Source: a virus. Taken from it: 46,561 bases of DNA. The notes under the pieces were generated by a model. It was not told where the DNA came from. It worked only from the letters and a program-made list of their open reading frames with translations, and made no database searches. This document shows positions 1-46,561 of this stretch, one piece after another (position 1 is the stretch's first letter; each line of letters starts with the position of its first letter). Made by a program: the position numbers and the translations under genes. The stretch lies in IMG/VR virus record IMGVR_UViG_3300049432_000094, positions 1-46,561 of that record, one strand, 5' to 3'.

Positions 1-27
1 GATCTGCGTGAGCAGGTCCACCACCTG
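1..27. repeat. Terminal direct repeat (circular contig overlap), left copy
   Basis: Bases 1-27 are identical to bases 46535-46561. A gene reads in frame through the join once one copy is removed, so this is best read as the assembly overlap of a circular or circularly permuted molecule of about 46,534 bp, not a biological terminal repeat. Confidence 0.93.
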
Positions 28-93
28 GGCCAGAGACGCCGCTGTGTCGGAAGGAGCCGACGGCGGCGTCTCTGGCCGAGGTGTGTCGGTCAC
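1..93 (-). CDS. Small protein downstream of capsid gene, N-terminal part (gene crosses the window ends)
   Basis: A GTG start at 93-91 overlaps the capsid-gene stop (GTGA). The frame runs to base 1 and continues in the other end of the window to a TGA at 46471-46469. Joining the ends with one 27-bp copy removed gives an uninterrupted 52-residue protein beginning VTDTPRPETPPSAP, with a Pro/Ala-rich N-terminus, a short helix (about residues 20-37, AASLAQVVDLLTQIRD) and an acidic end. It lies between the major capsid protein and the first head-tail connector, a place where actinophages often carry a tiny gene. Function is unknown. Confidence 0.8.
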   Translation of the reverse strand, partial: MTDTPRPETPPSAPSDTAASLAQVVDLLTQI

Positions 94-1199
94 GAACCGA
101 CGGAGACGAACGCGACCTCGTCGAAGCCACGCGCACCGGCCACGACGTGGCGGATGCGGTACTCGACGGCGTCGTGCTCGAAGTCGCCCTCGGACGGGTC
201 GATCGACCCACCACCCGGGCGGACACCGGTGTCGGCGCGCTGACGCAGATCCGGCGCCTCGTGACCCTGCAGGAACACGCCGAACACGGCCGGGCGCTCG
301 CTGTCGGGACCTGCGAGCAGGTACCAGGTGTCGGGCGCCTTCGCGTGCTTGTTGATCGCGGTCAGCCACGGGTTGACCACGATCTGCGGCGTGGACGACA
401 GGCTGTTGCCGCGGACCTCAGCCTCGACCCCGGAAACCGTCGTCTTGACGGTGACGGTCTCGACGATCTGCTTTGCCGTCAGGGACAGCGACTGCGGGAC
501 CACCAGGCGGGGCGTGTCGATGATGATGGGGTTGCCATCCTCGTCGACCTGGTTGGTGATCGTCTGCAGTGCCTCCTCGAGGTTCTCCCGGGTCAGCGGG
601 GTCGTGGCCGGCGTGCCGATCCAGGCCGCCGGACCGGTCGCGGTGGCGATCGCCGAGGTGACCTTGTGGTCCTCGGTGTTCACCGCCGCACGGGACAGCC
701 GGTTCGGGGCGTCGGCGAAGGCGGACAGGTCGTCGTTGACGCCTGCCTCCCACGACCAGGCGAGCGCAGCACCGGTCTTGCCGGTCTTGAGCTCGATCTC
801 GGTCTCCGACAGTGCCCGACGGGTGTAGGGCGCCAGCTCGGCGACGTCCGGCAGGATCCCGCCGCCTCCGAGGAGGTCGATGAGCTTGACGGCCCGGAAG
901 TCCGGCACGGTCCGGCGAGCGGCGAACTGCTGCCAGATCGACGGCCGCTGGGCGTAACGGCGCTGAAGTGAGCGGCCGAGGACGTCACCGAAGAGGATCG
1001 GGAAGTCCGAGGTGCTCATGGCCTCGTTGAGGTCCAGGCGCGCGTAGCGGTCGCCCCGGAATGCGGGCTGGATGAGCCGTTCGGAGACGGCCTTCATCTT
1101 GGCCCGGTACGCGGCGTCCGCCATGCGACGGTCGCGACCGGAGGGGCTGCGGAGGGCGGCGATCATCTGATCGACCGACTCGTTGATGGTTGCGGTCAT
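90..1199 (-). CDS. Major capsid protein
   Basis: This 369-residue protein is the main shell protein by position and character. It follows the protease-scaffold gene and the decoration protein and precedes the head-tail connectors. Length and overall texture fit HK97-fold capsid proteins of actinophages: a basic helical N-terminal arm (residues 1-60), a middle domain with SATATG- and NPII-like strands, and a C-terminal segment ending in FVSVGS. No separate delta-domain protease cleavage site can be named. The ATG at 1199 is preceded by GAGGCC in the 14-bp gap after the previous gene. Assignment rests on synteny and composition rather than a catalytic motif. Confidence 0.85.
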   Translation of the reverse strand: MTATINESVDQMIAALRSPSGRDRRMADAAYRAKMKAVSERLIQPAFRGDRYARLDLNEAMSTSDFPILFGDVLGRSLQRRYAQRPSIWQQFAARRTVPDFRAVKLIDLLGGGGILPDVAELAPYTRRALSETEIELKTGKTGAALAWSWEAGVNDDLSAFADAPNRLSRAAVNTEDHKVTSAIATATGPAAWIGTPATTPLTRENLEEALQTITNQVDEDGNPIIIDTPRLVVPQSLSLTAKQIVETVTVKTTVSGVEAEVRGNSLSSTPQIVVNPWLTAINKHAKAPDTWYLLAGPDSERPAVFGVFLQGHEAPDLRQRADTGVRPGGGSIDPSEGDFEHDAVEYRIRHVVAGARGFDEVAFVSVGS

Positions 1200-1213
1200 G
1201 ATGTGTGGCCTCC

Positions 1214-1585
1214 TCAGACCCGTGCGATCTTGACGGACACCGTGCCGGCGCCCGATCCCTTGGTGCCGTCCGCGGTGAACCCGGGCACGGAGTAGCCGAA
1301 CAGCTTGTTGGTGCTGACGGTGGCGGTGAGCGCGCCGGCGGGCGTGATGTAGACCGGGGTGCCGGCCGCGGCGAGCGCGCCTGTGACCTCGAGGTCGAAC
1401 ACGCCGTCGAGCGCGACGGTGGCGAAGCCGTCGGCGTTGCCGCCGGCCTTGTCGCCGCCGGTGGCGCGGTCGGTGAGTGCGACACCGGGGAGGTCGCCGA
1501 CGATGACCGGGTCACCCGACTCCACGCCGGATGCCACCGGAAGCGACAGTGAGTCGCTCCACGCGAAGCGGTTGTTCGTGGCCAT
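1214..1585 (-). CDS. Capsid decoration / DUF2190-like protein
   Basis: This 123-residue, Gly/Ala/Thr/Val-rich beta protein lacks charged helices. The segment after residue 25 (DPVIVGDLPGVAL) and the later VALDGVFDLEVTG and GTPVYITPAGALT segments match the pattern of DUF2190-type small capsid proteins, which trim the outside of heads. It sits directly between the scaffold/protease gene (3-bp gap) and the major capsid gene, the usual place for a head decoration protein. A GAGGG motif precedes the ATG at 1585. Function is inferred from family pattern and position. Confidence 0.72.
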   Translation of the reverse strand: MATNNRFAWSDSLSLPVASGVESGDPVIVGDLPGVALTDRATGGDKAGGNADGFATVALDGVFDLEVTGALAAAGTPVYITPAGALTATVSTNKLFGYSVPGFTADGTKGSGAGTVSVKIARV

Positions 1586-1588
1586 GTG

Positions 1589-2032
1589 TCAGCCCTCCTT
1601 CACGGCGCCGAAGATGGCGTCGTCGAGTTTGTCGAGGTCGGCTTCGCTGACCTCGCTGTCGGTGGTGCCGGGACGCTGGCCGTTGCCGCGCGGCTTGCCG
1701 GCTCCGTGGGCCTCGGCGACCTTCGCGGCGGCCTCGGCCACGATCTTGGCGAACGCGTCCTCGTCGAGGGCGCCGTCCTCCTTGACCTGGGCCTGCGCCT
1801 TGAGCCCGACCTTCTCCAGGTCGGTGAACTCGGTCTCGGCCTCGGCGATGATCTGGTCGAGCCGCTTGCCGCGGTCGGCCTCGGCGATCGCCTTGCGGGC
1901 TTCGGCGAGGTCGGCCTCGGCCTTGTCGGCCCGCGCCTTCTCGGTGTCACGCTCGGACTCGAGCGCGCTCACCCGGCCGGCCTTCTCGCGAAGACCCGAG
2001 AGCTCGGTCTCCTCGATCTGGGTTGTTGCCAT
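1589..2032 (-). CDS. Nested internal-start scaffold protein (same frame as the protease gene)
   Basis: Inside the protease gene an ATG at 2032-2030 begins MATTQIEETELSG and is preceded by GAGGAGGACACC, a near-consensus ribosome binding site at good spacing. It lies exactly where the protease domain ends and the coiled-coil scaffold domain begins. The product would be 147 residues, mostly helix, with a C-terminal acidic helix (DLDKLDDAIFGAV) that could contact the capsid protein. The layout parallels lambda C/Nu3, where an internal start makes free scaffold. It is read from sequence signals only; expression is not shown. Confidence 0.6.
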   Translation of the reverse strand: MATTQIEETELSGLREKAGRVSALESERDTEKARADKAEADLAEARKAIAEADRGKRLDQIIAEAETEFTDLEKVGLKAQAQVKEDGALDEDAFAKIVAEAAAKVAEAHGAGKPRGNGQRPGTTDSEVSEADLDKLDDAIFGAVKEG

Positions 2033-2866
2033 GGTGTCCTCCTCGGACTCCTCGGTTGGGGATGGCCCGGCCGGGCTGACCGGGACGTACTGGGTGGAGA
2101 CGCGGACCTCGACCCGGTCGCCGGTCAGGGCGTTGGGGAGGTCGTTGTCGCCTGTGGTGTAGGACTGCTGCCAGACACCGGTGTCGTCGCCGGTCTCGAT
2201 CTCGAACCAGGCGGTGGTCTCGTCGAAGTCGCGGAGCCAGACGTAGATCTTCTCGGCGCCGTACTCGTCACGCACGAGCGTGGACAGGGCCTCACGTCGG
2301 TCGTTGACGGTCGCCTCGGTGATGCCGTGACGGACAGCTCTGGCGTTGACCCTGGAAGGGCGTGCCGACTCGTACACGTTCAGGATGGAGCCCCCACGTC
2401 CGGCCTGGGTGACGAAGTCGACGGACTTGCCCTCGATGAGCTTGGAGACGATCGTGGTCGACTTCCCGTCGACCTCGCCCTCCTCGACCTCGGCCGCGGC
2501 CCGGATCGACACGCCGATCGCCGACGCGAACACCTTGTCGGTCAGGAGCTCGCGGTACGGAGCAACCGGGGACGCTTCCGCGACGAGCTGCTTGCCATCC
2601 CAGTGGGCGTCTTCTTCGAGCACCGCTCCGATGGTCAGTACGGAGCGTTCGGGACGCTCGAAGGTTTCTGACTCGGTGGGGTGATCGAAGTGCATGAGGG
2701 TGCCCTTGGGGAACACCCGATCGGTGGCCGCGGCCTCGAGGACCTCCGGGGAGTAGTAGCCACTCGACCCGAAGCCCGGGGTGATGATCCCAATCTGCAG
2801 GTGCCCGGTCTTGGAATCGACCTCGGCGGACTGCAGCGTCGTGGCCTCGGTGATGGTCTTGGGCAT
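1589..2866 (-). CDS. Capsid maturation protease with C-terminal scaffold domain
   Basis: This 425-residue protein has two parts. Residues 1-200 resemble actinophage prohead proteases: PGFGSSGYYSPEVL, then FPKGTLMHFDH (His near 60), then a Ser-bearing segment SAIGVSIRA (around 145-153) and SVDFVTQAGRGGSIL. The His and Ser are plausible catalytic residues by family analogy. After a linker, residues from about 279 form a charged coiled coil (alternating EKARADKAEADLAEARK) typical of scaffolds. It precedes decoration and capsid genes. The start at 2866 has a strong Shine-Dalgarno (GGGAGGACC). An in-frame internal start at 2032 can make the scaffold alone. Confidence 0.78.
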   Translation of the reverse strand: MPKTITEATTLQSAEVDSKTGHLQIGIITPGFGSSGYYSPEVLEAAATDRVFPKGTLMHFDHPTESETFERPERSVLTIGAVLEEDAHWDGKQLVAEASPVAPYRELLTDKVFASAIGVSIRAAAEVEEGEVDGKSTTIVSKLIEGKSVDFVTQAGRGGSILNVYESARPSRVNARAVRHGITEATVNDRREALSTLVRDEYGAEKIYVWLRDFDETTAWFEIETGDDTGVWQQSYTTGDNDLPNALTGDRVEVRVSTQYVPVSPAGPSPTEESEEDTMATTQIEETELSGLREKAGRVSALESERDTEKARADKAEADLAEARKAIAEADRGKRLDQIIAEAETEFTDLEKVGLKAQAQVKEDGALDEDAFAKIVAEAAAKVAEAHGAGKPRGNGQRPGTTDSEVSEADLDKLDDAIFGAVKEG

Positions 2867-2901
2867 GTCCGTGGTCCTCCCGCTGGCGGTAGGTTGGGGT
2901 G

Positions 2902-3108
2902 ATGGGGCAGGACGACGAGAATGCCGGCGGACCGGGCGAGTGCCCTGGTCACGAATGGGTGCCAGCCGACATTCAGCCGGTCGAGCGGAACGGTGTCGTC
3001 GGGATGTCGATCGTCAATGAATGCAAGTGGTGCCCCGCGGTCTTCTACGAGCCGTCGAACGTCGACCGGTTCCCCGAGACGAACGGACTCGACCCGCGGC
3101 TGCTATGA
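2902..3108 (+). CDS. Small zinc-ribbon-like protein on the opposite strand within the head operon
   Basis: This 68-residue protein starts MGQDDENAGG and carries ECPGHEW (C-x2-H) around residue 14 and ECKWC (C-x2-C) around residue 43, spaced as in a small treble-clef or zinc-ribbon fold, then FYEPSNVDRF. A GTG directly before the ATG is an alternative start. It is divergent from the protease gene (35-bp gap) and its stop overlaps the end of the next minus-strand gene. Such single inverted genes in a late operon are often morons with their own control. No specific family can be named. Confidence 0.6.
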   Translation: MGQDDENAGGPGECPGHEWVPADIQPVERNGVVGMSIVNECKWCPAVFYEPSNVDRFPETNGLDPRLL

Positions 3109-3261
3109 GATGTGCGACGGGTCGGCGACTGCGGCCCGGATCTCCGCCGCGTACGCCTGAGCCTGCTGAGCATCCATGCCGTCGCTGACGTAGGCGTCGA
3201 CGAGCTCCTCGTCAGTGGCGGCGACCGCCTCGTCCCAGTCCATCGTCGTCGGCAGGATCAC
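3103..3261 (-). CDS. Small acidic protein after the MuF gene
   Basis: A GTG start at 3261 overlaps the MuF stop (GTGA) and opens a 52-residue acidic helical protein (TTMDWDEAVAATDEELVDAY, then AAEIRAAVADPSHIS) ending in TAG at 3103. It shares its last bases with the end of the convergent plus-strand gene. Translational coupling and composition support it; function is unknown. Confidence 0.65.
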   Translation of the reverse strand: MILPTTMDWDEAVAATDEELVDAYVSDGMDAQQAQAYAAEIRAAVADPSHIS

Positions 3262-4931
3262 GGCTTGAGCCTACTCTCGAAGAGGACGTCGAACGCGTCG
3301 GCGATGTCGTCGAAGTTGTCGTCTGACCACTGCCTGAGGGCGTTGATCCCGTCGAGCCGGCGCATGGTCTTCAGGTCCTGCGCAAGGTCGCCTCGGCCGG
3401 TCTTGCGCGCCACCCACTGGGCGTAGGCCCGGGCGAACAGCTCCTCGCGGCTAGCCAGGTAGTCGGCGTGCGCCCGGATCTCGGCGCTGCTGCGCGTGTC
3501 GGCTGCGACAGCTCGCAGTCCCTTGACCTCAGGCGTCCTGTCGATGGCGGCACGCAACGCAACCCACTCAGGTTCGGTCGACGTCGCGGACGCCATGCGC
3601 TGGGCACTTCCGAAGTCCTGCCAGTCCAGATAGTGGCCGAACTCGTGGGCGGTCGTCAGGCCCTTGCCGAGGGCGTTCGGGTTGACCCGCAGCGTCATCG
3701 TCTTGGCCGCGAAGGTGCCCTGCACTCCGCCGGCGTTGGCAAGTGGCAACACCGCGAGTGGGTTCTTGAGCAGAGGCACGTCGTGCAACGCCTGGATCGA
3801 CTTGAGGATCCGCTCTGGCACTGGACCGACGGCCTTCTTGGTGCCGCTGCCAAACCGCCACGGCTTCGGCGTCTTCGGCGCGACCTTGTCGCGGCGGGCC
3901 AGCCGGAACCCGGCGGGCGCCGGCGACGGCACCCATGAGTCTCGCCATCCGCTGGCATGCCGGAGGGTCGCCCACTTCGACATCGGGAACTTGCCTGCCC
4001 GCCACGCGGCATACCGTGCGGGGCCGAGAACGTCGAGCTGTTCGCTGGTCGAGAGTCGACCGAACATGGTGGCCGAGGACTGCAGAAGCGACGGCTGCTC
4101 CTCGACGTTCTTGAACCCGAGCTCGCGCCAGGACTTGGTCTTCGGGACTCGGACGCATCGGCAGTTCTGGTGTCCGGACGGGCCGGGCTCGGTGAGCGGG
4201 AACTCCTGCCCGTTCATCGCCCAACAGGCCGGACAGGTGCGGTGGCCGAGCTCGGCCACCCAGATCCAGCCGGCGAGCACGTCGGTGTGCTGCTTCTCGG
4301 CCAGCATCGAGGCGGCACGGTGTGCGTCGAGCATCTCGGTGCGCGCGATCGTCAGCGCCCGGGTCAGACCGCCGTTGAATCCGACCTCGGCCTGGCGGAC
4401 CATGCGTCGAGCGACCTCGCGGGGGTTCGCTCCCACGAGGATCCCGCGGACCAGCTGCCGTTTCATCACCGCGGTGGCGTGATCGGCGAGCGGGTACGAC
4501 AGCTTGGTGATCTGCTCGGTCGAGCGTTGCACCATCGCATCCACTTGGGAGGCGTCGACGCGGGACCACCCGGCAACTTGCTCACCAGTCGGCAGCTGTG
4601 AGGAGATCAGCCGGTCGGTCGTTCGGCCTGCGTTGTCGATGACCTGACGCAGATTCCCGATCGCCTTCGCCGCTGACTGGTCCACGAGGCCGGTGAGTCG
4701 CTGCTCGATGACGGCCAGCGAGTTGGCCAGCCGTCGCGAACGGATGATCTGCATACGGGTCGGTGGACCATCTGCGGTGAGCTCGGCGATCGTCGCTGTC
4801 AGCTCGGGTGCGATGTCGTCCCAGGCGCGAGCCCATGCCGCCACCACGGTGCGGGTGTGGTCATCAGTGAGGCGCGCCAGGTAGGAGCGCAACTGTGCGA
4901 GGAGCTGTGTCGTCTCCTCGTTGGCCGCCAT
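3258..4931 (-). CDS. MuF-like head morphogenesis protein fused to a zincin-like metallopeptidase domain
   Basis: This is a 557-residue, two-part protein. Residues about 1-260 are a MuF/head morphogenesis domain: a long helical N-terminus, ARTEMLDAHR (about 196-205), and the Cys cluster RTCPACW (C233, C236) with HQNCRC (H254, C257, C259). MuF proteins enter or line the head near the portal. Residues about 370-557 carry TTAHEFGHYLDW, an HExxH zinc motif (H429-H433), and a later SREELFARAYAQWV helix (E496/E497) that fits the third zinc ligand. Zincin domains on MuF proteins are known among polymorphic-toxin-like cargo. It starts next to the portal stop. Whether the protease acts in head maturation or is injected is unknown. 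Confidence 0.85.
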   Translation of the reverse strand: MAANEETTQLLAQLRSYLARLTDDHTRTVVAAWARAWDDIAPELTATIAELTADGPPTRMQIIRSRRLANSLAVIEQRLTGLVDQSAAKAIGNLRQVIDNAGRTTDRLISSQLPTGEQVAGWSRVDASQVDAMVQRSTEQITKLSYPLADHATAVMKRQLVRGILVGANPREVARRMVRQAEVGFNGGLTRALTIARTEMLDAHRAASMLAEKQHTDVLAGWIWVAELGHRTCPACWAMNGQEFPLTEPGPSGHQNCRCVRVPKTKSWRELGFKNVEEQPSLLQSSATMFGRLSTSEQLDVLGPARYAAWRAGKFPMSKWATLRHASGWRDSWVPSPAPAGFRLARRDKVAPKTPKPWRFGSGTKKAVGPVPERILKSIQALHDVPLLKNPLAVLPLANAGGVQGTFAAKTMTLRVNPNALGKGLTTAHEFGHYLDWQDFGSAQRMASATSTEPEWVALRAAIDRTPEVKGLRAVAADTRSSAEIRAHADYLASREELFARAYAQWVARKTGRGDLAQDLKTMRRLDGINALRQWSDDNFDDIADAFDVLFESRLKP

Positions 4932-6529
4932 CAGAGGTCCTCAGCGGGATCCTCGCCGTTGCGGAACCTCTGCACTGCGACGTCGCCGGCGGTCGCCTTC
5001 GGCGGTACGAAGTTACCGTCGTCGTCGGTGACCTGGTCGAGGATCTCATCGACGTCCTCGACGCCGGGCAGGTACATGAGCGCGGCCCGCAGGATGACGA
5101 GGTCGGGCACGAGCTCCAGGTCGGCGGCAATCGAGACCGCCTCGAGGAGGACCTTGGGGTCGACCTGGTCGAGGTCGCCGAAAGTGATCTCGACAGTCCG
5201 GTCGATGTCGCCGGCCAGCTCGTACTGCTCGGTGTCCCACTCGTCACGGGTGACGGTGCCTCGCAGCGGGCCTCGAGGTGCCTTGATGGCTTGGTCGATG
5301 GCGTACCCGATCGAGTCGCCGTATACCGTCTGCCACAGCCGCTGCCGGGCCTTGAACTCCAGCACGGTCGGGGTGTCGAGGGTCTCGGCTGTCGCACGTG
5401 CGCCGGTGACACCCGGGTCGCCGAGAAGCATGGTGACAGGCACTCCGAGTGAAGCGGCGACCATGGCGGCCAGGGGGCGGCCGGAGTCGGCGTCGATGGT
5501 CGCGCCGCTCTTGGGGATGGCCTCGAGCGTGGCGCCGGACATCACCGCCGTCTGGCCGACCTTCTCAGCCTCGGAGGTGCGGACAGTGGCACCGGTGCTG
5601 GCGCTGTTCTTGCGGACCTCGGTCGCCGCGGTGCCGGCAGTCTTCTTCGACTGCCCGGTGACCTTCCACGCATACGTGGACAGGGCCTTCATCAGCTTGG
5701 CCCAGTCGGACAGGAACGTGCCGTAGGCGCGGGCCCAGTCGATGCCGGCGAACGCGTCGCCGACGCCGAAGTCCCACCCGTCGGGCCGGTTCACCACGAC
5801 GTGGCGGACTGGTGCGTCCCAGAACACCTCGATGCTGTCGATGAACTTGGGGCGCCGGCGCGGCCGGTACGCGATGTCGGGGTAGTACGCCTCACGGCGG
5901 ACCGTGTTCTTCTGGCCGTCGTCGCTGATCTCCACGACCGTCCAAGCCCGCTTGTAGTACCACGGCTCGTCGCGGTCCTGGGGGTTGCAGATCCGTTCGG
6001 AGATCTCCGCGAACGGGATCGACCGCACCTTGACCGAGCCGGACATCGGCCGGGTGAAGTGGGCGAGGAACACGTTCCCGTCGGTGCCGACGGTCCGCTC
6101 GAGGTCCTCCTGCGCGCCGGACCCGAAGAGGGTCTCGCGGTTCAGGTCGATGTAGGCCTGGACGACGTCGACGAGCTCGGTGGCGGTCTTGTCGCGGGCT
6201 TCGATCTCGACACCGCGACCCCAAACGTAGGAGTGCCGCAACGCGAGACCCCGCTTGATGAGCGGGTTCGACAGCACCATGATCCGGCACAGCTCGGCGT
6301 TCCGGTTCATGCCATCGCGGGAGAACTGGGCCGTCGACCAGGCGCCGATCCGCTGCCAGCCGACATCCTCGCGGGCGAGCTCGATGTCGGCCATCGACTC
6401 TTCGAGCATCTCGATCGTGTTGGACGCGGCCTCGAGTTGCTCGGCCATGAACACGATCCGCTCGCGGGTGGTGTCCTCGATCTCGGTGACCGTCTGGGCC
6501 GGGTCGGTGATGCGGTCGATCATGCCCAC
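4931..6529 (-). CDS. Portal protein
   Basis: This 532-residue protein sits immediately after the terminase and before MuF, the standard portal position. It has a helical N-terminal region, LSNPLIKRGLALRHSYVWGRGVEIEA (residues about 78-103 in short form), a VGTDGNVFLAHF strand segment, a long stem-helix region around LGVPVTMLLGDPG, and an acidic C-terminus (VTDDDGNFVPP). It would form the dodecameric DNA channel at the head vertex. The GTG at 6529 is preferred because GGAGG lies 7 bases upstream; an ATG two codons later is less well spaced. Length matches SPP1/actinophage portals. Confidence 0.87.
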   Translation of the reverse strand: MGMIDRITDPAQTVTEIEDTTRERIVFMAEQLEAASNTIEMLEESMADIELAREDVGWQRIGAWSTAQFSRDGMNRNAELCRIMVLSNPLIKRGLALRHSYVWGRGVEIEARDKTATELVDVVQAYIDLNRETLFGSGAQEDLERTVGTDGNVFLAHFTRPMSGSVKVRSIPFAEISERICNPQDRDEPWYYKRAWTVVEISDDGQKNTVRREAYYPDIAYRPRRRPKFIDSIEVFWDAPVRHVVVNRPDGWDFGVGDAFAGIDWARAYGTFLSDWAKLMKALSTYAWKVTGQSKKTAGTAATEVRKNSASTGATVRTSEAEKVGQTAVMSGATLEAIPKSGATIDADSGRPLAAMVAASLGVPVTMLLGDPGVTGARATAETLDTPTVLEFKARQRLWQTVYGDSIGYAIDQAIKAPRGPLRGTVTRDEWDTEQYELAGDIDRTVEITFGDLDQVDPKVLLEAVSIAADLELVPDLVILRAALMYLPGVEDVDEILDQVTDDDGNFVPPKATAGDVAVQRFRNGEDPAEDL

Positions 6530-6549
6530 GACGTCACCTCCACAGTGGT

Positions 6550-8013
6550 CTAGTAGCCGGCGCCGATCTGGTAGCCGGCGAGCGACGGGTCGAGGTCGTC
6601 CTGGTCGACGATGTGGCCGAGCTCCGGCGGTACGAACGCCTTCGCGAGCATCAGCGCGTCGGCCCGGTCCGGGGACGGCAGGCCCCGCTTGCGGATGTCG
6701 TCCTTCGACTCGATCTGGATCTGCCCGCGGGACGTGTACTTGTACCGCAGTGCGCCGAGGTGGGCGGCGAGCTCGTCGTCATCGGGGTCGATGTCGATGT
6801 CGCCCTGCTCGAACAGCTCCCGCAGGCCCCAGTACCACTCGGCTCGCGCGTTCAGGAAGTGCTTGGAGTCCATCGGGGCAGCACCGGCCTGCATGTCCAT
6901 CACCGCGAAGCCCATCTCGACCAACTGGTCGACAACACCACCGCCGACACCGACACCGTCGACGCGGATCTCGAAGTCGCCCGGCAGCTCGCGCACGTGG
7001 GCGACGACGTGACCAGTCGTCTCGGTTGTCGGGAGCTTCGCGTAGGACCCGATGGTTCGACAGACAGGGCCGGCCGTGCGGATGATGATGGTCCGGTCGG
7101 TGCCATAGCGGGCGACGTCGACGCCGAGGCGCTGATCGTCAGCATCCTCAACCAGGGTCCGGTTCTGCGCCGCCTCGATGAGCGACGGTGCGATCAGGGT
7201 GTCCTCGCCGATGTCGGGGAAGTCGCCGAGGACTTTCGACGTGTAGCGGGGGGACTCCTCACCCCAGCGGATCTTCTTGTCCTCGACCCAGTCCGGTGAC
7301 AGCAGCAGCGGCCGCAGGTCGTCAGGCACCTGCTCGTCGGTGAAGTTGGGGGTGTCGAACGCCGAGATCGAGTGCACCTGCCAGCCGGAGCCGGGTTTGC
7401 AGATGCGGCCGAACTCGGTGTTCGGGTCGTCCGGGTTCCCGATCGCCAGGACTGTGGCCGACGCATTGGTAGTGATCGCCTCGACCGCGGTCCACAGCTG
7501 CTCGGGCACGCCGCACGCCTCGTCGATGATGACCAGGACGTAGCGGCGGTGGATGCCTTGGAAGCCGTGCTCGTCGGTGTCGGCAGGCTTGCGGCCGAAG
7601 CCGACCAGGGTGCCGTCGTCGAGCTTCCACTCATCGGACTGGAACACCTTGCCCGGCAGCGGATCACCACGGTGCTCGGCGAGCCTGGCGGCCTTGCGGA
7701 TCTCCTCCCACAAGATCGCGTGGACCTGCTTGTACGTGGGCGCCGTGGAGACGACGAACGCTTCGCCGGGTGCGTGGACGTCGATCCACCAGGCTGCGAG
7801 GCGGGCGGCGAGGAAGCTCTTGCCGGAGTCGTGGCACGACTTGACGGCGGTACGCGGGTGCTCGACGACAGCCTGGGAGATCTCGCGCTGCTTCGACCAC
7901 AGGTGCTCGCCGAGTCGATGCTTCACCCAGCCGGCCGGATCGGCCCGGTACGGCGACACGGGCGTCGGCTCGAAGACTCGGGCAGCTGCGTCCCAGGACT
8001 CGGTGAGTGTCAT
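6550..8013 (-). CDS. terL: Terminase large subunit (packaging ATPase and nuclease)
   Basis: This 487-residue motor protein packages DNA through the portal. The N-terminal ATPase has Walker A SCHDSGKS (59-66) and Walker B VLVIIDEA (159-166, D164/E165), followed by a coupling segment AIGNPDDP. The C-terminal RNase-H-fold nuclease has VDVARYGTD (D299), EIRVDGVGVG (D352) and SPDRADALML (D449, D452), the acidic set expected for headful or cos nucleases. The gene is followed by the portal. A small protein lies 23 bp upstream. No adjacent classical small terminase is present; the best candidate lies at 10810-11472. Confidence 0.95.
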   Translation of the reverse strand: MTLTESWDAAARVFEPTPVSPYRADPAGWVKHRLGEHLWSKQREISQAVVEHPRTAVKSCHDSGKSFLAARLAAWWIDVHAPGEAFVVSTAPTYKQVHAILWEEIRKAARLAEHRGDPLPGKVFQSDEWKLDDGTLVGFGRKPADTDEHGFQGIHRRYVLVIIDEACGVPEQLWTAVEAITTNASATVLAIGNPDDPNTEFGRICKPGSGWQVHSISAFDTPNFTDEQVPDDLRPLLLSPDWVEDKKIRWGEESPRYTSKVLGDFPDIGEDTLIAPSLIEAAQNRTLVEDADDQRLGVDVARYGTDRTIIIRTAGPVCRTIGSYAKLPTTETTGHVVAHVRELPGDFEIRVDGVGVGGGVVDQLVEMGFAVMDMQAGAAPMDSKHFLNARAEWYWGLRELFEQGDIDIDPDDDELAAHLGALRYKYTSRGQIQIESKDDIRKRGLPSPDRADALMLAKAFVPPELGHIVDQDDLDPSLAGYQIGAGY

Positions 8014-8036
8014 GGCTCGAGGTCACCTGGTCCCTC

Positions 8037-8192
8037 TCACGTGAAGCAGCCGGCCGCGATAGCGACTGTCTTGACGCAGTGGTCGGTGAGCCGCACCAGG
8101 GGGAGGTGAAAGCCGCCGGACGTCATGCATGCGTTGCACCAGAAGCCGGTGCGCAGGACGCCTGGGTCGAGTTGGACGACGATCGTGGCCAT
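8037..8192 (-). CDS. Small Cys-containing protein upstream of terminase
   Basis: This 51-residue ORF starts MATIVVQLDPGV, with a good ribosome site (GGAGGTC) 7 bases upstream. It contains WCNACM (C-x2-C) followed by DHC and GC, enough Cys/His for one zinc site. It ends 23 bp before the terminase and is the first coding gene after the tRNA/terminator segment, so it may head the late operon. Function is unknown. Confidence 0.62.
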   Translation of the reverse strand: MATIVVQLDPGVLRTGFWCNACMTSGGFHLPLVRLTDHCVKTVAIAAGCFT

Positions 8193-8340
8193 GAACGACC
8201 TCCGCCCCGGGTTGTGACTTGTCTCACCTCGGCCCGCGTGGATCGGTGACCGTACCTCGTCAGAGGCGTCGATCCATGGAAGAGGGTGCGTGTCTCCCTT
8301 GTCGACGGGGGTGGTGATGCGAGGATGTTCCTTAGCCGCA

Positions 8341-8416
8341 GCCCCTGTAGCTCAGCTGGACAGAGCCCATCCCTTGCGAAGATGGTGAGTCGGGAGTTCG
8401 AATCTCCCCAGGGGCG
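8341..8416 (+). tRNA. tRNA-like gene with an aberrant anticodon/variable region
   Basis: A cloverleaf folds with acceptor GCCCCTG/CAGGGGC, D-arm GCTC/GAGC, and T-arm GGGAG-TTCGAAT-CTCCC; the discriminator is G and CCA is not encoded. Between D- and T-arms there are 25 nt instead of the usual 23. Either the anticodon stem is CCATC/GATGG with a 9-nt loop, or it is CATCC/AGATG with one mismatch, a 7-nt loop CTTGCGA (anticodon TGC) and a 7-nt variable loop. A TGC anticodon would read Ala codons, but the Ala G3-U70 identity pair is absent, so the isotype is uncertain. It is opposite to the neighbouring genes. Confidence 0.75.
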
Positions 8417-8429
8417 CCGGCTGGGGAAG

Positions 8430-8466
8430 GGCCCGCCCTGGGCAATCGCTCGGGGCGGGCCTTCTC
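8430..8466 (+). terminator. GC-rich hairpin after the tRNA
   Basis: A 9-bp perfect stem GGCCCGCCC (8430-8438) / GGGCGGGCC (8453-8461) is followed by TTCTC, 14 bases after the tRNA end. It is consistent with an intrinsic terminator for the tRNA transcript, and being symmetric it could also act on minus-strand transcription. Confidence 0.7.
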
Positions 8467-8479
8467 GTGCATGAGCAGA

Positions 8480-8508
8480 CCCCCGCCAAGTAGGAAGTCT
8501 GGCGGGGG
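8480..8508. terminator. Second strong hairpin, probably bidirectional
   Basis: A perfect 9-bp stem CCCCCGCCA (8480-8488) / TGGCGGGGG (8500-8508) encloses an 11-nt loop. With the preceding hairpin it makes a double transcription barrier between the tRNA and the downstream tRNA-like repeat. Confidence 0.6.
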
Positions 8509-8526
8509 CCTGCGGGTGATCGAACT

Positions 8527-8558
8527 AGCCCAGCTGGACTGTCGACCCATCCCTTGCG
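8527..8558 (+). repeat. Partial duplicate of the tRNA 5' half
   Basis: AGCCCAGCTGGAC here matches AGCTCAGCTGGAC of the tRNA D-arm (8349-8361) at 12 of 13 bases. CCCATCCCTTGCG (8546-8558) matches the tRNA anticodon arm (8366-8378) at 13 of 13, with two extra bases between the blocks. No acceptor or T-arm follows, so it is a tRNA fragment, a decayed duplicate or a recombination scar. Confidence 0.7.
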
Positions 8559-8668
8559 TACCGCCAGACTAGGCAGCGTTAGGACTGGTTGGCAAACGAC
8601 ACGCGCGAACTACAGCGGTGTGTTTCTTGACACGGAGCGCGGCGCTCGCTAGCCACCCAGGAATGACC

Positions 8669-8697
8669 GAAGCCCTCACCGAATCGGTGGGGGCTTC
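8669..8697 (-). terminator. Hairpin downstream of the minus-strand gene ending at 8754
   Basis: GAAGCCCTCACCGA (8669-8682) pairs with TCGGTGGGGGCTTC (8684-8697), with one G-U wobble and a tight loop. It lies about 57 bp past the stop of the last gene of the early/middle chain and is well placed to end that transcript. Confidence 0.6.
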
Positions 8698-8753
8698 TGG
8701 CTGCGGAGACACTTCTCCCGCCGAGGCCAGTCTCAGTCACTCGCGTCCCAGTG

Positions 8754-9581
8754 TCAACACGCCCGATGCTGCGGCGTGTCGGCATCGACCTCGTCCGCCT
8801 GTTCATCCTCGTGATTCTCGGCCCGAATGTGATCCGCCAGCAGCCCGATCGAGTTCTCGTCCCACGTCTCGTGGCACTCGATGCACAGACCGGTGTGGAG
8901 ATCGAGCCGGATCCGCAGACCGCCACGCACCGCGCACAGCGGGCACGTGTTGTCCGGCGCCCATGCGGGAGAGTCCCATCCGGTGACGATCCTGGCGGCG
9001 GCCCACCAGGATCGGATCGAACGGTAGGCGTCACGGTCGGTGCCGGCGATGCTGCCGAGATGCCGAACGGCGGCAATCGTGTCGGGATACCTATCGTGAG
9101 AGTCGGTTACACCACGTGCGGTGAGAAGGGCGTGGACCTCGTTCTCGATGCGGACAGCGGTATCGATGGCGTCGATCCGAGCTGATGGCTTCGAGGCGAG
9201 GACCCGGCGGCCGGACTCCACCGACCCGGACTGCTCGGCCGCAGACCACAACTGCTCGAGCAGCGGCGGGCTGACCGTGTGGTGGCGTTCGGTCACCCAG
9301 GTGAGCGTCCCGTCCGCGTTGTGGATGCAGGTCTGGTACGTCTGGCTCGCCCTGGTGGTATCGCAGAGGGCGGTCACGAAGTCGGTCAGCTCCCAGTATC
9401 TGGTATCACTTTCGGGGAGTTGGCGTCCGGTGACGGGCCGCCGTGGTGGCCGGCTGACGGGATCCTGCGCGGCGACGGGGTGGGCGATGCGGAACCATCC
9501 GATCTGGCCGCCTCGGCAGTGGGCGCACTGGTCGGTGGGTAGATCGGACCAGGCGCACGTGGTGCCGTCGTCGTTGGTCAT
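8754..9581 (-). CDS. Conserved actinophage protein with two Cys clusters
   Basis: This 275-residue protein has an N-terminal zinc motif (DQCAHCRGG, near residue 20), a middle helical region (ELTDFVTALCDTTRAS, then PPLLEQLWSAAEQS and AVRIENEVHALLTARGV) and a C-terminal four-Cys cluster NTCPLCAVRGG ... LCIECHETW (near 215-240) followed by an acidic tail. The two-ended zinc architecture is often seen in actinophage hypothetical proteins (DUF7341-like, from memory), not linked to a known reaction. The ATG at 9581 is chosen because it overlaps the previous stop (ATGA) and has GGGAGG 7 bases upstream. It ends the early/middle operon. Confidence 0.75.
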   Translation of the reverse strand: MTNDDGTTCAWSDLPTDQCAHCRGGQIGWFRIAHPVAAQDPVSRPPRRPVTGRQLPESDTRYWELTDFVTALCDTTRASQTYQTCIHNADGTLTWVTERHHTVSPPLLEQLWSAAEQSGSVESGRRVLASKPSARIDAIDTAVRIENEVHALLTARGVTDSHDRYPDTIAAVRHLGSIAGTDRDAYRSIRSWWAAARIVTGWDSPAWAPDNTCPLCAVRGGLRIRLDLHTGLCIECHETWDENSIGLLADHIRAENHEDEQADEVDADTPQHRAC

Positions 9582-9742
9582 CGTCGTGCCTCCCACGCTT
9601 GATCGGTCTTCGGGCCGGGCCCGGTTAACCCGAGGGACAGGTCGACGGGCCCGACCTCGTGGTGGCTGCCGGTCTCGTCGGCGCCGTCGGCTGACGGCCG
9701 GTCGCGGCCGAGGCTGATCGTCAACGCGATGCGCAGCTTCAC
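9578..9742 (-). CDS. Small protein, 54 residues
   Basis: A GTG start overlaps the preceding stop (GTGA, after GGGAGGGG) and the gene ends in an ATGA overlap with the next. The product starts VKLRIALTISLGRD, one beta-like strand, then an acidic/Gly-Pro-rich tail. Double coupling supports translation. Function unknown. Confidence 0.6.
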   Translation of the reverse strand: MKLRIALTISLGRDRPSADGADETGSHHEVGPVDLSLGLTGPGPKTDQAWEARR

Positions 9743-9825
9743 AGCCCCTCCCTCACCCGTTGCCCACGCTCCAGCTCATACCGCATCCGGTACGCCGCCT
9801 GCATCGCCATCGGCAGGGCGATCAT
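9739..9825 (-). CDS. Tiny basic helical peptide, 28 residues
   Basis: An ATG overlaps the upstream stop (TGATG) and the TGA overlaps the next start (GTGA). The peptide MIALPMAMQAAYRMRYELER is Met-rich and amphipathic with a basic C-terminus. It is supported only by its place in the coupled chain. Confidence 0.45.
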   Translation of the reverse strand: MIALPMAMQAAYRMRYELERGQRVREGL

Positions 9826-9959
9826 CAAGGTCGGACCCCTCTCTGGTTGCCGCGCTTGCCGAGCCCGTTCTCGATCGAGCGTTGCCGAGCCTGTCGGCGG
9901 TCGGCCAGCTGGAGTGCCTTGCGCTGGGCTCGGGTCAGGTCGGTGCGGTCGGCCCTCAC
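9825..9959 (-). CDS. Small Arg/Gln-rich basic protein, 44 residues
   Basis: A GTG start overlaps the stop of the gene upstream (GTGA) and its TGA overlaps the next ATG (TGATG). The product (VRADRTDLTRAQRKALQLAD and a basic tail) is a single strongly basic helix, which would suit nucleic-acid binding; this is inference from charge only. Confidence 0.55.
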   Translation of the reverse strand: MRADRTDLTRAQRKALQLADRRQARQRSIENGLGKRGNQRGVRP

Positions 9960-10168
9960 TTCTTCGACCCCTTCGTCACTGGTGGAATGAGAGGCTCGGG
10001 TGGGTTGAGACTCCAGAGGCGTTGGACAGCGGCCTCTCGGCTCGCGGCCTGTTGCTCGTCGGGGATGGTGGGGTTGCCGCCGGCGGCCAGGAGGTTCGCG
10101 GTGCGTGCTTCGACGGCAAGCTGCTCAAGGGCGGCGGCGATACGTTCGGCGATGTCGTCGGCGATCAT
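9956..10168 (-). CDS. Hypothetical helical protein, 70 residues
   Basis: The product starts MIADDIAERIAAALEQLAVEA and ends TKGSKK. It is an acidic amphipathic helix, a Pro-flanked second helix (DEQQAASREAAVQRLW) and a basic tail. The ATG overlaps the previous stop (ATGA) and the gene ends in GTGA. No known family is recognised. Confidence 0.68.
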   Translation of the reverse strand: MIADDIAERIAAALEQLAVEARTANLLAAGGNPTIPDEQQAASREAAVQRLWSLNPPEPLIPPVTKGSKK

Positions 10169-10395
10169 GACCCGGCCGCCTTCAACGCCTCAGCCACCGA
10201 CGCACCATGCGGCACCGCCACGTACCGCCAGTCGGGCTTGCCGATGATGTGTCGGAGGGCGTCGATCTCCTGGCCGAAGACGAGCATGTCGTCGAACGCA
10301 GTGCCGGCAGCTCCGCCAGGCAGCAGCTGCACGACGACGTGCTGCATGCGCGCCGGCTTCTTCGTGGTGGTCTTCTCGGGCTTCGTGTCAGTCAT
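10165..10395 (-). CDS. Hypothetical protein, 76 residues
   Basis: A Lys/Thr-rich tail (MTDTKPEKTTTKKPAR) precedes a compact alpha/beta segment, MQHVVVQLLPGGA to DWRYVAVPHGASVAEALKAAG. The gene has a GGAGCACGATC ribosome site upstream and ATGA overlap downstream. Function unknown. Confidence 0.68.
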   Translation of the reverse strand: MTDTKPEKTTTKKPARMQHVVVQLLPGGAAGTAFDDMLVFGQEIDALRHIIGKPDWRYVAVPHGASVAEALKAAGS

Positions 10396-10589
10396 GATCG
10401 TGCTCCTTTGTTGGATGGGTCCTTGATGTAGCCAGCCGAGCGGACAGCAGCTGCGATGCGCTCGGCCTCGGACACCATGTGCCGGTAGCCGTGATCTCGG
10501 ATCTCGTTGGCGATGGTGCGGACCAGGTCGTCCTCGATCGCGGCGATCGCGACGGCGGGGTCGTAGGGCTTGCGCTCGGTGTCGGTCAT
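10392..10589 (-). CDS. Hypothetical protein, 65 residues
   Basis: It starts at MTDTERKPYDPA (10589), chosen because of its ATGA overlap with the previous stop and an AAGGAA ribosome site; a longer upstream frame has no such support. The protein is helical (IEDDLVRTIANEIRDHGY, then SEAERIAAAVRSAGYI). Function unknown. Confidence 0.66.
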   Translation of the reverse strand: MTDTERKPYDPAVAIAAIEDDLVRTIANEIRDHGYRHMVSEAERIAAAVRSAGYIKDPSNKGARS

Positions 10590-10813
10590 GGCGGGGTTTC
10601 CTTCTCTCGTTGATTCGTGCGTCGGTTCTTGGCGCGTGCCGAACGGGCGGCAGAGTCCCGCCGTGACCTCCGGATCTGATCGGCGATGATCCACTGGCGC
10701 CTCGCCATGACGGTCAGCAGAAACGCCAACGCATCGTGGTACTCCGGCGTGTACTCGCCGAGCTCGGTGATCTGTGTCATGACCTCGTCCAGGCGGTCGG
10801 TGTTCGTGCTCAT
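10586..10813 (-). CDS. Hypothetical basic-tailed helical protein, 75 residues
   Basis: The product starts MSTNTDRLDEVMTQITELGE. An N-terminal helix pair is followed by a strongly basic C-terminus (RRSRRDSAARSARAKNRR), suggestive of nucleic-acid contact. ATGA overlaps at both ends tie it to its neighbours. Confidence 0.66.
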   Translation of the reverse strand: MSTNTDRLDEVMTQITELGEYTPEYHDALAFLLTVMARRQWIIADQIRRSRRDSAARSARAKNRRTNQREKETPP

Positions 10814-11472
10814 GACGCCGCCTTGTCGTCGACGCCAGCAGCGATCGCCCGCAACTCCCGCGGCACCACGACGTGCACCAGCTCGGCCTGCTCCGGCGTC
10901 AGCTCGAGGGCGGCAAGGATCCGCTGGATCACACCAGCCAGAGCTCGGCCTTCAGCCTCCGCCAACCGGACGCGACGCTCGTCGATGTTGGCCTTGAGGG
11001 CTGCCGAGCTGTACCGCTCGAGCCGGTTCGAAGCGTCGATCAACATGGCGTAGGCGATGTGCGGCTTCGCCTCCGACGTGGTGCCCCGATCGTCACCACC
11101 GTCCTTGACCTTCGTGACACCCCACGTCAGGTCCTCCCGCTCGAGCAGGGTTACCTCCTGGCGCCAGTAGTCGACCTCGCCGGCGGTCCACTGCACCAGC
11201 TCGAGCAGAGCCTCAGCCGGATGGATGTCACGACGGCCGGCGAAGAGCTCGACGTCACGGACGGCCTGAGCTTCGGCCTGGCGCCGAGCACCGGCCTCTC
11301 GGTTCTGCTTGGCCATGCCGCCGTGGGTCTTGCAGACGGTCTGGCCATGCATCGGATGCTGGGCGCACGGGCCTCCGCCGTACTTCTTCTTCCGGTGGCC
11401 GACGCATGATGGGTGGCCGGTCTTGGTGACATGAGGTTGGCCGCACTCGTCGCATGGCTTGAGGTCGGTCAT
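10810..11472 (-). CDS. Zinc-finger / putative terminase small-subunit-like protein
   Basis: This 220-residue protein begins with two Cys/His units, CDECGQPHVTKTGHPSC and GPCAQHPMHGQTVCKTHGG (about residues 7-53). The HGxxVCxTHGG pattern belongs to a well-spread actinophage family usually found just upstream of the large terminase and often annotated as its small subunit. A long helical part follows (VQWTAGEVDYWRQEV to TPEQAELVHVVVPRELRA). Here it is 2.8 kb away from terL, with small genes, the tRNA and terminators between. DNA recognition is plausible; the packaging role is inferred. ATGA overlaps both neighbours. Confidence 0.6.
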   Translation of the reverse strand: MTDLKPCDECGQPHVTKTGHPSCVGHRKKKYGGGPCAQHPMHGQTVCKTHGGMAKQNREAGARRQAEAQAVRDVELFAGRRDIHPAEALLELVQWTAGEVDYWRQEVTLLEREDLTWGVTKVKDGGDDRGTTSEAKPHIAYAMLIDASNRLERYSSAALKANIDERRVRLAEAEGRALAGVIQRILAALELTPEQAELVHVVVPRELRAIAAGVDDKAAS

Positions 11473-11738
11473 GGGCCCCCACCTCGTCCCGGTGTTTTGA
11501 CCGCGTCCCGGTGGGCGGGACGGGGTCGTGTGTTTTTGGGGTCGGCGGGGGACCCTTTCAGCGACCTAGTCCCCCGTAGGGGAGGGGGACTAGGGACTAG
11601 GTCGCTTCTGAGGGGGTCCCGGACGGGGTGGGGACCTAGGTCCCGGTGGTGGTTTTGCACAGGGTTTTGCACAGGGGAGATGACTCCGTCCGGACCTAGG
11701 TCCGGACCTAGGTCCCGCTGGTGGGTGTGGAGGGTCAT
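11469..11738 (-). CDS. Low-complexity repeat protein encoded over the palindrome cluster
   Basis: The frame is 89 residues, joined by ATGA to the helicase stop at 11735 and by ATGA to the next gene. The product is Pro/Arg/Gly-rich, with RDLGPDLGPD and PVQNPVQN repeats and HRDLGP again; these repeats exist because the DNA is made of palindromes and tandem repeats. The coupling suggests it is translated, but the DNA may be under selection as a cis-acting element rather than for the peptide. Confidence 0.5.
   Translation of the reverse strand: MTLHTHQRDLGPDLGPDGVISPVQNPVQNHHRDLGPHPVRDPLRSDLVPSPPPLRGTRSLKGSPADPKNTRPRPAHRDAVKTPGRGGGP
11560..11715. repeat. Palindrome and tandem-repeat cluster next to the helicase (origin candidate)
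   Basis: Seen directly: AGCGACCTAGTCCC (11560-11573) with its perfect inverted copy at 11593-11606; the palindrome GGGACCTAGGTCCC (11631-11644); two adjacent copies of palindrome GGACCTAGGTCC (11692-11703, 11704-11715); and a tandem pair of TTTTGCACAGGG (11653-11664, 11665-11676). All share a GACCTAG core. The position right after the replicative helicase and the iteron-like repeats fit an origin or a replication-protein binding site. This is inference; no DnaA box is evident. Confidence 0.6.
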
Positions 11739-13303
11739 CCGGAGTCCTCCTGGGTGTTCTGGATCGGGTCGGGGAACTGGCGGACGTGGACGTGCTGGAT
11801 GGCGCCGCGTGGGCCCTTCTCGGTGGCGATGTAGCCGCGTCGGACGAGGAGCTCGAGGGCGAGGGTCTTGTGGTTCTTCTTGCCGCGGACGGACTCGAGG
11901 ATGGCGGTCTGGGAGGCGCCGCGGTTGGTGAGGACGTAGGCGGAGATCTTCTCCATCAGGTGGGTGGGTGCCCAGGGTTCGTCGTCGCCGAGGCTGGCGT
12001 CTTCGGGTGGGTCGAGGGTGGCGATGGTGGTGCCGTTGGTGTCGTCGAGGGTAAAGTCGGCGATGCGGTGGCCGCGTGCGTGTTCGCGGACGTGGCCGGG
12101 TCGGTCTTTGGCGACGGAGACGGTGGCGATTCCCTTCTTGCCGCGGCCGAAGGGCTGTCGGACCTTGACGGTGTAGGAGGCGGCGTCGATGCCGGCGAGC
12201 TTGTGCTGGGCGCCGAGGGCGTAGCGGCCGCGGGTGTCTTCGTTCTTGGTGACGTGGTCGATCATGACGACGGCTGGGCCGTGGTCGGCGATCCATCGGG
12301 GGAGGATGCCGTAGAACTTGGCGGCGTCTTCGTTGGAGTTGAGGTCGAGGCCGTGGATAGTCATGGCTTCGGTGATGCCGTCGATGATGACGAGGACGGC
12401 GTGGGTGAGGAGTGGGGCGAGGTCGCGGTGCGCGGTGGGGTCGAGGGCGCGGTCGGGGCGGATGTAGGTGAAGTGGTCGCGGATCGCCTGGGTGGGTGCG
12501 CCGAGCGCGGACAGGCGTGAGATGACGCGCTCGGGCCGGTCCTCGAAGTCGATGAAGACGACAGGCATGTTGGCGGTGATGAGCTGGACTGCGGCGGTGA
12601 GGGTGATCCAGGTCTTGCCGGACTCAGACTCGCCGGCGATGGAGTGGATGCCGCCTGAGTAGAGGAGGCAGACGCCGTCGGAGCGCGGCAGCATGTCGGG
12701 GGCCGGGTCGAGGGTGTGGCCTTCGAAGACGGGCTCGAGGTTGACGGGCGCCCAGCTGGTGGCCGGGCCGGTGCTGGTGGAGTCGAGGGCTGTGGTGAGG
12801 CTGTCGCGGACGCGGGCGAGGACGTCGGGGACGTCTGAGACTGTGCCTGGGCTTCGCAGTTGAGCCGTGCCGCGTTGGAGCTCGGTGAGGGCTTTGCGGC
12901 GCAGCGCCAGGTCGTGGATGATGCCGGCGTAGTAGCCGGCGTGCATCGGGTTGGCGACCTCGGCGACGCAGGTGTGGAGGTACTCGCCGCCGCCGACCTT
13001 CATGAGGATGCCGGCGTCGCGGAGCGCGGACATGATGGCGACCGGTTCGTGGGGTTGGTCGGTGCTGGCGAAGTCGGCGAGGGCGTGCCAGATCGCTTCG
13101 TGGCGGGGCAAATAGAACTGGTCGGCCGTGACGATGGACGCGGCGTCGGCGTAGGCGGTGGGGCTGGTCAGGGCAGCGCCGATCACGTAGCGTTCCGCGG
13201 TCTCGTCGTGGGGTGCGATCGCGGCGACGCGGCTGCTGGGGTCGTCATCGAAGGGCTCTGATGGTGGCTCTTCGGTGTAGTGGTCTGGCGCTTCGTCCTG
13301 CAC
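11735..13303 (-). CDS. DnaB/RepA-type replicative helicase
   Basis: This 522-residue protein has an N-terminal DnaB-like domain (about 30-150; ERYVIGAALTSPTAYADA, then HEAIWHALADFA and GGEYLHTCV), a RecA-fold ATPase with Walker A GESESGKT (224-231) and Walker B VVFIDFED (D252), then IIDGITEAM and VVMIDHVTK strands as in RepA/AAA_25 proteins. A C-terminal winged-helix-like segment (SQTAILESVRGKKNHKTLALELLVRRGYI) completes it. It would unwind phage DNA as a ring. No primase or polymerase gene was found, so the host supplies them. It starts 94 bp after a strong hairpin, hence probably its own transcript or readthrough. Confidence 0.85.
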   Translation of the reverse strand: MQDEAPDHYTEEPPSEPFDDDPSSRVAAIAPHDETAERYVIGAALTSPTAYADAASIVTADQFYLPRHEAIWHALADFASTDQPHEPVAIMSALRDAGILMKVGGGEYLHTCVAEVANPMHAGYYAGIIHDLALRRKALTELQRGTAQLRSPGTVSDVPDVLARVRDSLTTALDSTSTGPATSWAPVNLEPVFEGHTLDPAPDMLPRSDGVCLLYSGGIHSIAGESESGKTWITLTAAVQLITANMPVVFIDFEDRPERVISRLSALGAPTQAIRDHFTYIRPDRALDPTAHRDLAPLLTHAVLVIIDGITEAMTIHGLDLNSNEDAAKFYGILPRWIADHGPAVVMIDHVTKNEDTRGRYALGAQHKLAGIDAASYTVKVRQPFGRGKKGIATVSVAKDRPGHVREHARGHRIADFTLDDTNGTTIATLDPPEDASLGDDEPWAPTHLMEKISAYVLTNRGASQTAILESVRGKKNHKTLALELLVRRGYIATEKGPRGAIQHVHVRQFPDPIQNTQEDSG

Positions 13304-13333
13304 GGTGCTGGTGGTCCCTCCGATGGGGGTGGG

Positions 13334-13384
13334 TGGCCGGTCCCCGTTGACCTCTGGGTGTGTCGCCCTTTCGGGGACCGGCCA
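13334..13384 (-). terminator. Strong hairpin between the early operon and the helicase
   Basis: A perfect 12-bp stem TGGCCGGTCCCC (13334-13345) / GGGGACCGGCCA (13373-13384) lies in the 93-bp gap after the gene ending at 13397. It can attenuate leftward early transcription before the helicase, and is symmetric. Confidence 0.72.
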
Positions 13385-13396
13385 GACTGTGGTGGG

Positions 13397-13743
13397 TCAG
13401 GCGTTGGTGAGGACGCTGCTGCCGCGGTCGACGATCTGTTCGACGGTGGGCTCCTGATCGCTGATGGAGTCGATGGGCTTCTGGGGCTGGCGCTGGTTGT
13501 AGAGGGCGCGCTGCAGCTCGCGGAGGTGGTCTTCGACGGCTTCGTCGTCGGCGATCTCGATGTACTGGATGTCGAGCTTGACGGACTTCTTGCCGTCGAC
13601 GTCGATGGTGTGCTCGGTGGAGGCGAGCTCGACGATCGCGACGCGGGCTGTGCCGAGGCGGTCGTAGAACTGGCGTGCGACGTCCGGGGTGATGCCGGTG
13701 TGCTTGACGTCGTTCTTGGCGGCGATCTTGGCGGTGGTGTCGG

Positions 13744-13747
<4 letters not shown>
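13397..13747 (-). CDS. Hypothetical early protein, 116 residues
   Basis: It starts at MTDTTAKIAAKNDVKHTG (13747), by ATGA overlap with the repeat-protein stop and a GGAAGG ribosome site; a longer in-frame extension is the antisense-like part of the upstream gene. It has one alpha/beta unit (ARVAIVELASTEHTIDVDGKKS, KLDIQYIEIADDEAV) and a C-terminal acidic helix. No family recognised. It is the last gene before the 13334-13384 hairpin. Confidence 0.7.
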
Positions 13748-14691
<944 letters not shown>

Positions 14692-14703
14692 GGTGGTGCC
14701 TTC

Positions 14704-14913
14704 CTAGAAGAGCGCGTCCTGGGTGGATGGCGCTGGGTGTGCGGCGGTCGGTGGGCAGTGGTGGACGGGGTGGGCGCGGACGCCTTGGCGGAGTTCGTCG
14801 ATGGAGATCTCGGTGCCGTCGGGGAGGTAGCGGCCGATGCGGGAGCGGGCGGGTTGGAGGTGGCGGCCGTCGGGGGTGGTGACGGTGGGTTGGCCGCAAC
14901 TGGGGCAGGTCAT
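14704..14913 (-). CDS. Small zinc-ribbon protein, 69 residues
   Basis: It starts MTCPSCGQPTVTTPDGRHL, an N-terminal C-x2-C knuckle, followed by a strand-rich middle (RIGRYLPDGTEISIDELRQG) and HPVHHCPP that may complete the zinc site. ATGA overlap with the ParB-like gene fixes the start. Probably nucleic-acid or protein binding; function unknown. Confidence 0.68.
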   Translation of the reverse strand: MTCPSCGQPTVTTPDGRHLQPARSRIGRYLPDGTEISIDELRQGVRAHPVHHCPPTAAHPAPSTQDALF

Positions 14914-15650
14914 GAGGCCACCTCGTCGGCGACGAGCTGGACCATGGCGTCTTCGCGGATGGCTTCTTCCCAGCACTGGCCGCAGGCGCCGCCGTACTTG
15001 TACCTGGTGGAGTGGTCGCACCGTGCTCGGGCGGTCTCAATGAGGGGATGCGTCCCGGAGAAGTGCCGCGGCTCGAGGACTGCGGGCCGTCCGCGGACGG
15101 CTTGGCCGGCGCTGCGGCGATGCATCTGGCGGGCGCGTTTGATCGCCTCGCGGGCGTCGCCGATCTTGACCTCGCCGGCCTCGATCTTGGCGAGCTCTTC
15201 GTCGGAGAGGTCGAGCAGCATGATGTAGGTGTTGACCGAGCTGGGCGGGATGCCGAGGCGGCGGGCGACGTCGGACTGGTTCATGCCACGGTCGATGAGC
15301 TTCTGCATGGCGCGGGCCTTCTCGACAGCGGTCAGGTTCGAGCGCTGCATGTTCTCCACGAGCATGAGGGCGATGTGGTCGGAGTCGGCTGCGGTGTCGT
15401 GGCGGACGATGCAGGGCACGCGCTCGAGGCCGATCCTGCGTGCGGCCGCGACGCGGCGGTGGCCGGCGAGGATCAGGAACCTGTCCTCATCGAGGAGATG
15501 CTCGGTGACCACGATGGGCTGGACGAGGCCGTGCTGGCGGATGGAGGCGGCGAGCTCGTCGATGTCGCCGACGTGGTCGCGGACGTTCTTGGGGTTGTCG
15601 ACGAGGACGTCCAGGGCGAGCATGCGTGGGGTCTGGCGGCTGAGGGTCAT
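14910..15650 (-). CDS. ParB-like DNA-binding protein
   Basis: This 246-residue protein has a ParB/Srx-type N-terminal domain (about 8-100; DVLVDNPKNVRD, LAASIRQHGLVQPIVV, ILAGHRRVAAARRIG) and a central helix-turn-helix (KARAMQKLIDRGMNQSDVAR, then LGIPPSSVNTYIMLLDL). The C-terminal third is not ParB-like: it carries CDHSTRYKYGGACGQCWEEAI, a probable zinc site. In phages such proteins may partition a plasmid-like form, regulate genes or act as nucleases; there is no ParA here, so regulation or DNA processing is more likely than segregation. The start is fixed by ATGA overlap with WhiB. Confidence 0.8.
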   Translation of the reverse strand: MTLSRQTPRMLALDVLVDNPKNVRDHVGDIDELAASIRQHGLVQPIVVTEHLLDEDRFLILAGHRRVAAARRIGLERVPCIVRHDTAADSDHIALMLVENMQRSNLTAVEKARAMQKLIDRGMNQSDVARRLGIPPSSVNTYIMLLDLSDEELAKIEAGEVKIGDAREAIKRARQMHRRSAGQAVRGRPAVLEPRHFSGTHPLIETARARCDHSTRYKYGGACGQCWEEAIREDAMVQLVADEVAS

Positions 15651-15961
15651 GCGGTCTCCTGGGTGAAGTCGTCGCTGCCGTCGAAGTCGACGTCGGTGAT
15701 GAGGCTGGTGTCGATGGGGATGGTCTTCTTGAGGCGTCGTCGGTCTCGCTCTGAGACGCCTCCCCAGATGCCGTAGCGCTCGTCGTGGTCGAGGGCGTAC
15801 TCGAGGCATTCGTTGCGGACGTTGCAGCTAGCGCAGACGGCCTTGGCTTCTCGGGTGGAGCCGCCCTTGTCGGGGAAGAAGGCTTCGGGGTCGGTCTGTG
15901 CGCAGAGTGCTTGGGCGGTCCAGGGTGGGGGTTCGAAGTTGGAGTTGGGTGTGGAGGTCAC
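15647..15961 (-). CDS. whiB: WhiB-family transcriptional regulator
   Basis: This 104-residue protein carries the four iron-sulfur ligands: C20, C43, C46 and C52 (ALCAQTDPEAFFP, AVCASCNVRNEC). They are followed by the GIWGG turn (64-68) and a basic segment SERDRRRLKK that binds DNA near sigma factor region 4. WhiB proteins are confined to actinobacteria and their phages; phage copies can change host septation and superinfection behaviour. It starts with GTG in a GTGA overlap and is co-transcribed with ParB-like and HerA-like genes in the early operon. Confidence 0.95.
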   Translation of the reverse strand: MTSTPNSNFEPPPWTAQALCAQTDPEAFFPDKGGSTREAKAVCASCNVRNECLEYALDHDERYGIWGGVSERDRRRLKKTIPIDTSLITDVDFDGSDDFTQETA

Positions 15962-16092
15962 GACACCCCCTCGACGAGCTCAGGGGTCTCGATGCGGCGC
16001 ATGACCGGGTGGTCGGGGTCGTCGTAGAGGCGGTCGATGCACTCGTAGTAGGCGTCCTCGGCGAGGTCGAAGAGTGGCTCCTGGTCGGTCAT
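15958..16092 (-). CDS. Small acidic protein, 44 residues
   Basis: The product starts MTDQEPLFDLAEDAYYECID and ends ETPELVEGVS; it is very acidic. ATGA overlap with the HerA-like stop and GTGA overlap with WhiB support translation. Function unknown. Confidence 0.65.
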   Translation of the reverse strand: MTDQEPLFDLAEDAYYECIDRLYDDPDHPVMRRIETPELVEGVS

Positions 16093-17771
16093 GCAGCTTC
16101 ACCGCCGATCTCGTCGGCGACGGCCATGCCGTCGCGGCCGCCGTTGATCAGCCGGAGGGTGCGGAGCCTGCTGATGGAGTTGCGGAAGCCACCGGAGACG
16201 GCGGAGTAGCCGGTGGCCTCAGCGACCTGCTCGTGGTCGAGCTGGCCCGGGTAGACGTCGAGGAGGACGTCGAAGATGGCGCGTTCGGCCTTGCCGAGCT
16301 GGGCGCGCCAGTGGTCGATGAGGGCTTGCCCGGTGGGCAGTGGTGGGATGTCGCCGGCGGCGGCGACGCCAGCCTCGGTGGCTTCGAGGCGTTCCTTGGT
16401 GCCTTCGATGAGGCCGGCGGTGCGCAGGGCGCTGATGCTGTTGCGGAAGCCGCCGGACTTGCTCGAATAGCCGGTCAGGAGTGCGACCTGGATCTGAGTG
16501 GACGGGCCGTGCCGGATGAGGGTGCCGAGGATGGCCGCCTGTGCCTTCGGCAGCGGGCCGTCGGCCGGTGGGGTGGCCGGGGGTCGGGGAGGCGCTGTGG
16601 GCGTGGTACGGCGCGGCTGGGGTGCCTTCACTGGGGTGCGCGCCGGCGTTGGGGGTGCTTCTGCGGCCGCGTGGAGGGTTGGGCTGATGGCGGTCGAGAT
16701 CTCGTGGACGAGTCCGGTGAGTTCCTTCATCACTGTCGTCACCTTGACCAGCTGCTCGTCGCTGATGACGGGCGCTTCGACACGCTCGACGACGGGCTCG
16801 GGAGTCTCAACGTTCGCGGCCGCGCGCTCGAGCTCACGGATCCGGGCCTTCAACGCCTTGGGGTCGTTGGCCTTGGCCTGTTCGGCGGTCGCGGTGATCT
16901 TCTGTCCGAGGGCATCGATGTCGATGTCGGCCAGCTGCTTCGGCACGATCCGTTGCTCGCCGATCTTCGGGGTCGCGGAGGAGTCGAACGTGGTCCGCGT
17001 TCGGACCCTGACGCGCTCGAGGATCCCGAGCCACCCGGGTGACCAGATCCAGGCGGTGCCGATCGGCAGCGACGGCAGCGACTTCTTCAGCTCGGCGGCT
17101 TCGCCCTCGTCGGCGTGGAGTCGGACCCACTCGTCGATCGCCTGGACGTCGCGAACGCCGTTCATGCGCAGGCAGACGAGGACCTCGGCTTGTGTGAGGA
17201 CGTCCTTGTGGAGGACGGCCGGGCGTTGGGTGATGAGGGTGACGCCGATGCCGCGTGCTCGGCCGCGGCGTACGAGGTCCTCCATGGCGCCGAGGAGGCG
17301 GGCGGCGTCAGCTGCGACGCCGCGTTGGGGTGCGAACGCGTCGGCCTCGTCGACGAAGACGTGCAGCGGGTCGCGGTTGCGGTGGTAGAGGGTCTCGATG
17401 AACTTCGTCATGAAGCGGCGCGACGCACTCTTGGAGAGCAGGGAGAGGTCGATGATGGCGGAGAAGCGTTCGCTGATGATTGCGTCGGCGATGATCTCGC
17501 CGGCGTTCTCGTCGAGGGGCACGTCGGCGTGGTCGCCGCCGAAGATCGCGATCGGCAGGCCGGCCTTCTTGCCGTCGGCGGAGGAGCGTAGACCCCACCA
17601 GACGCCGATGGGGTCGATGACTACGACGGGGTGGCCGGCGCCGATCATCTCTTCGGCCATCACGTTGGCGGTGTAGGTCTTGCCGGAGCCTCGCTTGGCG
17701 AGGATGGCGAAGGTCTCGGTGACGGCCTCGAGCGGGAGCTTGAAGCCGGGCGCGATGTTCAGTCCGCTCAC
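16089..17771 (-). CDS. HerA-like ATPase with duplicated C-terminal winged helix
   Basis: This is a 560-residue protein from the GTG at 17771, chosen for its GTGA overlap with the RusA-like stop; an upstream in-frame ATG would overlap that gene by more. The FtsK/HerA-type ATPase has Walker A AKRGSGKT (25-32) and Walker B HVFVDEADAF (about 138-147), with LITQRPAVLHKDVLTQAEV as sensor/arginine region. A coiled coil and Pro-rich linker follow. Two homologous winged-helix units each contain SGGFRNSIS.LRT.(L/R)LI.G (about 411-460 and 500-549). No NurA partner is present. A DNA translocase role in recombination or replication is likely. Confidence 0.82.
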   Translation of the reverse strand: MSGLNIAPGFKLPLEAVTETFAILAKRGSGKTYTANVMAEEMIGAGHPVVVIDPIGVWWGLRSSADGKKAGLPIAIFGGDHADVPLDENAGEIIADAIISERFSAIIDLSLLSKSASRRFMTKFIETLYHRNRDPLHVFVDEADAFAPQRGVAADAARLLGAMEDLVRRGRARGIGVTLITQRPAVLHKDVLTQAEVLVCLRMNGVRDVQAIDEWVRLHADEGEAAELKKSLPSLPIGTAWIWSPGWLGILERVRVRTRTTFDSSATPKIGEQRIVPKQLADIDIDALGQKITATAEQAKANDPKALKARIRELERAAANVETPEPVVERVEAPVISDEQLVKVTTVMKELTGLVHEISTAISPTLHAAAEAPPTPARTPVKAPQPRRTTPTAPPRPPATPPADGPLPKAQAAILGTLIRHGPSTQIQVALLTGYSSKSGGFRNSISALRTAGLIEGTKERLEATEAGVAAAGDIPPLPTGQALIDHWRAQLGKAERAIFDVLLDVYPGQLDHEQVAEATGYSAVSGGFRNSISRLRTLRLINGGRDGMAVADEIGGEAA

Positions 17772-18241
17772 GGGGTCACCTGCAGGGCCGAGAAGCAGAG
17801 CCACACGCCGGCGGCCGTCTCTGCGTTGACGTATCGCTTGGTCGCGGTGATGCGCGCGACCTGGTTGTCGTCGCCCCAGACGCCAGCGGTGGTGAGCCCG
17901 TCGAAGGTGGAGCGGATGAGCTTGTCGATGTCGGGCTTTGCCTGGATGTAGACCGGTGCGCCGGGCTTGATGATGCCGTCGTTGCGGCCGGTGCCGTAGT
18001 GCTTGAGCGGCCGCGGAAGGAAGAAGGAGGCGACGACGGCCACAGGTCCCGTGTACGGCGTGAAGCCAGGGGTCAGCGCGATGGCTTCCTTCGCGACCTG
18101 GACGACGTCGGCTCGCCAGGGCTTCACCTTCTTCGAAGACTCCACCATGCGGCCGCCTCCGACGTGCCGCTTAGAGCCTTGTGGTGCGGGCAGGCCAGCG
18201 ACCCAAAACTCGAGCTGGGTCGTGGCGAGTGCCGCTGTCAT
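17768..18241 (-). CDS. RusA-like Holliday junction resolvase
   Basis: This 157-residue protein has the RusA-fold pattern: VAGLPAPQGSKRHVGGG near the N-terminus, a central strand region (GPVAVVASFFLPRP) and the acidic signature KPDIDKLIRSTFDGLTTAGVW-GDDNQV, whose Asp residues bind Mg2+. It would cut branched DNA before packaging. Start 18241 is set by ATGA overlap with the small upstream gene. It is grouped with RecT, YqaJ and a DEDDh exonuclease. Confidence 0.9.
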   Translation of the reverse strand: MTAALATTQLEFWVAGLPAPQGSKRHVGGGRMVESSKKVKPWRADVVQVAKEAIALTPGFTPYTGPVAVVASFFLPRPLKHYGTGRNDGIIKPGAPVYIQAKPDIDKLIRSTFDGLTTAGVWGDDNQVARITATKRYVNAETAAGVWLCFSALQVTP

Positions 18242-18426
18242 GCCGGCATGTCCCACATCTCGCAGGCGTCGCGGACAGCCGACTCGAGCATCGCCGCGGC
18301 CATCTCGCCACGCGTCTTCGGCGAGACAGGATGCTCAGGCGTGCCGCGCTCCTGCAGGACGGCCTGGACCTCCTGGTTGACGATGGCCAGCCTGGGCATC
18401 GGGAGTGCTTCTGATGCTGTGCTCAT
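18238..18426 (-). CDS. Small hypothetical protein, 62 residues
   Basis: It starts MSTASEALPMPRLAIVNQEV; a predicted C-terminal helix (TRGEMAAAMLESAVRDACEM) follows a Pro-rich turn. ATGA overlaps bind it to the exonuclease before and the resolvase after. Function unknown. Confidence 0.65.
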   Translation of the reverse strand: MSTASEALPMPRLAIVNQEVQAVLQERGTPEHPVSPKTRGEMAAAMLESAVRDACEMWDMPA

Positions 18427-19193
18427 ACGGTTGCTCCTTCGGTGAGACGGGTGTGCAATGGCCAGCCGTCGTCGATCTCGCCGTAGTTGGCCTGCTTCTC
18501 GGCCGTCTGCTTGGCGACCCAGTTCCGGAATGACGTCTGGTCGCGACGACGCCATGCCGCCTGTCGCTGGTACATCTCGGCCGGGCTGAGGGTGCCGAGC
18601 ACGTTGAACTCGTGGCAGAGGGCGCGCGCGAGGCGCGCGGTGCCGATCGCGTCGGCGGTGGCGTCGTGGGTCTCGGTGAAGGTGACGCCGAACTGCGCGC
18701 AGAGGTCGGGCAGCTTGTAGGACCAGCCGCGGCCGGTGGCGGGATCCTTGAACGATCGGTTGTCGACGCGCTGCCCCTTGGCGATGACCATGGGGTCGAT
18801 GACGCTGAACCAGTCAGCCGGTCGGATCCGCGCGTTGAGGTCGGGAAGGTCGTAGCGGCGGCACTCGACGTCGAGCATGGACAGGTCGAACGCGGCGTTC
18901 TGCACGATGAGCGGGTAGGCGGATCGGAGGACGCCGGCGACTGTGGTCGCGATCTCCTCGATGGCCTCGGCAGGCTCGATGCCGTGCTCACGCGCGTGCT
19001 CGGTGGTGATGCCGTGCACGGCGGTGGCCGACTCGGGGATGTCGACGGGGCAGGCGATCAGCCACTGGCGTTGATCGAGGACCATGTCGGCCTCGACCTT
19101 GACCACGCAGGCGGTGACGATGCGGTCCTCGAAGACGTCGACGCCGCTCGTCTCGACGTCGAAGGCGAACCGGATGCCGTCGGGCCAGCTCAT
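18423..19193 (-). CDS. DnaQ-like DEDDh 3'-5' exonuclease
   Basis: The 256-residue protein has all three Exo motifs: FDVETSG (D12, E14), NAAFDLSML (D103) and HDATADAIG (H176, D181), so an active DEDDh site is expected. The C-terminal 60 residues (QTSFRNWVAKQTAEKQANY) are extra. With no phage polymerase it may act in recombination or DNA repair, or proofread in trans. It couples to RecT upstream and a small gene downstream by ATGA. Confidence 0.9.
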   Translation of the reverse strand: MSWPDGIRFAFDVETSGVDVFEDRIVTACVVKVEADMVLDQRQWLIACPVDIPESATAVHGITTEHAREHGIEPAEAIEEIATTVAGVLRSAYPLIVQNAAFDLSMLDVECRRYDLPDLNARIRPADWFSVIDPMVIAKGQRVDNRSFKDPATGRGWSYKLPDLCAQFGVTFTETHDATADAIGTARLARALCHEFNVLGTLSPAEMYQRQAAWRRRDQTSFRNWVAKQTAEKQANYGEIDDGWPLHTRLTEGATV

Positions 19194-20176
19194 GCGGCCT
19201 GCTCGCGGATCCGCTCGAGGTAGGACTGCAGCTGCTCGACGTTGGCATCTGCCAACAGGATGCCCCCGTTAGCCTCAGCGAAGTCAGCGTCGAGCTGCTC
19301 CGGGGTGAGGCCAGTGCTGTCGGCCTCGGCCTGGATGTTGTCGCGCAGGACGTCGGCCTCGGTGAGGACCTCGCCGTCGATCGTGTCGTCGTCGTGGTTG
19401 CCGAAGTGGTGCGTGGTTGTCGCTGCGTCATGGGACGGAGCGAGGTCCACGCGGACGCCCTCGTCGACGACCATGGCGGTCGCCAGGTCTGTCGACTTCG
19501 GCATCCACTTCGCGAGCTTCAGGACGCACGTCTTGTGCGCCATCGACTCGAAGTTGTCGCGCCACGGCCCGACGATCGTGCCGTCGCGCTTCTTAGCCAT
19601 CGCGAACTGATCGCGGTGCTGTTCGACCTCGGCCTTGGTCATGTAGATGTACGCGTGGCCGCCGGTGTTCAGGTGGAGCACCGCGTAGTAGCCCTCAGGC
19701 TCGCCGCGATCGCCGCGCCGTGGCGGGATGTGCACGAGCTTGTCCTCGAGGCCGTAGGCGATCTCGAAGGTGTCGTTCGTGTACACGGTGCGGGCGATGA
19801 GCGAGGCGACTTTCCCTGACCGGTGGGCGAGCTCGACGAGGCCTTGGTAGCCGATGACCAGCTGTGCTTTCTGGCCACGTGAGCGCGAGTCGTAGAACGG
19901 CAGCACCCAGGCATGCCCGAGGACGCCTGGCCGGAGGCCGAGCTGGGAGCACGTCATCAGGGCTCCGAGCACTGACGCCGGGTCGCACTCGGCGAGCTTG
20001 GGGGTGGTCCGCAGGGCGGTGAGTGCGTCACGAACCAGCTGGGAGGCTTCGGCGCCCTTGGGCATGGCCAGCTGGAACTGCGATTCCATCTTGCGGATCT
20101 GACCGGCGAGGGTGTTGGGCTCTTCGGTCTTGGCGACCTCGTTGCCCTGGGCACGGTTGCGCAGCGTGTTCGACAT
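19190..20176 (-). CDS. recT: RecT-family single-strand annealing protein
   Basis: The 328-residue protein starts MSNTLRNRAQGN at 20176, fixed by TGATG overlap with the YqaJ-like stop. Typical RecT features are present: VRDALTALRTTPKLAECDPAS, TCSQLGLRPGVLGHAWVLPF, QLVIGYQGLVELAHRSG and WRDNFESMAHKTCVLKLAKW. The C-terminal 100 residues are acidic and divergent, as usual. It would anneal single strands made by the neighbouring exonuclease. Confidence 0.95.
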   Translation of the reverse strand: MSNTLRNRAQGNEVAKTEEPNTLAGQIRKMESQFQLAMPKGAEASQLVRDALTALRTTPKLAECDPASVLGALMTCSQLGLRPGVLGHAWVLPFYDSRSRGQKAQLVIGYQGLVELAHRSGKVASLIARTVYTNDTFEIAYGLEDKLVHIPPRRGDRGEPEGYYAVLHLNTGGHAYIYMTKAEVEQHRDQFAMAKKRDGTIVGPWRDNFESMAHKTCVLKLAKWMPKSTDLATAMVVDEGVRVDLAPSHDAATTTHHFGNHDDDTIDGEVLTEADVLRDNIQAEADSTGLTPEQLDADFAEANGGILLADANVEQLQSYLERIREQAA

Positions 20177-21183
20177 CAGAGTTCTCTCTTCAGGCTGAAG
20201 CGGGGCGATCCCGCAGTGACGGTGATGAAGCCGCGCCGTTGCAGGGCTTCGTAGATGGCGGGGTCCTCTTCGCGCAGGAGCTTGAGGTTCGCCACATTCA
20301 TGGCGGGGGTGGCTGCCGGCGGCTTGTACGTGTAGATCTCGCGGTCCTCGACGACGGCGGTGTCGCACTCGTCGAGCAGCTGTACGAGGGCGGACTTGGC
20401 CTCTTCCTTGAGGGCCTTGCCGTCCTTCTCGATCCGCAGACCCTCGCGGTACTGGACCACCCATGTGGTGGTCTGCTCGGGCTTGAGGATCTTGGTGCCG
20501 ACCCGGTCCGCGTACATGCGGTTCAGCAGGTTGAGCAGGATGCCGTCGCTGTCGGCGTTCACCGTCGGTGGATGGCCGGCCTCGATGTCGGCCCACAGCT
20601 TCTCGGCTTGCTCGACGAGGTAGTCCTCGAGTGTGGTGTCAGGCTCGTAGGTGAAGTCGACGAGCTGCTGGCCACCGATCAGCACGGCGACGTGCATGTG
20701 CGGTAGCCCGGACGTGTACCGACCCCAGGCGACTTGGGCGAGCACGTCGTCGGGGATCTCCTCGCGGTAGTCGCCGGCCTTGAACGCGGACCGGGTCTTG
20801 ACCTCGAGGCCGCAGACGCCGTCGGTCTCGCAGCCCGCGACCAGCCGGTCCAGGGAGGCGCGCACCCACGGCAGTTCGGTGTGTCGGATGACGCCGACGC
20901 GGCGGACCTGCTTCTTGTGGCGGCGGGCCCATTCCTGTGCGACGGGGTCCTCGAGGATGTTGCCCCATTCGCCGGCCTCGGAGACGTCCTCGTCGACTTG
21001 CTCGCCGCGCTTGTCCAGCCACACGGAGAGGGCGTTGCCGTACTTGGAGTCGCCGAGGATCTTCGGCAGATCAGTGCCCGTGATGCCTTGGCGGCGTGCC
21101 GCGAACCATGGCTTCGTCTGCGGCTCGGCATCTGTGACCAGCACGCCGGTCGGCGAGACCTTCTCGGCGGTCGCGGTGGTCAT
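20176..21183 (-). CDS. YqaJ-type recombination exonuclease
   Basis: The 335-residue protein has the lambda-exonuclease-like fold markers WFAARRQGITGTDLPKILG, GEWGNILEDPVAQEWA (Glu ligands), and GLEVKTR (the E-x-K of the PD-(D/E)xK site), then AQVAWGRYTSGLPHMHVAVL. It would resect 5' ends for RecT. Start 21183 is chosen by ATGA overlap; an in-frame ATG at 21192 is upstream. The C-terminal 100 residues are helical (EKDGKALKEEAKSAL). Confidence 0.92.
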   Translation of the reverse strand: MTTATAEKVSPTGVLVTDAEPQTKPWFAARRQGITGTDLPKILGDSKYGNALSVWLDKRGEQVDEDVSEAGEWGNILEDPVAQEWARRHKKQVRRVGVIRHTELPWVRASLDRLVAGCETDGVCGLEVKTRSAFKAGDYREEIPDDVLAQVAWGRYTSGLPHMHVAVLIGGQQLVDFTYEPDTTLEDYLVEQAEKLWADIEAGHPPTVNADSDGILLNLLNRMYADRVGTKILKPEQTTTWVVQYREGLRIEKDGKALKEEAKSALVQLLDECDTAVVEDREIYTYKPPAATPAMNVANLKLLREEDPAIYEALQRRGFITVTAGSPRFSLKREL

Positions 21184-21287
21184 CGTGACCACCGCTCCGG
21201 GTGTCGGACGGCGTCGACGGCGCAGCCCGCGAAGAACAAGAAGAGGCCGACCATGGCGGTCAGGACTTCCCAGTCGATGGCGTCCAT
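21180..21287 (-). CDS. Tiny single-pass membrane protein, 35 residues
   Basis: MDAIDWEVLTAMVGLFLFFA is followed by GCAVDAVRHPERWSR: one hydrophobic segment with a charged tail. ATGA overlap with the YqaJ gene supports it. Function unknown. Confidence 0.55.
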   Translation of the reverse strand: MDAIDWEVLTAMVGLFLFFAGCAVDAVRHPERWSR

Positions 21288-21288
21288 G

Positions 21289-21534
21289 TCAGGGCCCTTC
21301 TCGGAGGTCGCGTTCGTACCGTTCTTCGGCTGTGTCGTAGGCGTTGGCGCCGGAGCAGTCGAGGCACTCGGCTGCGCAGTCGATGTGGTGGAGGACTTCG
21401 TCGTTGTCGACGCAGGTGGTGAACTGGTCGGAGTGGGCGGGGCATAGCCAGCCGGTGCACTCGCTGCATTGGATGGAGGCGGGGCAGTGGAGGTCGACGC
21501 AGTAGACGTCGTCGACCGTCTCGAGGGCGGTCAT
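21289..21534 (-). CDS. Cys-rich zinc protein, 81 residues
   Basis: Starts MTALETVDDVYCVDLHCPAS. The spacing C-x4-C ... CSECTGWLC-PAH ... DCAAECLDC resembles a double zinc knuckle such as a B-box or A20-like finger. ATGA overlap with the preceding membrane gene. Probably protein or nucleic-acid binding. Confidence 0.7.
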   Translation of the reverse strand: MTALETVDDVYCVDLHCPASIQCSECTGWLCPAHSDQFTTCVDNDEVLHHIDCAAECLDCSGANAYDTAEERYERDLREGP

Positions 21535-21689
21535 CGGAGCGCCTCGTCCTCGGCCTCGACGCGTCGGCGGTAGGCGCGCTGCTTGGGCAGGTCGCTGAGG
21601 ATCGCGATCGCCAGCAGCAGGGCGATGAACAGGACGTAGCCGACGATCGCGCCAACGATCGGGGGCTGGGCCGCGAGCCACTCGATCAT
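21531..21689 (-). CDS. Small membrane protein, 52 residues
   Basis: MIEWLAAQPPIVGAIVGYVL continues to a second half of one long hydrophobic segment (about 10-31), then a charged tail (PKQRAYRRRVEAEDEALR). N-out/C-in topology is likely. ATGA overlaps on both sides. Confidence 0.66.
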   Translation of the reverse strand: MIEWLAAQPPIVGAIVGYVLFIALLLAIAILSDLPKQRAYRRRVEAEDEALR

Positions 21690-22078
21690 GACGCGGCCTC
21701 TGCCTCGAGCTCGATCGACGCGTCGTAGGCGGCGAACGCCTTCTTCGCGGCCGCGATCGCCGAGTCGTCGCCGAACCGGCCGAGCAGTCCGTGGCTCTTG
21801 ATGTGGGCGACGAACGTGAATCCCCAGCCGGTCATGCCGTCCGGGATGTCAGACGTGGCGACAGCGGTCAGGTTGTCGCGGTTCCGGGTGACGAAGAGCG
21901 CGTCCTCGGTGGCCGGGTGCACGGAGTACTCCGTGTTGAGCTCGTCGCGGATCTCGTCGACGACGGCCGGCAGGAGCGTGATGGCGATGCTGGCCTGGTC
22001 GGCAAGGATCACCAGCTGGTCGTCGAGGTATTCGACGGACGCTTTCTCGAGTCGGACGTCGGTGGCGTGGAGGTTCAT
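21686..22078 (-). CDS. Hypothetical early protein, 130 residues
   Basis: Starts MNLHATDVRLEKASVEYLDD. A compact alpha/beta protein with LVILADQASIAITLLPAVVD and GWGFTFVAHIKSHGLLGRF segments and an acidic C-terminal helix. A GAAGGGAAG ribosome site precedes it. It is the first gene after the 22174-22238 hairpin, so it begins the long early operon beyond the control genes. No family recognised. Confidence 0.7.
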   Translation of the reverse strand: MNLHATDVRLEKASVEYLDDQLVILADQASIAITLLPAVVDEIRDELNTEYSVHPATEDALFVTRNRDNLTAVATSDIPDGMTGWGFTFVAHIKSHGLLGRFGDDSAIAAAKKAFAAYDASIELEAEAAS

Positions 22079-22242
22079 CTGGAATACTTCCCTTCAGGAC
22101 TGGGGCTCCGATTCCGGCTTTGCGGCTGTGGGATCGGGGCCCGGTTCTCGTTGGTGGTGCTGTTGAGTTGTGACCGGCGGAGGCTGGGGTCTGCCCCTCT
22201 CGGGGTGTGGGCAGGCATGTCATCCGAGCCCCCGCCGGCGGT
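22079..22242. other. 164-bp untranslated segment between control genes and early operon
   Basis: No coupled or ribosome-site-supported gene is visible. An open minus-strand frame continues past the start of the next gene and looks like a shadow. The segment holds the hairpin at 22174-22238 and the leader of the gene at 22078. Confidence 0.5.
22174..22238 (-). terminator. Hairpin after the excisionase-like gene (attenuator candidate)
   Basis: CCGGCGGAGGCT (22174-22185) pairs with AGCCCCCGCCGG (22227-22238) with one mismatch. Inside the 41-nt loop CTGCCC and GGGCAG can form a second hairpin. It begins 5 bases past the TAG of the gene at 22243 and could limit early transcription until antitermination. 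Confidence 0.55.
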
Positions 22243-22473
22243 CTAGGACGCCCGCTGCAGGTGGCGTCGTTTCTGGCTGGCGGTGATGAACGTCGGCTCG
22301 ACCGGGGCGGCAGTCGGCTTGGGCGTGAGGAAGGCTTCGAGAGCGGCCTCGCTGATGCGCCAGTTGCGACCGATCTGGACGGCTTCGATGTCGCCGCGTT
22401 TGCATCGGCGGGACACGTTCTCGCGCGTCTCACGGATCACCTCGGCGACCTCGGCCGTCGTCAGCCAGGTCAT
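22243..22473 (-). CDS. Excisionase-type HTH DNA-binding protein
   Basis: This 76-residue protein starts MTWLTTAEVAEVIRETRENV and contains the MerR/excisionase-like winged HTH (AEVAEVIRETRENVSRRC, then GDIEAVQIGRNWRISEAAL) followed by a basic tail. Such small proteins direct excision or regulate early genes. ATGA overlap with the Cro-like gene. The integrase is 2 kb to the right, so a directionality factor role is reasonable. Confidence 0.8.
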   Translation of the reverse strand: MTWLTTAEVAEVIRETRENVSRRCKRGDIEAVQIGRNWRISEAALEAFLTPKPTAAPVEPTFITASQKRRHLQRAS

Positions 22474-22733
22474 GCCGGCACCTGCTCGTCGGTCCCGGTC
22501 GGCCGCTTGATCGCGATCTGCTCGACGTCGAGGATGCGTGCCGCTCGAGCGAGCAGGATGTCCGTCAGCGGCTTGCGGCCGGCCTCGATGTTCGAGAGGT
22601 AGGAGTAGGAGATCCCGAGCTCGGTGGCGAACTTGCCGAGGTCCCACCCGCGGGTGGTGCGAGCCATGCGCAGGGTTGCGCCGACGCGTTCACGTTCCTC
22701 GAGCTCGTGGTCGGGGAGGATCTTGGGTGCCAT
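22470..22733 (-). CDS. Cro-like XRE-family HTH protein
   Basis: This 87-residue protein has an XRE HTH (GATLRMARTTRGWDLGKFA, then LGISYSYLSNIEAGRKPL). It is the first gene of the leftward early transcript and sits head-to-head with the plus-strand repressor, the usual place of Cro. Its ATG at 22733 lies 7 bases past the -10 hexamer, so the mRNA is probably leaderless. Confidence 0.85.
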   Translation of the reverse strand: MAPKILPDHELEERERVGATLRMARTTRGWDLGKFATELGISYSYLSNIEAGRKPLTDILLARAARILDVEQIAIKRPTGTDEQVPA

Positions 22734-22739
22734 GGATCG

Positions 22740-22768
22740 AATCTAGGGAACATCAGGGAACATGTCAA
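22740..22768 (-). promoter_or_regulatory. Early promoter (leaderless start for the Cro-like gene)
   Basis: On the minus strand, TTGACA (22768-22763), a 17-bp spacer and TAGATT (22745-22740) make a near-consensus sigma-70-type promoter. The expected start point is about 22733-22734, that is, the ATG itself. Two GGGAACAT repeats lie in the spacer, so a repressor bound there would block it. Confidence 0.82.
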
Positions 22769-22916
22769 GGCGTGACAGGGAAATGATCTGGAGAACGCAC
22801 GTAATGACTGGTCAGACGTGTGTCACATGTTCGTAGTTCCACCGCGGTATTCCCGCCCATTCGCCCTGCTGTACCGATCGGCCACGGTTGATGTTCCCTA
22901 GGGTTTCCGGGAACAT
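22746..22916. promoter_or_regulatory. Operator repeats (GGGAACAT) in the immunity region
   Basis: GGGAACAT occurs at 22746-22753 and 22756-22763 (direct, 10-bp pitch) within the early promoter. ATGTTCCC at 22891-22898 and GGGAACAT at 22909-22916 form an inverted repeat with 10-bp spacing upstream of the plus-strand repressor. This arrangement fits operators for the two HTH proteins that flank it. Confidence 0.78.
22888..22916 (+). promoter_or_regulatory. Candidate repressor promoter
   Basis: TTGATG (22888-22893), a 17-bp spacer and GAACAT (22911-22916) overlap the inverted operator repeat 32 bp before the repressor ATG. The -10 is poor, so a weak or autoregulated promoter is the most that can be said. 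Confidence 0.4.
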
Positions 22917-22947
22917 CACGGCATGTTGAGCAACAGAGCGAGGAACG

Positions 22948-23385
22948 ATGGCGCAGAACGAGGGACAGCGACGGGCATCCAGTGCGGTCGCGGCCGAGAT
23001 GGCCAGGCGCGAGTGGAACATCAGCGATCTCGTCCAGCTGACCGGCATCGACCCGGGCACGATCGGCGACTTCCTGAACGGCAAGCGGTGGCCGAAGATC
23101 GGGACCCAGGGAAAGATCGAGAAGGCGATCGGCTGGGAGTCCGGATCGATCCGCGGAATCTCGCTCGGCGAACCGGTGCCCGTCAACGTCACCGTGAGGG
23201 TCCCGTCCATCACTGCGACGAGTCAGGTCGGCACTCCGACTGTCAGTGCCGTCGAGGACGATGAGGTCTTCGAGGTGAGGATGCGTCGACCTCAGGGCGT
23301 GACGTTGGAGGAGTGGAAACGGATGAAGGAAGACTGGCGCGAGGAGCTCGAGTTCAAGCTGAACCGGGCGGCGCGAGAACGATGA
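22948..23385 (+). CDS. HTH immunity repressor
   Basis: This 145-residue protein has an N-terminal HTH (SAVAAEMARREWNISDLV, then GIDPGTIGDFLNGKRWPK, about 12-50), a middle linker with strands (VPVNVTVRVPSITA) and a charged C-terminal helix (TLEEWKRMKEDWREELEF). It is the first gene of the rightward lysogeny operon and faces the Cro-like gene across the GGGAACAT operators. A CGAGGAA ribosome site precedes the ATG. No LexA-type Ser-Lys autocleavage site is seen; control may involve the ImmA-like protein that follows. Confidence 0.83.
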   Translation: MAQNEGQRRASSAVAAEMARREWNISDLVQLTGIDPGTIGDFLNGKRWPKIGTQGKIEKAIGWESGSIRGISLGEPVPVNVTVRVPSITATSQVGTPTVSAVEDDEVFEVRMRRPQGVTLEEWKRMKEDWREELEFKLNRAARER

Positions 23386-23816
23386 CCTTCGACCCCTGGG
23401 CCTACGCCGGCGACACCTACCCTGACTGGGTCATCCGCTTCGACCACCTCCACGGCATCCCCGAGATCATGTGCTGGCGCCGGCGCGTCATCCTCCTCGA
23501 GCGCGAGCACGGCCGCGATCGCCGGCGCTGCAGCCTGACGCACGCGATCGGGCACATCGAGCTTGAGCACCGCGGTGGCGAGTTCGACACCAAGAGCGAA
23601 GCGGCGGCCAACCGGTGGGCCGCGAAGATGCTGATCGACCTCGAGGTCCTCGCCGACGTGCTCGCCTGGAATGGCTGGCGTATCAACGAGGCGACCGCTA
23701 CAGACCTCAAGGTCGACCTCGAGACGCTGATCAATCGAGTGGAGCGGCACCACTTGCATCCGGCCGAACTGGCGTACCTTCGACGTCGTCGATCACAGAT
23801 GGAGGACGCAGCATGA
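23382..23816 (+). CDS. ImmA/IrrE-like protein with an altered zinc-protease motif
   Basis: This 144-residue protein overlaps the repressor stop (ATGA). ImmA/IrrE proteins usually cleave the phage repressor on signal. The family scaffold is clear: RRRVILLEREHGRDRRRCSL, then THAIGHIELEH and SEAAANRWAAKMLI. The motif reads H54-A-I-G-H58: the catalytic Glu of HExxH is Ala (codon GCG). The two His and the downstream E73 remain, so zinc binding is possible but classical hydrolysis is doubtful. It may act as a binding partner of the repressor. Confidence 0.78.
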   Translation: MTFDPWAYAGDTYPDWVIRFDHLHGIPEIMCWRRRVILLEREHGRDRRRCSLTHAIGHIELEHRGGEFDTKSEAAANRWAAKMLIDLEVLADVLAWNGWRINEATATDLKVDLETLINRVERHHLHPAELAYLRRRRSQMEDAA

Positions 23817-24292
23817 GAGCGGCTTTGCTGGCCATCGTCCTAGTCATGACGATGGGCGCCTGCGGAGGAAGCAGCGACGCGGATCAATCGAAGTCGGTTC
23901 GCGCTCAGGTGGAAGTCGAACTCCGCTACCCGCTGCGAGCCGAGTACTCGAAGCCCGGAGCAGATCCCCAGGCGGAGTGCGCCGGTGCCCTGGACTACAA
24001 GCAGATTCAGACGGGCAGTCCCGTCGTCTTCGCTGACGCCGAGTCGACCACTGTAGAGACCGCGGAGCTTGAGTGGTCGAGCAGGACTGACGCCTTCAGC
24101 TGCATCTGGACTGCGGACGCCTCGTTCGAGTCCCACTCACGGTTCTTCACCGCTGAAGTCGGAGGCTGGAAGTCCTCACCCGAGCGCGTCTCCGGCGGGA
24201 TCGTATCCTTCGACCTCCGCACCACAGGTGTCGACAGCGAAGGCCGGAAACGACCTGAGGTGGACTCATCGTGGTCGCGGGTGGGTGGGTAG
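23813..24292 (+). CDS. Secreted lipoprotein of the lysogeny operon
   Basis: This 159-residue protein starts MRAALLAIVLVMTMGAC, a signal peptide ending at a lipobox (MGAC) with the lipidated Cys at 17, then a Gly/Ser/Asp linker and a beta-rich domain with two Cys residues (QAECAGALDY and FSCIWTAD) that could form a disulfide. ATGA overlap with the ImmA-like gene makes it part of the prophage transcript. A surface lipoprotein made in lysogens suggests superinfection exclusion or another change to the host envelope; this is inference from context. Confidence 0.72.
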   Translation: MRAALLAIVLVMTMGACGGSSDADQSKSVRAQVEVELRYPLRAEYSKPGADPQAECAGALDYKQIQTGSPVVFADAESTTVETAELEWSSRTDAFSCIWTADASFESHSRFFTAEVGGWKSSPERVSGGIVSFDLRTTGVDSEGRKRPEVDSSWSRVGG

Positions 24293-24296
24293 CCCG

Positions 24297-24515
24297 GTGA
24301 CTCTATCCGACCGCGATCGCGAGATCCTCGCGATCGAGAAGCAGTGGTGGCAGTACCGCGGGGCGAAGGAGCAGGCCATCCGCGATCGGCTGGACATGTC
24401 GTCGACGCAGTACTACCAGGCGCTCAACGCGCTGATCGAGACCGAGGAAGCGCTGGCCGCCGACCCGTTGACGGTGAAGCGGCTGCGGCGCCTCCGCATG
24501 GCCAGGAAGCGCTGA
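24297..24515 (+). CDS. DUF3263 protein
   Basis: This 72-residue protein (GTG start) begins VTLSDRDREILAIEKQWW and continues with KEQAIRDRLDMSSTQYYQ and DPLTVKRLRRLRMARKR. This is the DUF3263 pattern, found widely in actinobacterial chromosomes and phages; it looks like an HTH-type helical bundle with a basic end. It follows the lipoprotein by 4 bp and ends 8 bp before the convergent integrase stop. Role unknown; regulation of integration or lysogeny is possible. Confidence 0.85.
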   Translation: MTLSDRDREILAIEKQWWQYRGAKEQAIRDRLDMSSTQYYQALNALIETEEALAADPLTVKRLRRLRMARKR

Positions 24516-24523
24516 GCGAGGCT

Positions 24524-25696
24524 TCAGGCCGCGCGGACCTTGCCGCGGCCCGGGAGGGCCCGCGCCAGGGCACGCGAGGCTGCGTCAGCGGTCTCCTGCA
24601 GGGCGCCGGGCATCAGGTGGGCGTACAGGTCCATCGTCGTCTTGATCGACTCGTGGCCGAGCCGCTCCTGCAGGGCCTTCATCGACACGCCCTCGGCGAT
24701 CAGCCAGGAGGCATGGGTGTGGCGCAGGTCGTGGATCCGCGGCCGAGGATCGGCCAGCTGCGCGCGCTCGCACGCCGGCAACCAGACCGACGACCAGAAC
24801 ACCTTGTGACCGAGCGGGCCACCTCGAGGTGCGAGGAAGAGGCGCTCGTCGAGGGCGCGGCCGCGGGTGATCTTCTCGAGCGTCTCGACGAGCTCGGCCG
24901 GCAGGCTGATGGTGCGACGAGATCTCGGCGTCTTCGTCGGCCCGATGATCCTGGTCCGCTTCACACCCGACCACTTCGCGGCCTTGTTGATACTCAGGAG
25001 TCGACGCTTCAGGTCGACGTCGGCGACAGTCAGTGCCTCGGCCTCGCCCCACCTGATGCCGGTCCCGACCAGAGTCTCCAGGAGCGGTCGGTGATGTTCG
25101 CCGGCGTGCTGCCAGAGGGTGGCGAACTCGTCCTCGGTGAGGAACCGTTTCGGGGTGTCGGTGTGCTCGGTGGAGCGGGGGAGTCGGACGTTGACGCAGG
25201 GGCTGGTGTCGATGATGCGGTCGGCGACGGCGGTGTCGAACATGGCGGACAGGAGGCCGTGCTGGTTGGCGATCGTCTTGTCGGCGTACCCGTTGCCGGC
25301 GCGGCCGCCGGTCTTCTGCAGGGTGCCGATGGTGCGGGCGATGGTCTCGCGGTCGATCAGGTCGAGGCGGATGTGGCCGAGGTGCTTGCCGAAGGAGTGG
25401 CGGTAGCTCGAGCGGTAGCCGGCCTTGGTGGATCCGGAAGCGCCGGCGAGCGAGTCGATGTACCTGGCGGCCCACTCGTCGAGTGTCGGGATGACGGCCG
25501 AGGTGTCGACGACGGGGGTCTGTGCTCGGAGGAGCTCGAGGGCGCGAGCGGGTCCGAAGAGGCGGATCCAGTCGCAGAACTCACCAGCTGCGTGCGGGGA
25601 GTAGAAGGTCTCGCCGATCTGCTTGCCGTTGATGCGGAAGCGGACTCGCCAAGAGGTTGTCCCGTCGCTGCGGGTGCGCTTCTGGGGGGTCGGCAT
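24524..25696 (-). CDS. int: Tyrosine recombinase (integrase)
   Basis: From the ATG at 25696 (MPTPQKRTRSDG) the protein has 390 residues: an N-terminal arm-binding domain (SWRVRFRINGKQIGETF), a SAM-like core-binding domain (LDEWAARYIDSLAG to ~150) and the catalytic domain with R215 (GTGIRWGEAEAL), H322-x2-R325 (IHDLRHTHASW), H348 (LGHESIKTT) and Tyr358 (MDLYAHL). All active residues are present. An in-frame extension to 25774 exists but lacks support. The probable attP lies about 120 bp upstream of the start. Confidence 0.94.
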   Translation of the reverse strand: MPTPQKRTRSDGTTSWRVRFRINGKQIGETFYSPHAAGEFCDWIRLFGPARALELLRAQTPVVDTSAVIPTLDEWAARYIDSLAGASGSTKAGYRSSYRHSFGKHLGHIRLDLIDRETIARTIGTLQKTGGRAGNGYADKTIANQHGLLSAMFDTAVADRIIDTSPCVNVRLPRSTEHTDTPKRFLTEDEFATLWQHAGEHHRPLLETLVGTGIRWGEAEALTVADVDLKRRLLSINKAAKWSGVKRTRIIGPTKTPRSRRTISLPAELVETLEKITRGRALDERLFLAPRGGPLGHKVFWSSVWLPACERAQLADPRPRIHDLRHTHASWLIAEGVSMKALQERLGHESIKTTMDLYAHLMPGALQETADAASRALARALPGRGKVRAA

Positions 25697-25818
25697 GGGG
25701 CCGACTGTAGGTGCGGCCGCCGACAGCAGGGCCTCGGTTTGTGACCACGGTGTGACCATGGGCGGTGCGCGCAATTCGCGCGGAATGCTGCACCGCAGGT
25801 CAGGGAGTCAGCGGCAGG

Positions 25819-25860
25819 AGCACCCCCAACGGGATTCGAACCCGACTCCGAGCTCTTGAC
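25819..25860 (-). promoter_or_regulatory. Probable attP core (tRNA 3'-end-like)
   Basis: On the minus strand the block reads as a tRNA T-arm and acceptor end: GGGTTCGAATCCC (25843-25831) followed by GTTGGGGGTG. Temperate phages using tRNA genes as attB carry such a 3' piece so that the host tRNA is restored on integration. It lies between the integrase start and the next operon, the usual place. The tRNA species is not certain. Confidence 0.7.
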
Positions 25861-25980
25861 AGGACAGGCCGGATCGACGGTTTCACTGCGATTCCAGCCG
25901 CCGCCGCGTGATCGGTGTGATCCGGGTGCGTTCGTATGATGCCGGATCTGTGACCGCGGGTCACACCCGGACGCACGAGA

Positions 25981-26029
25981 AACCGCCCCCACCTCGCAGC
26001 CTCCGCAGGGGGCTGGGGTGGGGGCGGTT
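25981..26029. terminator. Strong bidirectional terminator
   Basis: A perfect 13-bp stem AACCGCCCCCACC (25981-25993) / GGTGGGGGCGGTT (26017-26029) is followed by TCTATT on the plus side and TCTCGTG on the minus side. It separates the late operon's last gene from the integrase. Confidence 0.85.
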
Positions 26030-26132
26030 CTATTCGGTTGTCGGCAGCTCATGAGACCTGAAGGTCTCGGCCACCATGCCGCGGCACTCCCGGGTCGCGG
26101 CGCTTCATCCACGCTGCATGCAGCGTGAGGCG

Positions 26133-26342
26133 TCAGCCGGGGATCTCCGGCGGATCATTACCATGCGAGTCCTTGCGACCGATGGTGCCGTCAGCCTCGT
26201 GAACGACGAGCTCGCCGTTCAGGACACCCGAGACCAGTCGGGCGGACGCCTCAGCCTTCGCCTTGGTGTCGAAGTCGTAGGCGATCTTGATTGCCCAATG
26301 GTCTCCGTCGGGCACGACGTGGATGCCGGGTGCGAGTGCCAT
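26133..26342 (-). CDS. DUF2188 protein
   Basis: This 69-residue protein (MALAPGIHVVPDGDHWAIKI) follows the DUF2188 pattern: VVPDGDHWAIK, then a helix (KAKAEASARLVSGVLN), then GELVVHEADGTIGRKDSHGNDP. The family is small and common in bacteria and phages, with no established reaction. It lies 9 bp after the phosphoesterase gene and ends before the late terminator region. Confidence 0.85.
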   Translation of the reverse strand: MALAPGIHVVPDGDHWAIKIAYDFDTKAKAEASARLVSGVLNGELVVHEADGTIGRKDSHGNDPPEIPG

Positions 26343-26351
26343 GAGGTTCTC

Positions 26352-27263
26352 CTAGTCGATGGACAGGCCGAACGCGGTCGCCAGATCAGTGGTCGTCTTC
26401 CACCTGATGCCGAGCGGCGTGACGCCACCGAACCGCGCCAGCGTCCGGTGCAGCGACACGAGCGTCAGGGGCGCGGTGACGACCTTGCGGTCGATCGACG
26501 GGTGGATCAGGACCGTGTGGATGTGGTTGCCCTCCTGGTGGTTGTCCTCGTCCCAGGTGAGCACGATCGCGAGCTCGCCGGACTGATAGTCGGGACCGGC
26601 CATGAGCCGTTCCGTCTCGGCCCTGAACCAGGCGTCGGCGGTGCGCAGCGAGCAGTCGTGGCTGTTCTTGCAGTTGTTGGGCACGATCAGCGTCAGGTTC
26701 GGCAGGGTGCCGGCGGTGATGCGCGGGACGATCTTGTCGTAGCCGACCATGAACTTCTCGCACAGGGCACGCTCGTCCTTGAACGGCACCCAGTACGAGT
26801 GCCGCGGGTGGTAGTAGCCGCGTTGCGTTTGCCGGCAGTTGTCGCTCGACATGGTCTGGGCGAAGACCATGGCGGTGCGTCCTGCGGCGATCGTCTTGCC
26901 CATGATCGACGGGCCCGTCACGTGCTTGATGGTGTTGGAGGTGATGCCCTTGTTCTCCCCGGCCGCGATCCAGACGTAGTTGGGCTGGGACGGGTGCGTC
27001 ATCGCCTTCATCGACTTGGCCAGACCGTACTTCTCGCCGATCGACTTCATCCACGGGGCGCCCTTGATGACCTGGCTGTAGCCCTTGTTCTCGCCGATGA
27101 TGACGGCGATCTTGGACGGCTTCACCGTCGGCACGTCTGTCGGGCCGACGCTGGGTGTCGGCTCGTCGACGTTGGCGAACCGGCTCGGTTCCTCGTCGGC
27201 CGAGCAGGCTGCTAGGCCGGCGGTGAGGGTGAGCGCTGCGAGGAGCGCAGCTGCGCGGCGCAT
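26352..27263 (-). CDS. Secreted lipoprotein phosphoesterase (acid phosphatase / phospholipase C superfamily)
   Basis: The 303-residue protein starts with a signal peptide and lipobox LAAC (Cys20). The mature part has the phosphoesterase-family (PF04185-like) pattern: KIAVIIGENKGYSQVI (E58, N59), MTHPSQPNYVWIAAG (about 88-102), TMSSDNC, LIVPNNCKNSHDC and LTWDEDNHQEGNHIHTVLI (D238, E239, D240, H247, H249), which should supply the metal-bound active site. Its substrate is not evident. A membrane-anchored enzyme at the end of the tail/lysis operon, near attP, could be expressed in lysogens or act on the envelope. Small membrane protein upstream, DUF2188 downstream. Confidence 0.85.
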   Translation of the reverse strand: MRRAAALLAALTLTAGLAACSADEEPSRFANVDEPTPSVGPTDVPTVKPSKIAVIIGENKGYSQVIKGAPWMKSIGEKYGLAKSMKAMTHPSQPNYVWIAAGENKGITSNTIKHVTGPSIMGKTIAAGRTAMVFAQTMSSDNCRQTQRGYYHPRHSYWVPFKDERALCEKFMVGYDKIVPRITAGTLPNLTLIVPNNCKNSHDCSLRTADAWFRAETERLMAGPDYQSGELAIVLTWDEDNHQEGNHIHTVLIHPSIDRKVVTAPLTLVSLHRTLARFGGVTPLGIRWKTTTDLATAFGLSID

Positions 27264-27266
27264 CGC

Positions 27267-27389
27267 TCAGCCTGGCAGGAGTGCGTCGATGTGGTAGTAC
27301 TCGATGGTCTGGTAGGCCTGCATGATCGTCGTGTTGACGGCGATCACCACGAGGGACCAGAGCGCGATCTTCTTCTGCTTGACGGTCAT
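27267..27389 (-). CDS. Small membrane protein, 40 residues
   Basis: MTVKQKKIALWSLVVIAVNT begins with a basic stretch, then one transmembrane helix, then an aromatic tail (QTIEYYHIDALLPG). AAAGGA ribosome site. It precedes the phosphoesterase by 3 bp and may be co-expressed with it. Confidence 0.6.
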   Translation of the reverse strand: MTVKQKKIALWSLVVIAVNTTIMQAYQTIEYYHIDALLPG

Positions 27390-27401
27390 GACGACGTCCT
27401 T

Positions 27402-28133
27402 TCAGAGGGTGATGACGGTCCCCGATGGGTCCTTGTAGCGGACGGTGGGCGTGACGATCGCGCCGCTCGAGTCCTTGTAGCGGACGCTGGGGGTGACGAT
27501 CGCGCCTGAAGAGTCCTTGTAACGGGCGGCCGCCGCCGCGGTGTAGGTCAGGACGACACGGCCAGCTGCGCCGGCACCGCCGGCGCCGCCGGTCTGGTTC
27601 CGGCCGCCTCCGCCACCACCACCAGGGGCCGTGCCAGCCGCGCCGGCCGAACCGCCGCTCGCGGGCCCACCTAGGCCACCGGCGCCGCCGAGCGGGGCCG
27701 CAGCAGCGCCACCCGTTCCACCGGAGCCGCCACCTGGAGTGGCAGAACCATTCGACCCGGACGTCTTCGTGGTGCCGGTTGATCCGGCTGCTGAACCACC
27801 CACACCAGGTGAACCGCCGATGCCACCACCACCGCCACCTTTGGCGACGACCGTGGTGCCGCCGAAGGAGGCGTCGCCTCCTGTGCCGCCGTCCGCGCCG
27901 GCGGCGAATGCGCCTCCTGCGCCAGCTGCGCCGACGCCGATGGCGTAGTTGTTGCCGGGGACGACGGTGACGACCGAGGAAGCGTAGGCGCCACCACCTC
28001 CGCCGGCGCCGCCGGCGCCGAGCCCGACTCCGCCTTCACCACCGCCGCCGGATCCGACGCACTCGACGGTGACCGACGTGACGCCAGCCGGTGCGGTCCA
28101 CGTGGTGCTCGCGTTGAAGGTCTCAACGGTCAT
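27402..28133 (-). CDS. Glycine-rich tail protein
   Basis: The 243-residue protein starts MTVETFNASTTWTAPAGVTS, a short strand-rich head, then a 150-residue Gly/Ala-rich domain like the polyglycine bundles of phage receptor-binding tips. It ends with three RYKDSSGAIVTP-type repeats of 14 residues. ATGA overlap with the tail-fibre gene. It is probably the host-contacting adhesin; the Gly-rich motifs are the usual place for host-range changes. Confidence 0.8.
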   Translation of the reverse strand: MTVETFNASTTWTAPAGVTSVTVECVGSGGGGEGGVGLGAGGAGGGGGAYASSVVTVVPGNNYAIGVGAAGAGGAFAAGADGGTGGDASFGGTTVVAKGGGGGGIGGSPGVGGSAAGSTGTTKTSGSNGSATPGGGSGGTGGAAAAPLGGAGGLGGPASGGSAGAAGTAPGGGGGGGRNQTGGAGGAGAAGRVVLTYTAAAAARYKDSSGAIVTPSVRYKDSSGAIVTPTVRYKDPSGTVITL

Positions 28134-30733
28134 GGTGTGATGAAGACGATCGAGTCGTTCGGGACGTCAGGCAGGGTCGGGTTGGCTGTCAGGTACGCGG
28201 CGCTGCGCACGATGGGCAGGTCGCGGGCGACGTCGGCACCGGCGAGGACGGCGCCGATGTTGCGGCCCATCTCGAGGTTTCCGCCGTGGGTCGGGTGGAT
28301 GTTGTCGACGGAGCTGACCCAGCCGTTCGCCAGGGCGGTGGCTGCGTCCCCGGTGCGTGCTCTGATGTCGATGAGCGGGACGTCGAGCGTGTCGGCCAAG
28401 GTGTATCGGTCCGCGCAGAAAGCATCCCAGTTGGTCATGTTGGTGCCGGGGATCTGCCACTCGCCGACAAGGACGAAGTCGGAGTTGGGGAACCATCCGC
28501 GGATCGTCGTCAAGCCGGCGATCACGTTCGCGGCCGAGTTGCCGACGCTGATGTCGTTGGCGCCGAGGTCGCACAGCACGACGTCCGGGGTGCCTCCCCA
28601 CTGGGTGTACATGCCGCCGATCAACGAGTAGTAGATGCTTGGGGAGGTGAGTACCGCGGTCCAGGAGTTGGTGCCGTCGCCGGCGCCGGCGCGGCTGCCG
28701 CCGAACGACAGGTTGTGGGCGGCGACTCCCGACGCTCGTTGGACGGCGACTCCGACGAGGTACATGGTGGACGCGCCGGCGGTGACCTTGATTCGGTGAG
28801 GGCCGTCCGTGAGACTGCCGGTCGTGTGCTTCGCGACGGTGCCTGCGCCGGTCGGGGTCACGTTGATCGGTGCGCCGTCGTCGATCTGGTAGGAGAACGC
28901 GCCCGAGAGGTTCGAGTAGTACACCTCGACCGACGTGCCCTTGTTGAGCGACTGGTAGGTGGCGGTCGCAGCGGCGGACATGGTCGCGAAGCCACGGTTG
29001 GAGGCACCAATGTCGACGGTGCCAGTGAACGTCCAGCGATCCGTCTTCACGCCGACCGCAGACTGGACCGGCGCCAGACCTCCAGCGACTTCTGCTCCGA
29101 GAGCCTGCCCGATCAGGACCGCTGCACGCTTGATCGGTGAGTTGGCGTCGATGTGCGTGGCAGCGTCGGTGCCGATCCCGAACGACGTGAACAGGCCGAG
29201 GATGTCCATCTTCCCGCCGTTGCGGGCTCGGGCCTGTGCGCCGCGGATCTTCCGGGTGTTCGACGGCTTCCAGTTGTAGACGTTCAGGGCCGCGTCGAAG
29301 GGGCCTGGCGCCTGGGCGGGCGCGTACGACGGCATGGCGTCCCGGGTGCGCGGCGACTTCAGGTCAAGCGCCGTCTGCTGCGCAGTCGAGACCGGCTTGT
29401 TGGCATCCGACGTGTTGTCGACATTCGCGAGACCGACGTCGCCCTTCGCGAGCGCTAGGTCGGTCTTGACCTGGGCGGGAGTGCGGTTCGTCCAGGCGCC
29501 GCTCTTGCGCTGGACGATGTCGTCGTTGGAGGGGTTGAGACCGGCGAACGCGGTGAGGTCGCCGTCGATCGGCTGCTTGCCGTCGAGCGCCGCCTGCTGC
29601 GCCGACGACACCGGCTTGTTCGCGTCGCTGGTGTTGTCGACATTCGGCAGGCCGACATCTCCCTTCGCGAGCGAGACGACACCCTGCTGGCCGTTGACGG
29701 ACTGCACGAGGCCGACGGCAGGGATCTCGATCCAGTCGGCCAGCGTGCCCGGACTGTTGGTCGAGAGAATGTACGTCTTGCCCGTGTCGGTGCGGACAGC
29801 GACGTCGCCCTTCTGCGCCGACAGCGCGAGCATTGCAGCCTGCGACGCGACCGGCGTGGTGTCGGTGATCGCGAGGCTCGGCAGCGCTGAGGTCGGCAGG
29901 ATGCCGGTTAGGTCGCCGGCGTCTCCCGACGTCGCGACGCTTGCCAGGTCAGCGGTGTTCGCCTTGAGGCTGAGTGCCGTCTGCTGGGGTCCGGAGACCG
30001 GTTTGTTCGCGTCTGACGTGTTGTCTGCGTTGGCCAGTCCCACCTGGGACTTGGTGACGCCGTGTGGGTTCGACGTGTTGCCGATGTGGCCGTCGAGTTC
30101 AGCCTGGGTCGCCATGTCGACCGCGAAGCCGGGGTTGGGGTAGGAGCCCGACAGTGCCCCGCCCGCACCGCCGGTCGGTACGCGCGCGTCCGAGAGTCGA
30201 GGATCATCGTCAGCGGCAGCACCGACGTCGCCGGCGTCGAGCTCGACGACCCCTGTCTGGCCGTTGACGCTGTCGACAGCGCCGCCACCGCCTCCACCGG
30301 GCTCCCACTGGTTGCCAGCCGGATGGAAGACGAGAACCTCACCGTCGGCGCCGTCCTCCGGCACCCGCTCGTTGAGAGCCACCCGCCAGGCAGCCTGCGG
30401 CTGGGGGACTGGCCCGAAGGTCTCAGGGTCGACGTCGACGAGATCGTCGAAGTCGATCGGCCCCGCGCCGCCAGGAACGGACTTGGTCCACGTGTAGTCC
30501 CGTCCTGATGAGGTCCGGACCTGGATGGTCCACCCCCACACCCCGTCATCCGTCTCGTCGAGCTCGAGGCCTGCGACGACCCCGTCGACGATGTCGGCCT
30601 TGAACGGGTCGGGCAGGCCGAGCGACCCTTCGTGATCGATGATCGAAGAGGGAGCCGCGAAGAGCTTCCCGTTCACGCCTACCCAGGATCCGTTGCTGGT
30701 GGGGATCGTGAAGTCGGTGGTGATCGATGCCAT
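28130..30733 (-). CDS. Tail fibre with C-terminal SGNH/GDSL-type hydrolase
   Basis: This is an 867-residue protein from MASITTDFTIPTSNG (GAGGAG ribosome site; the upstream in-frame ATG lacks one). The N-terminal 150 residues bind the tail. The shaft has SVNGQ(T/Q)GVV units and three copies of VGLxNxDNTSDANKPVS. From about residue 500 an SGNH-hydrolase-like domain follows: HNLSFGGSRAG (block I, GGS instead of GDS), VLCDLGANDISVG (block III with GxND) and VDNIHPTHGGN (block V with D-x2-H). It may deacetylate or deacylate a surface glycan. Confidence 0.82.
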   Translation of the reverse strand: MASITTDFTIPTSNGSWVGVNGKLFAAPSSIIDHEGSLGLPDPFKADIVDGVVAGLELDETDDGVWGWTIQVRTSSGRDYTWTKSVPGGAGPIDFDDLVDVDPETFGPVPQPQAAWRVALNERVPEDGADGEVLVFHPAGNQWEPGGGGGGAVDSVNGQTGVVELDAGDVGAAADDDPRLSDARVPTGGAGGALSGSYPNPGFAVDMATQAELDGHIGNTSNPHGVTKSQVGLANADNTSDANKPVSGPQQTALSLKANTADLASVATSGDAGDLTGILPTSALPSLAITDTTPVASQAAMLALSAQKGDVAVRTDTGKTYILSTNSPGTLADWIEIPAVGLVQSVNGQQGVVSLAKGDVGLPNVDNTSDANKPVSSAQQAALDGKQPIDGDLTAFAGLNPSNDDIVQRKSGAWTNRTPAQVKTDLALAKGDVGLANVDNTSDANKPVSTAQQTALDLKSPRTRDAMPSYAPAQAPGPFDAALNVYNWKPSNTRKIRGAQARARNGGKMDILGLFTSFGIGTDAATHIDANSPIKRAAVLIGQALGAEVAGGLAPVQSAVGVKTDRWTFTGTVDIGASNRGFATMSAAATATYQSLNKGTSVEVYYSNLSGAFSYQIDDGAPINVTPTGAGTVAKHTTGSLTDGPHRIKVTAGASTMYLVGVAVQRASGVAAHNLSFGGSRAGAGDGTNSWTAVLTSPSIYYSLIGGMYTQWGGTPDVVLCDLGANDISVGNSAANVIAGLTTIRGWFPNSDFVLVGEWQIPGTNMTNWDAFCADRYTLADTLDVPLIDIRARTGDAATALANGWVSSVDNIHPTHGGNLEMGRNIGAVLAGADVARDLPIVRSAAYLTANPTLPDVPNDSIVFITP

Positions 30734-30743
30734 CAACGGCTCC

Positions 30744-30908
30744 TCAGTCGAATGGGTAGGGGTTCCGAACGCGGGTGTCCCGCTTGCGGGCTTCGCGGTC
30801 ATTGGCGTGCTCGAGGAGGCCGAATCCCTTCTCGAGCACGAAGATCACCGCGGCGCCGACGAGCGCCCCGGCAGCCCTGCTCAGACGAGCCACCTGCACG
30901 GGACTCAC
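30744..30908 (-). CDS. Small membrane protein, 54 residues
   Basis: VSPVQVARLSRAAGALVGAA continues into VIFVLEKGFGLLEHANDRE and a basic tail. One transmembrane segment. GTG start; its stop lies inside the ribosome site of the tail-fibre gene. Function unknown, possibly a holin accessory. Confidence 0.58.
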   Translation of the reverse strand: MSPVQVARLSRAAGALVGAAVIFVLEKGFGLLEHANDREARKRDTRVRNPYPFD

Positions 30909-30915
30909 GGCGGCC

Positions 30916-31041
30916 TCAGGGCGCCCAGAACAGGTGGTAGGCGCCGAGCATCACGCCTACCGGGACGCCGACCAGGAGGACGCCTGCGAGGACGCTCAGG
31001 CCGACGCCAGCTGCGATGGCCCGGAGCTGCTCGGCCCGCAT
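30916..31041 (-). CDS. Tiny hydrophobic protein, 41 residues
   Basis: MRAEQLRAIAAGVGLSVLAG continues as one membrane helix ending AYHLFWAP. It lies 2 bp after the preceding membrane protein gene. Possibly a pinholin-like or regulatory peptide; only position and hydrophobicity support it. Confidence 0.55.
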   Translation of the reverse strand: MRAEQLRAIAAGVGLSVLAGVLLVGVPVGVMLGAYHLFWAP

Positions 31042-31043
31042 GG

Positions 31044-31388
31044 TTATGCCCTGGTGACCGCCGTCGGCACCGGACTCGTCTGGGTGCGGAGCCACAGGGC
31101 GCCGATTGCGCCTGCGAGCGCGACGATGATGCCGAGCTGGTCCTGCGTGAGGTTCGCGTTGTACTGGATGAAGAGCAGGCCGACGGCTTGGACGAAGGTC
31201 TCGATCGCGGAGAGGAGCTTGTCGCGGGTGGTCCAGACGACGACGACGCCGAACAGGCCGAGGACCACTGCGTAGACCGCGGCGGCGTCGTCGGCGGTCA
31301 GCCAGGAGAAGCCGAAGGTGACGACGAGGGCGAGGACGAGCCGGATGACCGCTTGGTAGGCGGCGGGCTCGCGTCCGAAGATCTTCAT
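31044..31388 (-). CDS. Holin-like membrane protein, 114 residues
   Basis: Starts MKIFGREPAAYQAVIRLVLA with an AGAAGGAG ribosome site. Three hydrophobic segments (about 13-32, 37-60, 85-104) and a short C-terminal tail fit actinophage holins (PxxYxAxxxxxLALxxxFG pattern). It sits with the endolysin and other membrane genes, so release of the endolysin is the likely role. Confidence 0.75.
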   Translation of the reverse strand: MKIFGREPAAYQAVIRLVLALVVTFGFSWLTADDAAAVYAVVLGLFGVVVVWTTRDKLLSAIETFVQAVGLLFIQYNANLTQDQLGIIVALAGAIGALWLRTQTSPVPTAVTRA

Positions 31389-31407
31389 GATGGTGCTCCT
31401 TCTGTTG

Positions 31408-32181
31408 TCAGAACTGCGTGACGGGGCCGGTGATGGACACCGACGCCCAGATGAGGTTGTGGTCCGATGCGTCGCCGGAATCGACGAGGCCGGCGCTGTT
31501 GACGACGCACAGGTCGCCGGCGGCGAGGAGGTCGATCCAGTGGCCGCGCATCGGGTTGTCCTGGTATCGGTCGAAGCTGTCGTAGTCGCCGTTCGTGACG
31601 GTGGCGACGCGGGTGCGGACGTCGACGTGGCCGACCTCGGCGATCGCCGCCCGCAGGCCGGTGTCGTACTCGTGGTCGTTGGCGTCGCCGCCGCCGACAC
31701 TGCGGCGAAGCCGGGACAGGTGCTGGGCGATGACCGCGGCCTGCTCGAGCCGCATCTCCGCAGCCATCGCCGGCGGCCGGGTGGGGCTGTCCGGGGCGAT
31801 CAGGTGCGTGTTCCACGTCCACCACCTGACGCCCGTCGAGCGGTGCCAGAAGTTGTGCTCGATGTAGTCGCGCGAGTGGGGGAGGCGGACGACGTTGGTC
31901 GTGATCTTGCGGTGCTTGTTGCCGTCGACGATGCAGTGGTTGCCGCCATCGCCCATGATGAGGCTCCACCCGGTGTGAGACTGGCGTTCGAGCTCAGCGA
32001 GGATCTGCCGGTGCTCGTCGTCCTCTTCGTGGGCCTCGTTGAGCAGGAAGATGGAGGCCTTGGCGGCGAGCATGGTCTGCACGACCTTGGGCAGCCGCTG
32101 ATGCCAGCTCCCGCCGATCGTCTCGTAGCCGCCCTGGACGTTGAACTCGGCGATGCGGAAGGACGCGGTCGCGGTTGCCAT
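31408..32181 (-). CDS. Endonuclease/exonuclease/phosphatase (EEP) family protein A
   Basis: This 257-residue protein has the whole EEP active site: FNVQGG (N14), LLNEAHE (E49), TWNTHLIAP (H126), GGDAND (D166, N168) and SDHNLIW (D240, H241). This fold includes DNase I, AP endonucleases and lipid phosphatases, so the substrate may be DNA or a phospholipid/phosphosugar. No signal peptide. It overlaps (TGATG) the next upstream gene, a second EEP protein, within the lysis cassette. Fits EEP length with no large insert. Confidence 0.85.
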   Translation of the reverse strand: MATATASFRIAEFNVQGGYETIGGSWHQRLPKVVQTMLAAKASIFLLNEAHEEDDEHRQILAELERQSHTGWSLIMGDGGNHCIVDGNKHRKITTNVVRLPHSRDYIEHNFWHRSTGVRWWTWNTHLIAPDSPTRPPAMAAEMRLEQAAVIAQHLSRLRRSVGGGDANDHEYDTGLRAAIAEVGHVDVRTRVATVTNGDYDSFDRYQDNPMRGHWIDLLAAGDLCVVNSAGLVDSGDASDHNLIWASVSITGPVTQF

Positions 32182-32939
32182 CAGACGGGGACCGTGACGT
32201 CGGGGATGACGAGCATCGGGTGATCGGTGGCCGAGCCCAGCTGCACCATCCGTGGCTTGCCGGTCTGAATGTCCTTGGTCTTCTGTGCGCGGATGATGTT
32301 TCCGGCGTCGACGTTGACCATGCCGTGCTTCTTGGCCGCGTCACCCGGCGCGTCTGGCTTGTCGGACGGGGCGTGGTTCTGGTCGCCGAGCACCATCCAC
32401 GACTGGCGCGGCAGCTTCACGGTATCGAGCAGGCAGTCCATCTGCTCGTAGCGGATGTCGTCGTACCGCTTGATGTTGTTGGGGCCCTTCGGCATGAACT
32501 CGAAGTGCACCGAAGCGAGGCCGGCCCGCTTGCCCTCCAGGTGGCCGCGGCCGGCCAACGACCACCGGTTGCGGTCCCAGCCCGGGTAGGTGTCCTCCAG
32601 TTTGAGCTGGAACCACTGCCAGACGTCCGGGTTCCAGATGAAGCCCATGCCGACGCCGGCGTGGCCTTTGCCCTTGGTGATGCAAGAGGCTTCCGGGTGC
32701 AGTTTGATCGCGCCAGTGTTGGTGTCGACCGCGAGCTTGTCGCCCCAACCCATCGCCTTCGCGAAGACCTGGGCGTTCTGGTAGGTGACGAGCTCGTTGA
32801 CCTGGATGACATCGGCGCCAACCTCGCGGCACGCCGCAGCTACTCGCTTGATTCGAGCGTCCTCGTTCGTGCTCAGACCTGCAGCGGCTGCCCAGCTGTC
32901 GAGGGCGCAGACGTTGGTGGAGACAAGCGTGGCGCTCAT
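32181..32939 (-). CDS. Endonuclease/exonuclease/phosphatase (EEP) family protein B
   Basis: This 252-residue protein also has the EEP set: STNVCA (N9), VIQVNEL (E49), LASVHFEF (H145), VLGDQNH (D186, N188) and SATDHPML (D239, H240). It is clearly a paralogue in fold but not close in sequence to protein A. Start 32939 by ATGA overlap with the preceding gene. Both nucleases are placed next to the endolysin. They may degrade host DNA at lysis or work on a cell-wall phosphoester; neither is proven. Confidence 0.85.
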   Translation of the reverse strand: MSATLVSTNVCALDSWAAAAGLSTNEDARIKRVAAACREVGADVIQVNELVTYQNAQVFAKAMGWGDKLAVDTNTGAIKLHPEASCITKGKGHAGVGMGFIWNPDVWQWFQLKLEDTYPGWDRNRWSLAGRGHLEGKRAGLASVHFEFMPKGPNNIKRYDDIRYEQMDCLLDTVKLPRQSWMVLGDQNHAPSDKPDAPGDAAKKHGMVNVDAGNIIRAQKTKDIQTGKPRMVQLGSATDHPMLVIPDVTVPV

Positions 32940-33268
32940 GCTGGCGTCCACTCGTTGTGCTCGATGTAGCCGCGCCAGCTCTCCTCGGGCCTGCGCTGGA
33001 CGAGGATCGAGTTGCTCGACCCGTCTCCCGGGCGGACAGAGATCGAGCCATCCTCGTGTTCGCGGACGGTGTGCGCCCGCAGGTTCGCGAGGAGCCGGCC
33101 CGGCGCGTGGACCATCCACGCGGTTCGAGTCAGGTTGCTCGGCTGGTCATCGACGACGAGCGGCTCACCGGTCTCGCGGTCGAGGACCTTCCAGGCGTCG
33201 CCCTCTTGGAGCTCGTCGTAGGGCAGCGGGAACTCACCTTCGGCCGTGTCGGACAGGCGGCGGCCCAT
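32936..33268 (-). CDS. Hypothetical lysis-region protein, 110 residues
   Basis: Starts MGRRLSDTAEGEFPLPYDEL. A beta-rich protein with AWKVLDRETGEPLVVDD, TRTAWMVHAPG and a C-terminal SISVRPGDGSSNSILV ... SWRGYIEHNEWTP. The last part is reminiscent of DUF6527-like phage proteins (low confidence). TGATG overlap with the endolysin and ATGA with EEP protein B. Confidence 0.7.
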   Translation of the reverse strand: MGRRLSDTAEGEFPLPYDELQEGDAWKVLDRETGEPLVVDDQPSNLTRTAWMVHAPGRLLANLRAHTVREHEDGSISVRPGDGSSNSILVQRRPEESWRGYIEHNEWTPA

Positions 33269-33948
33269 CACGCGACACGCTCGAAGTTGTCGGCGTAGAA
33301 GCAGCGCCCGGTCGCGGTGACGAACCACAGCTTGCCGGTCCGAGCGTCACGCGTGAACGCGACCGCCGTGTGCTCCTCACCGACCGCGACCTGCGCCCCG
33401 TACTGCGGGGCAGCGGTGGTCTGCCGCGTGTACGAGTGGCAGGCAACCTTGCAGCGCATCTTGCCCGGCTTCCCGACCGCCTTCTCCGGGAACACGAACA
33501 GGGGCCGCGCGCCGTACATCTTGGGCCCGTTGTCACGCTGGCTGCCGACCGAACCGAGTCCGCTGCCGGGCGGGTTCCGCCAGTAGTCGACGACCTGCTG
33601 TGCCGCGAGCCAATGGACGCCTTCGTCGCCGGCGACAACGAGATGAATGTGGGGGATCCAGCGAGACGACCTCGGCCGATACCAGGCGGCGCAGCCGAGG
33701 AGGCGGAAGACGAGGACCCGATTGCGCCAGTTGAACCATGACGTGTCGGCCACTGACCGCTTGGTGTGGGTGCCGGCGGACTGTGGGCCGCCGGACCATG
33801 AGCCCTGGTGGACGGTGATGCCGGACCGTTCGCCGCCGAAGTGGGGGGTGGCGAGCATCTTGACCGCTGCGATGAAGATGTAGCGGAGCGCCCAGTTGAC
33901 GGCGTTGCCGTCGTAGGAGGTGCGCTCGCCCCAGGTGTGCGCGGCCAT
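33268..33948 (-). CDS. Endolysin, M15-like peptidase
   Basis: The 226-residue protein is related to actinophage M15-type D,D-peptidase endolysins: VHQGSWSGGPQSAGTHTKRS-VAD (zinc H62-x6-D69 in GTG-start numbering), CAAWYRPRSSRWIPHIHLVV (H101-x-H103) and HWLAAQQVVDYWRNPPG. The third zinc site would be the HxH. A C-terminal 70-residue beta domain (YTRQTTAAPQYGAQVA, then GKLWFVTATGRCFYADNF) is likely the cell-wall binding part. Overlaps the upstream stop; GTG at 33951 is an alternative start. Confidence 0.8.
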   Translation of the reverse strand: MAAHTWGERTSYDGNAVNWALRYIFIAAVKMLATPHFGGERSGITVHQGSWSGGPQSAGTHTKRSVADTSWFNWRNRVLVFRLLGCAAWYRPRSSRWIPHIHLVVAGDEGVHWLAAQQVVDYWRNPPGSGLGSVGSQRDNGPKMYGARPLFVFPEKAVGKPGKMRCKVACHSYTRQTTAAPQYGAQVAVGEEHTAVAFTRDARTGKLWFVTATGRCFYADNFERVA

Positions 33949-34148
33949 CACTCCTCCTCGATGCCGTGCTCAGCGAGCACGTCGGCATAGGAGGGAGGGC
34001 GGGTGCCGTCGTCTTCGTCGGCGAGTCGGACGGCGCGACGCTTCTCGCGGATCTCATCGGCGTAGGCGTCGGGATCCTTCGCCCACTTCGCGGAGCTGAC
34101 TTCAACGGGCAGGTCGTCGACGACGACCACCTCTCGTGGACTGGGCAT
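33948..34148 (-). CDS. Hypothetical acidic protein, 66 residues
   Basis: Starts MPSPREVVVVDDLPVEVSSA and has SSAKWAKDPDAYADEIREKR and a C-terminal acidic end. It is preceded by GGAGGCAGCA (good ribosome site) and overlaps the endolysin. Function unknown. Confidence 0.65.
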   Translation of the reverse strand: MPSPREVVVVDDLPVEVSSAKWAKDPDAYADEIREKRRAVRLADEDDGTRPPSYADVLAEHGIEEE

Positions 34149-34203
34149 TGCTGCCTCCTGGGCATGTCGAAGTGCCCGCTCGAGGCGGGTTAGGGGGGTG
34201 GGG

Positions 34204-34590
34204 TCAGCGGGTGCCGATGATGATCGCGGCGGCGACGCTTACGACGAATACGATGAAGGTGAGGATGCCGAAGATCTGGCCGCTATCCAGTCGCCGACGG
34301 TCTCGTGCCTTCTCAAGCGTGACGTCGGCTGCTTCGCTGGTCGTGGTGCTCTTCTTCAACTCGTCGACAGTGGACGCGATCGGCTTGATCTGCTCGACGA
34401 TCGTCTGCTCGACTCTCAGCGACATCTCCTTCGCGGCGGCGAGCGCGGCGTCGACGGCCTTCTGATTCGAGGACGCTCGAAGCTCGGAGAGCTCCTTGAG
34501 GTGCTCGTGCTTGAGGTCTGAGATCTCGCGGGCGTGTCGGGTGTCGCGCTCTTGGAGCTCGCGAAGATGCTTGATCTCCCGCTCCGTCAT
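34204..34590 (-). CDS. Coiled-coil membrane protein (main frame)
   Basis: The 128-residue frame starts MTEREIKHLRELQERDTRHA. A long coiled coil with heptads is followed by one transmembrane helix near the C-terminus (GQIFGILTFIVFVVSVAAAI). Such proteins flank lysis genes in actinophages. The ATG at 34590 has no ribosome site of its own. Upstream, the same frame reads sensibly (RPDIPDPSILTTE) but has no start codon; see the small ORF at 34587-34652. Confidence 0.68.
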   Translation of the reverse strand: MTEREIKHLRELQERDTRHAREISDLKHEHLKELSELRASSNQKAVDAALAAAKEMSLRVEQTIVEQIKPIASTVDELKKSTTTSEAADVTLEKARDRRRLDSGQIFGILTFIVFVVSVAAAIIIGTR

Positions 34591-34652
34591 TTCCGTGGTG
34601 AGAATGGACGGGTCGGGGATATCGGGACGTTGCCAGGCTGCTCGGCGGTCAT
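34587..34652 (-). CDS. Short leading ORF, possible N-terminus separated by a frameshift
   Basis: This 21-residue ORF starts MTAEQPGNVPISPTRPF, with a strong ribosome site (GGAGGAGGTCGACCC) and ATGA overlap with the upstream stop. Its own stop overlaps the ATG at 34590. A -1 shift after residue 9 would join it to the protein-like PDIPDPSILTTE frame of the next gene. Confidence 0.5.
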   Translation of the reverse strand: MTAEQPGNVPISPTRPFSPRK

Positions 34653-35200
34653 GGGTCGACCTCCTCCGTCGTGCAAGAGCTGTTCTCGTGGGTCTGCGAC
34701 GTGCCGTCGGTGTAGTGCGTGACCCACTTGCCGTCGTCGGTGCAGGACATCGACTCGAGGCCGCGGCCGTCCTCGCCGTCCTTGCCGTCCTTCGGTGGCG
34801 GCGGTGTGCATTGGCCTCGCGCGTCGCAGTAGACCGCGACGGCTTGCGCGAGCTGCGCGATCGTGGGCGCTGGTGCGTCCCGACCGGGCCGGCCTCGCTT
34901 GCCGTTCTTGCCGGGGTCGCCCGGGACTGGGACGAAGCGGACGCCCGGGACCGGGTCGGGCTGGTCGACGACGGGCTCTCCGCCGAGCGCTTCGACCTGC
35001 CGCTCGAGGGCCTCCATGTCGGCGCGGTCCTCGGCGCGTTCCTTGCGGACATCGTCGACCTTCTCCTGCGCGGCGCGTCGGTCCTCGGCGCGGCCAGCAT
35101 CGTACTCGCGGTCGATCCACCAAGCGGCGCCGAGGACGATGATGACGACGATGAGGGCAGCGATCGCTCCGTACAGACGGAAGGTGCGAAGGTCCTTCAT
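34649..35200 (-). CDS. Membrane-anchored protein with coiled coil and collagen-like stretch
   Basis: This 183-residue protein starts MKDLRTFRLYGAIAALIVVI, an N-terminal membrane anchor (about 10-30). Then come a charged coiled coil (AQEKVDDVRKERAEDRADM), a short Gly-x-y run (GDPGKNGKRGRPGRDAP) and a two-Cys C-terminal domain (MSCTDDGKW, NSSCTTEE). Start set by ATGA. Its context is the lysis cassette; a spanin-like or envelope role is possible, unproven. Confidence 0.7.
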   Translation of the reverse strand: MKDLRTFRLYGAIAALIVVIIVLGAAWWIDREYDAGRAEDRRAAQEKVDDVRKERAEDRADMEALERQVEALGGEPVVDQPDPVPGVRFVPVPGDPGKNGKRGRPGRDAPAPTIAQLAQAVAVYCDARGQCTPPPPKDGKDGEDGRGLESMSCTDDGKWVTHYTDGTSQTHENSSCTTEEVDP

Positions 35201-35505
35201 CGCGAGCGGCGGTTGGCCCAGCGGATCGCCGCGACGACGACGAACTTGTACGTCATGCCGATGAAGACGCCGGTGAAGACGGCGTCGCGGACCTGCTTGC
35301 GGTAGGGGAAGTCGTCGCCGAAGACGATGAAGGCTGCGATCCAACAGATCAGGACCGCGATGCTCGTCCACGCGACGGCGAGCGCCCGGCCGACGTTGCC
35401 TCTCCACCATGGCCCGCTGGTGACGTAGAGGAAGGCGCCGAGGGTGGCTGGCAGGACCGTGGCGAGGATCATGATGTCAGCCCATGATTGGACGTTGGGA
35501 ATCAC
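35197..35505 (-). CDS. Holin-like membrane protein, 102 residues
   Basis: GTG start (GTGA overlap). Starts VIPNVQSWADIMILATVLPA and has three transmembrane stretches (about 10-28, 43-61, 80-94), with SGPWWRGNVGRAL between the first two, a pattern seen in actinophage holins. A basic tail ends RWANRRSR. With the 31044 gene there are two holin candidates. Confidence 0.75.
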   Translation of the reverse strand: MIPNVQSWADIMILATVLPATLGAFLYVTSGPWWRGNVGRALAVAWTSIAVLICWIAAFIVFGDDFPYRKQVRDAVFTGVFIGMTYKFVVVAAIRWANRRSR

Positions 35506-35747
35506 GTGTGCCCCTTCATGATCTGCTCGATGGTCTCGTCGAAGCGATGCTCGCGGAGCTGGCGATGCAGCCCTGCGACTCTGTGCACTTCCGGCCACTG
35601 GGCCTGAGTCTCGGCGAGGTCCTTCTCTGCCTTGGCGCGGGCCTCGCCGGCGTCCTTGATCTCCTCGTCGTCCTCGAGCTCGACGTCGGGCAGGGGCTTC
35701 GGCTCTGGTGTCGGCTCGTCGCGGTCGTGCTGCCATGGCCAACGCAT
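35502..35747 (-). CDS. Acidic coiled-coil protein, 81 residues (DUF7620-like)
   Basis: Starts MRWPWQHDRDEPTPEPKPLP, a Pro/Asp-rich start, then a helix (AGEARAKAEKDLAETQAQW) and HRQLREHRFDETIEQIMKG. Small proteins of this pattern sit beside holins in actinophages. TAATG overlap with the gene before and GTGA with the holin after. Role unknown. Confidence 0.7.
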   Translation of the reverse strand: MRWPWQHDRDEPTPEPKPLPDVELEDDEEIKDAGEARAKAEKDLAETQAQWPEVHRVAGLHRQLREHRFDETIEQIMKGHT

Positions 35748-36085
35748 TACGATCCCGCCGCCTTCTGCGACATGACGTTGAGGATCGCGGCGCTCGTCTT
35801 CGCGTGCTCGAGCAGCTCGTGGGTCTGCTCCTGGGATGTCGCTCGTGCGGTCTCGGAGATTATGTGGGCCTCTCGCCACTCGCGAGCCCGAGTCTCCGAC
35901 AACTCGAGCTGCTGCTTGTGCCGTTCCTCGGCGGCCTGCATCGCTTCGCGATGACGGGCTTCGGCAGCTTCGAGGAAGGACACGGGGATCAGCTTCCCTC
36001 GCGCCATTTGCAGGAAGGGAGCTGCGAGCACCAGGGCTAGGGTGCCTAGGGGACCGAGAGCGGTGACCGGGATGCCTTCAAACAT
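35747..36085 (-). CDS. Membrane-anchored coiled-coil protein, 112 residues
   Basis: MFEGIPVTALGPLGTLALVL is one N-terminal transmembrane segment, followed by a 70-residue charged helix (AEARHREAMQAAEERHKQQL). The MFEGIPVTALGPLG start is common in actinophage lysis or tail neighbourhoods. It follows the minor tail gene by 27 bp and leads the lysis-region membrane genes. Confidence 0.7.
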   Translation of the reverse strand: MFEGIPVTALGPLGTLALVLAAPFLQMARGKLIPVSFLEAAEARHREAMQAAEERHKQQLELSETRAREWREAHIISETARATSQEQTHELLEHAKTSAAILNVMSQKAAGS

Positions 36086-36112
36086 CGGTCTGTCCCGCTG
36101 CCGGCGCGGCCG

Positions 36113-37750
36113 TCATGCGGCGACCGCTTGTACCAGGGCAGCGATCGCTCGCTGCTCGTCGAGGGTGTACCAGTCGAGCTCCAGACTCGACGACTTCTCG
36201 TCGACCGAGTAGGCGTTCGAGACGACCCGGTAGGAAGTGGCGCCGTCGTAGCCGACCCCGATGACGGAGCAGACGTAGCCGGGGAGAACTTGGTAGGGCT
36301 TCACCCAGCGGCCGGTGAAGCGGTCGAAGACGAAGCCCGAGACGGTCACCTTCGCGGCGGCTGCGGCGAGCTGCGACTGCTCGATGGTGTCGTTGCCGAG
36401 CGCGTCGGCGACTTCGCTCCAGCTGGTGTCGTCGAGCTTGCCGCTGTGTCGGATCGTCCTGGAGACGATGTGGTCGAGGTTGCTCACGTCGTCGCCGAAC
36501 GAGAGGACCCGGTACGCGCCGGTCGCTGCTTCGGCGGTCACGTAGGCGGCGTCGAGCTCGTCGAGGGTCTCGCCGGTCTGGTCGAAGCCTTCGTCGGCGA
36601 CGATGTCGTAGCGGACGTCGGTGTCCCGTTCGCGCCACTCGGCCCGCCACAAGCCGTTGTACTGCTTGTCCCAGACGGCCCATGTGAAGGCGGGGTTGTA
36701 CTCCATGATCTGCTTGAGCTCGCCGAGCGGGTGGATGCCGTCGGGCCAGACGAGGTCGCGGTGCTGGAAGGTCGCGGTCGTCGCGATCCTGGCGTTGGCG
36801 AGGTCGAGGCGGGGGCAGAAGCGGGCCCAGGAGTCGATGATCGCCTCGTGTGGGAGGACGTAGTCGAAGTTGTAGGAGGGGCCAGTGGTGATCGGGTTGC
36901 GGTTCTTGTCGAGGCGTAGGGCGGTGACGCGGAGGTTGGAGACGTGCATCCAGTCGTCGTCGCCGCCGACGGTGACTGAGGGGCTGTTCCGCAGGTAGCG
37001 GATCGTGAGCCGAAGCGGCGGGTCATCCGAGAAGGGCCCGATGCCGCCGCTCGGCCAGTTGGTCGTGATCTCGCGGTGCCGCACGAGGGGCGAGACGGCG
37101 AAGCCGTGGTCGGTGATCTGGGTGTCCTCGAGGCCGCCGGTGGTGCTGAGGTAGGACTGGATCCGGTTCTCGTTGGTGCCGTTGCCGCAGTCGTAGGTGA
37201 ACTCGTAGGCGGCGATCTCGATCCGGTCGCTGCCGCCGATCTTGGCGCACTCCTCGAGGACGGCATGGGTGAGTCGGCCGACGTAGCCGGAGTTGAGGGC
37301 GCCGGCCTCGATGGTGAACGTCCAGCCGGGCACATTGTCGTCGTCGGGTTGGTTGCCTTGTGCCCACTGGAGCCGGCGGTTGGTGGTGAAGCGTTTCGTC
37401 CAGCCGCCTTCCTCGAGCCGGGTGTCGATCTGGCAGAAGGGGACCTCGCGCTCGGCAAGGTGGGCGGGTCCTTCGCCGATGACGTCGCACTTCCAGACCT
37501 CGCCTCGAGAGCTGAGGCCTCGGCCTGGTCGCTGCATGCGGCCGCCGCCGACCTGCTCTTCGGTCTCGGTGTCGAAGATCGCGATCTCGGCGTGCCGCTC
37601 GAAGTCTTCGGCGTCGATCGCCTGATCGAGATCGAACGATGCGGAGCCGAAGCCGCCGCCATCGACCGACGTGAACGACAGATTGGTCACGTGCTCCGTC
37701 AGCATGCGTTCGCCGCGGGTCTCGGTCAGGCGGACCTCAAAGTCGGTCAT
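36113..37750 (-). CDS. Minor tail protein (phage tail hub/baseplate)
   Basis: This 545-residue protein starts at MTDFEVRLTETRGERMLTEH (37750), by ATGA overlap; a long upstream frame is a shadow of the next tail gene. The N-terminal 100 residues resemble siphovirus tail hub proteins, and the middle and C-terminal parts (FTWAVWDKQYNGLWRAEW, GYVCSVIGVGYDGATSYRVV) show mixed beta strands. It follows the distal-tail-like protein and would close the tail tip. The catalytic role, if any, is not visible. Confidence 0.75.
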   Translation of the reverse strand: MTDFEVRLTETRGERMLTEHVTNLSFTSVDGGGFGSASFDLDQAIDAEDFERHAEIAIFDTETEEQVGGGRMQRPGRGLSSRGEVWKCDVIGEGPAHLAEREVPFCQIDTRLEEGGWTKRFTTNRRLQWAQGNQPDDDNVPGWTFTIEAGALNSGYVGRLTHAVLEECAKIGGSDRIEIAAYEFTYDCGNGTNENRIQSYLSTTGGLEDTQITDHGFAVSPLVRHREITTNWPSGGIGPFSDDPPLRLTIRYLRNSPSVTVGGDDDWMHVSNLRVTALRLDKNRNPITTGPSYNFDYVLPHEAIIDSWARFCPRLDLANARIATTATFQHRDLVWPDGIHPLGELKQIMEYNPAFTWAVWDKQYNGLWRAEWRERDTDVRYDIVADEGFDQTGETLDELDAAYVTAEAATGAYRVLSFGDDVSNLDHIVSRTIRHSGKLDDTSWSEVADALGNDTIEQSQLAAAAAKVTVSGFVFDRFTGRWVKPYQVLPGYVCSVIGVGYDGATSYRVVSNAYSVDEKSSSLELDWYTLDEQRAIAALVQAVAA

Positions 37751-39720
37751 GCGTCCGGGTGGTCGTAGATGGAGAGCGGCAGGTAGGTGTACTCGACGGT
37801 CGTCGTGAGGGCCTTGCTGTCGTCGATGCGTGACGCGGCCGCCGGTGCGGCAGCGGTGGCGAACAGGTGCAGGACGTTCGCAGCGCCCGGGACGAGCTCG
37901 GGAAGTCCGCCTCGGATGTCCGACGGCATGAAGGGCGACGTCACGCCCGGCGTCAGCGCGGAGATCCCCTTGCCGTAGCGGCGCTTGTTGATCCCGTCGA
38001 AGGTGACCGTCTTGCTCGTGTACGACGCCGGCACCTCGACCGATCCCTGCTTGACAGACGTGCCCGGCCGGCCCGCCGGTACGAGGACGATCGCGTCGAG
38101 ATCGATGGACATCGAGGCGTCCTTCCTGACGCCGAAGTTCCACAACGCCGGCCCGAGATCGGTGTCGAGGCCATGGACGGCGTCAGCCAGCGGGGCAGAG
38201 CCAGGCATGGCGACCACGCCGAGGGTGATCCAGTCGTGCCCGGTGTTCGCGACGTCAACGGTGACTCGCGCGGCGGCCTCTTCCTCGAGGAGGACGGAGC
38301 CGGTGCTCGGCGGCTTGTTCCAGAACAGGAGCTCGGTGCCGGCGTCGATGCCGGTGACCCGCACCCAGACCCGGTAGTTGCCGATCGGCAGGTCCTCCCA
38401 CTGGAGGAGGACGGCGTCGGTCGGCACGATCATGGCAACCGAGCCAGAGCTGGCGAGGGTCCGCTTGTTTCCTGAGACGTTGGTCGCGTCGGCTGCGTCG
38501 GTGATCGTCCAGCCGGTCGGCGGGGTCGCGTCCTTCGTCGCGGCGACGAGCGACTTGTAGTACGGGGCCGCCTGGACGGACGGGGTGATCGTGAAGTTCT
38601 CCCAGCGGCTCGTGCCAGCCTGGGAGCCGAAGGCGGTGATGCCGTGCTGCGTCTGCGTCAGGTACGTCGCCGTCGTCGTGGTCATGACCTGCGTCCAGCC
38701 GCCGCCGAGCGCGGCCGCCTGGCGGTAGACGGTGATGGTCTGGCCGATCGCTTCGACCCGCATGCGGTCGCCGGTGACGAAGGTCTCGGAGAAGCCAGGT
38801 CCGACGGTGGCGGCGTTGTTCCACATTTGGTTGTGGAGGATGCTGAAACCGTTCGCGCCAGATCCGCGTAGCCGGATGCCGGTGAAGCCGTCCGATTGGC
38901 GCACGGCGATCGTCGTCTCGATGATGACGTCCGAGAGGCCAGAGTCGATCGTGTTGTACGAGTAGAGCGACGCCCCGGCGATGGTGGCGACGTAGGCCCG
39001 CTGGGCGTCGATGCCGAAGGTGCCGGCGATCGCTGCACCCCAGGCTTGGCCGGTGTCGGCGTTGCCCATGGTGGTCGCGCTGTTCGCCCGGTTGAAGGCG
39101 TCGGAGACCAGCGGGAGTGCGGTGATCAGGGCGCAGGAGGCGAGCGCGATCCGGTGGGCTGCATCCGGTGTCGTGAATCGGAGCTGCGGCGACGTGGGCA
39201 GGTCGCCCTCGATCGGCCCGAAGCGGATCATCATCGGGTTCGAGGCGGCGGTCGGGTCGTTCGTGACGACGGCCGTCCCCGTCACCGGAAGGCTCGCGGC
39301 GCCCGGCTCGGCTGGCAGTGTGACCGTGATCTCGCGCGTCGGGTCTGCGGTCAGGATGTAGTCGACGATCGCCACGTCGGCGGGCTTGGTGCGGAAGAAT
39401 TGCGGCCGCGCCTTGCCCTCGTCCTGCCACTTGAGCCAGGCGCCCTGCCCGACGATGCGGGCGAGCTTCTGGAGGAACGCCGACTGGGCGGCCGCCGTGG
39501 AGCCGGCGACGAACTTGAGCTTGAGGAGTACCTGCCGGTCGCCGAAGTAGGCCGACGTCAGGTGGTCGCCGTGCTCGGTCAGCCGCGGCGAGCTCGAGTA
39601 GCGGCGCGACGGCGAGCTCACCGACGAGCCGGTCTGGACGGTGACGAGAGTGTGGTCGTCGACGTCGAGAACGATCGCCGGCGAGATCGGAGACTGGACG
39701 AACTGGCGGTAGTGAGCCAT
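37747..39720 (-). CDS. Minor tail protein with distal-tail N-terminus and lectin-like insert
   Basis: This 657-residue protein starts MAHYRQFVQSPISPAIVLDV. Residues 1-150 fit a distal tail (Dit-like) beta domain. Residues about 205-385 contain DAFNRANSATTMGNADTGQ-AW, then VAVRQSDGFTGIRLRG-like strands and FGSQAGTSRWENFTI, a concanavalin/LamG-type beta sandwich that could bind sugars. The C-terminal third has WITLGVVAMPGSAP and TYLPLSIYDHPDA. TAATG overlap with the tape measure stop. Confidence 0.77.
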   Translation of the reverse strand: MAHYRQFVQSPISPAIVLDVDDHTLVTVQTGSSVSSPSRRYSSSPRLTEHGDHLTSAYFGDRQVLLKLKFVAGSTAAAQSAFLQKLARIVGQGAWLKWQDEGKARPQFFRTKPADVAIVDYILTADPTREITVTLPAEPGAASLPVTGTAVVTNDPTAASNPMMIRFGPIEGDLPTSPQLRFTTPDAAHRIALASCALITALPLVSDAFNRANSATTMGNADTGQAWGAAIAGTFGIDAQRAYVATIAGASLYSYNTIDSGLSDVIIETTIAVRQSDGFTGIRLRGSGANGFSILHNQMWNNAATVGPGFSETFVTGDRMRVEAIGQTITVYRQAAALGGGWTQVMTTTTATYLTQTQHGITAFGSQAGTSRWENFTITPSVQAAPYYKSLVAATKDATPPTGWTITDAADATNVSGNKRTLASSGSVAMIVPTDAVLLQWEDLPIGNYRVWVRVTGIDAGTELLFWNKPPSTGSVLLEEEAAARVTVDVANTGHDWITLGVVAMPGSAPLADAVHGLDTDLGPALWNFGVRKDASMSIDLDAIVLVPAGRPGTSVKQGSVEVPASYTSKTVTFDGINKRRYGKGISALTPGVTSPFMPSDIRGGLPELVPGAANVLHLFATAAAPAAASRIDDSKALTTTVEYTYLPLSIYDHPDA

Positions 39721-42700
39721 TAGCGGCCGCCTCGGATCTTCTGGCCGAGGCCGCGCTGGGCCTGCTCACGCTCGTCGTCGAGCATGACCTTCACGGTGCC
39801 GCGGACGAAGCGAGCGATGCCGTCGGCGTCGACCTCGACCTGGGCGTCGACGAGGTCGACCTCCATGAGCTGCGGGCCGCCGCTGCCGGCTGGGCGGCCT
39901 GTGCCTTGCGCGGTGCTCGTCGCAGACCGCCAGGCCCGATCCCAGGCGCCGCCGTCGGCGAAGCCAAGGACCCGGTCGGGGCCGCCGCCGAAGGCCTTGT
40001 TGAGGTTGAGGCCGCCGTTGATCGCGGCGATCCAGTTGTCGTTTTCGTCCGAGCTCTTCTGATTGACGATCCACTCACGGGATCGGACGAAGAGCGGTTC
40101 GCCGGAGGTGGCGCCGAACGCGACCACGTTGTCCGCTGCAGGGTCGGCGGGCGGTGTCCCAGGGACGCGGCCGCCAGCGTAGTAACCGGCGGGTACAGGG
40201 CCACCCATGGCCCGCGTGCTGTTCCATTTGGTGCCCTTGGGCGTGTCGGGGCCGGGGCCAATGATCCGCCGGCGATAGGTGATCGTGGCGCTCTTGTCTC
40301 GCACGAGGCCGAGGAGCTTGAGGATGCTCTTGATGACCTTGGAGGCGGCGTCCTTAGCCTTGACCTCCGACTCGGCCTTCGCGCGGTCGGCCTTCTCCAT
40401 GAGCGCGAGAACAGCCTTGATGTCCTTCGACGCCCAGTCGTTCGCCCGCAGGATCGTCTCGACCTGCTCGGGCGTGAGGTCGTACTGCTGGGCGAGCTTC
40501 GCCGCCTTCCCGATCGCGTTGTCGGCGCCCTTGATATCGAACTGGGTGATGATCTCCTGCGGAATGTCGTGGATCGTGTCGTTGATCCGGCCGCCGGCCT
40601 CCTCCCAGAGGTCGACGAGGCGGGCGAGCTCCTTGTCGCTGGCGTCGGCGAGGCCCTCGACGAGCTTGCCGCCGGCCTCCGGACCCATGGCTTCGAGCTC
40701 GCTCAGCCAGTCGGTCGGCAGGCCTCGGGTCGCGAGCTTGATCAGGTTGTCCTGGAAGTCGGCCGACGCGCGTGCGGCGTCCTCGACGCTGCGGGCCCAC
40801 TGGTCGAACGACTGGCCGCTCTCCTTGAGATTGGCGGTGAAGCCCATGAAGGACCGCGCCGTCTCCTTGGTCTCCTTGTGGAGCTTGCTCAGTGCCTCGA
40901 CGGCCTTGGCCGGGTCGGCATCGAGCTGGGCGAGCCGCATGGCGAGGGCATCGCTTCCGCCGGCCGCCTCACGGAAGCCGTCGGCGGCGTTGCGCGACTC
41001 CGAGTCCATCGCAGCAAGCGCGTCGATGTAGCCGGGGAACATCTCCTTGACCCGGGACAGGGAGACGCCCTGCTTCTCGGCCTGCTGCGCGATGTAGTCG
41101 AAGGACGCAGCGGCCTCGTCGGCGGCGCCCGACTCGACGAGGGAGACGAGGGCGGAGTCGATCTGGCCGATACTCTCGGCGGCCGCCTCGATGTTCGACT
41201 GCCCGATGCCGGAGGACAGGAACTTCTCCCACTTGCTTGCGTCGAGGGTGTCGATCGCGTCGCCGAGGGAGGTGATGTCCTTGGTGATCGTGAGACCCAT
41301 GAACGACGGGGCCTTGGTGCTCGCGAGCTTCTCGAGGCTGGTCGCTGCCGTTGCGCCGCCGTGCGCCAGGTCGAGGAGGGCGCGGGTGTACTGCTCAACG
41401 GTGACGGGTGCGCCGCCGCCGAACATCTTGTCACTGACCGTCAGCGCGGCCGCGACCGCAGCGAAGGCGAGGGTCCCCTTGGTGAGCAGGCTCAGCGCGG
41501 CCGCAGTCCGGGGAGCGGTCACTCCGAGGGTCGTGAGCGCGGCGTTGGTGGAGGCGACACCGACGGCGAGCTTGGCGATGCCCGCGAAGGCGAGCAGGCC
41601 GGCGCCGCCGATCAGCGCGAGCCCAGCGAGGGAGCCCTGGACGGGTGCCGGCAGGGCGCCGAAGGCGTCAGCGAGTACGCCGACTCCGCCAGCGATCTCG
41701 GCCACGACCGGGAGGAGGCCCTGGCCGGCGTCGATACTCGCGTCCTTGATCTTGTTCCAGGCGATCTCAGCCTGCGCAGCCGCGGTGTCGTACCGCTTGC
41801 CGGCTTCCTCCGCGAGCGCGGTGTTCCGGGCCATGGCCTGATCACTGTCGAGGAACGACTGGGCGAGGAGCTTGTTGGCGCCTGCGAGGTTGAGCAGGGT
41901 GCGGCCGACCCGGGCTCCGTCCAGGCCCAGCTTGTCGAGGGTGGCGATCGCGTCCTGGCCCTGCTTGGAGAGGCCCTGCTCGAAGGCGAGGAACGCGGCC
42001 GCAGGATCGTCCCGCCAGGCCTGCGCGAACTCCTGGGCGCTCATGCCGGCGGTCTGGGCCCAGACCTGGAGCTCGCCGGAGTTGGTGACCACGGCCTGCG
42101 ACATCTTCATGAGGGTCTGGGAGATCGCGGTGCCGCCGGCCTCGACCTCGACGCCGGTCGACGCGACGGCCGAGGCGATGCCGAGGACGTTGGCCTCGGT
42201 GAGCCCGACGATGCGGCCAGCGCCGGCGATGCGCTGCGCCATTTCGATGATCTGCCGCTCGGTGCTGGCGCCGTTGTTGCCGAGCTCGACGAGCGCGGAG
42301 CCGAGATTGTCGACCTGGGACGGCGCGGTGCCCATGATGTTCATGAACTGCGCCATGGAGGTGGCGGCCTCTTCGGCGGTCAGGTTGGTCGTGTCGCCGA
42401 GCATGACCATGGTCTTCGTGAACGCGACGACGTCGTCGCGGGCGACGCCCAGCTGGCCGGCGGCCTCGGCGACGGCGGCGATGTTCTGGTGCGACTCCGG
42501 CATCGACGTCGCCAGCCCGCGGAGCCCTTCCTCCACGGCGGCGAGCTGTGCCGGCGTACCGTCGACCGTTTTGAGGACACCCGTCCAGGCGGACTCCCAG
42601 TCCATCGCCGACTTCACGGCGAAGCCGGCGAGCGCGGTGAGCGCGACGCCAACCTTGAACGAGGTGCCGGCGAGCTGGTCCATGCTGGCGCGGTTCTTGT

Positions 42701-42818
42701 CGATCGCGCCGCCAGCTGTGCGAGCGAAGCCGACCGCCGACTGCGCTGCCGTGCCCATGCCGGTGACGAAGCCGGTGACGGCCGCGTCCAGAACGACCCT
42801 TACGGAGCGGTCAGCCAT
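39720..42818 (-). CDS. Tape measure protein
   Basis: This 1032-residue, mainly helical protein is the longest gene, as expected for a tape measure. The N-terminal third has TP901-type tape-measure features (TSFKVGVALTALAGFAVKSA, AEAAGQLGVARDDVVAFTK, VEAGGTAISQTLMKMS), the middle holds hydrophobic membrane-like segments (near 390-465), and the C-terminus is charged. At about 0.15 nm per residue the tail would be near 155 nm (inference). The start is 31 bp past the second chaperone frame. Confidence 0.93.
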   Translation of the reverse strand: MADRSVRVVLDAAVTGFVTGMGTAAQSAVGFARTAGGAIDKNRASMDQLAGTSFKVGVALTALAGFAVKSAMDWESAWTGVLKTVDGTPAQLAAVEEGLRGLATSMPESHQNIAAVAEAAGQLGVARDDVVAFTKTMVMLGDTTNLTAEEAATSMAQFMNIMGTAPSQVDNLGSALVELGNNGASTERQIIEMAQRIAGAGRIVGLTEANVLGIASAVASTGVEVEAGGTAISQTLMKMSQAVVTNSGELQVWAQTAGMSAQEFAQAWRDDPAAAFLAFEQGLSKQGQDAIATLDKLGLDGARVGRTLLNLAGANKLLAQSFLDSDQAMARNTALAEEAGKRYDTAAAQAEIAWNKIKDASIDAGQGLLPVVAEIAGGVGVLADAFGALPAPVQGSLAGLALIGGAGLLAFAGIAKLAVGVASTNAALTTLGVTAPRTAAALSLLTKGTLAFAAVAAALTVSDKMFGGGAPVTVEQYTRALLDLAHGGATAATSLEKLASTKAPSFMGLTITKDITSLGDAIDTLDASKWEKFLSSGIGQSNIEAAAESIGQIDSALVSLVESGAADEAAASFDYIAQQAEKQGVSLSRVKEMFPGYIDALAAMDSESRNAADGFREAAGGSDALAMRLAQLDADPAKAVEALSKLHKETKETARSFMGFTANLKESGQSFDQWARSVEDAARASADFQDNLIKLATRGLPTDWLSELEAMGPEAGGKLVEGLADASDKELARLVDLWEEAGGRINDTIHDIPQEIITQFDIKGADNAIGKAAKLAQQYDLTPEQVETILRANDWASKDIKAVLALMEKADRAKAESEVKAKDAASKVIKSILKLLGLVRDKSATITYRRRIIGPGPDTPKGTKWNSTRAMGGPVPAGYYAGGRVPGTPPADPAADNVVAFGATSGEPLFVRSREWIVNQKSSDENDNWIAAINGGLNLNKAFGGGPDRVLGFADGGAWDRAWRSATSTAQGTGRPAGSGGPQLMEVDLVDAQVEVDADGIARFVRGTVKVMLDDEREQAQRGLGQKIRGGR

Positions 42819-42849
42819 GCATGCTCCTTGAGGTGTCGATGGTCTGGGG

Positions 42850-43262
42850 TCACGGCTCGTCCGGGTCGTAGAGGCTCGCGGAGTAGGCCATGGTCTCGGG
42901 CAGGTCGAGGTCGGCGCGCTCGTCGGCGCGACGCTTCCTCGCGATCGCCGCAGCGACGTGGCAGCGTTCGGACGTGACGGAGACCATGCCGTCGGTCTCG
43001 AAGGAGCGGCACACGGTCTTCGGCATGCCGCAGAGCTGGCAGAGGTCCGCCTGCTCGTGGTGCTCGAGGGCGAGCATCCACTCCCGCTCCGCGTCGTCCC
43101 ACTCGACCTCGAGGACGGACCCGATCAGGCGGCCCTCGTCGTTGTAGACGAATCTCGTGAACGGCTCCCAACCGTAGAACTTCTTGAGGCTTATCCCGAG
43201 CTTGCGGGCTGCTCGGAGGTCTCGCCGGAGTCCTGCGTCAGTAGCGACGCGGTGCGCGAGAA
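42850..43262 (-). CDS. Second tail assembly chaperone frame, made by -1 frameshift
   Basis: This frame has no good start of its own. It opens before the end of the first chaperone gene and encodes AARKLGISLKKFYGWEPFTR, EVEWDDAEREWMLALEHHEQ, then a Cys pattern (CQLCGMPKTVC) and an acidic C-terminus. It is the usual downstream partner of siphovirus tail chaperones (lambda G-T type). Reading from the slippery site at 43260 gives 136 extra residues, a fusion of 302 residues. Confidence 0.85.
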
Positions 43263-43757
43263 AGGGGGCGTCGTGACCGCCCGATTCAGTCGCAGGACCT
43301 CGTCAGCGAACTCTTTCCACTGCCCGTCGGTCATGTCGTCGGCCAGCTGGTTCCACTCGGCTGTGGCGTCGAAGTCGACGACCTCGTCGGTGTCGGCCTT
43401 GTTGACACCGAAAATGACACCCTTCTCCTGGAGCACAGCGTCGAAGAAGGTGGACGTGTTCACGCCCATCGCTTGGTCTTGGCTGTTCCCGTCTCGCGGC
43501 GGGTGCTCCTCGCCGAGCTCTTGCCACCTCTTGCGTGGCAGGCCACGGAGCCGGAAACGCAAAGTCGAGGCCCGCATGCGGGCCTCGAGAGTCTGGACTG
43601 CGCGGGCGGCGTCGGCGACGTCAGTGAGCTGGCGCTGTGAGTCTTCCTTCTGGCGGACCCTTTCCAGGTTCTCGACGGCGTCTTCCCACTCGCCTCGGAT
43701 CGCGAGGTCGGTGCAGAAGTTGACGGTGCCCTCTGGGCGATTCACCTTGATGGTCAT
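43191..43757 (-). CDS. Tail assembly chaperone (first frame)
   Basis: This 188-residue protein starts MTIKVNRPEGTVNFCTDLAI with a GGAAGGAA ribosome site. It has a helical chaperone core (ENLERVRQKEDSQRQLTDVA) and ends in SEQPASSG. It lies between tail tube and tape measure as in lambda gpG. The slippery site near codon 165 links it to the second frame. Confidence 0.88.
   Translation of the reverse strand: MTIKVNRPEGTVNFCTDLAIRGEWEDAVENLERVRQKEDSQRQLTDVADAARAVQTLEARMRASTLRFRLRGLPRKRWQELGEEHPPRDGNSQDQAMGVNTSTFFDAVLQEKGVIFGVNKADTDEVVDFDATAEWNQLADDMTDGQWKEFADEVLRLNRAVTTPPFSRTASLLTQDSGETSEQPASSG
43260..43266 (-). promoter_or_regulatory. Programmed -1 frameshift site, CCCTTTC
   Basis: On the minus strand C-CCT-TTC is a perfect X-XXY-YYZ heptamer in the zero frame of the first chaperone gene (TTC is codon 166). 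Slipping back one base enters the open second frame that runs without stop to 42850. Confidence 0.85.
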
Positions 43758-43863
43758 GCTGATTCCTTCCAGGGGTGGATCCAGGGGTGTGCGTACGTAC
43801 GTGTGGTGACCGCCCAGACCGGCCCCCTGGAAGACACCGGCCCGGGCGGGGTCTAGTTCACGC

Positions 43864-44367
43864 TCAGGTGAGCGCCTGGTCGTAGACGACGCCGTCGGCG
43901 GCGATGAAGAGCTTCTGCCCGATCTTGAGCTTCTCGTTGGCAGCGATCGCCATGCGGCCCTGCCGGCCGCCGGTGAACTTGATCACGTCGACCTTCTGCG
44001 CGGCGGCGTACGCCGTCGTGTAGGGCAGGCCGTAGCGGACGACGAGGAACTTCGTCGCGCCCGGCACGAGAGTCGTGTAGGCCAGGTTGTCGGTCGGCGT
44101 CGTGTTCTGCTGATCCCAGATGTAGGTGACGTCGAGCGTCTCGTTGTAGCGGCCCGGATCCTCACCGGACTGGGTCGAGCAGAGCCGATCGTCGACGACG
44201 GCCGCCTGCTGGATCGCACGGTTGAAGCCGTCCGACGTGAAGTAGCACGTGATGTCGACGCCGGCCGTGGCCGTTGCGGCGGTGAGGGTGCCTGCGACGT
44301 AGGTCGTGATGACGGAGATCCGCACCATTCCGTCGCCGACGATGCCCGGGGGGACTGCCATGATCAC
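43864..44367 (-). CDS. Major tail protein (tail tube)
   Basis: This 167-residue, beta-rich protein (MAVPPGIVGDGMVRISVITT) has TDGF- and VTYIWDQQNT-like strands and no helices of note, which fits a tail tube subunit. It is placed before the chaperones. The GTG at 44367 has better ribosome-site spacing and overlaps the upstream stop; the ATG at 44361 is an alternative. Confidence 0.82.
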   Translation of the reverse strand: MIMAVPPGIVGDGMVRISVITTYVAGTLTAATATAGVDITCYFTSDGFNRAIQQAAVVDDRLCSTQSGEDPGRYNETLDVTYIWDQQNTTPTDNLAYTTLVPGATKFLVVRYGLPYTTAYAAAQKVDVIKFTGGRQGRMAIAANEKLKIGQKLFIAADGVVYDQALT

Positions 44368-44765
44368 TCACTTCCTTCGCCAGCACTGGAGCTGGCTGTG
44401 TTGGTGGACTCCGACGCGGCGTCGGCGGACTGCATGTTGGCCTCGGTTTCGGTGGCCGGTTGCGCGGCGGCGGCCTCGGCCTGCGCCTCGGCGACGGCCG
44501 TGGCGAGCTCGCCGTCGCTCTTCTTCCCGATGGTCACGCCGAGGTCCTTGGCGAGTCCCTCGAGCGCTTGGCGGTCGGTCTTGATCTCGACCTTCGCCTT
44601 CGGCGCCCGCGCCATGGGCCCCTGATACTCGGGGTATCCGTCGACGACCTTCTGGCCGTCGGGCAGAGGCAGGTCGGCGCGATGGTCGAACTGGTTGCCT
44701 TCCTCGTCCGCGACCCGGATCCACGTCGGGTAGGGGAAGGTCGGGTCCTTCGGCTTGTAAGGCAT
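44364..44765 (-). CDS. Hypothetical tail-region protein with acidic low-complexity tail
   Basis: This 133-residue protein starts MPYKPKDPTFPYPTWIRVAD. A 60-residue ordered part (ADLPLPDGQKVVDGYPEYQG) is followed by a possible LysM/SAP-like helix segment (LEGLAKDLGVTIGKKSDGEL) and an Ala/Ser/Glu-rich tail. It is between the tail terminator and tube. Function unknown. Confidence 0.72.
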   Translation of the reverse strand: MPYKPKDPTFPYPTWIRVADEEGNQFDHRADLPLPDGQKVVDGYPEYQGPMARAPKAKVEIKTDRQALEGLAKDLGVTIGKKSDGELATAVAEAQAEAAAAQPATETEANMQSADAASESTNTASSSAGEGSE

Positions 44766-44798
44766 GGGGTTCCTCCGGTGGGTGGGGCGGCGAGCTGG

Positions 44799-45242
44799 TC
44801 AGTTGTTGACGACGAGGCCGTAGATGAGCGGCGTCCAGAAGCGGGGCGGCGCCACGTCGTCATCGCGGCGGGACGGGCCCGGGTCGTTGAGCATCCGGCA
44901 GCGGCCGAGCACGACAACGTCGTAGGGCGCGGCGAGCGCCGGCCGCCACTCGTCGAATCGGGCGGTGATGGCATCGACCAGGAGGTCGAGGGCCTTCTCC
45001 TCGCCGGCGACGCACGACAGCTGGAACGTCTCGGCGAGACCGACCCGGTCTCCGCCGAGCCGCTCGTCCGGCCCGGTGACACCAGCTGACGGGTGGAGCA
45101 CCACGTAGGGCTTCACGCGTAGGTCGTTCGCGCTGATCGTCGGCGGCGCGGGAGCGACCAGCCGCTTGTAGACGGTGACGTTCGGGATGGTGGCGCGAGC
45201 GGCGAGCGCGTCGACGAGGACGCGGCGTGGGACGGCTGCCAT
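44799..45242 (-). CDS. Tail terminator protein
   Basis: This 147-residue protein (MAAVPRRVLVDALAARATIP) has helix-strand-strand topology with DLRVKPYVVLHPSAG, LAETFQLSCVAGEEKALDLLV and LIYGLVVNN, as in lambda gpU-type terminators. Position just after the HK97 gp10-like protein fits the neck order. Confidence 0.75.
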   Translation of the reverse strand: MAAVPRRVLVDALAARATIPNVTVYKRLVAPAPPTISANDLRVKPYVVLHPSAGVTGPDERLGGDRVGLAETFQLSCVAGEEKALDLLVDAITARFDEWRPALAAPYDVVVLGRCRMLNDPGPSRRDDDVAPPRFWTPLIYGLVVNN

Positions 45243-45583
45243 CAGAGGATCCGGCCACCGATGTCGCCGATCGCCTTCTCCAGACCCGGAGCGTTGCGAT
45301 CGAACGCCGGCCCCAGATACGGCTGCGGCGCCATCCGGGAGGTGCCGTACTCGACATAGATGCCATATGCGGCGGTCGGTCCGATCTCGGCGTGCAACCT
45401 GGCGATGTCGGAGCTAATCGAGTTGCGCAGGTTCCCGGTGTCGACGGGTGCAGCAACCTTGGCGTCGCGCTCGATGTCGTGGGCGGTCTTCGCGATCGCG
45501 GCCGAGGCCATGAACCCGGCCTTCGCGCCGGCCTTACCGAGGTCGGTGGCCAGCTTGTAGATCTCGGAGAAGTCGCTGACCAT
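45242..45583 (-). CDS. HK97 gp10-like neck protein
   Basis: This 113-residue protein carries the family signature APVDTGNLRNSISSDI, then YGIYVEYGTSRMAPQPYLGPAF. Such proteins join head connector to tail. Its last base overlaps the next start. Confidence 0.9.
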   Translation of the reverse strand: MVSDFSEIYKLATDLGKAGAKAGFMASAAIAKTAHDIERDAKVAAPVDTGNLRNSISSDIARLHAEIGPTAAYGIYVEYGTSRMAPQPYLGPAFDRNAPGLEKAIGDIGGRIL

Positions 45584-45596
45584 CGGTCGCCTCCGC

Positions 45597-46052
45597 TCAG
45601 GGTGTGGTGACGGTGTCGACGCAGTACAGGTCGCGCTCCCACCGCAAGGAGCCGCGATCGACGCGAGCCACAGCGAGCCGGCGGCCGGCCTCGAGCAGGG
45701 ACGGGTCGGACGACTTGGTTACCTCGACGACGCAGCCGCGGTCGATGTCACTGTCGGCTTCGCGGTCGATGACGACGAGGTAGCCGGCCTTCGACTGGTA
45801 CTCCTCGCCGAAGACCTTCGAGCTGTCGCCGATGTTGAGGACCTGGATGCGGGCCGTGTCGTCGTAGAGCTGCGTGTCAGATGCTGTCGAGTAAGAGAGG
45901 TCGGCGTTGATGGACGGCGAGTCGTCGGCAGCTGCCCAGACGATGACGTCGGCGGTGAACGTCTTGCCCACCACCACGGCGTGGGACTCTTCCCAGTTCG
46001 CCGGGATCACTTGGGTGCCTGGGCGACCTTGGGCGCGGGTGGCCCGCGGCAT
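45597..46052 (-). CDS. Head-tail connector (stopper-like; DUF6093-like)
   Basis: This 151-residue protein starts MPRATRAQGRPGTQVIPANW. The end contains GYLVVIDREADSDIDRGCVVEV and LLEAGRRLAVARVDRGSLRW, as in actinophage head closure proteins (DUF6093 by memory). TGATG overlap with the preceding adaptor gene. Confidence 0.72.
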   Translation of the reverse strand: MPRATRAQGRPGTQVIPANWEESHAVVVGKTFTADVIVWAAADDSPSINADLSYSTASDTQLYDDTARIQVLNIGDSSKVFGEEYQSKAGYLVVIDREADSDIDRGCVVEVTKSSDPSLLEAGRRLAVARVDRGSLRWERDLYCVDTVTTP

Positions 46053-46441
46053 CAGAACCAGTCCAACGTCGGTGACGGCGCAAGCTCAGGCCCCCAGGTA
46101 CGCCCCGAGGGGATGATCTCGAAGAAGCCGTCACCATCCTCGATCTGAGCGTGCTGCTCACGAAGGGCAGCCGCCCGCTTGCGCAGCGCGTCAGCAACCT
46201 TCGCCCCATCGGTGCTGAGGTCCTGGGTGCGGAGGACCTTGGACGCGAGGACCTCGTTGTCGGCGTTCGTGTCGATCGCCTGTGCTGCGGCCAGGAAGAT
46301 GGCGCCGTCGTGTAGGGCGAGGAAGGCGTCGATCTCCGCGTCGGCGAAGACGACGGTGTCTTCGTCGACGTCGTTGAGAAGCAGACGGACCTTGCCGGCG
46401 TCGGTCGTCGGATCGTAGGAGAAGTCCAGCTCGGTTGGCAC
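46052..46441 (-). CDS. Head-tail adaptor (gp15/gp6-like)
   Basis: This 129-residue protein starts with GTG, MPTELDFSYDPTTDAGKVRL, and has LLNDVDEDTVVFADAEIDAF and ADNEVLASKVLRTQDL: a helical connector typical of the first neck gene. GAGGAGG ribosome site. It is the gene directly after the 52-residue gene that crosses the join. Confidence 0.82.
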   Translation of the reverse strand: MPTELDFSYDPTTDAGKVRLLLNDVDEDTVVFADAEIDAFLALHDGAIFLAAAQAIDTNADNEVLASKVLRTQDLSTDGAKVADALRKRAAALREQHAQIEDGDGFFEIIPSGRTWGPELAPSPTLDWF

Positions 46442-46468
46442 GCTGAGCCTCCTCGTCGAGGGTCTGGG

Positions 46469-46561
46469 TCAGAGGCCGTCGACGTCGACGGGCCCGGGGT
46501 CGGCCGGCTCTGCACGTGCAGGGAGCCGGTCGCGGATCTGCGTGAGCAGGTCCACCACCTG
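46469..46561 (-). CDS. Small protein downstream of capsid gene, C-terminal part (crosses the ends)
   Basis: This is the C-terminal part of the 52-residue protein that begins at 93. It reads to a TGA at 46471-46469, ending DPGPVDVDGL. Bases 46535-46561 duplicate bases 1-27 and must be counted once. Confidence 0.8.
   Translation of the reverse strand, partial: QVVDLLTQIRDRLPARAEPADPGPVDVDGL
46535..46561. repeat. Terminal direct repeat (circular contig overlap), right copy
   Basis: Exact copy of bases 1-27, see left copy. Confidence 0.93.

Follow-up and report, generated by a model that had tools for sequence, protein, structure and literature searches.

Two predicted EEP-superfamily proteins encoded between a candidate lysin and a holin in an actinobacterial siphovirus

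The lysis cassette and its phage

The window, by which we mean the whole stretch of DNA analysed, is the entire 46,561-base virus record IMGVR_UViG_3300049432_000094. It encodes a phage of siphovirus type, with genes for terminase, portal, protease and tape measure proteins, as well as an integrase. The portal is similar to those of Arthrobacter, Glutamicibacter and Brevibacterium phages and of Microcystis phage MinS1, and the host is a soil-type actinobacterium. The last part of the late region, ahead of the integrase, has a minus-strand gene (26352-27263) for a protein of the Phosphoesterase family PF04185 (E-value 1.7e-12; 47.6 bits, above the cut-off), which includes phospholipase C and acid phosphatases. 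The protein has a lipoprotein-type signal (LAAC) and is likely the product of a lysogenic conversion gene, or moron. It is the third phosphoesterase of this phage, beside the two described below.

The lysis cassette also lies on the minus strand. In order, it comprises an M15-like lysin candidate (33268..33951), a 110-amino-acid protein for which no family was matched (32936..33268), a divergent predicted EEP-superfamily phosphoesterase of 252 amino acids (defined as “EEP1”; 32181..32939), a second, dissimilar predicted EEP-superfamily protein of 257 amino acids (“EEP2”; 31408..32181) and a holin (31044..31391; phrog_9752, E-value 5.9e-20). The 110-aa gene overlaps both of its neighbours, the lysin candidate at its stop codon and EEP1 by ATGA. 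The TGA stop codon of EEP1 and the ATG of EEP2 have one base in common (TGATG), which bears out an earlier note on this DNA that had described the two as overlapping ORFs. The holin ATG, at 31388, is close behind EEP2 and is preceded by its own Shine-Dalgarno sequence (agaaggag). EEP1 and EEP2 are located between lysin and holin within one overlapping operon.

The lysin candidate has an M15-type peptidase motif (H-x6-D ... H-I-H) and no Pfam or convincing PHROG match. It shares 33% identity over 102 aa (E-value 2e-6) with the lysin of a second contig, IMGVR_UViG_3300043594_000015 (the “related contig” below). This motif and weak homology make it a candidate lysin. The earlier note had placed the EEP pair between holin and endolysin; the holin is well supported by its family match, the lysin has just its motif and weak homology in its favour, and EEP1 adjoins it only via the intervening 110-aa gene. 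Upstream of the lysin candidate is a collagen-like protein (34649..35347, minus strand; phrog_1806 collagen-like minor tail, 8.3e-7). After the holin, a small ORF on the same strand (30916..31095) encodes a hydrophobic sequence and is possibly a further membrane protein of the cassette.

Family searches against Pfam and PHROG revealed no recognised wall- or membrane-binding domain in EEP1 or EEP2, and neither protein was seen to have a signal peptide or hydrophobic N-terminus. We also considered EEP2 as a recent import of foreign composition. Its GC3 is 0.95, as compared with 0.89-0.92 in its neighbours, and this difference is no clear sign of import.

Assignment to the EEP superfamily

The claim that both proteins keep all the residues expected of EEP enzymes (N, E, H, D-x-N, D-H) holds for all five catalytic positions, which are N9, E49, H145, D186-x-N188 and D239-H240 in EEP1 and N14, E49, H126, D166-x-N168 and D240-H241 in EEP2. 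The corresponding spaced motif pattern was matched by none of 100,000 shuffles of EEP1 and by two of 100,000 shuffles of EEP2. Among the ORFs of the window and the loci compared, it was matched only by EEP1, EEP2 and E. coli YbhP, a known EEP protein. The pattern was composed post hoc, with EEP1 and EEP2 already in view, and thus the independent test is provided by an EEP profile.

In library searches, EEP1 matched PF03372 with an E-value of 0.0011 and 19.2 bits, below the cut-off of 24.5, and its ortholog in the related contig scored 19.5 bits, also below this cut-off. When only one genome is searched, the EEP1/ortholog match to PF03372 has an E-value of 1.9e-5. EEP2 had no convincing match in Pfam, PHROG or NCBIfam and no PF03372 match, and for this reason we built an independent EEP profile. 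Given that the PF03372 cut-off was missed, we file both proteins as divergent superfamily members rather than as PF03372 proper.

The profile HMM was constructed from 12 proteins, namely YbhP and XthA of E. coli, EEPs encoded on plasmids of several bacterial classes and two faecal phage EEPs. In a search of 937 ORFs and 600 shuffles, EEP2 (E-value 0.001), EEP1 (0.016) and the EEP1 ortholog (0.038) ranked first to third, and the best unrelated sequence had an E-value of 1.7. The alignment of EEP2 to the profile extends from residue 7 to 250, i.e., over the full length, and N14, E49, H126, GD166-x-N168, the near-terminal “ID” and SDH align with the matching profile positions. The alignment of EEP1 is limited to the E49 and GD-x-N regions. 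We then joined the MinS1 EEP to the 12-protein alignment for comparison by hhalign. EEP2 scored 51.4 (probability 92.9%, P = 3.7e-7), as compared with 19.6 for the best of 30 shuffles, and EEP1 scored 32.6, with a best shuffle of 20.0. EEP2 outscores EEP1 against ordinary YbhP-like EEPs.

On this evidence, which supports the superfamily membership proposed in the earlier note, there is a strong case from sequence that EEP2 belongs to the EEP superfamily and a moderate to strong case that EEP1 does. The motif set occurs in the same order and with the same spacing as in the PF03372 superfamily (Exo_endo_phos; DNase I, ExoIII, sphingomyelinase and YbhP type), with a full-length profile match for EEP2 and a partial, sub-cut-off match for EEP1. 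Both proteins are nonetheless very divergent from it, and no named subfamily was reached. The motif matches could have arisen by chance, so that one or both proteins are not EEPs. The lack of a convincing Pfam, PHROG or NCBIfam match for EEP2 would fit this, as would the unusable AlphaFold2 models of EEP1 and EEP2, which have pLDDT values of 32.7 and 32.3 and were built from a two-row alignment and a single sequence, respectively. A sequence search of solved structures returned chance matches only. However, the independent 12-sequence profile and hhalign, both with shuffled controls, and the sub-cut-off PF03372 match that the EEP1 ortholog likewise has, make such a coincidence highly improbable.

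EEP1 and EEP2 have little in common beyond these motifs, as had been claimed. BLASTP returned no match of note between them, and a Smith-Waterman comparison gave z = -0.2, a likeness no greater than that of shuffled sequence. A recent tandem duplication, which the earlier note had also argued against, is ruled out by this absence of mutual similarity. The two genes must have been acquired separately or have diverged in the very distant past, and their products may have distinct substrates, as the earlier note proposed.

EEP genes at the lysin in other phages

In the related contig, a lysin, an EEP that is 73% identical to EEP1 and a phrog_9752 holin (8.9e-13) occur in the order found in the window. 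The lysin, which has a weak siphovirus endolysin/peptidoglycan-binding C-terminal domain, is preceded by a collagen-like ORF (5996-6604) and is overlapped by the EEP gene (8001-8762) by ATGA. About 13 nt separate the EEP and the holin, leaving no room for EEP2, which is therefore absent. No protein is better conserved between the two phages than EEP1, at 73% identity as compared with 45-53% for tail proteins and 33%, over part of the length, for the lysins. The values of dN (0.23) and dS (0.59) between EEP1 and its ortholog indicate that EEP1 is under purifying selection. In the ortholog, the final motif is ATDK rather than ATDH, so that the catalytic His is replaced by Lys, and the other motif residues are kept. 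The codon change, from CAC to AAG, involves two bases, which makes a single sequencing error unlikely. Given this substitution, the conserved function may be something other than catalysis.

Microcystis phage MinS1 (MZ923504) is among the isolates nearest to the window phage, with a portal that is 46% and a tape measure protein that is 43% identical. In MinS1, genes for a collagen-like protein, an amidase (Amidase_2, 1.1e-12; phrog endolysin, 8.7e-39), an EEP and a 130-aa membrane protein occur in this order. The EEP (ORF37, UIU47051.1) matches PF03372 with 27.8 bits, above the cut-off of 24.5, and its N-terminal segment is hydrophobic (mean hydropathy 2.27). As in the window, the EEP directly follows the endolysin and precedes a membrane-protein gene, and a collagen-like gene is upstream. 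In contrast to the window, MinS1 has one EEP only, which in pairwise comparison shows no recognisable resemblance to EEP1 or EEP2 and differs from both in its hydrophobic N-terminus. The authors of the MinS1 paper named the amidase as the sole gene for lysis and suggested that ORF37 is a cell signalling protein, with no lysis role (PMC8876498). Although MinS1 was reported from a cyanobacterium, its GC content of 72% and its many best matches to Nocardioides place its true host in doubt.

In total, three phages (the window phage, the related contig and MinS1) have an EEP gene close to the lysin gene and ahead of one for a holin or membrane protein, and the EEP comes in three sequence types that are mutually unrecognisable. 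The slot has been kept while the types have no pairwise similarity, which points to a shared role. Related holins also occur 3′ of lysin-like genes in other contigs, and an EEP is absent from all six of the other phage contigs that carry the same holin family. The EEP is thus an accessory component.

The EEP1-EEP2 pair was found nowhere else in the collections searched. Searches by tblastn returned no match for EEP1 or EEP2 in phages, even at an E-value of 10, and none for EEP1 in plasmids, and these absences are weak evidence, as tblastn missed even the MinS1 EEP, a sign of the great distance between these sequences. With EEP1, EEP2, the lysin and a tail protein as queries, the related contig was the sole hit in scans of IMG/VR and GTDB genomes, a method that depends on short identical peptides and detects close relatives only. 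The searched literature describes no lysin-EEP-EEP-holin arrangement. The statement in the earlier note that no described lysis system has such a pair therefore stands for the pair within these collections, and the search that it proposed, for the pair in other genomes, instead found the slot occupied by one EEP in the related contig and in the published MinS1 genome, so that an EEP in this position is not unique. The EEP superfamily is already known, and the precedent for a single EEP is present in the deposited MinS1 record, where its position was not remarked on.

Possible roles at lysis

Lysis cassettes are usually described as consisting of holins, peptidoglycan hydrolases, spanins and LysB. 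Gene position and recurrence suggest that the EEP in this slot probably assists cell lysis in a role that has been overlooked. Our preferred reading, which is tentative, is that EEP1 and EEP2 are accessory lysis phosphodiesterases that act outside the cytoplasm, most likely as nucleases on released nucleic acid. In the course of events that we infer, from enzymatic activity and late expression through release to substrate and benefit, two separately acquired EEP phosphodiesterases would be made late, from the overlapping operon of lysin, small protein, EEP1, EEP2 and holin. With no signal peptide, they would stay in the cytoplasm, like the endolysin, until the holin opens the membrane; position, overlap and the lack of a signal peptide all fit release by the holin together with the lysin. 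They would then act outside the membrane or in the lysate, most likely on nucleic acid. By digesting the spilled host chromosome and RNA, they would thin the lysate and free the virions. Since DNA is the substrate of secreted EEP enzymes of the DNase I type, a role in cleaving spilled nucleic acid requires the fewest assumptions. Secreted nucleases of the DNase I/NucH type differ from EEP1 and EEP2 in having a signal peptide, in place of which the holin would offer another way out of the cell. In streptococcal prophages, DNase genes adjoin lysis genes, a linkage comparable to that in the window, but these DNases have a beta-beta-alpha-metal fold and signal peptides, serve lysogenic conversion and are no relatives of the EEPs.

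The strongest argument against a nuclease is that a non-specific DNase in the cytoplasm before lysis would endanger unpackaged phage DNA, a danger that an envelope substrate would avoid. Moreover, the EEP fold serves many substrates and the sequence favours none of them, DNA included; the Lys in the EEP1 ortholog may mean that catalysis is not conserved; and six phages that share the holin family lack an EEP, while the MinS1 EEP was not given a lysis role by those who described it. The main rival, which we consider rather doubtful, is that after holin opening the EEPs cut phosphodiesters of the envelope, either in wall polymers (teichoic-type polymers, linkage units) or in phospholipids, and so help the peptidase lysin in a role comparable to that of mycobacteriophage LysB. 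An enzyme kept in the cytoplasm and freed by the holin makes most sense with an outside substrate, and in all three phages the slot adjoins the lysin. The N-terminus of the MinS1 EEP is hydrophobic, as in an exported or membrane-tethered protein, which points outward. EEP enzymes that cut phospholipid headgroups exist, namely sphingomyelinases, but to our knowledge no EEP enzyme cuts wall phosphodiesters. In addition, EEP1 and EEP2 have no recognised wall- or membrane-binding domain, and phages with the same holin family and no EEP presumably lyse their hosts. LysB resembles the EEPs as an extra, non-peptidoglycan enzyme in the lysis cassette of actinophages (PMC5707550), but it is a mycolyl-arabinogalactan esterase of unrelated fold, and the comparison is one of function only. 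In a broader form, the EEP between lysin and holin could represent a recurrent, unrecognised accessory lysis class in phages with high-GC Gram-positive hosts, dissimilar in sequence, that would act as the functional counterpart of LysB by cleaving a phosphodiester of the envelope, whether in a wall polymer or a lipid, with the pair in the window directed at different targets; this seems quite unlikely to us.

The EEPs may also be accessory cargo (morons) in the late operon, in a lysis region that merely tolerates insertion, and could benefit the lysogen or infected cell through nucleotide recycling, RNA turnover or counter-defence against nucleotide signals. The window phage carries an integrase and, further down the same strand, the likely moron for a phosphoesterase lipoprotein; EEP2 is missing from the related contig, with its gap of about 13 nt between EEP and holin; and the EEP types are interchangeable. 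However, cargo would not be expected to overlap the lysis genes so tightly, and the same slot in three phages exceeds what random insertion would give, which makes this explanation unlikely. It is very unlikely that EEP1, at least, has lost catalysis and serves the lysis machinery as a binding or regulatory protein on an EEP scaffold. Such a role would fit the exchange of the catalytic His for Lys in a relative that is otherwise conserved, at 73% identity, but the five catalytic motifs are intact in EEP1 of the window and in EEP2.

If the slot is truly kept across the three phages, it would define a new enzyme class for lysis or for lysate management, the latter meaning the freeing of virions from host DNA, and would be a source of new nucleases or wall enzymes. 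According to a 2022 review, active degradation of extracellular DNA by phages was unreported and DNases released at the end of infection were a hypothesis only (PMC9145820). The EEP locus makes this hypothesis testable.

Elsewhere in the window, two genes on the minus strand match terminase large subunit families (16089-17804, phrog_2666, 2.9e-22; 6550-8013, phrog_2, 3.7e-31), and one of them sits in the replication region. The gene for a RecT-like annealing protein (19190-20596, minus strand) is 73.5% identical at the DNA level to Gordonia phage Jace, which had no other match in the 25 kb searched. A tRNA-Trp predicted at 36148-36235 on the plus strand, antisense within a minor tail protein gene, is probably a false positive, and a tRNA-Ala is predicted at 8341-8418.
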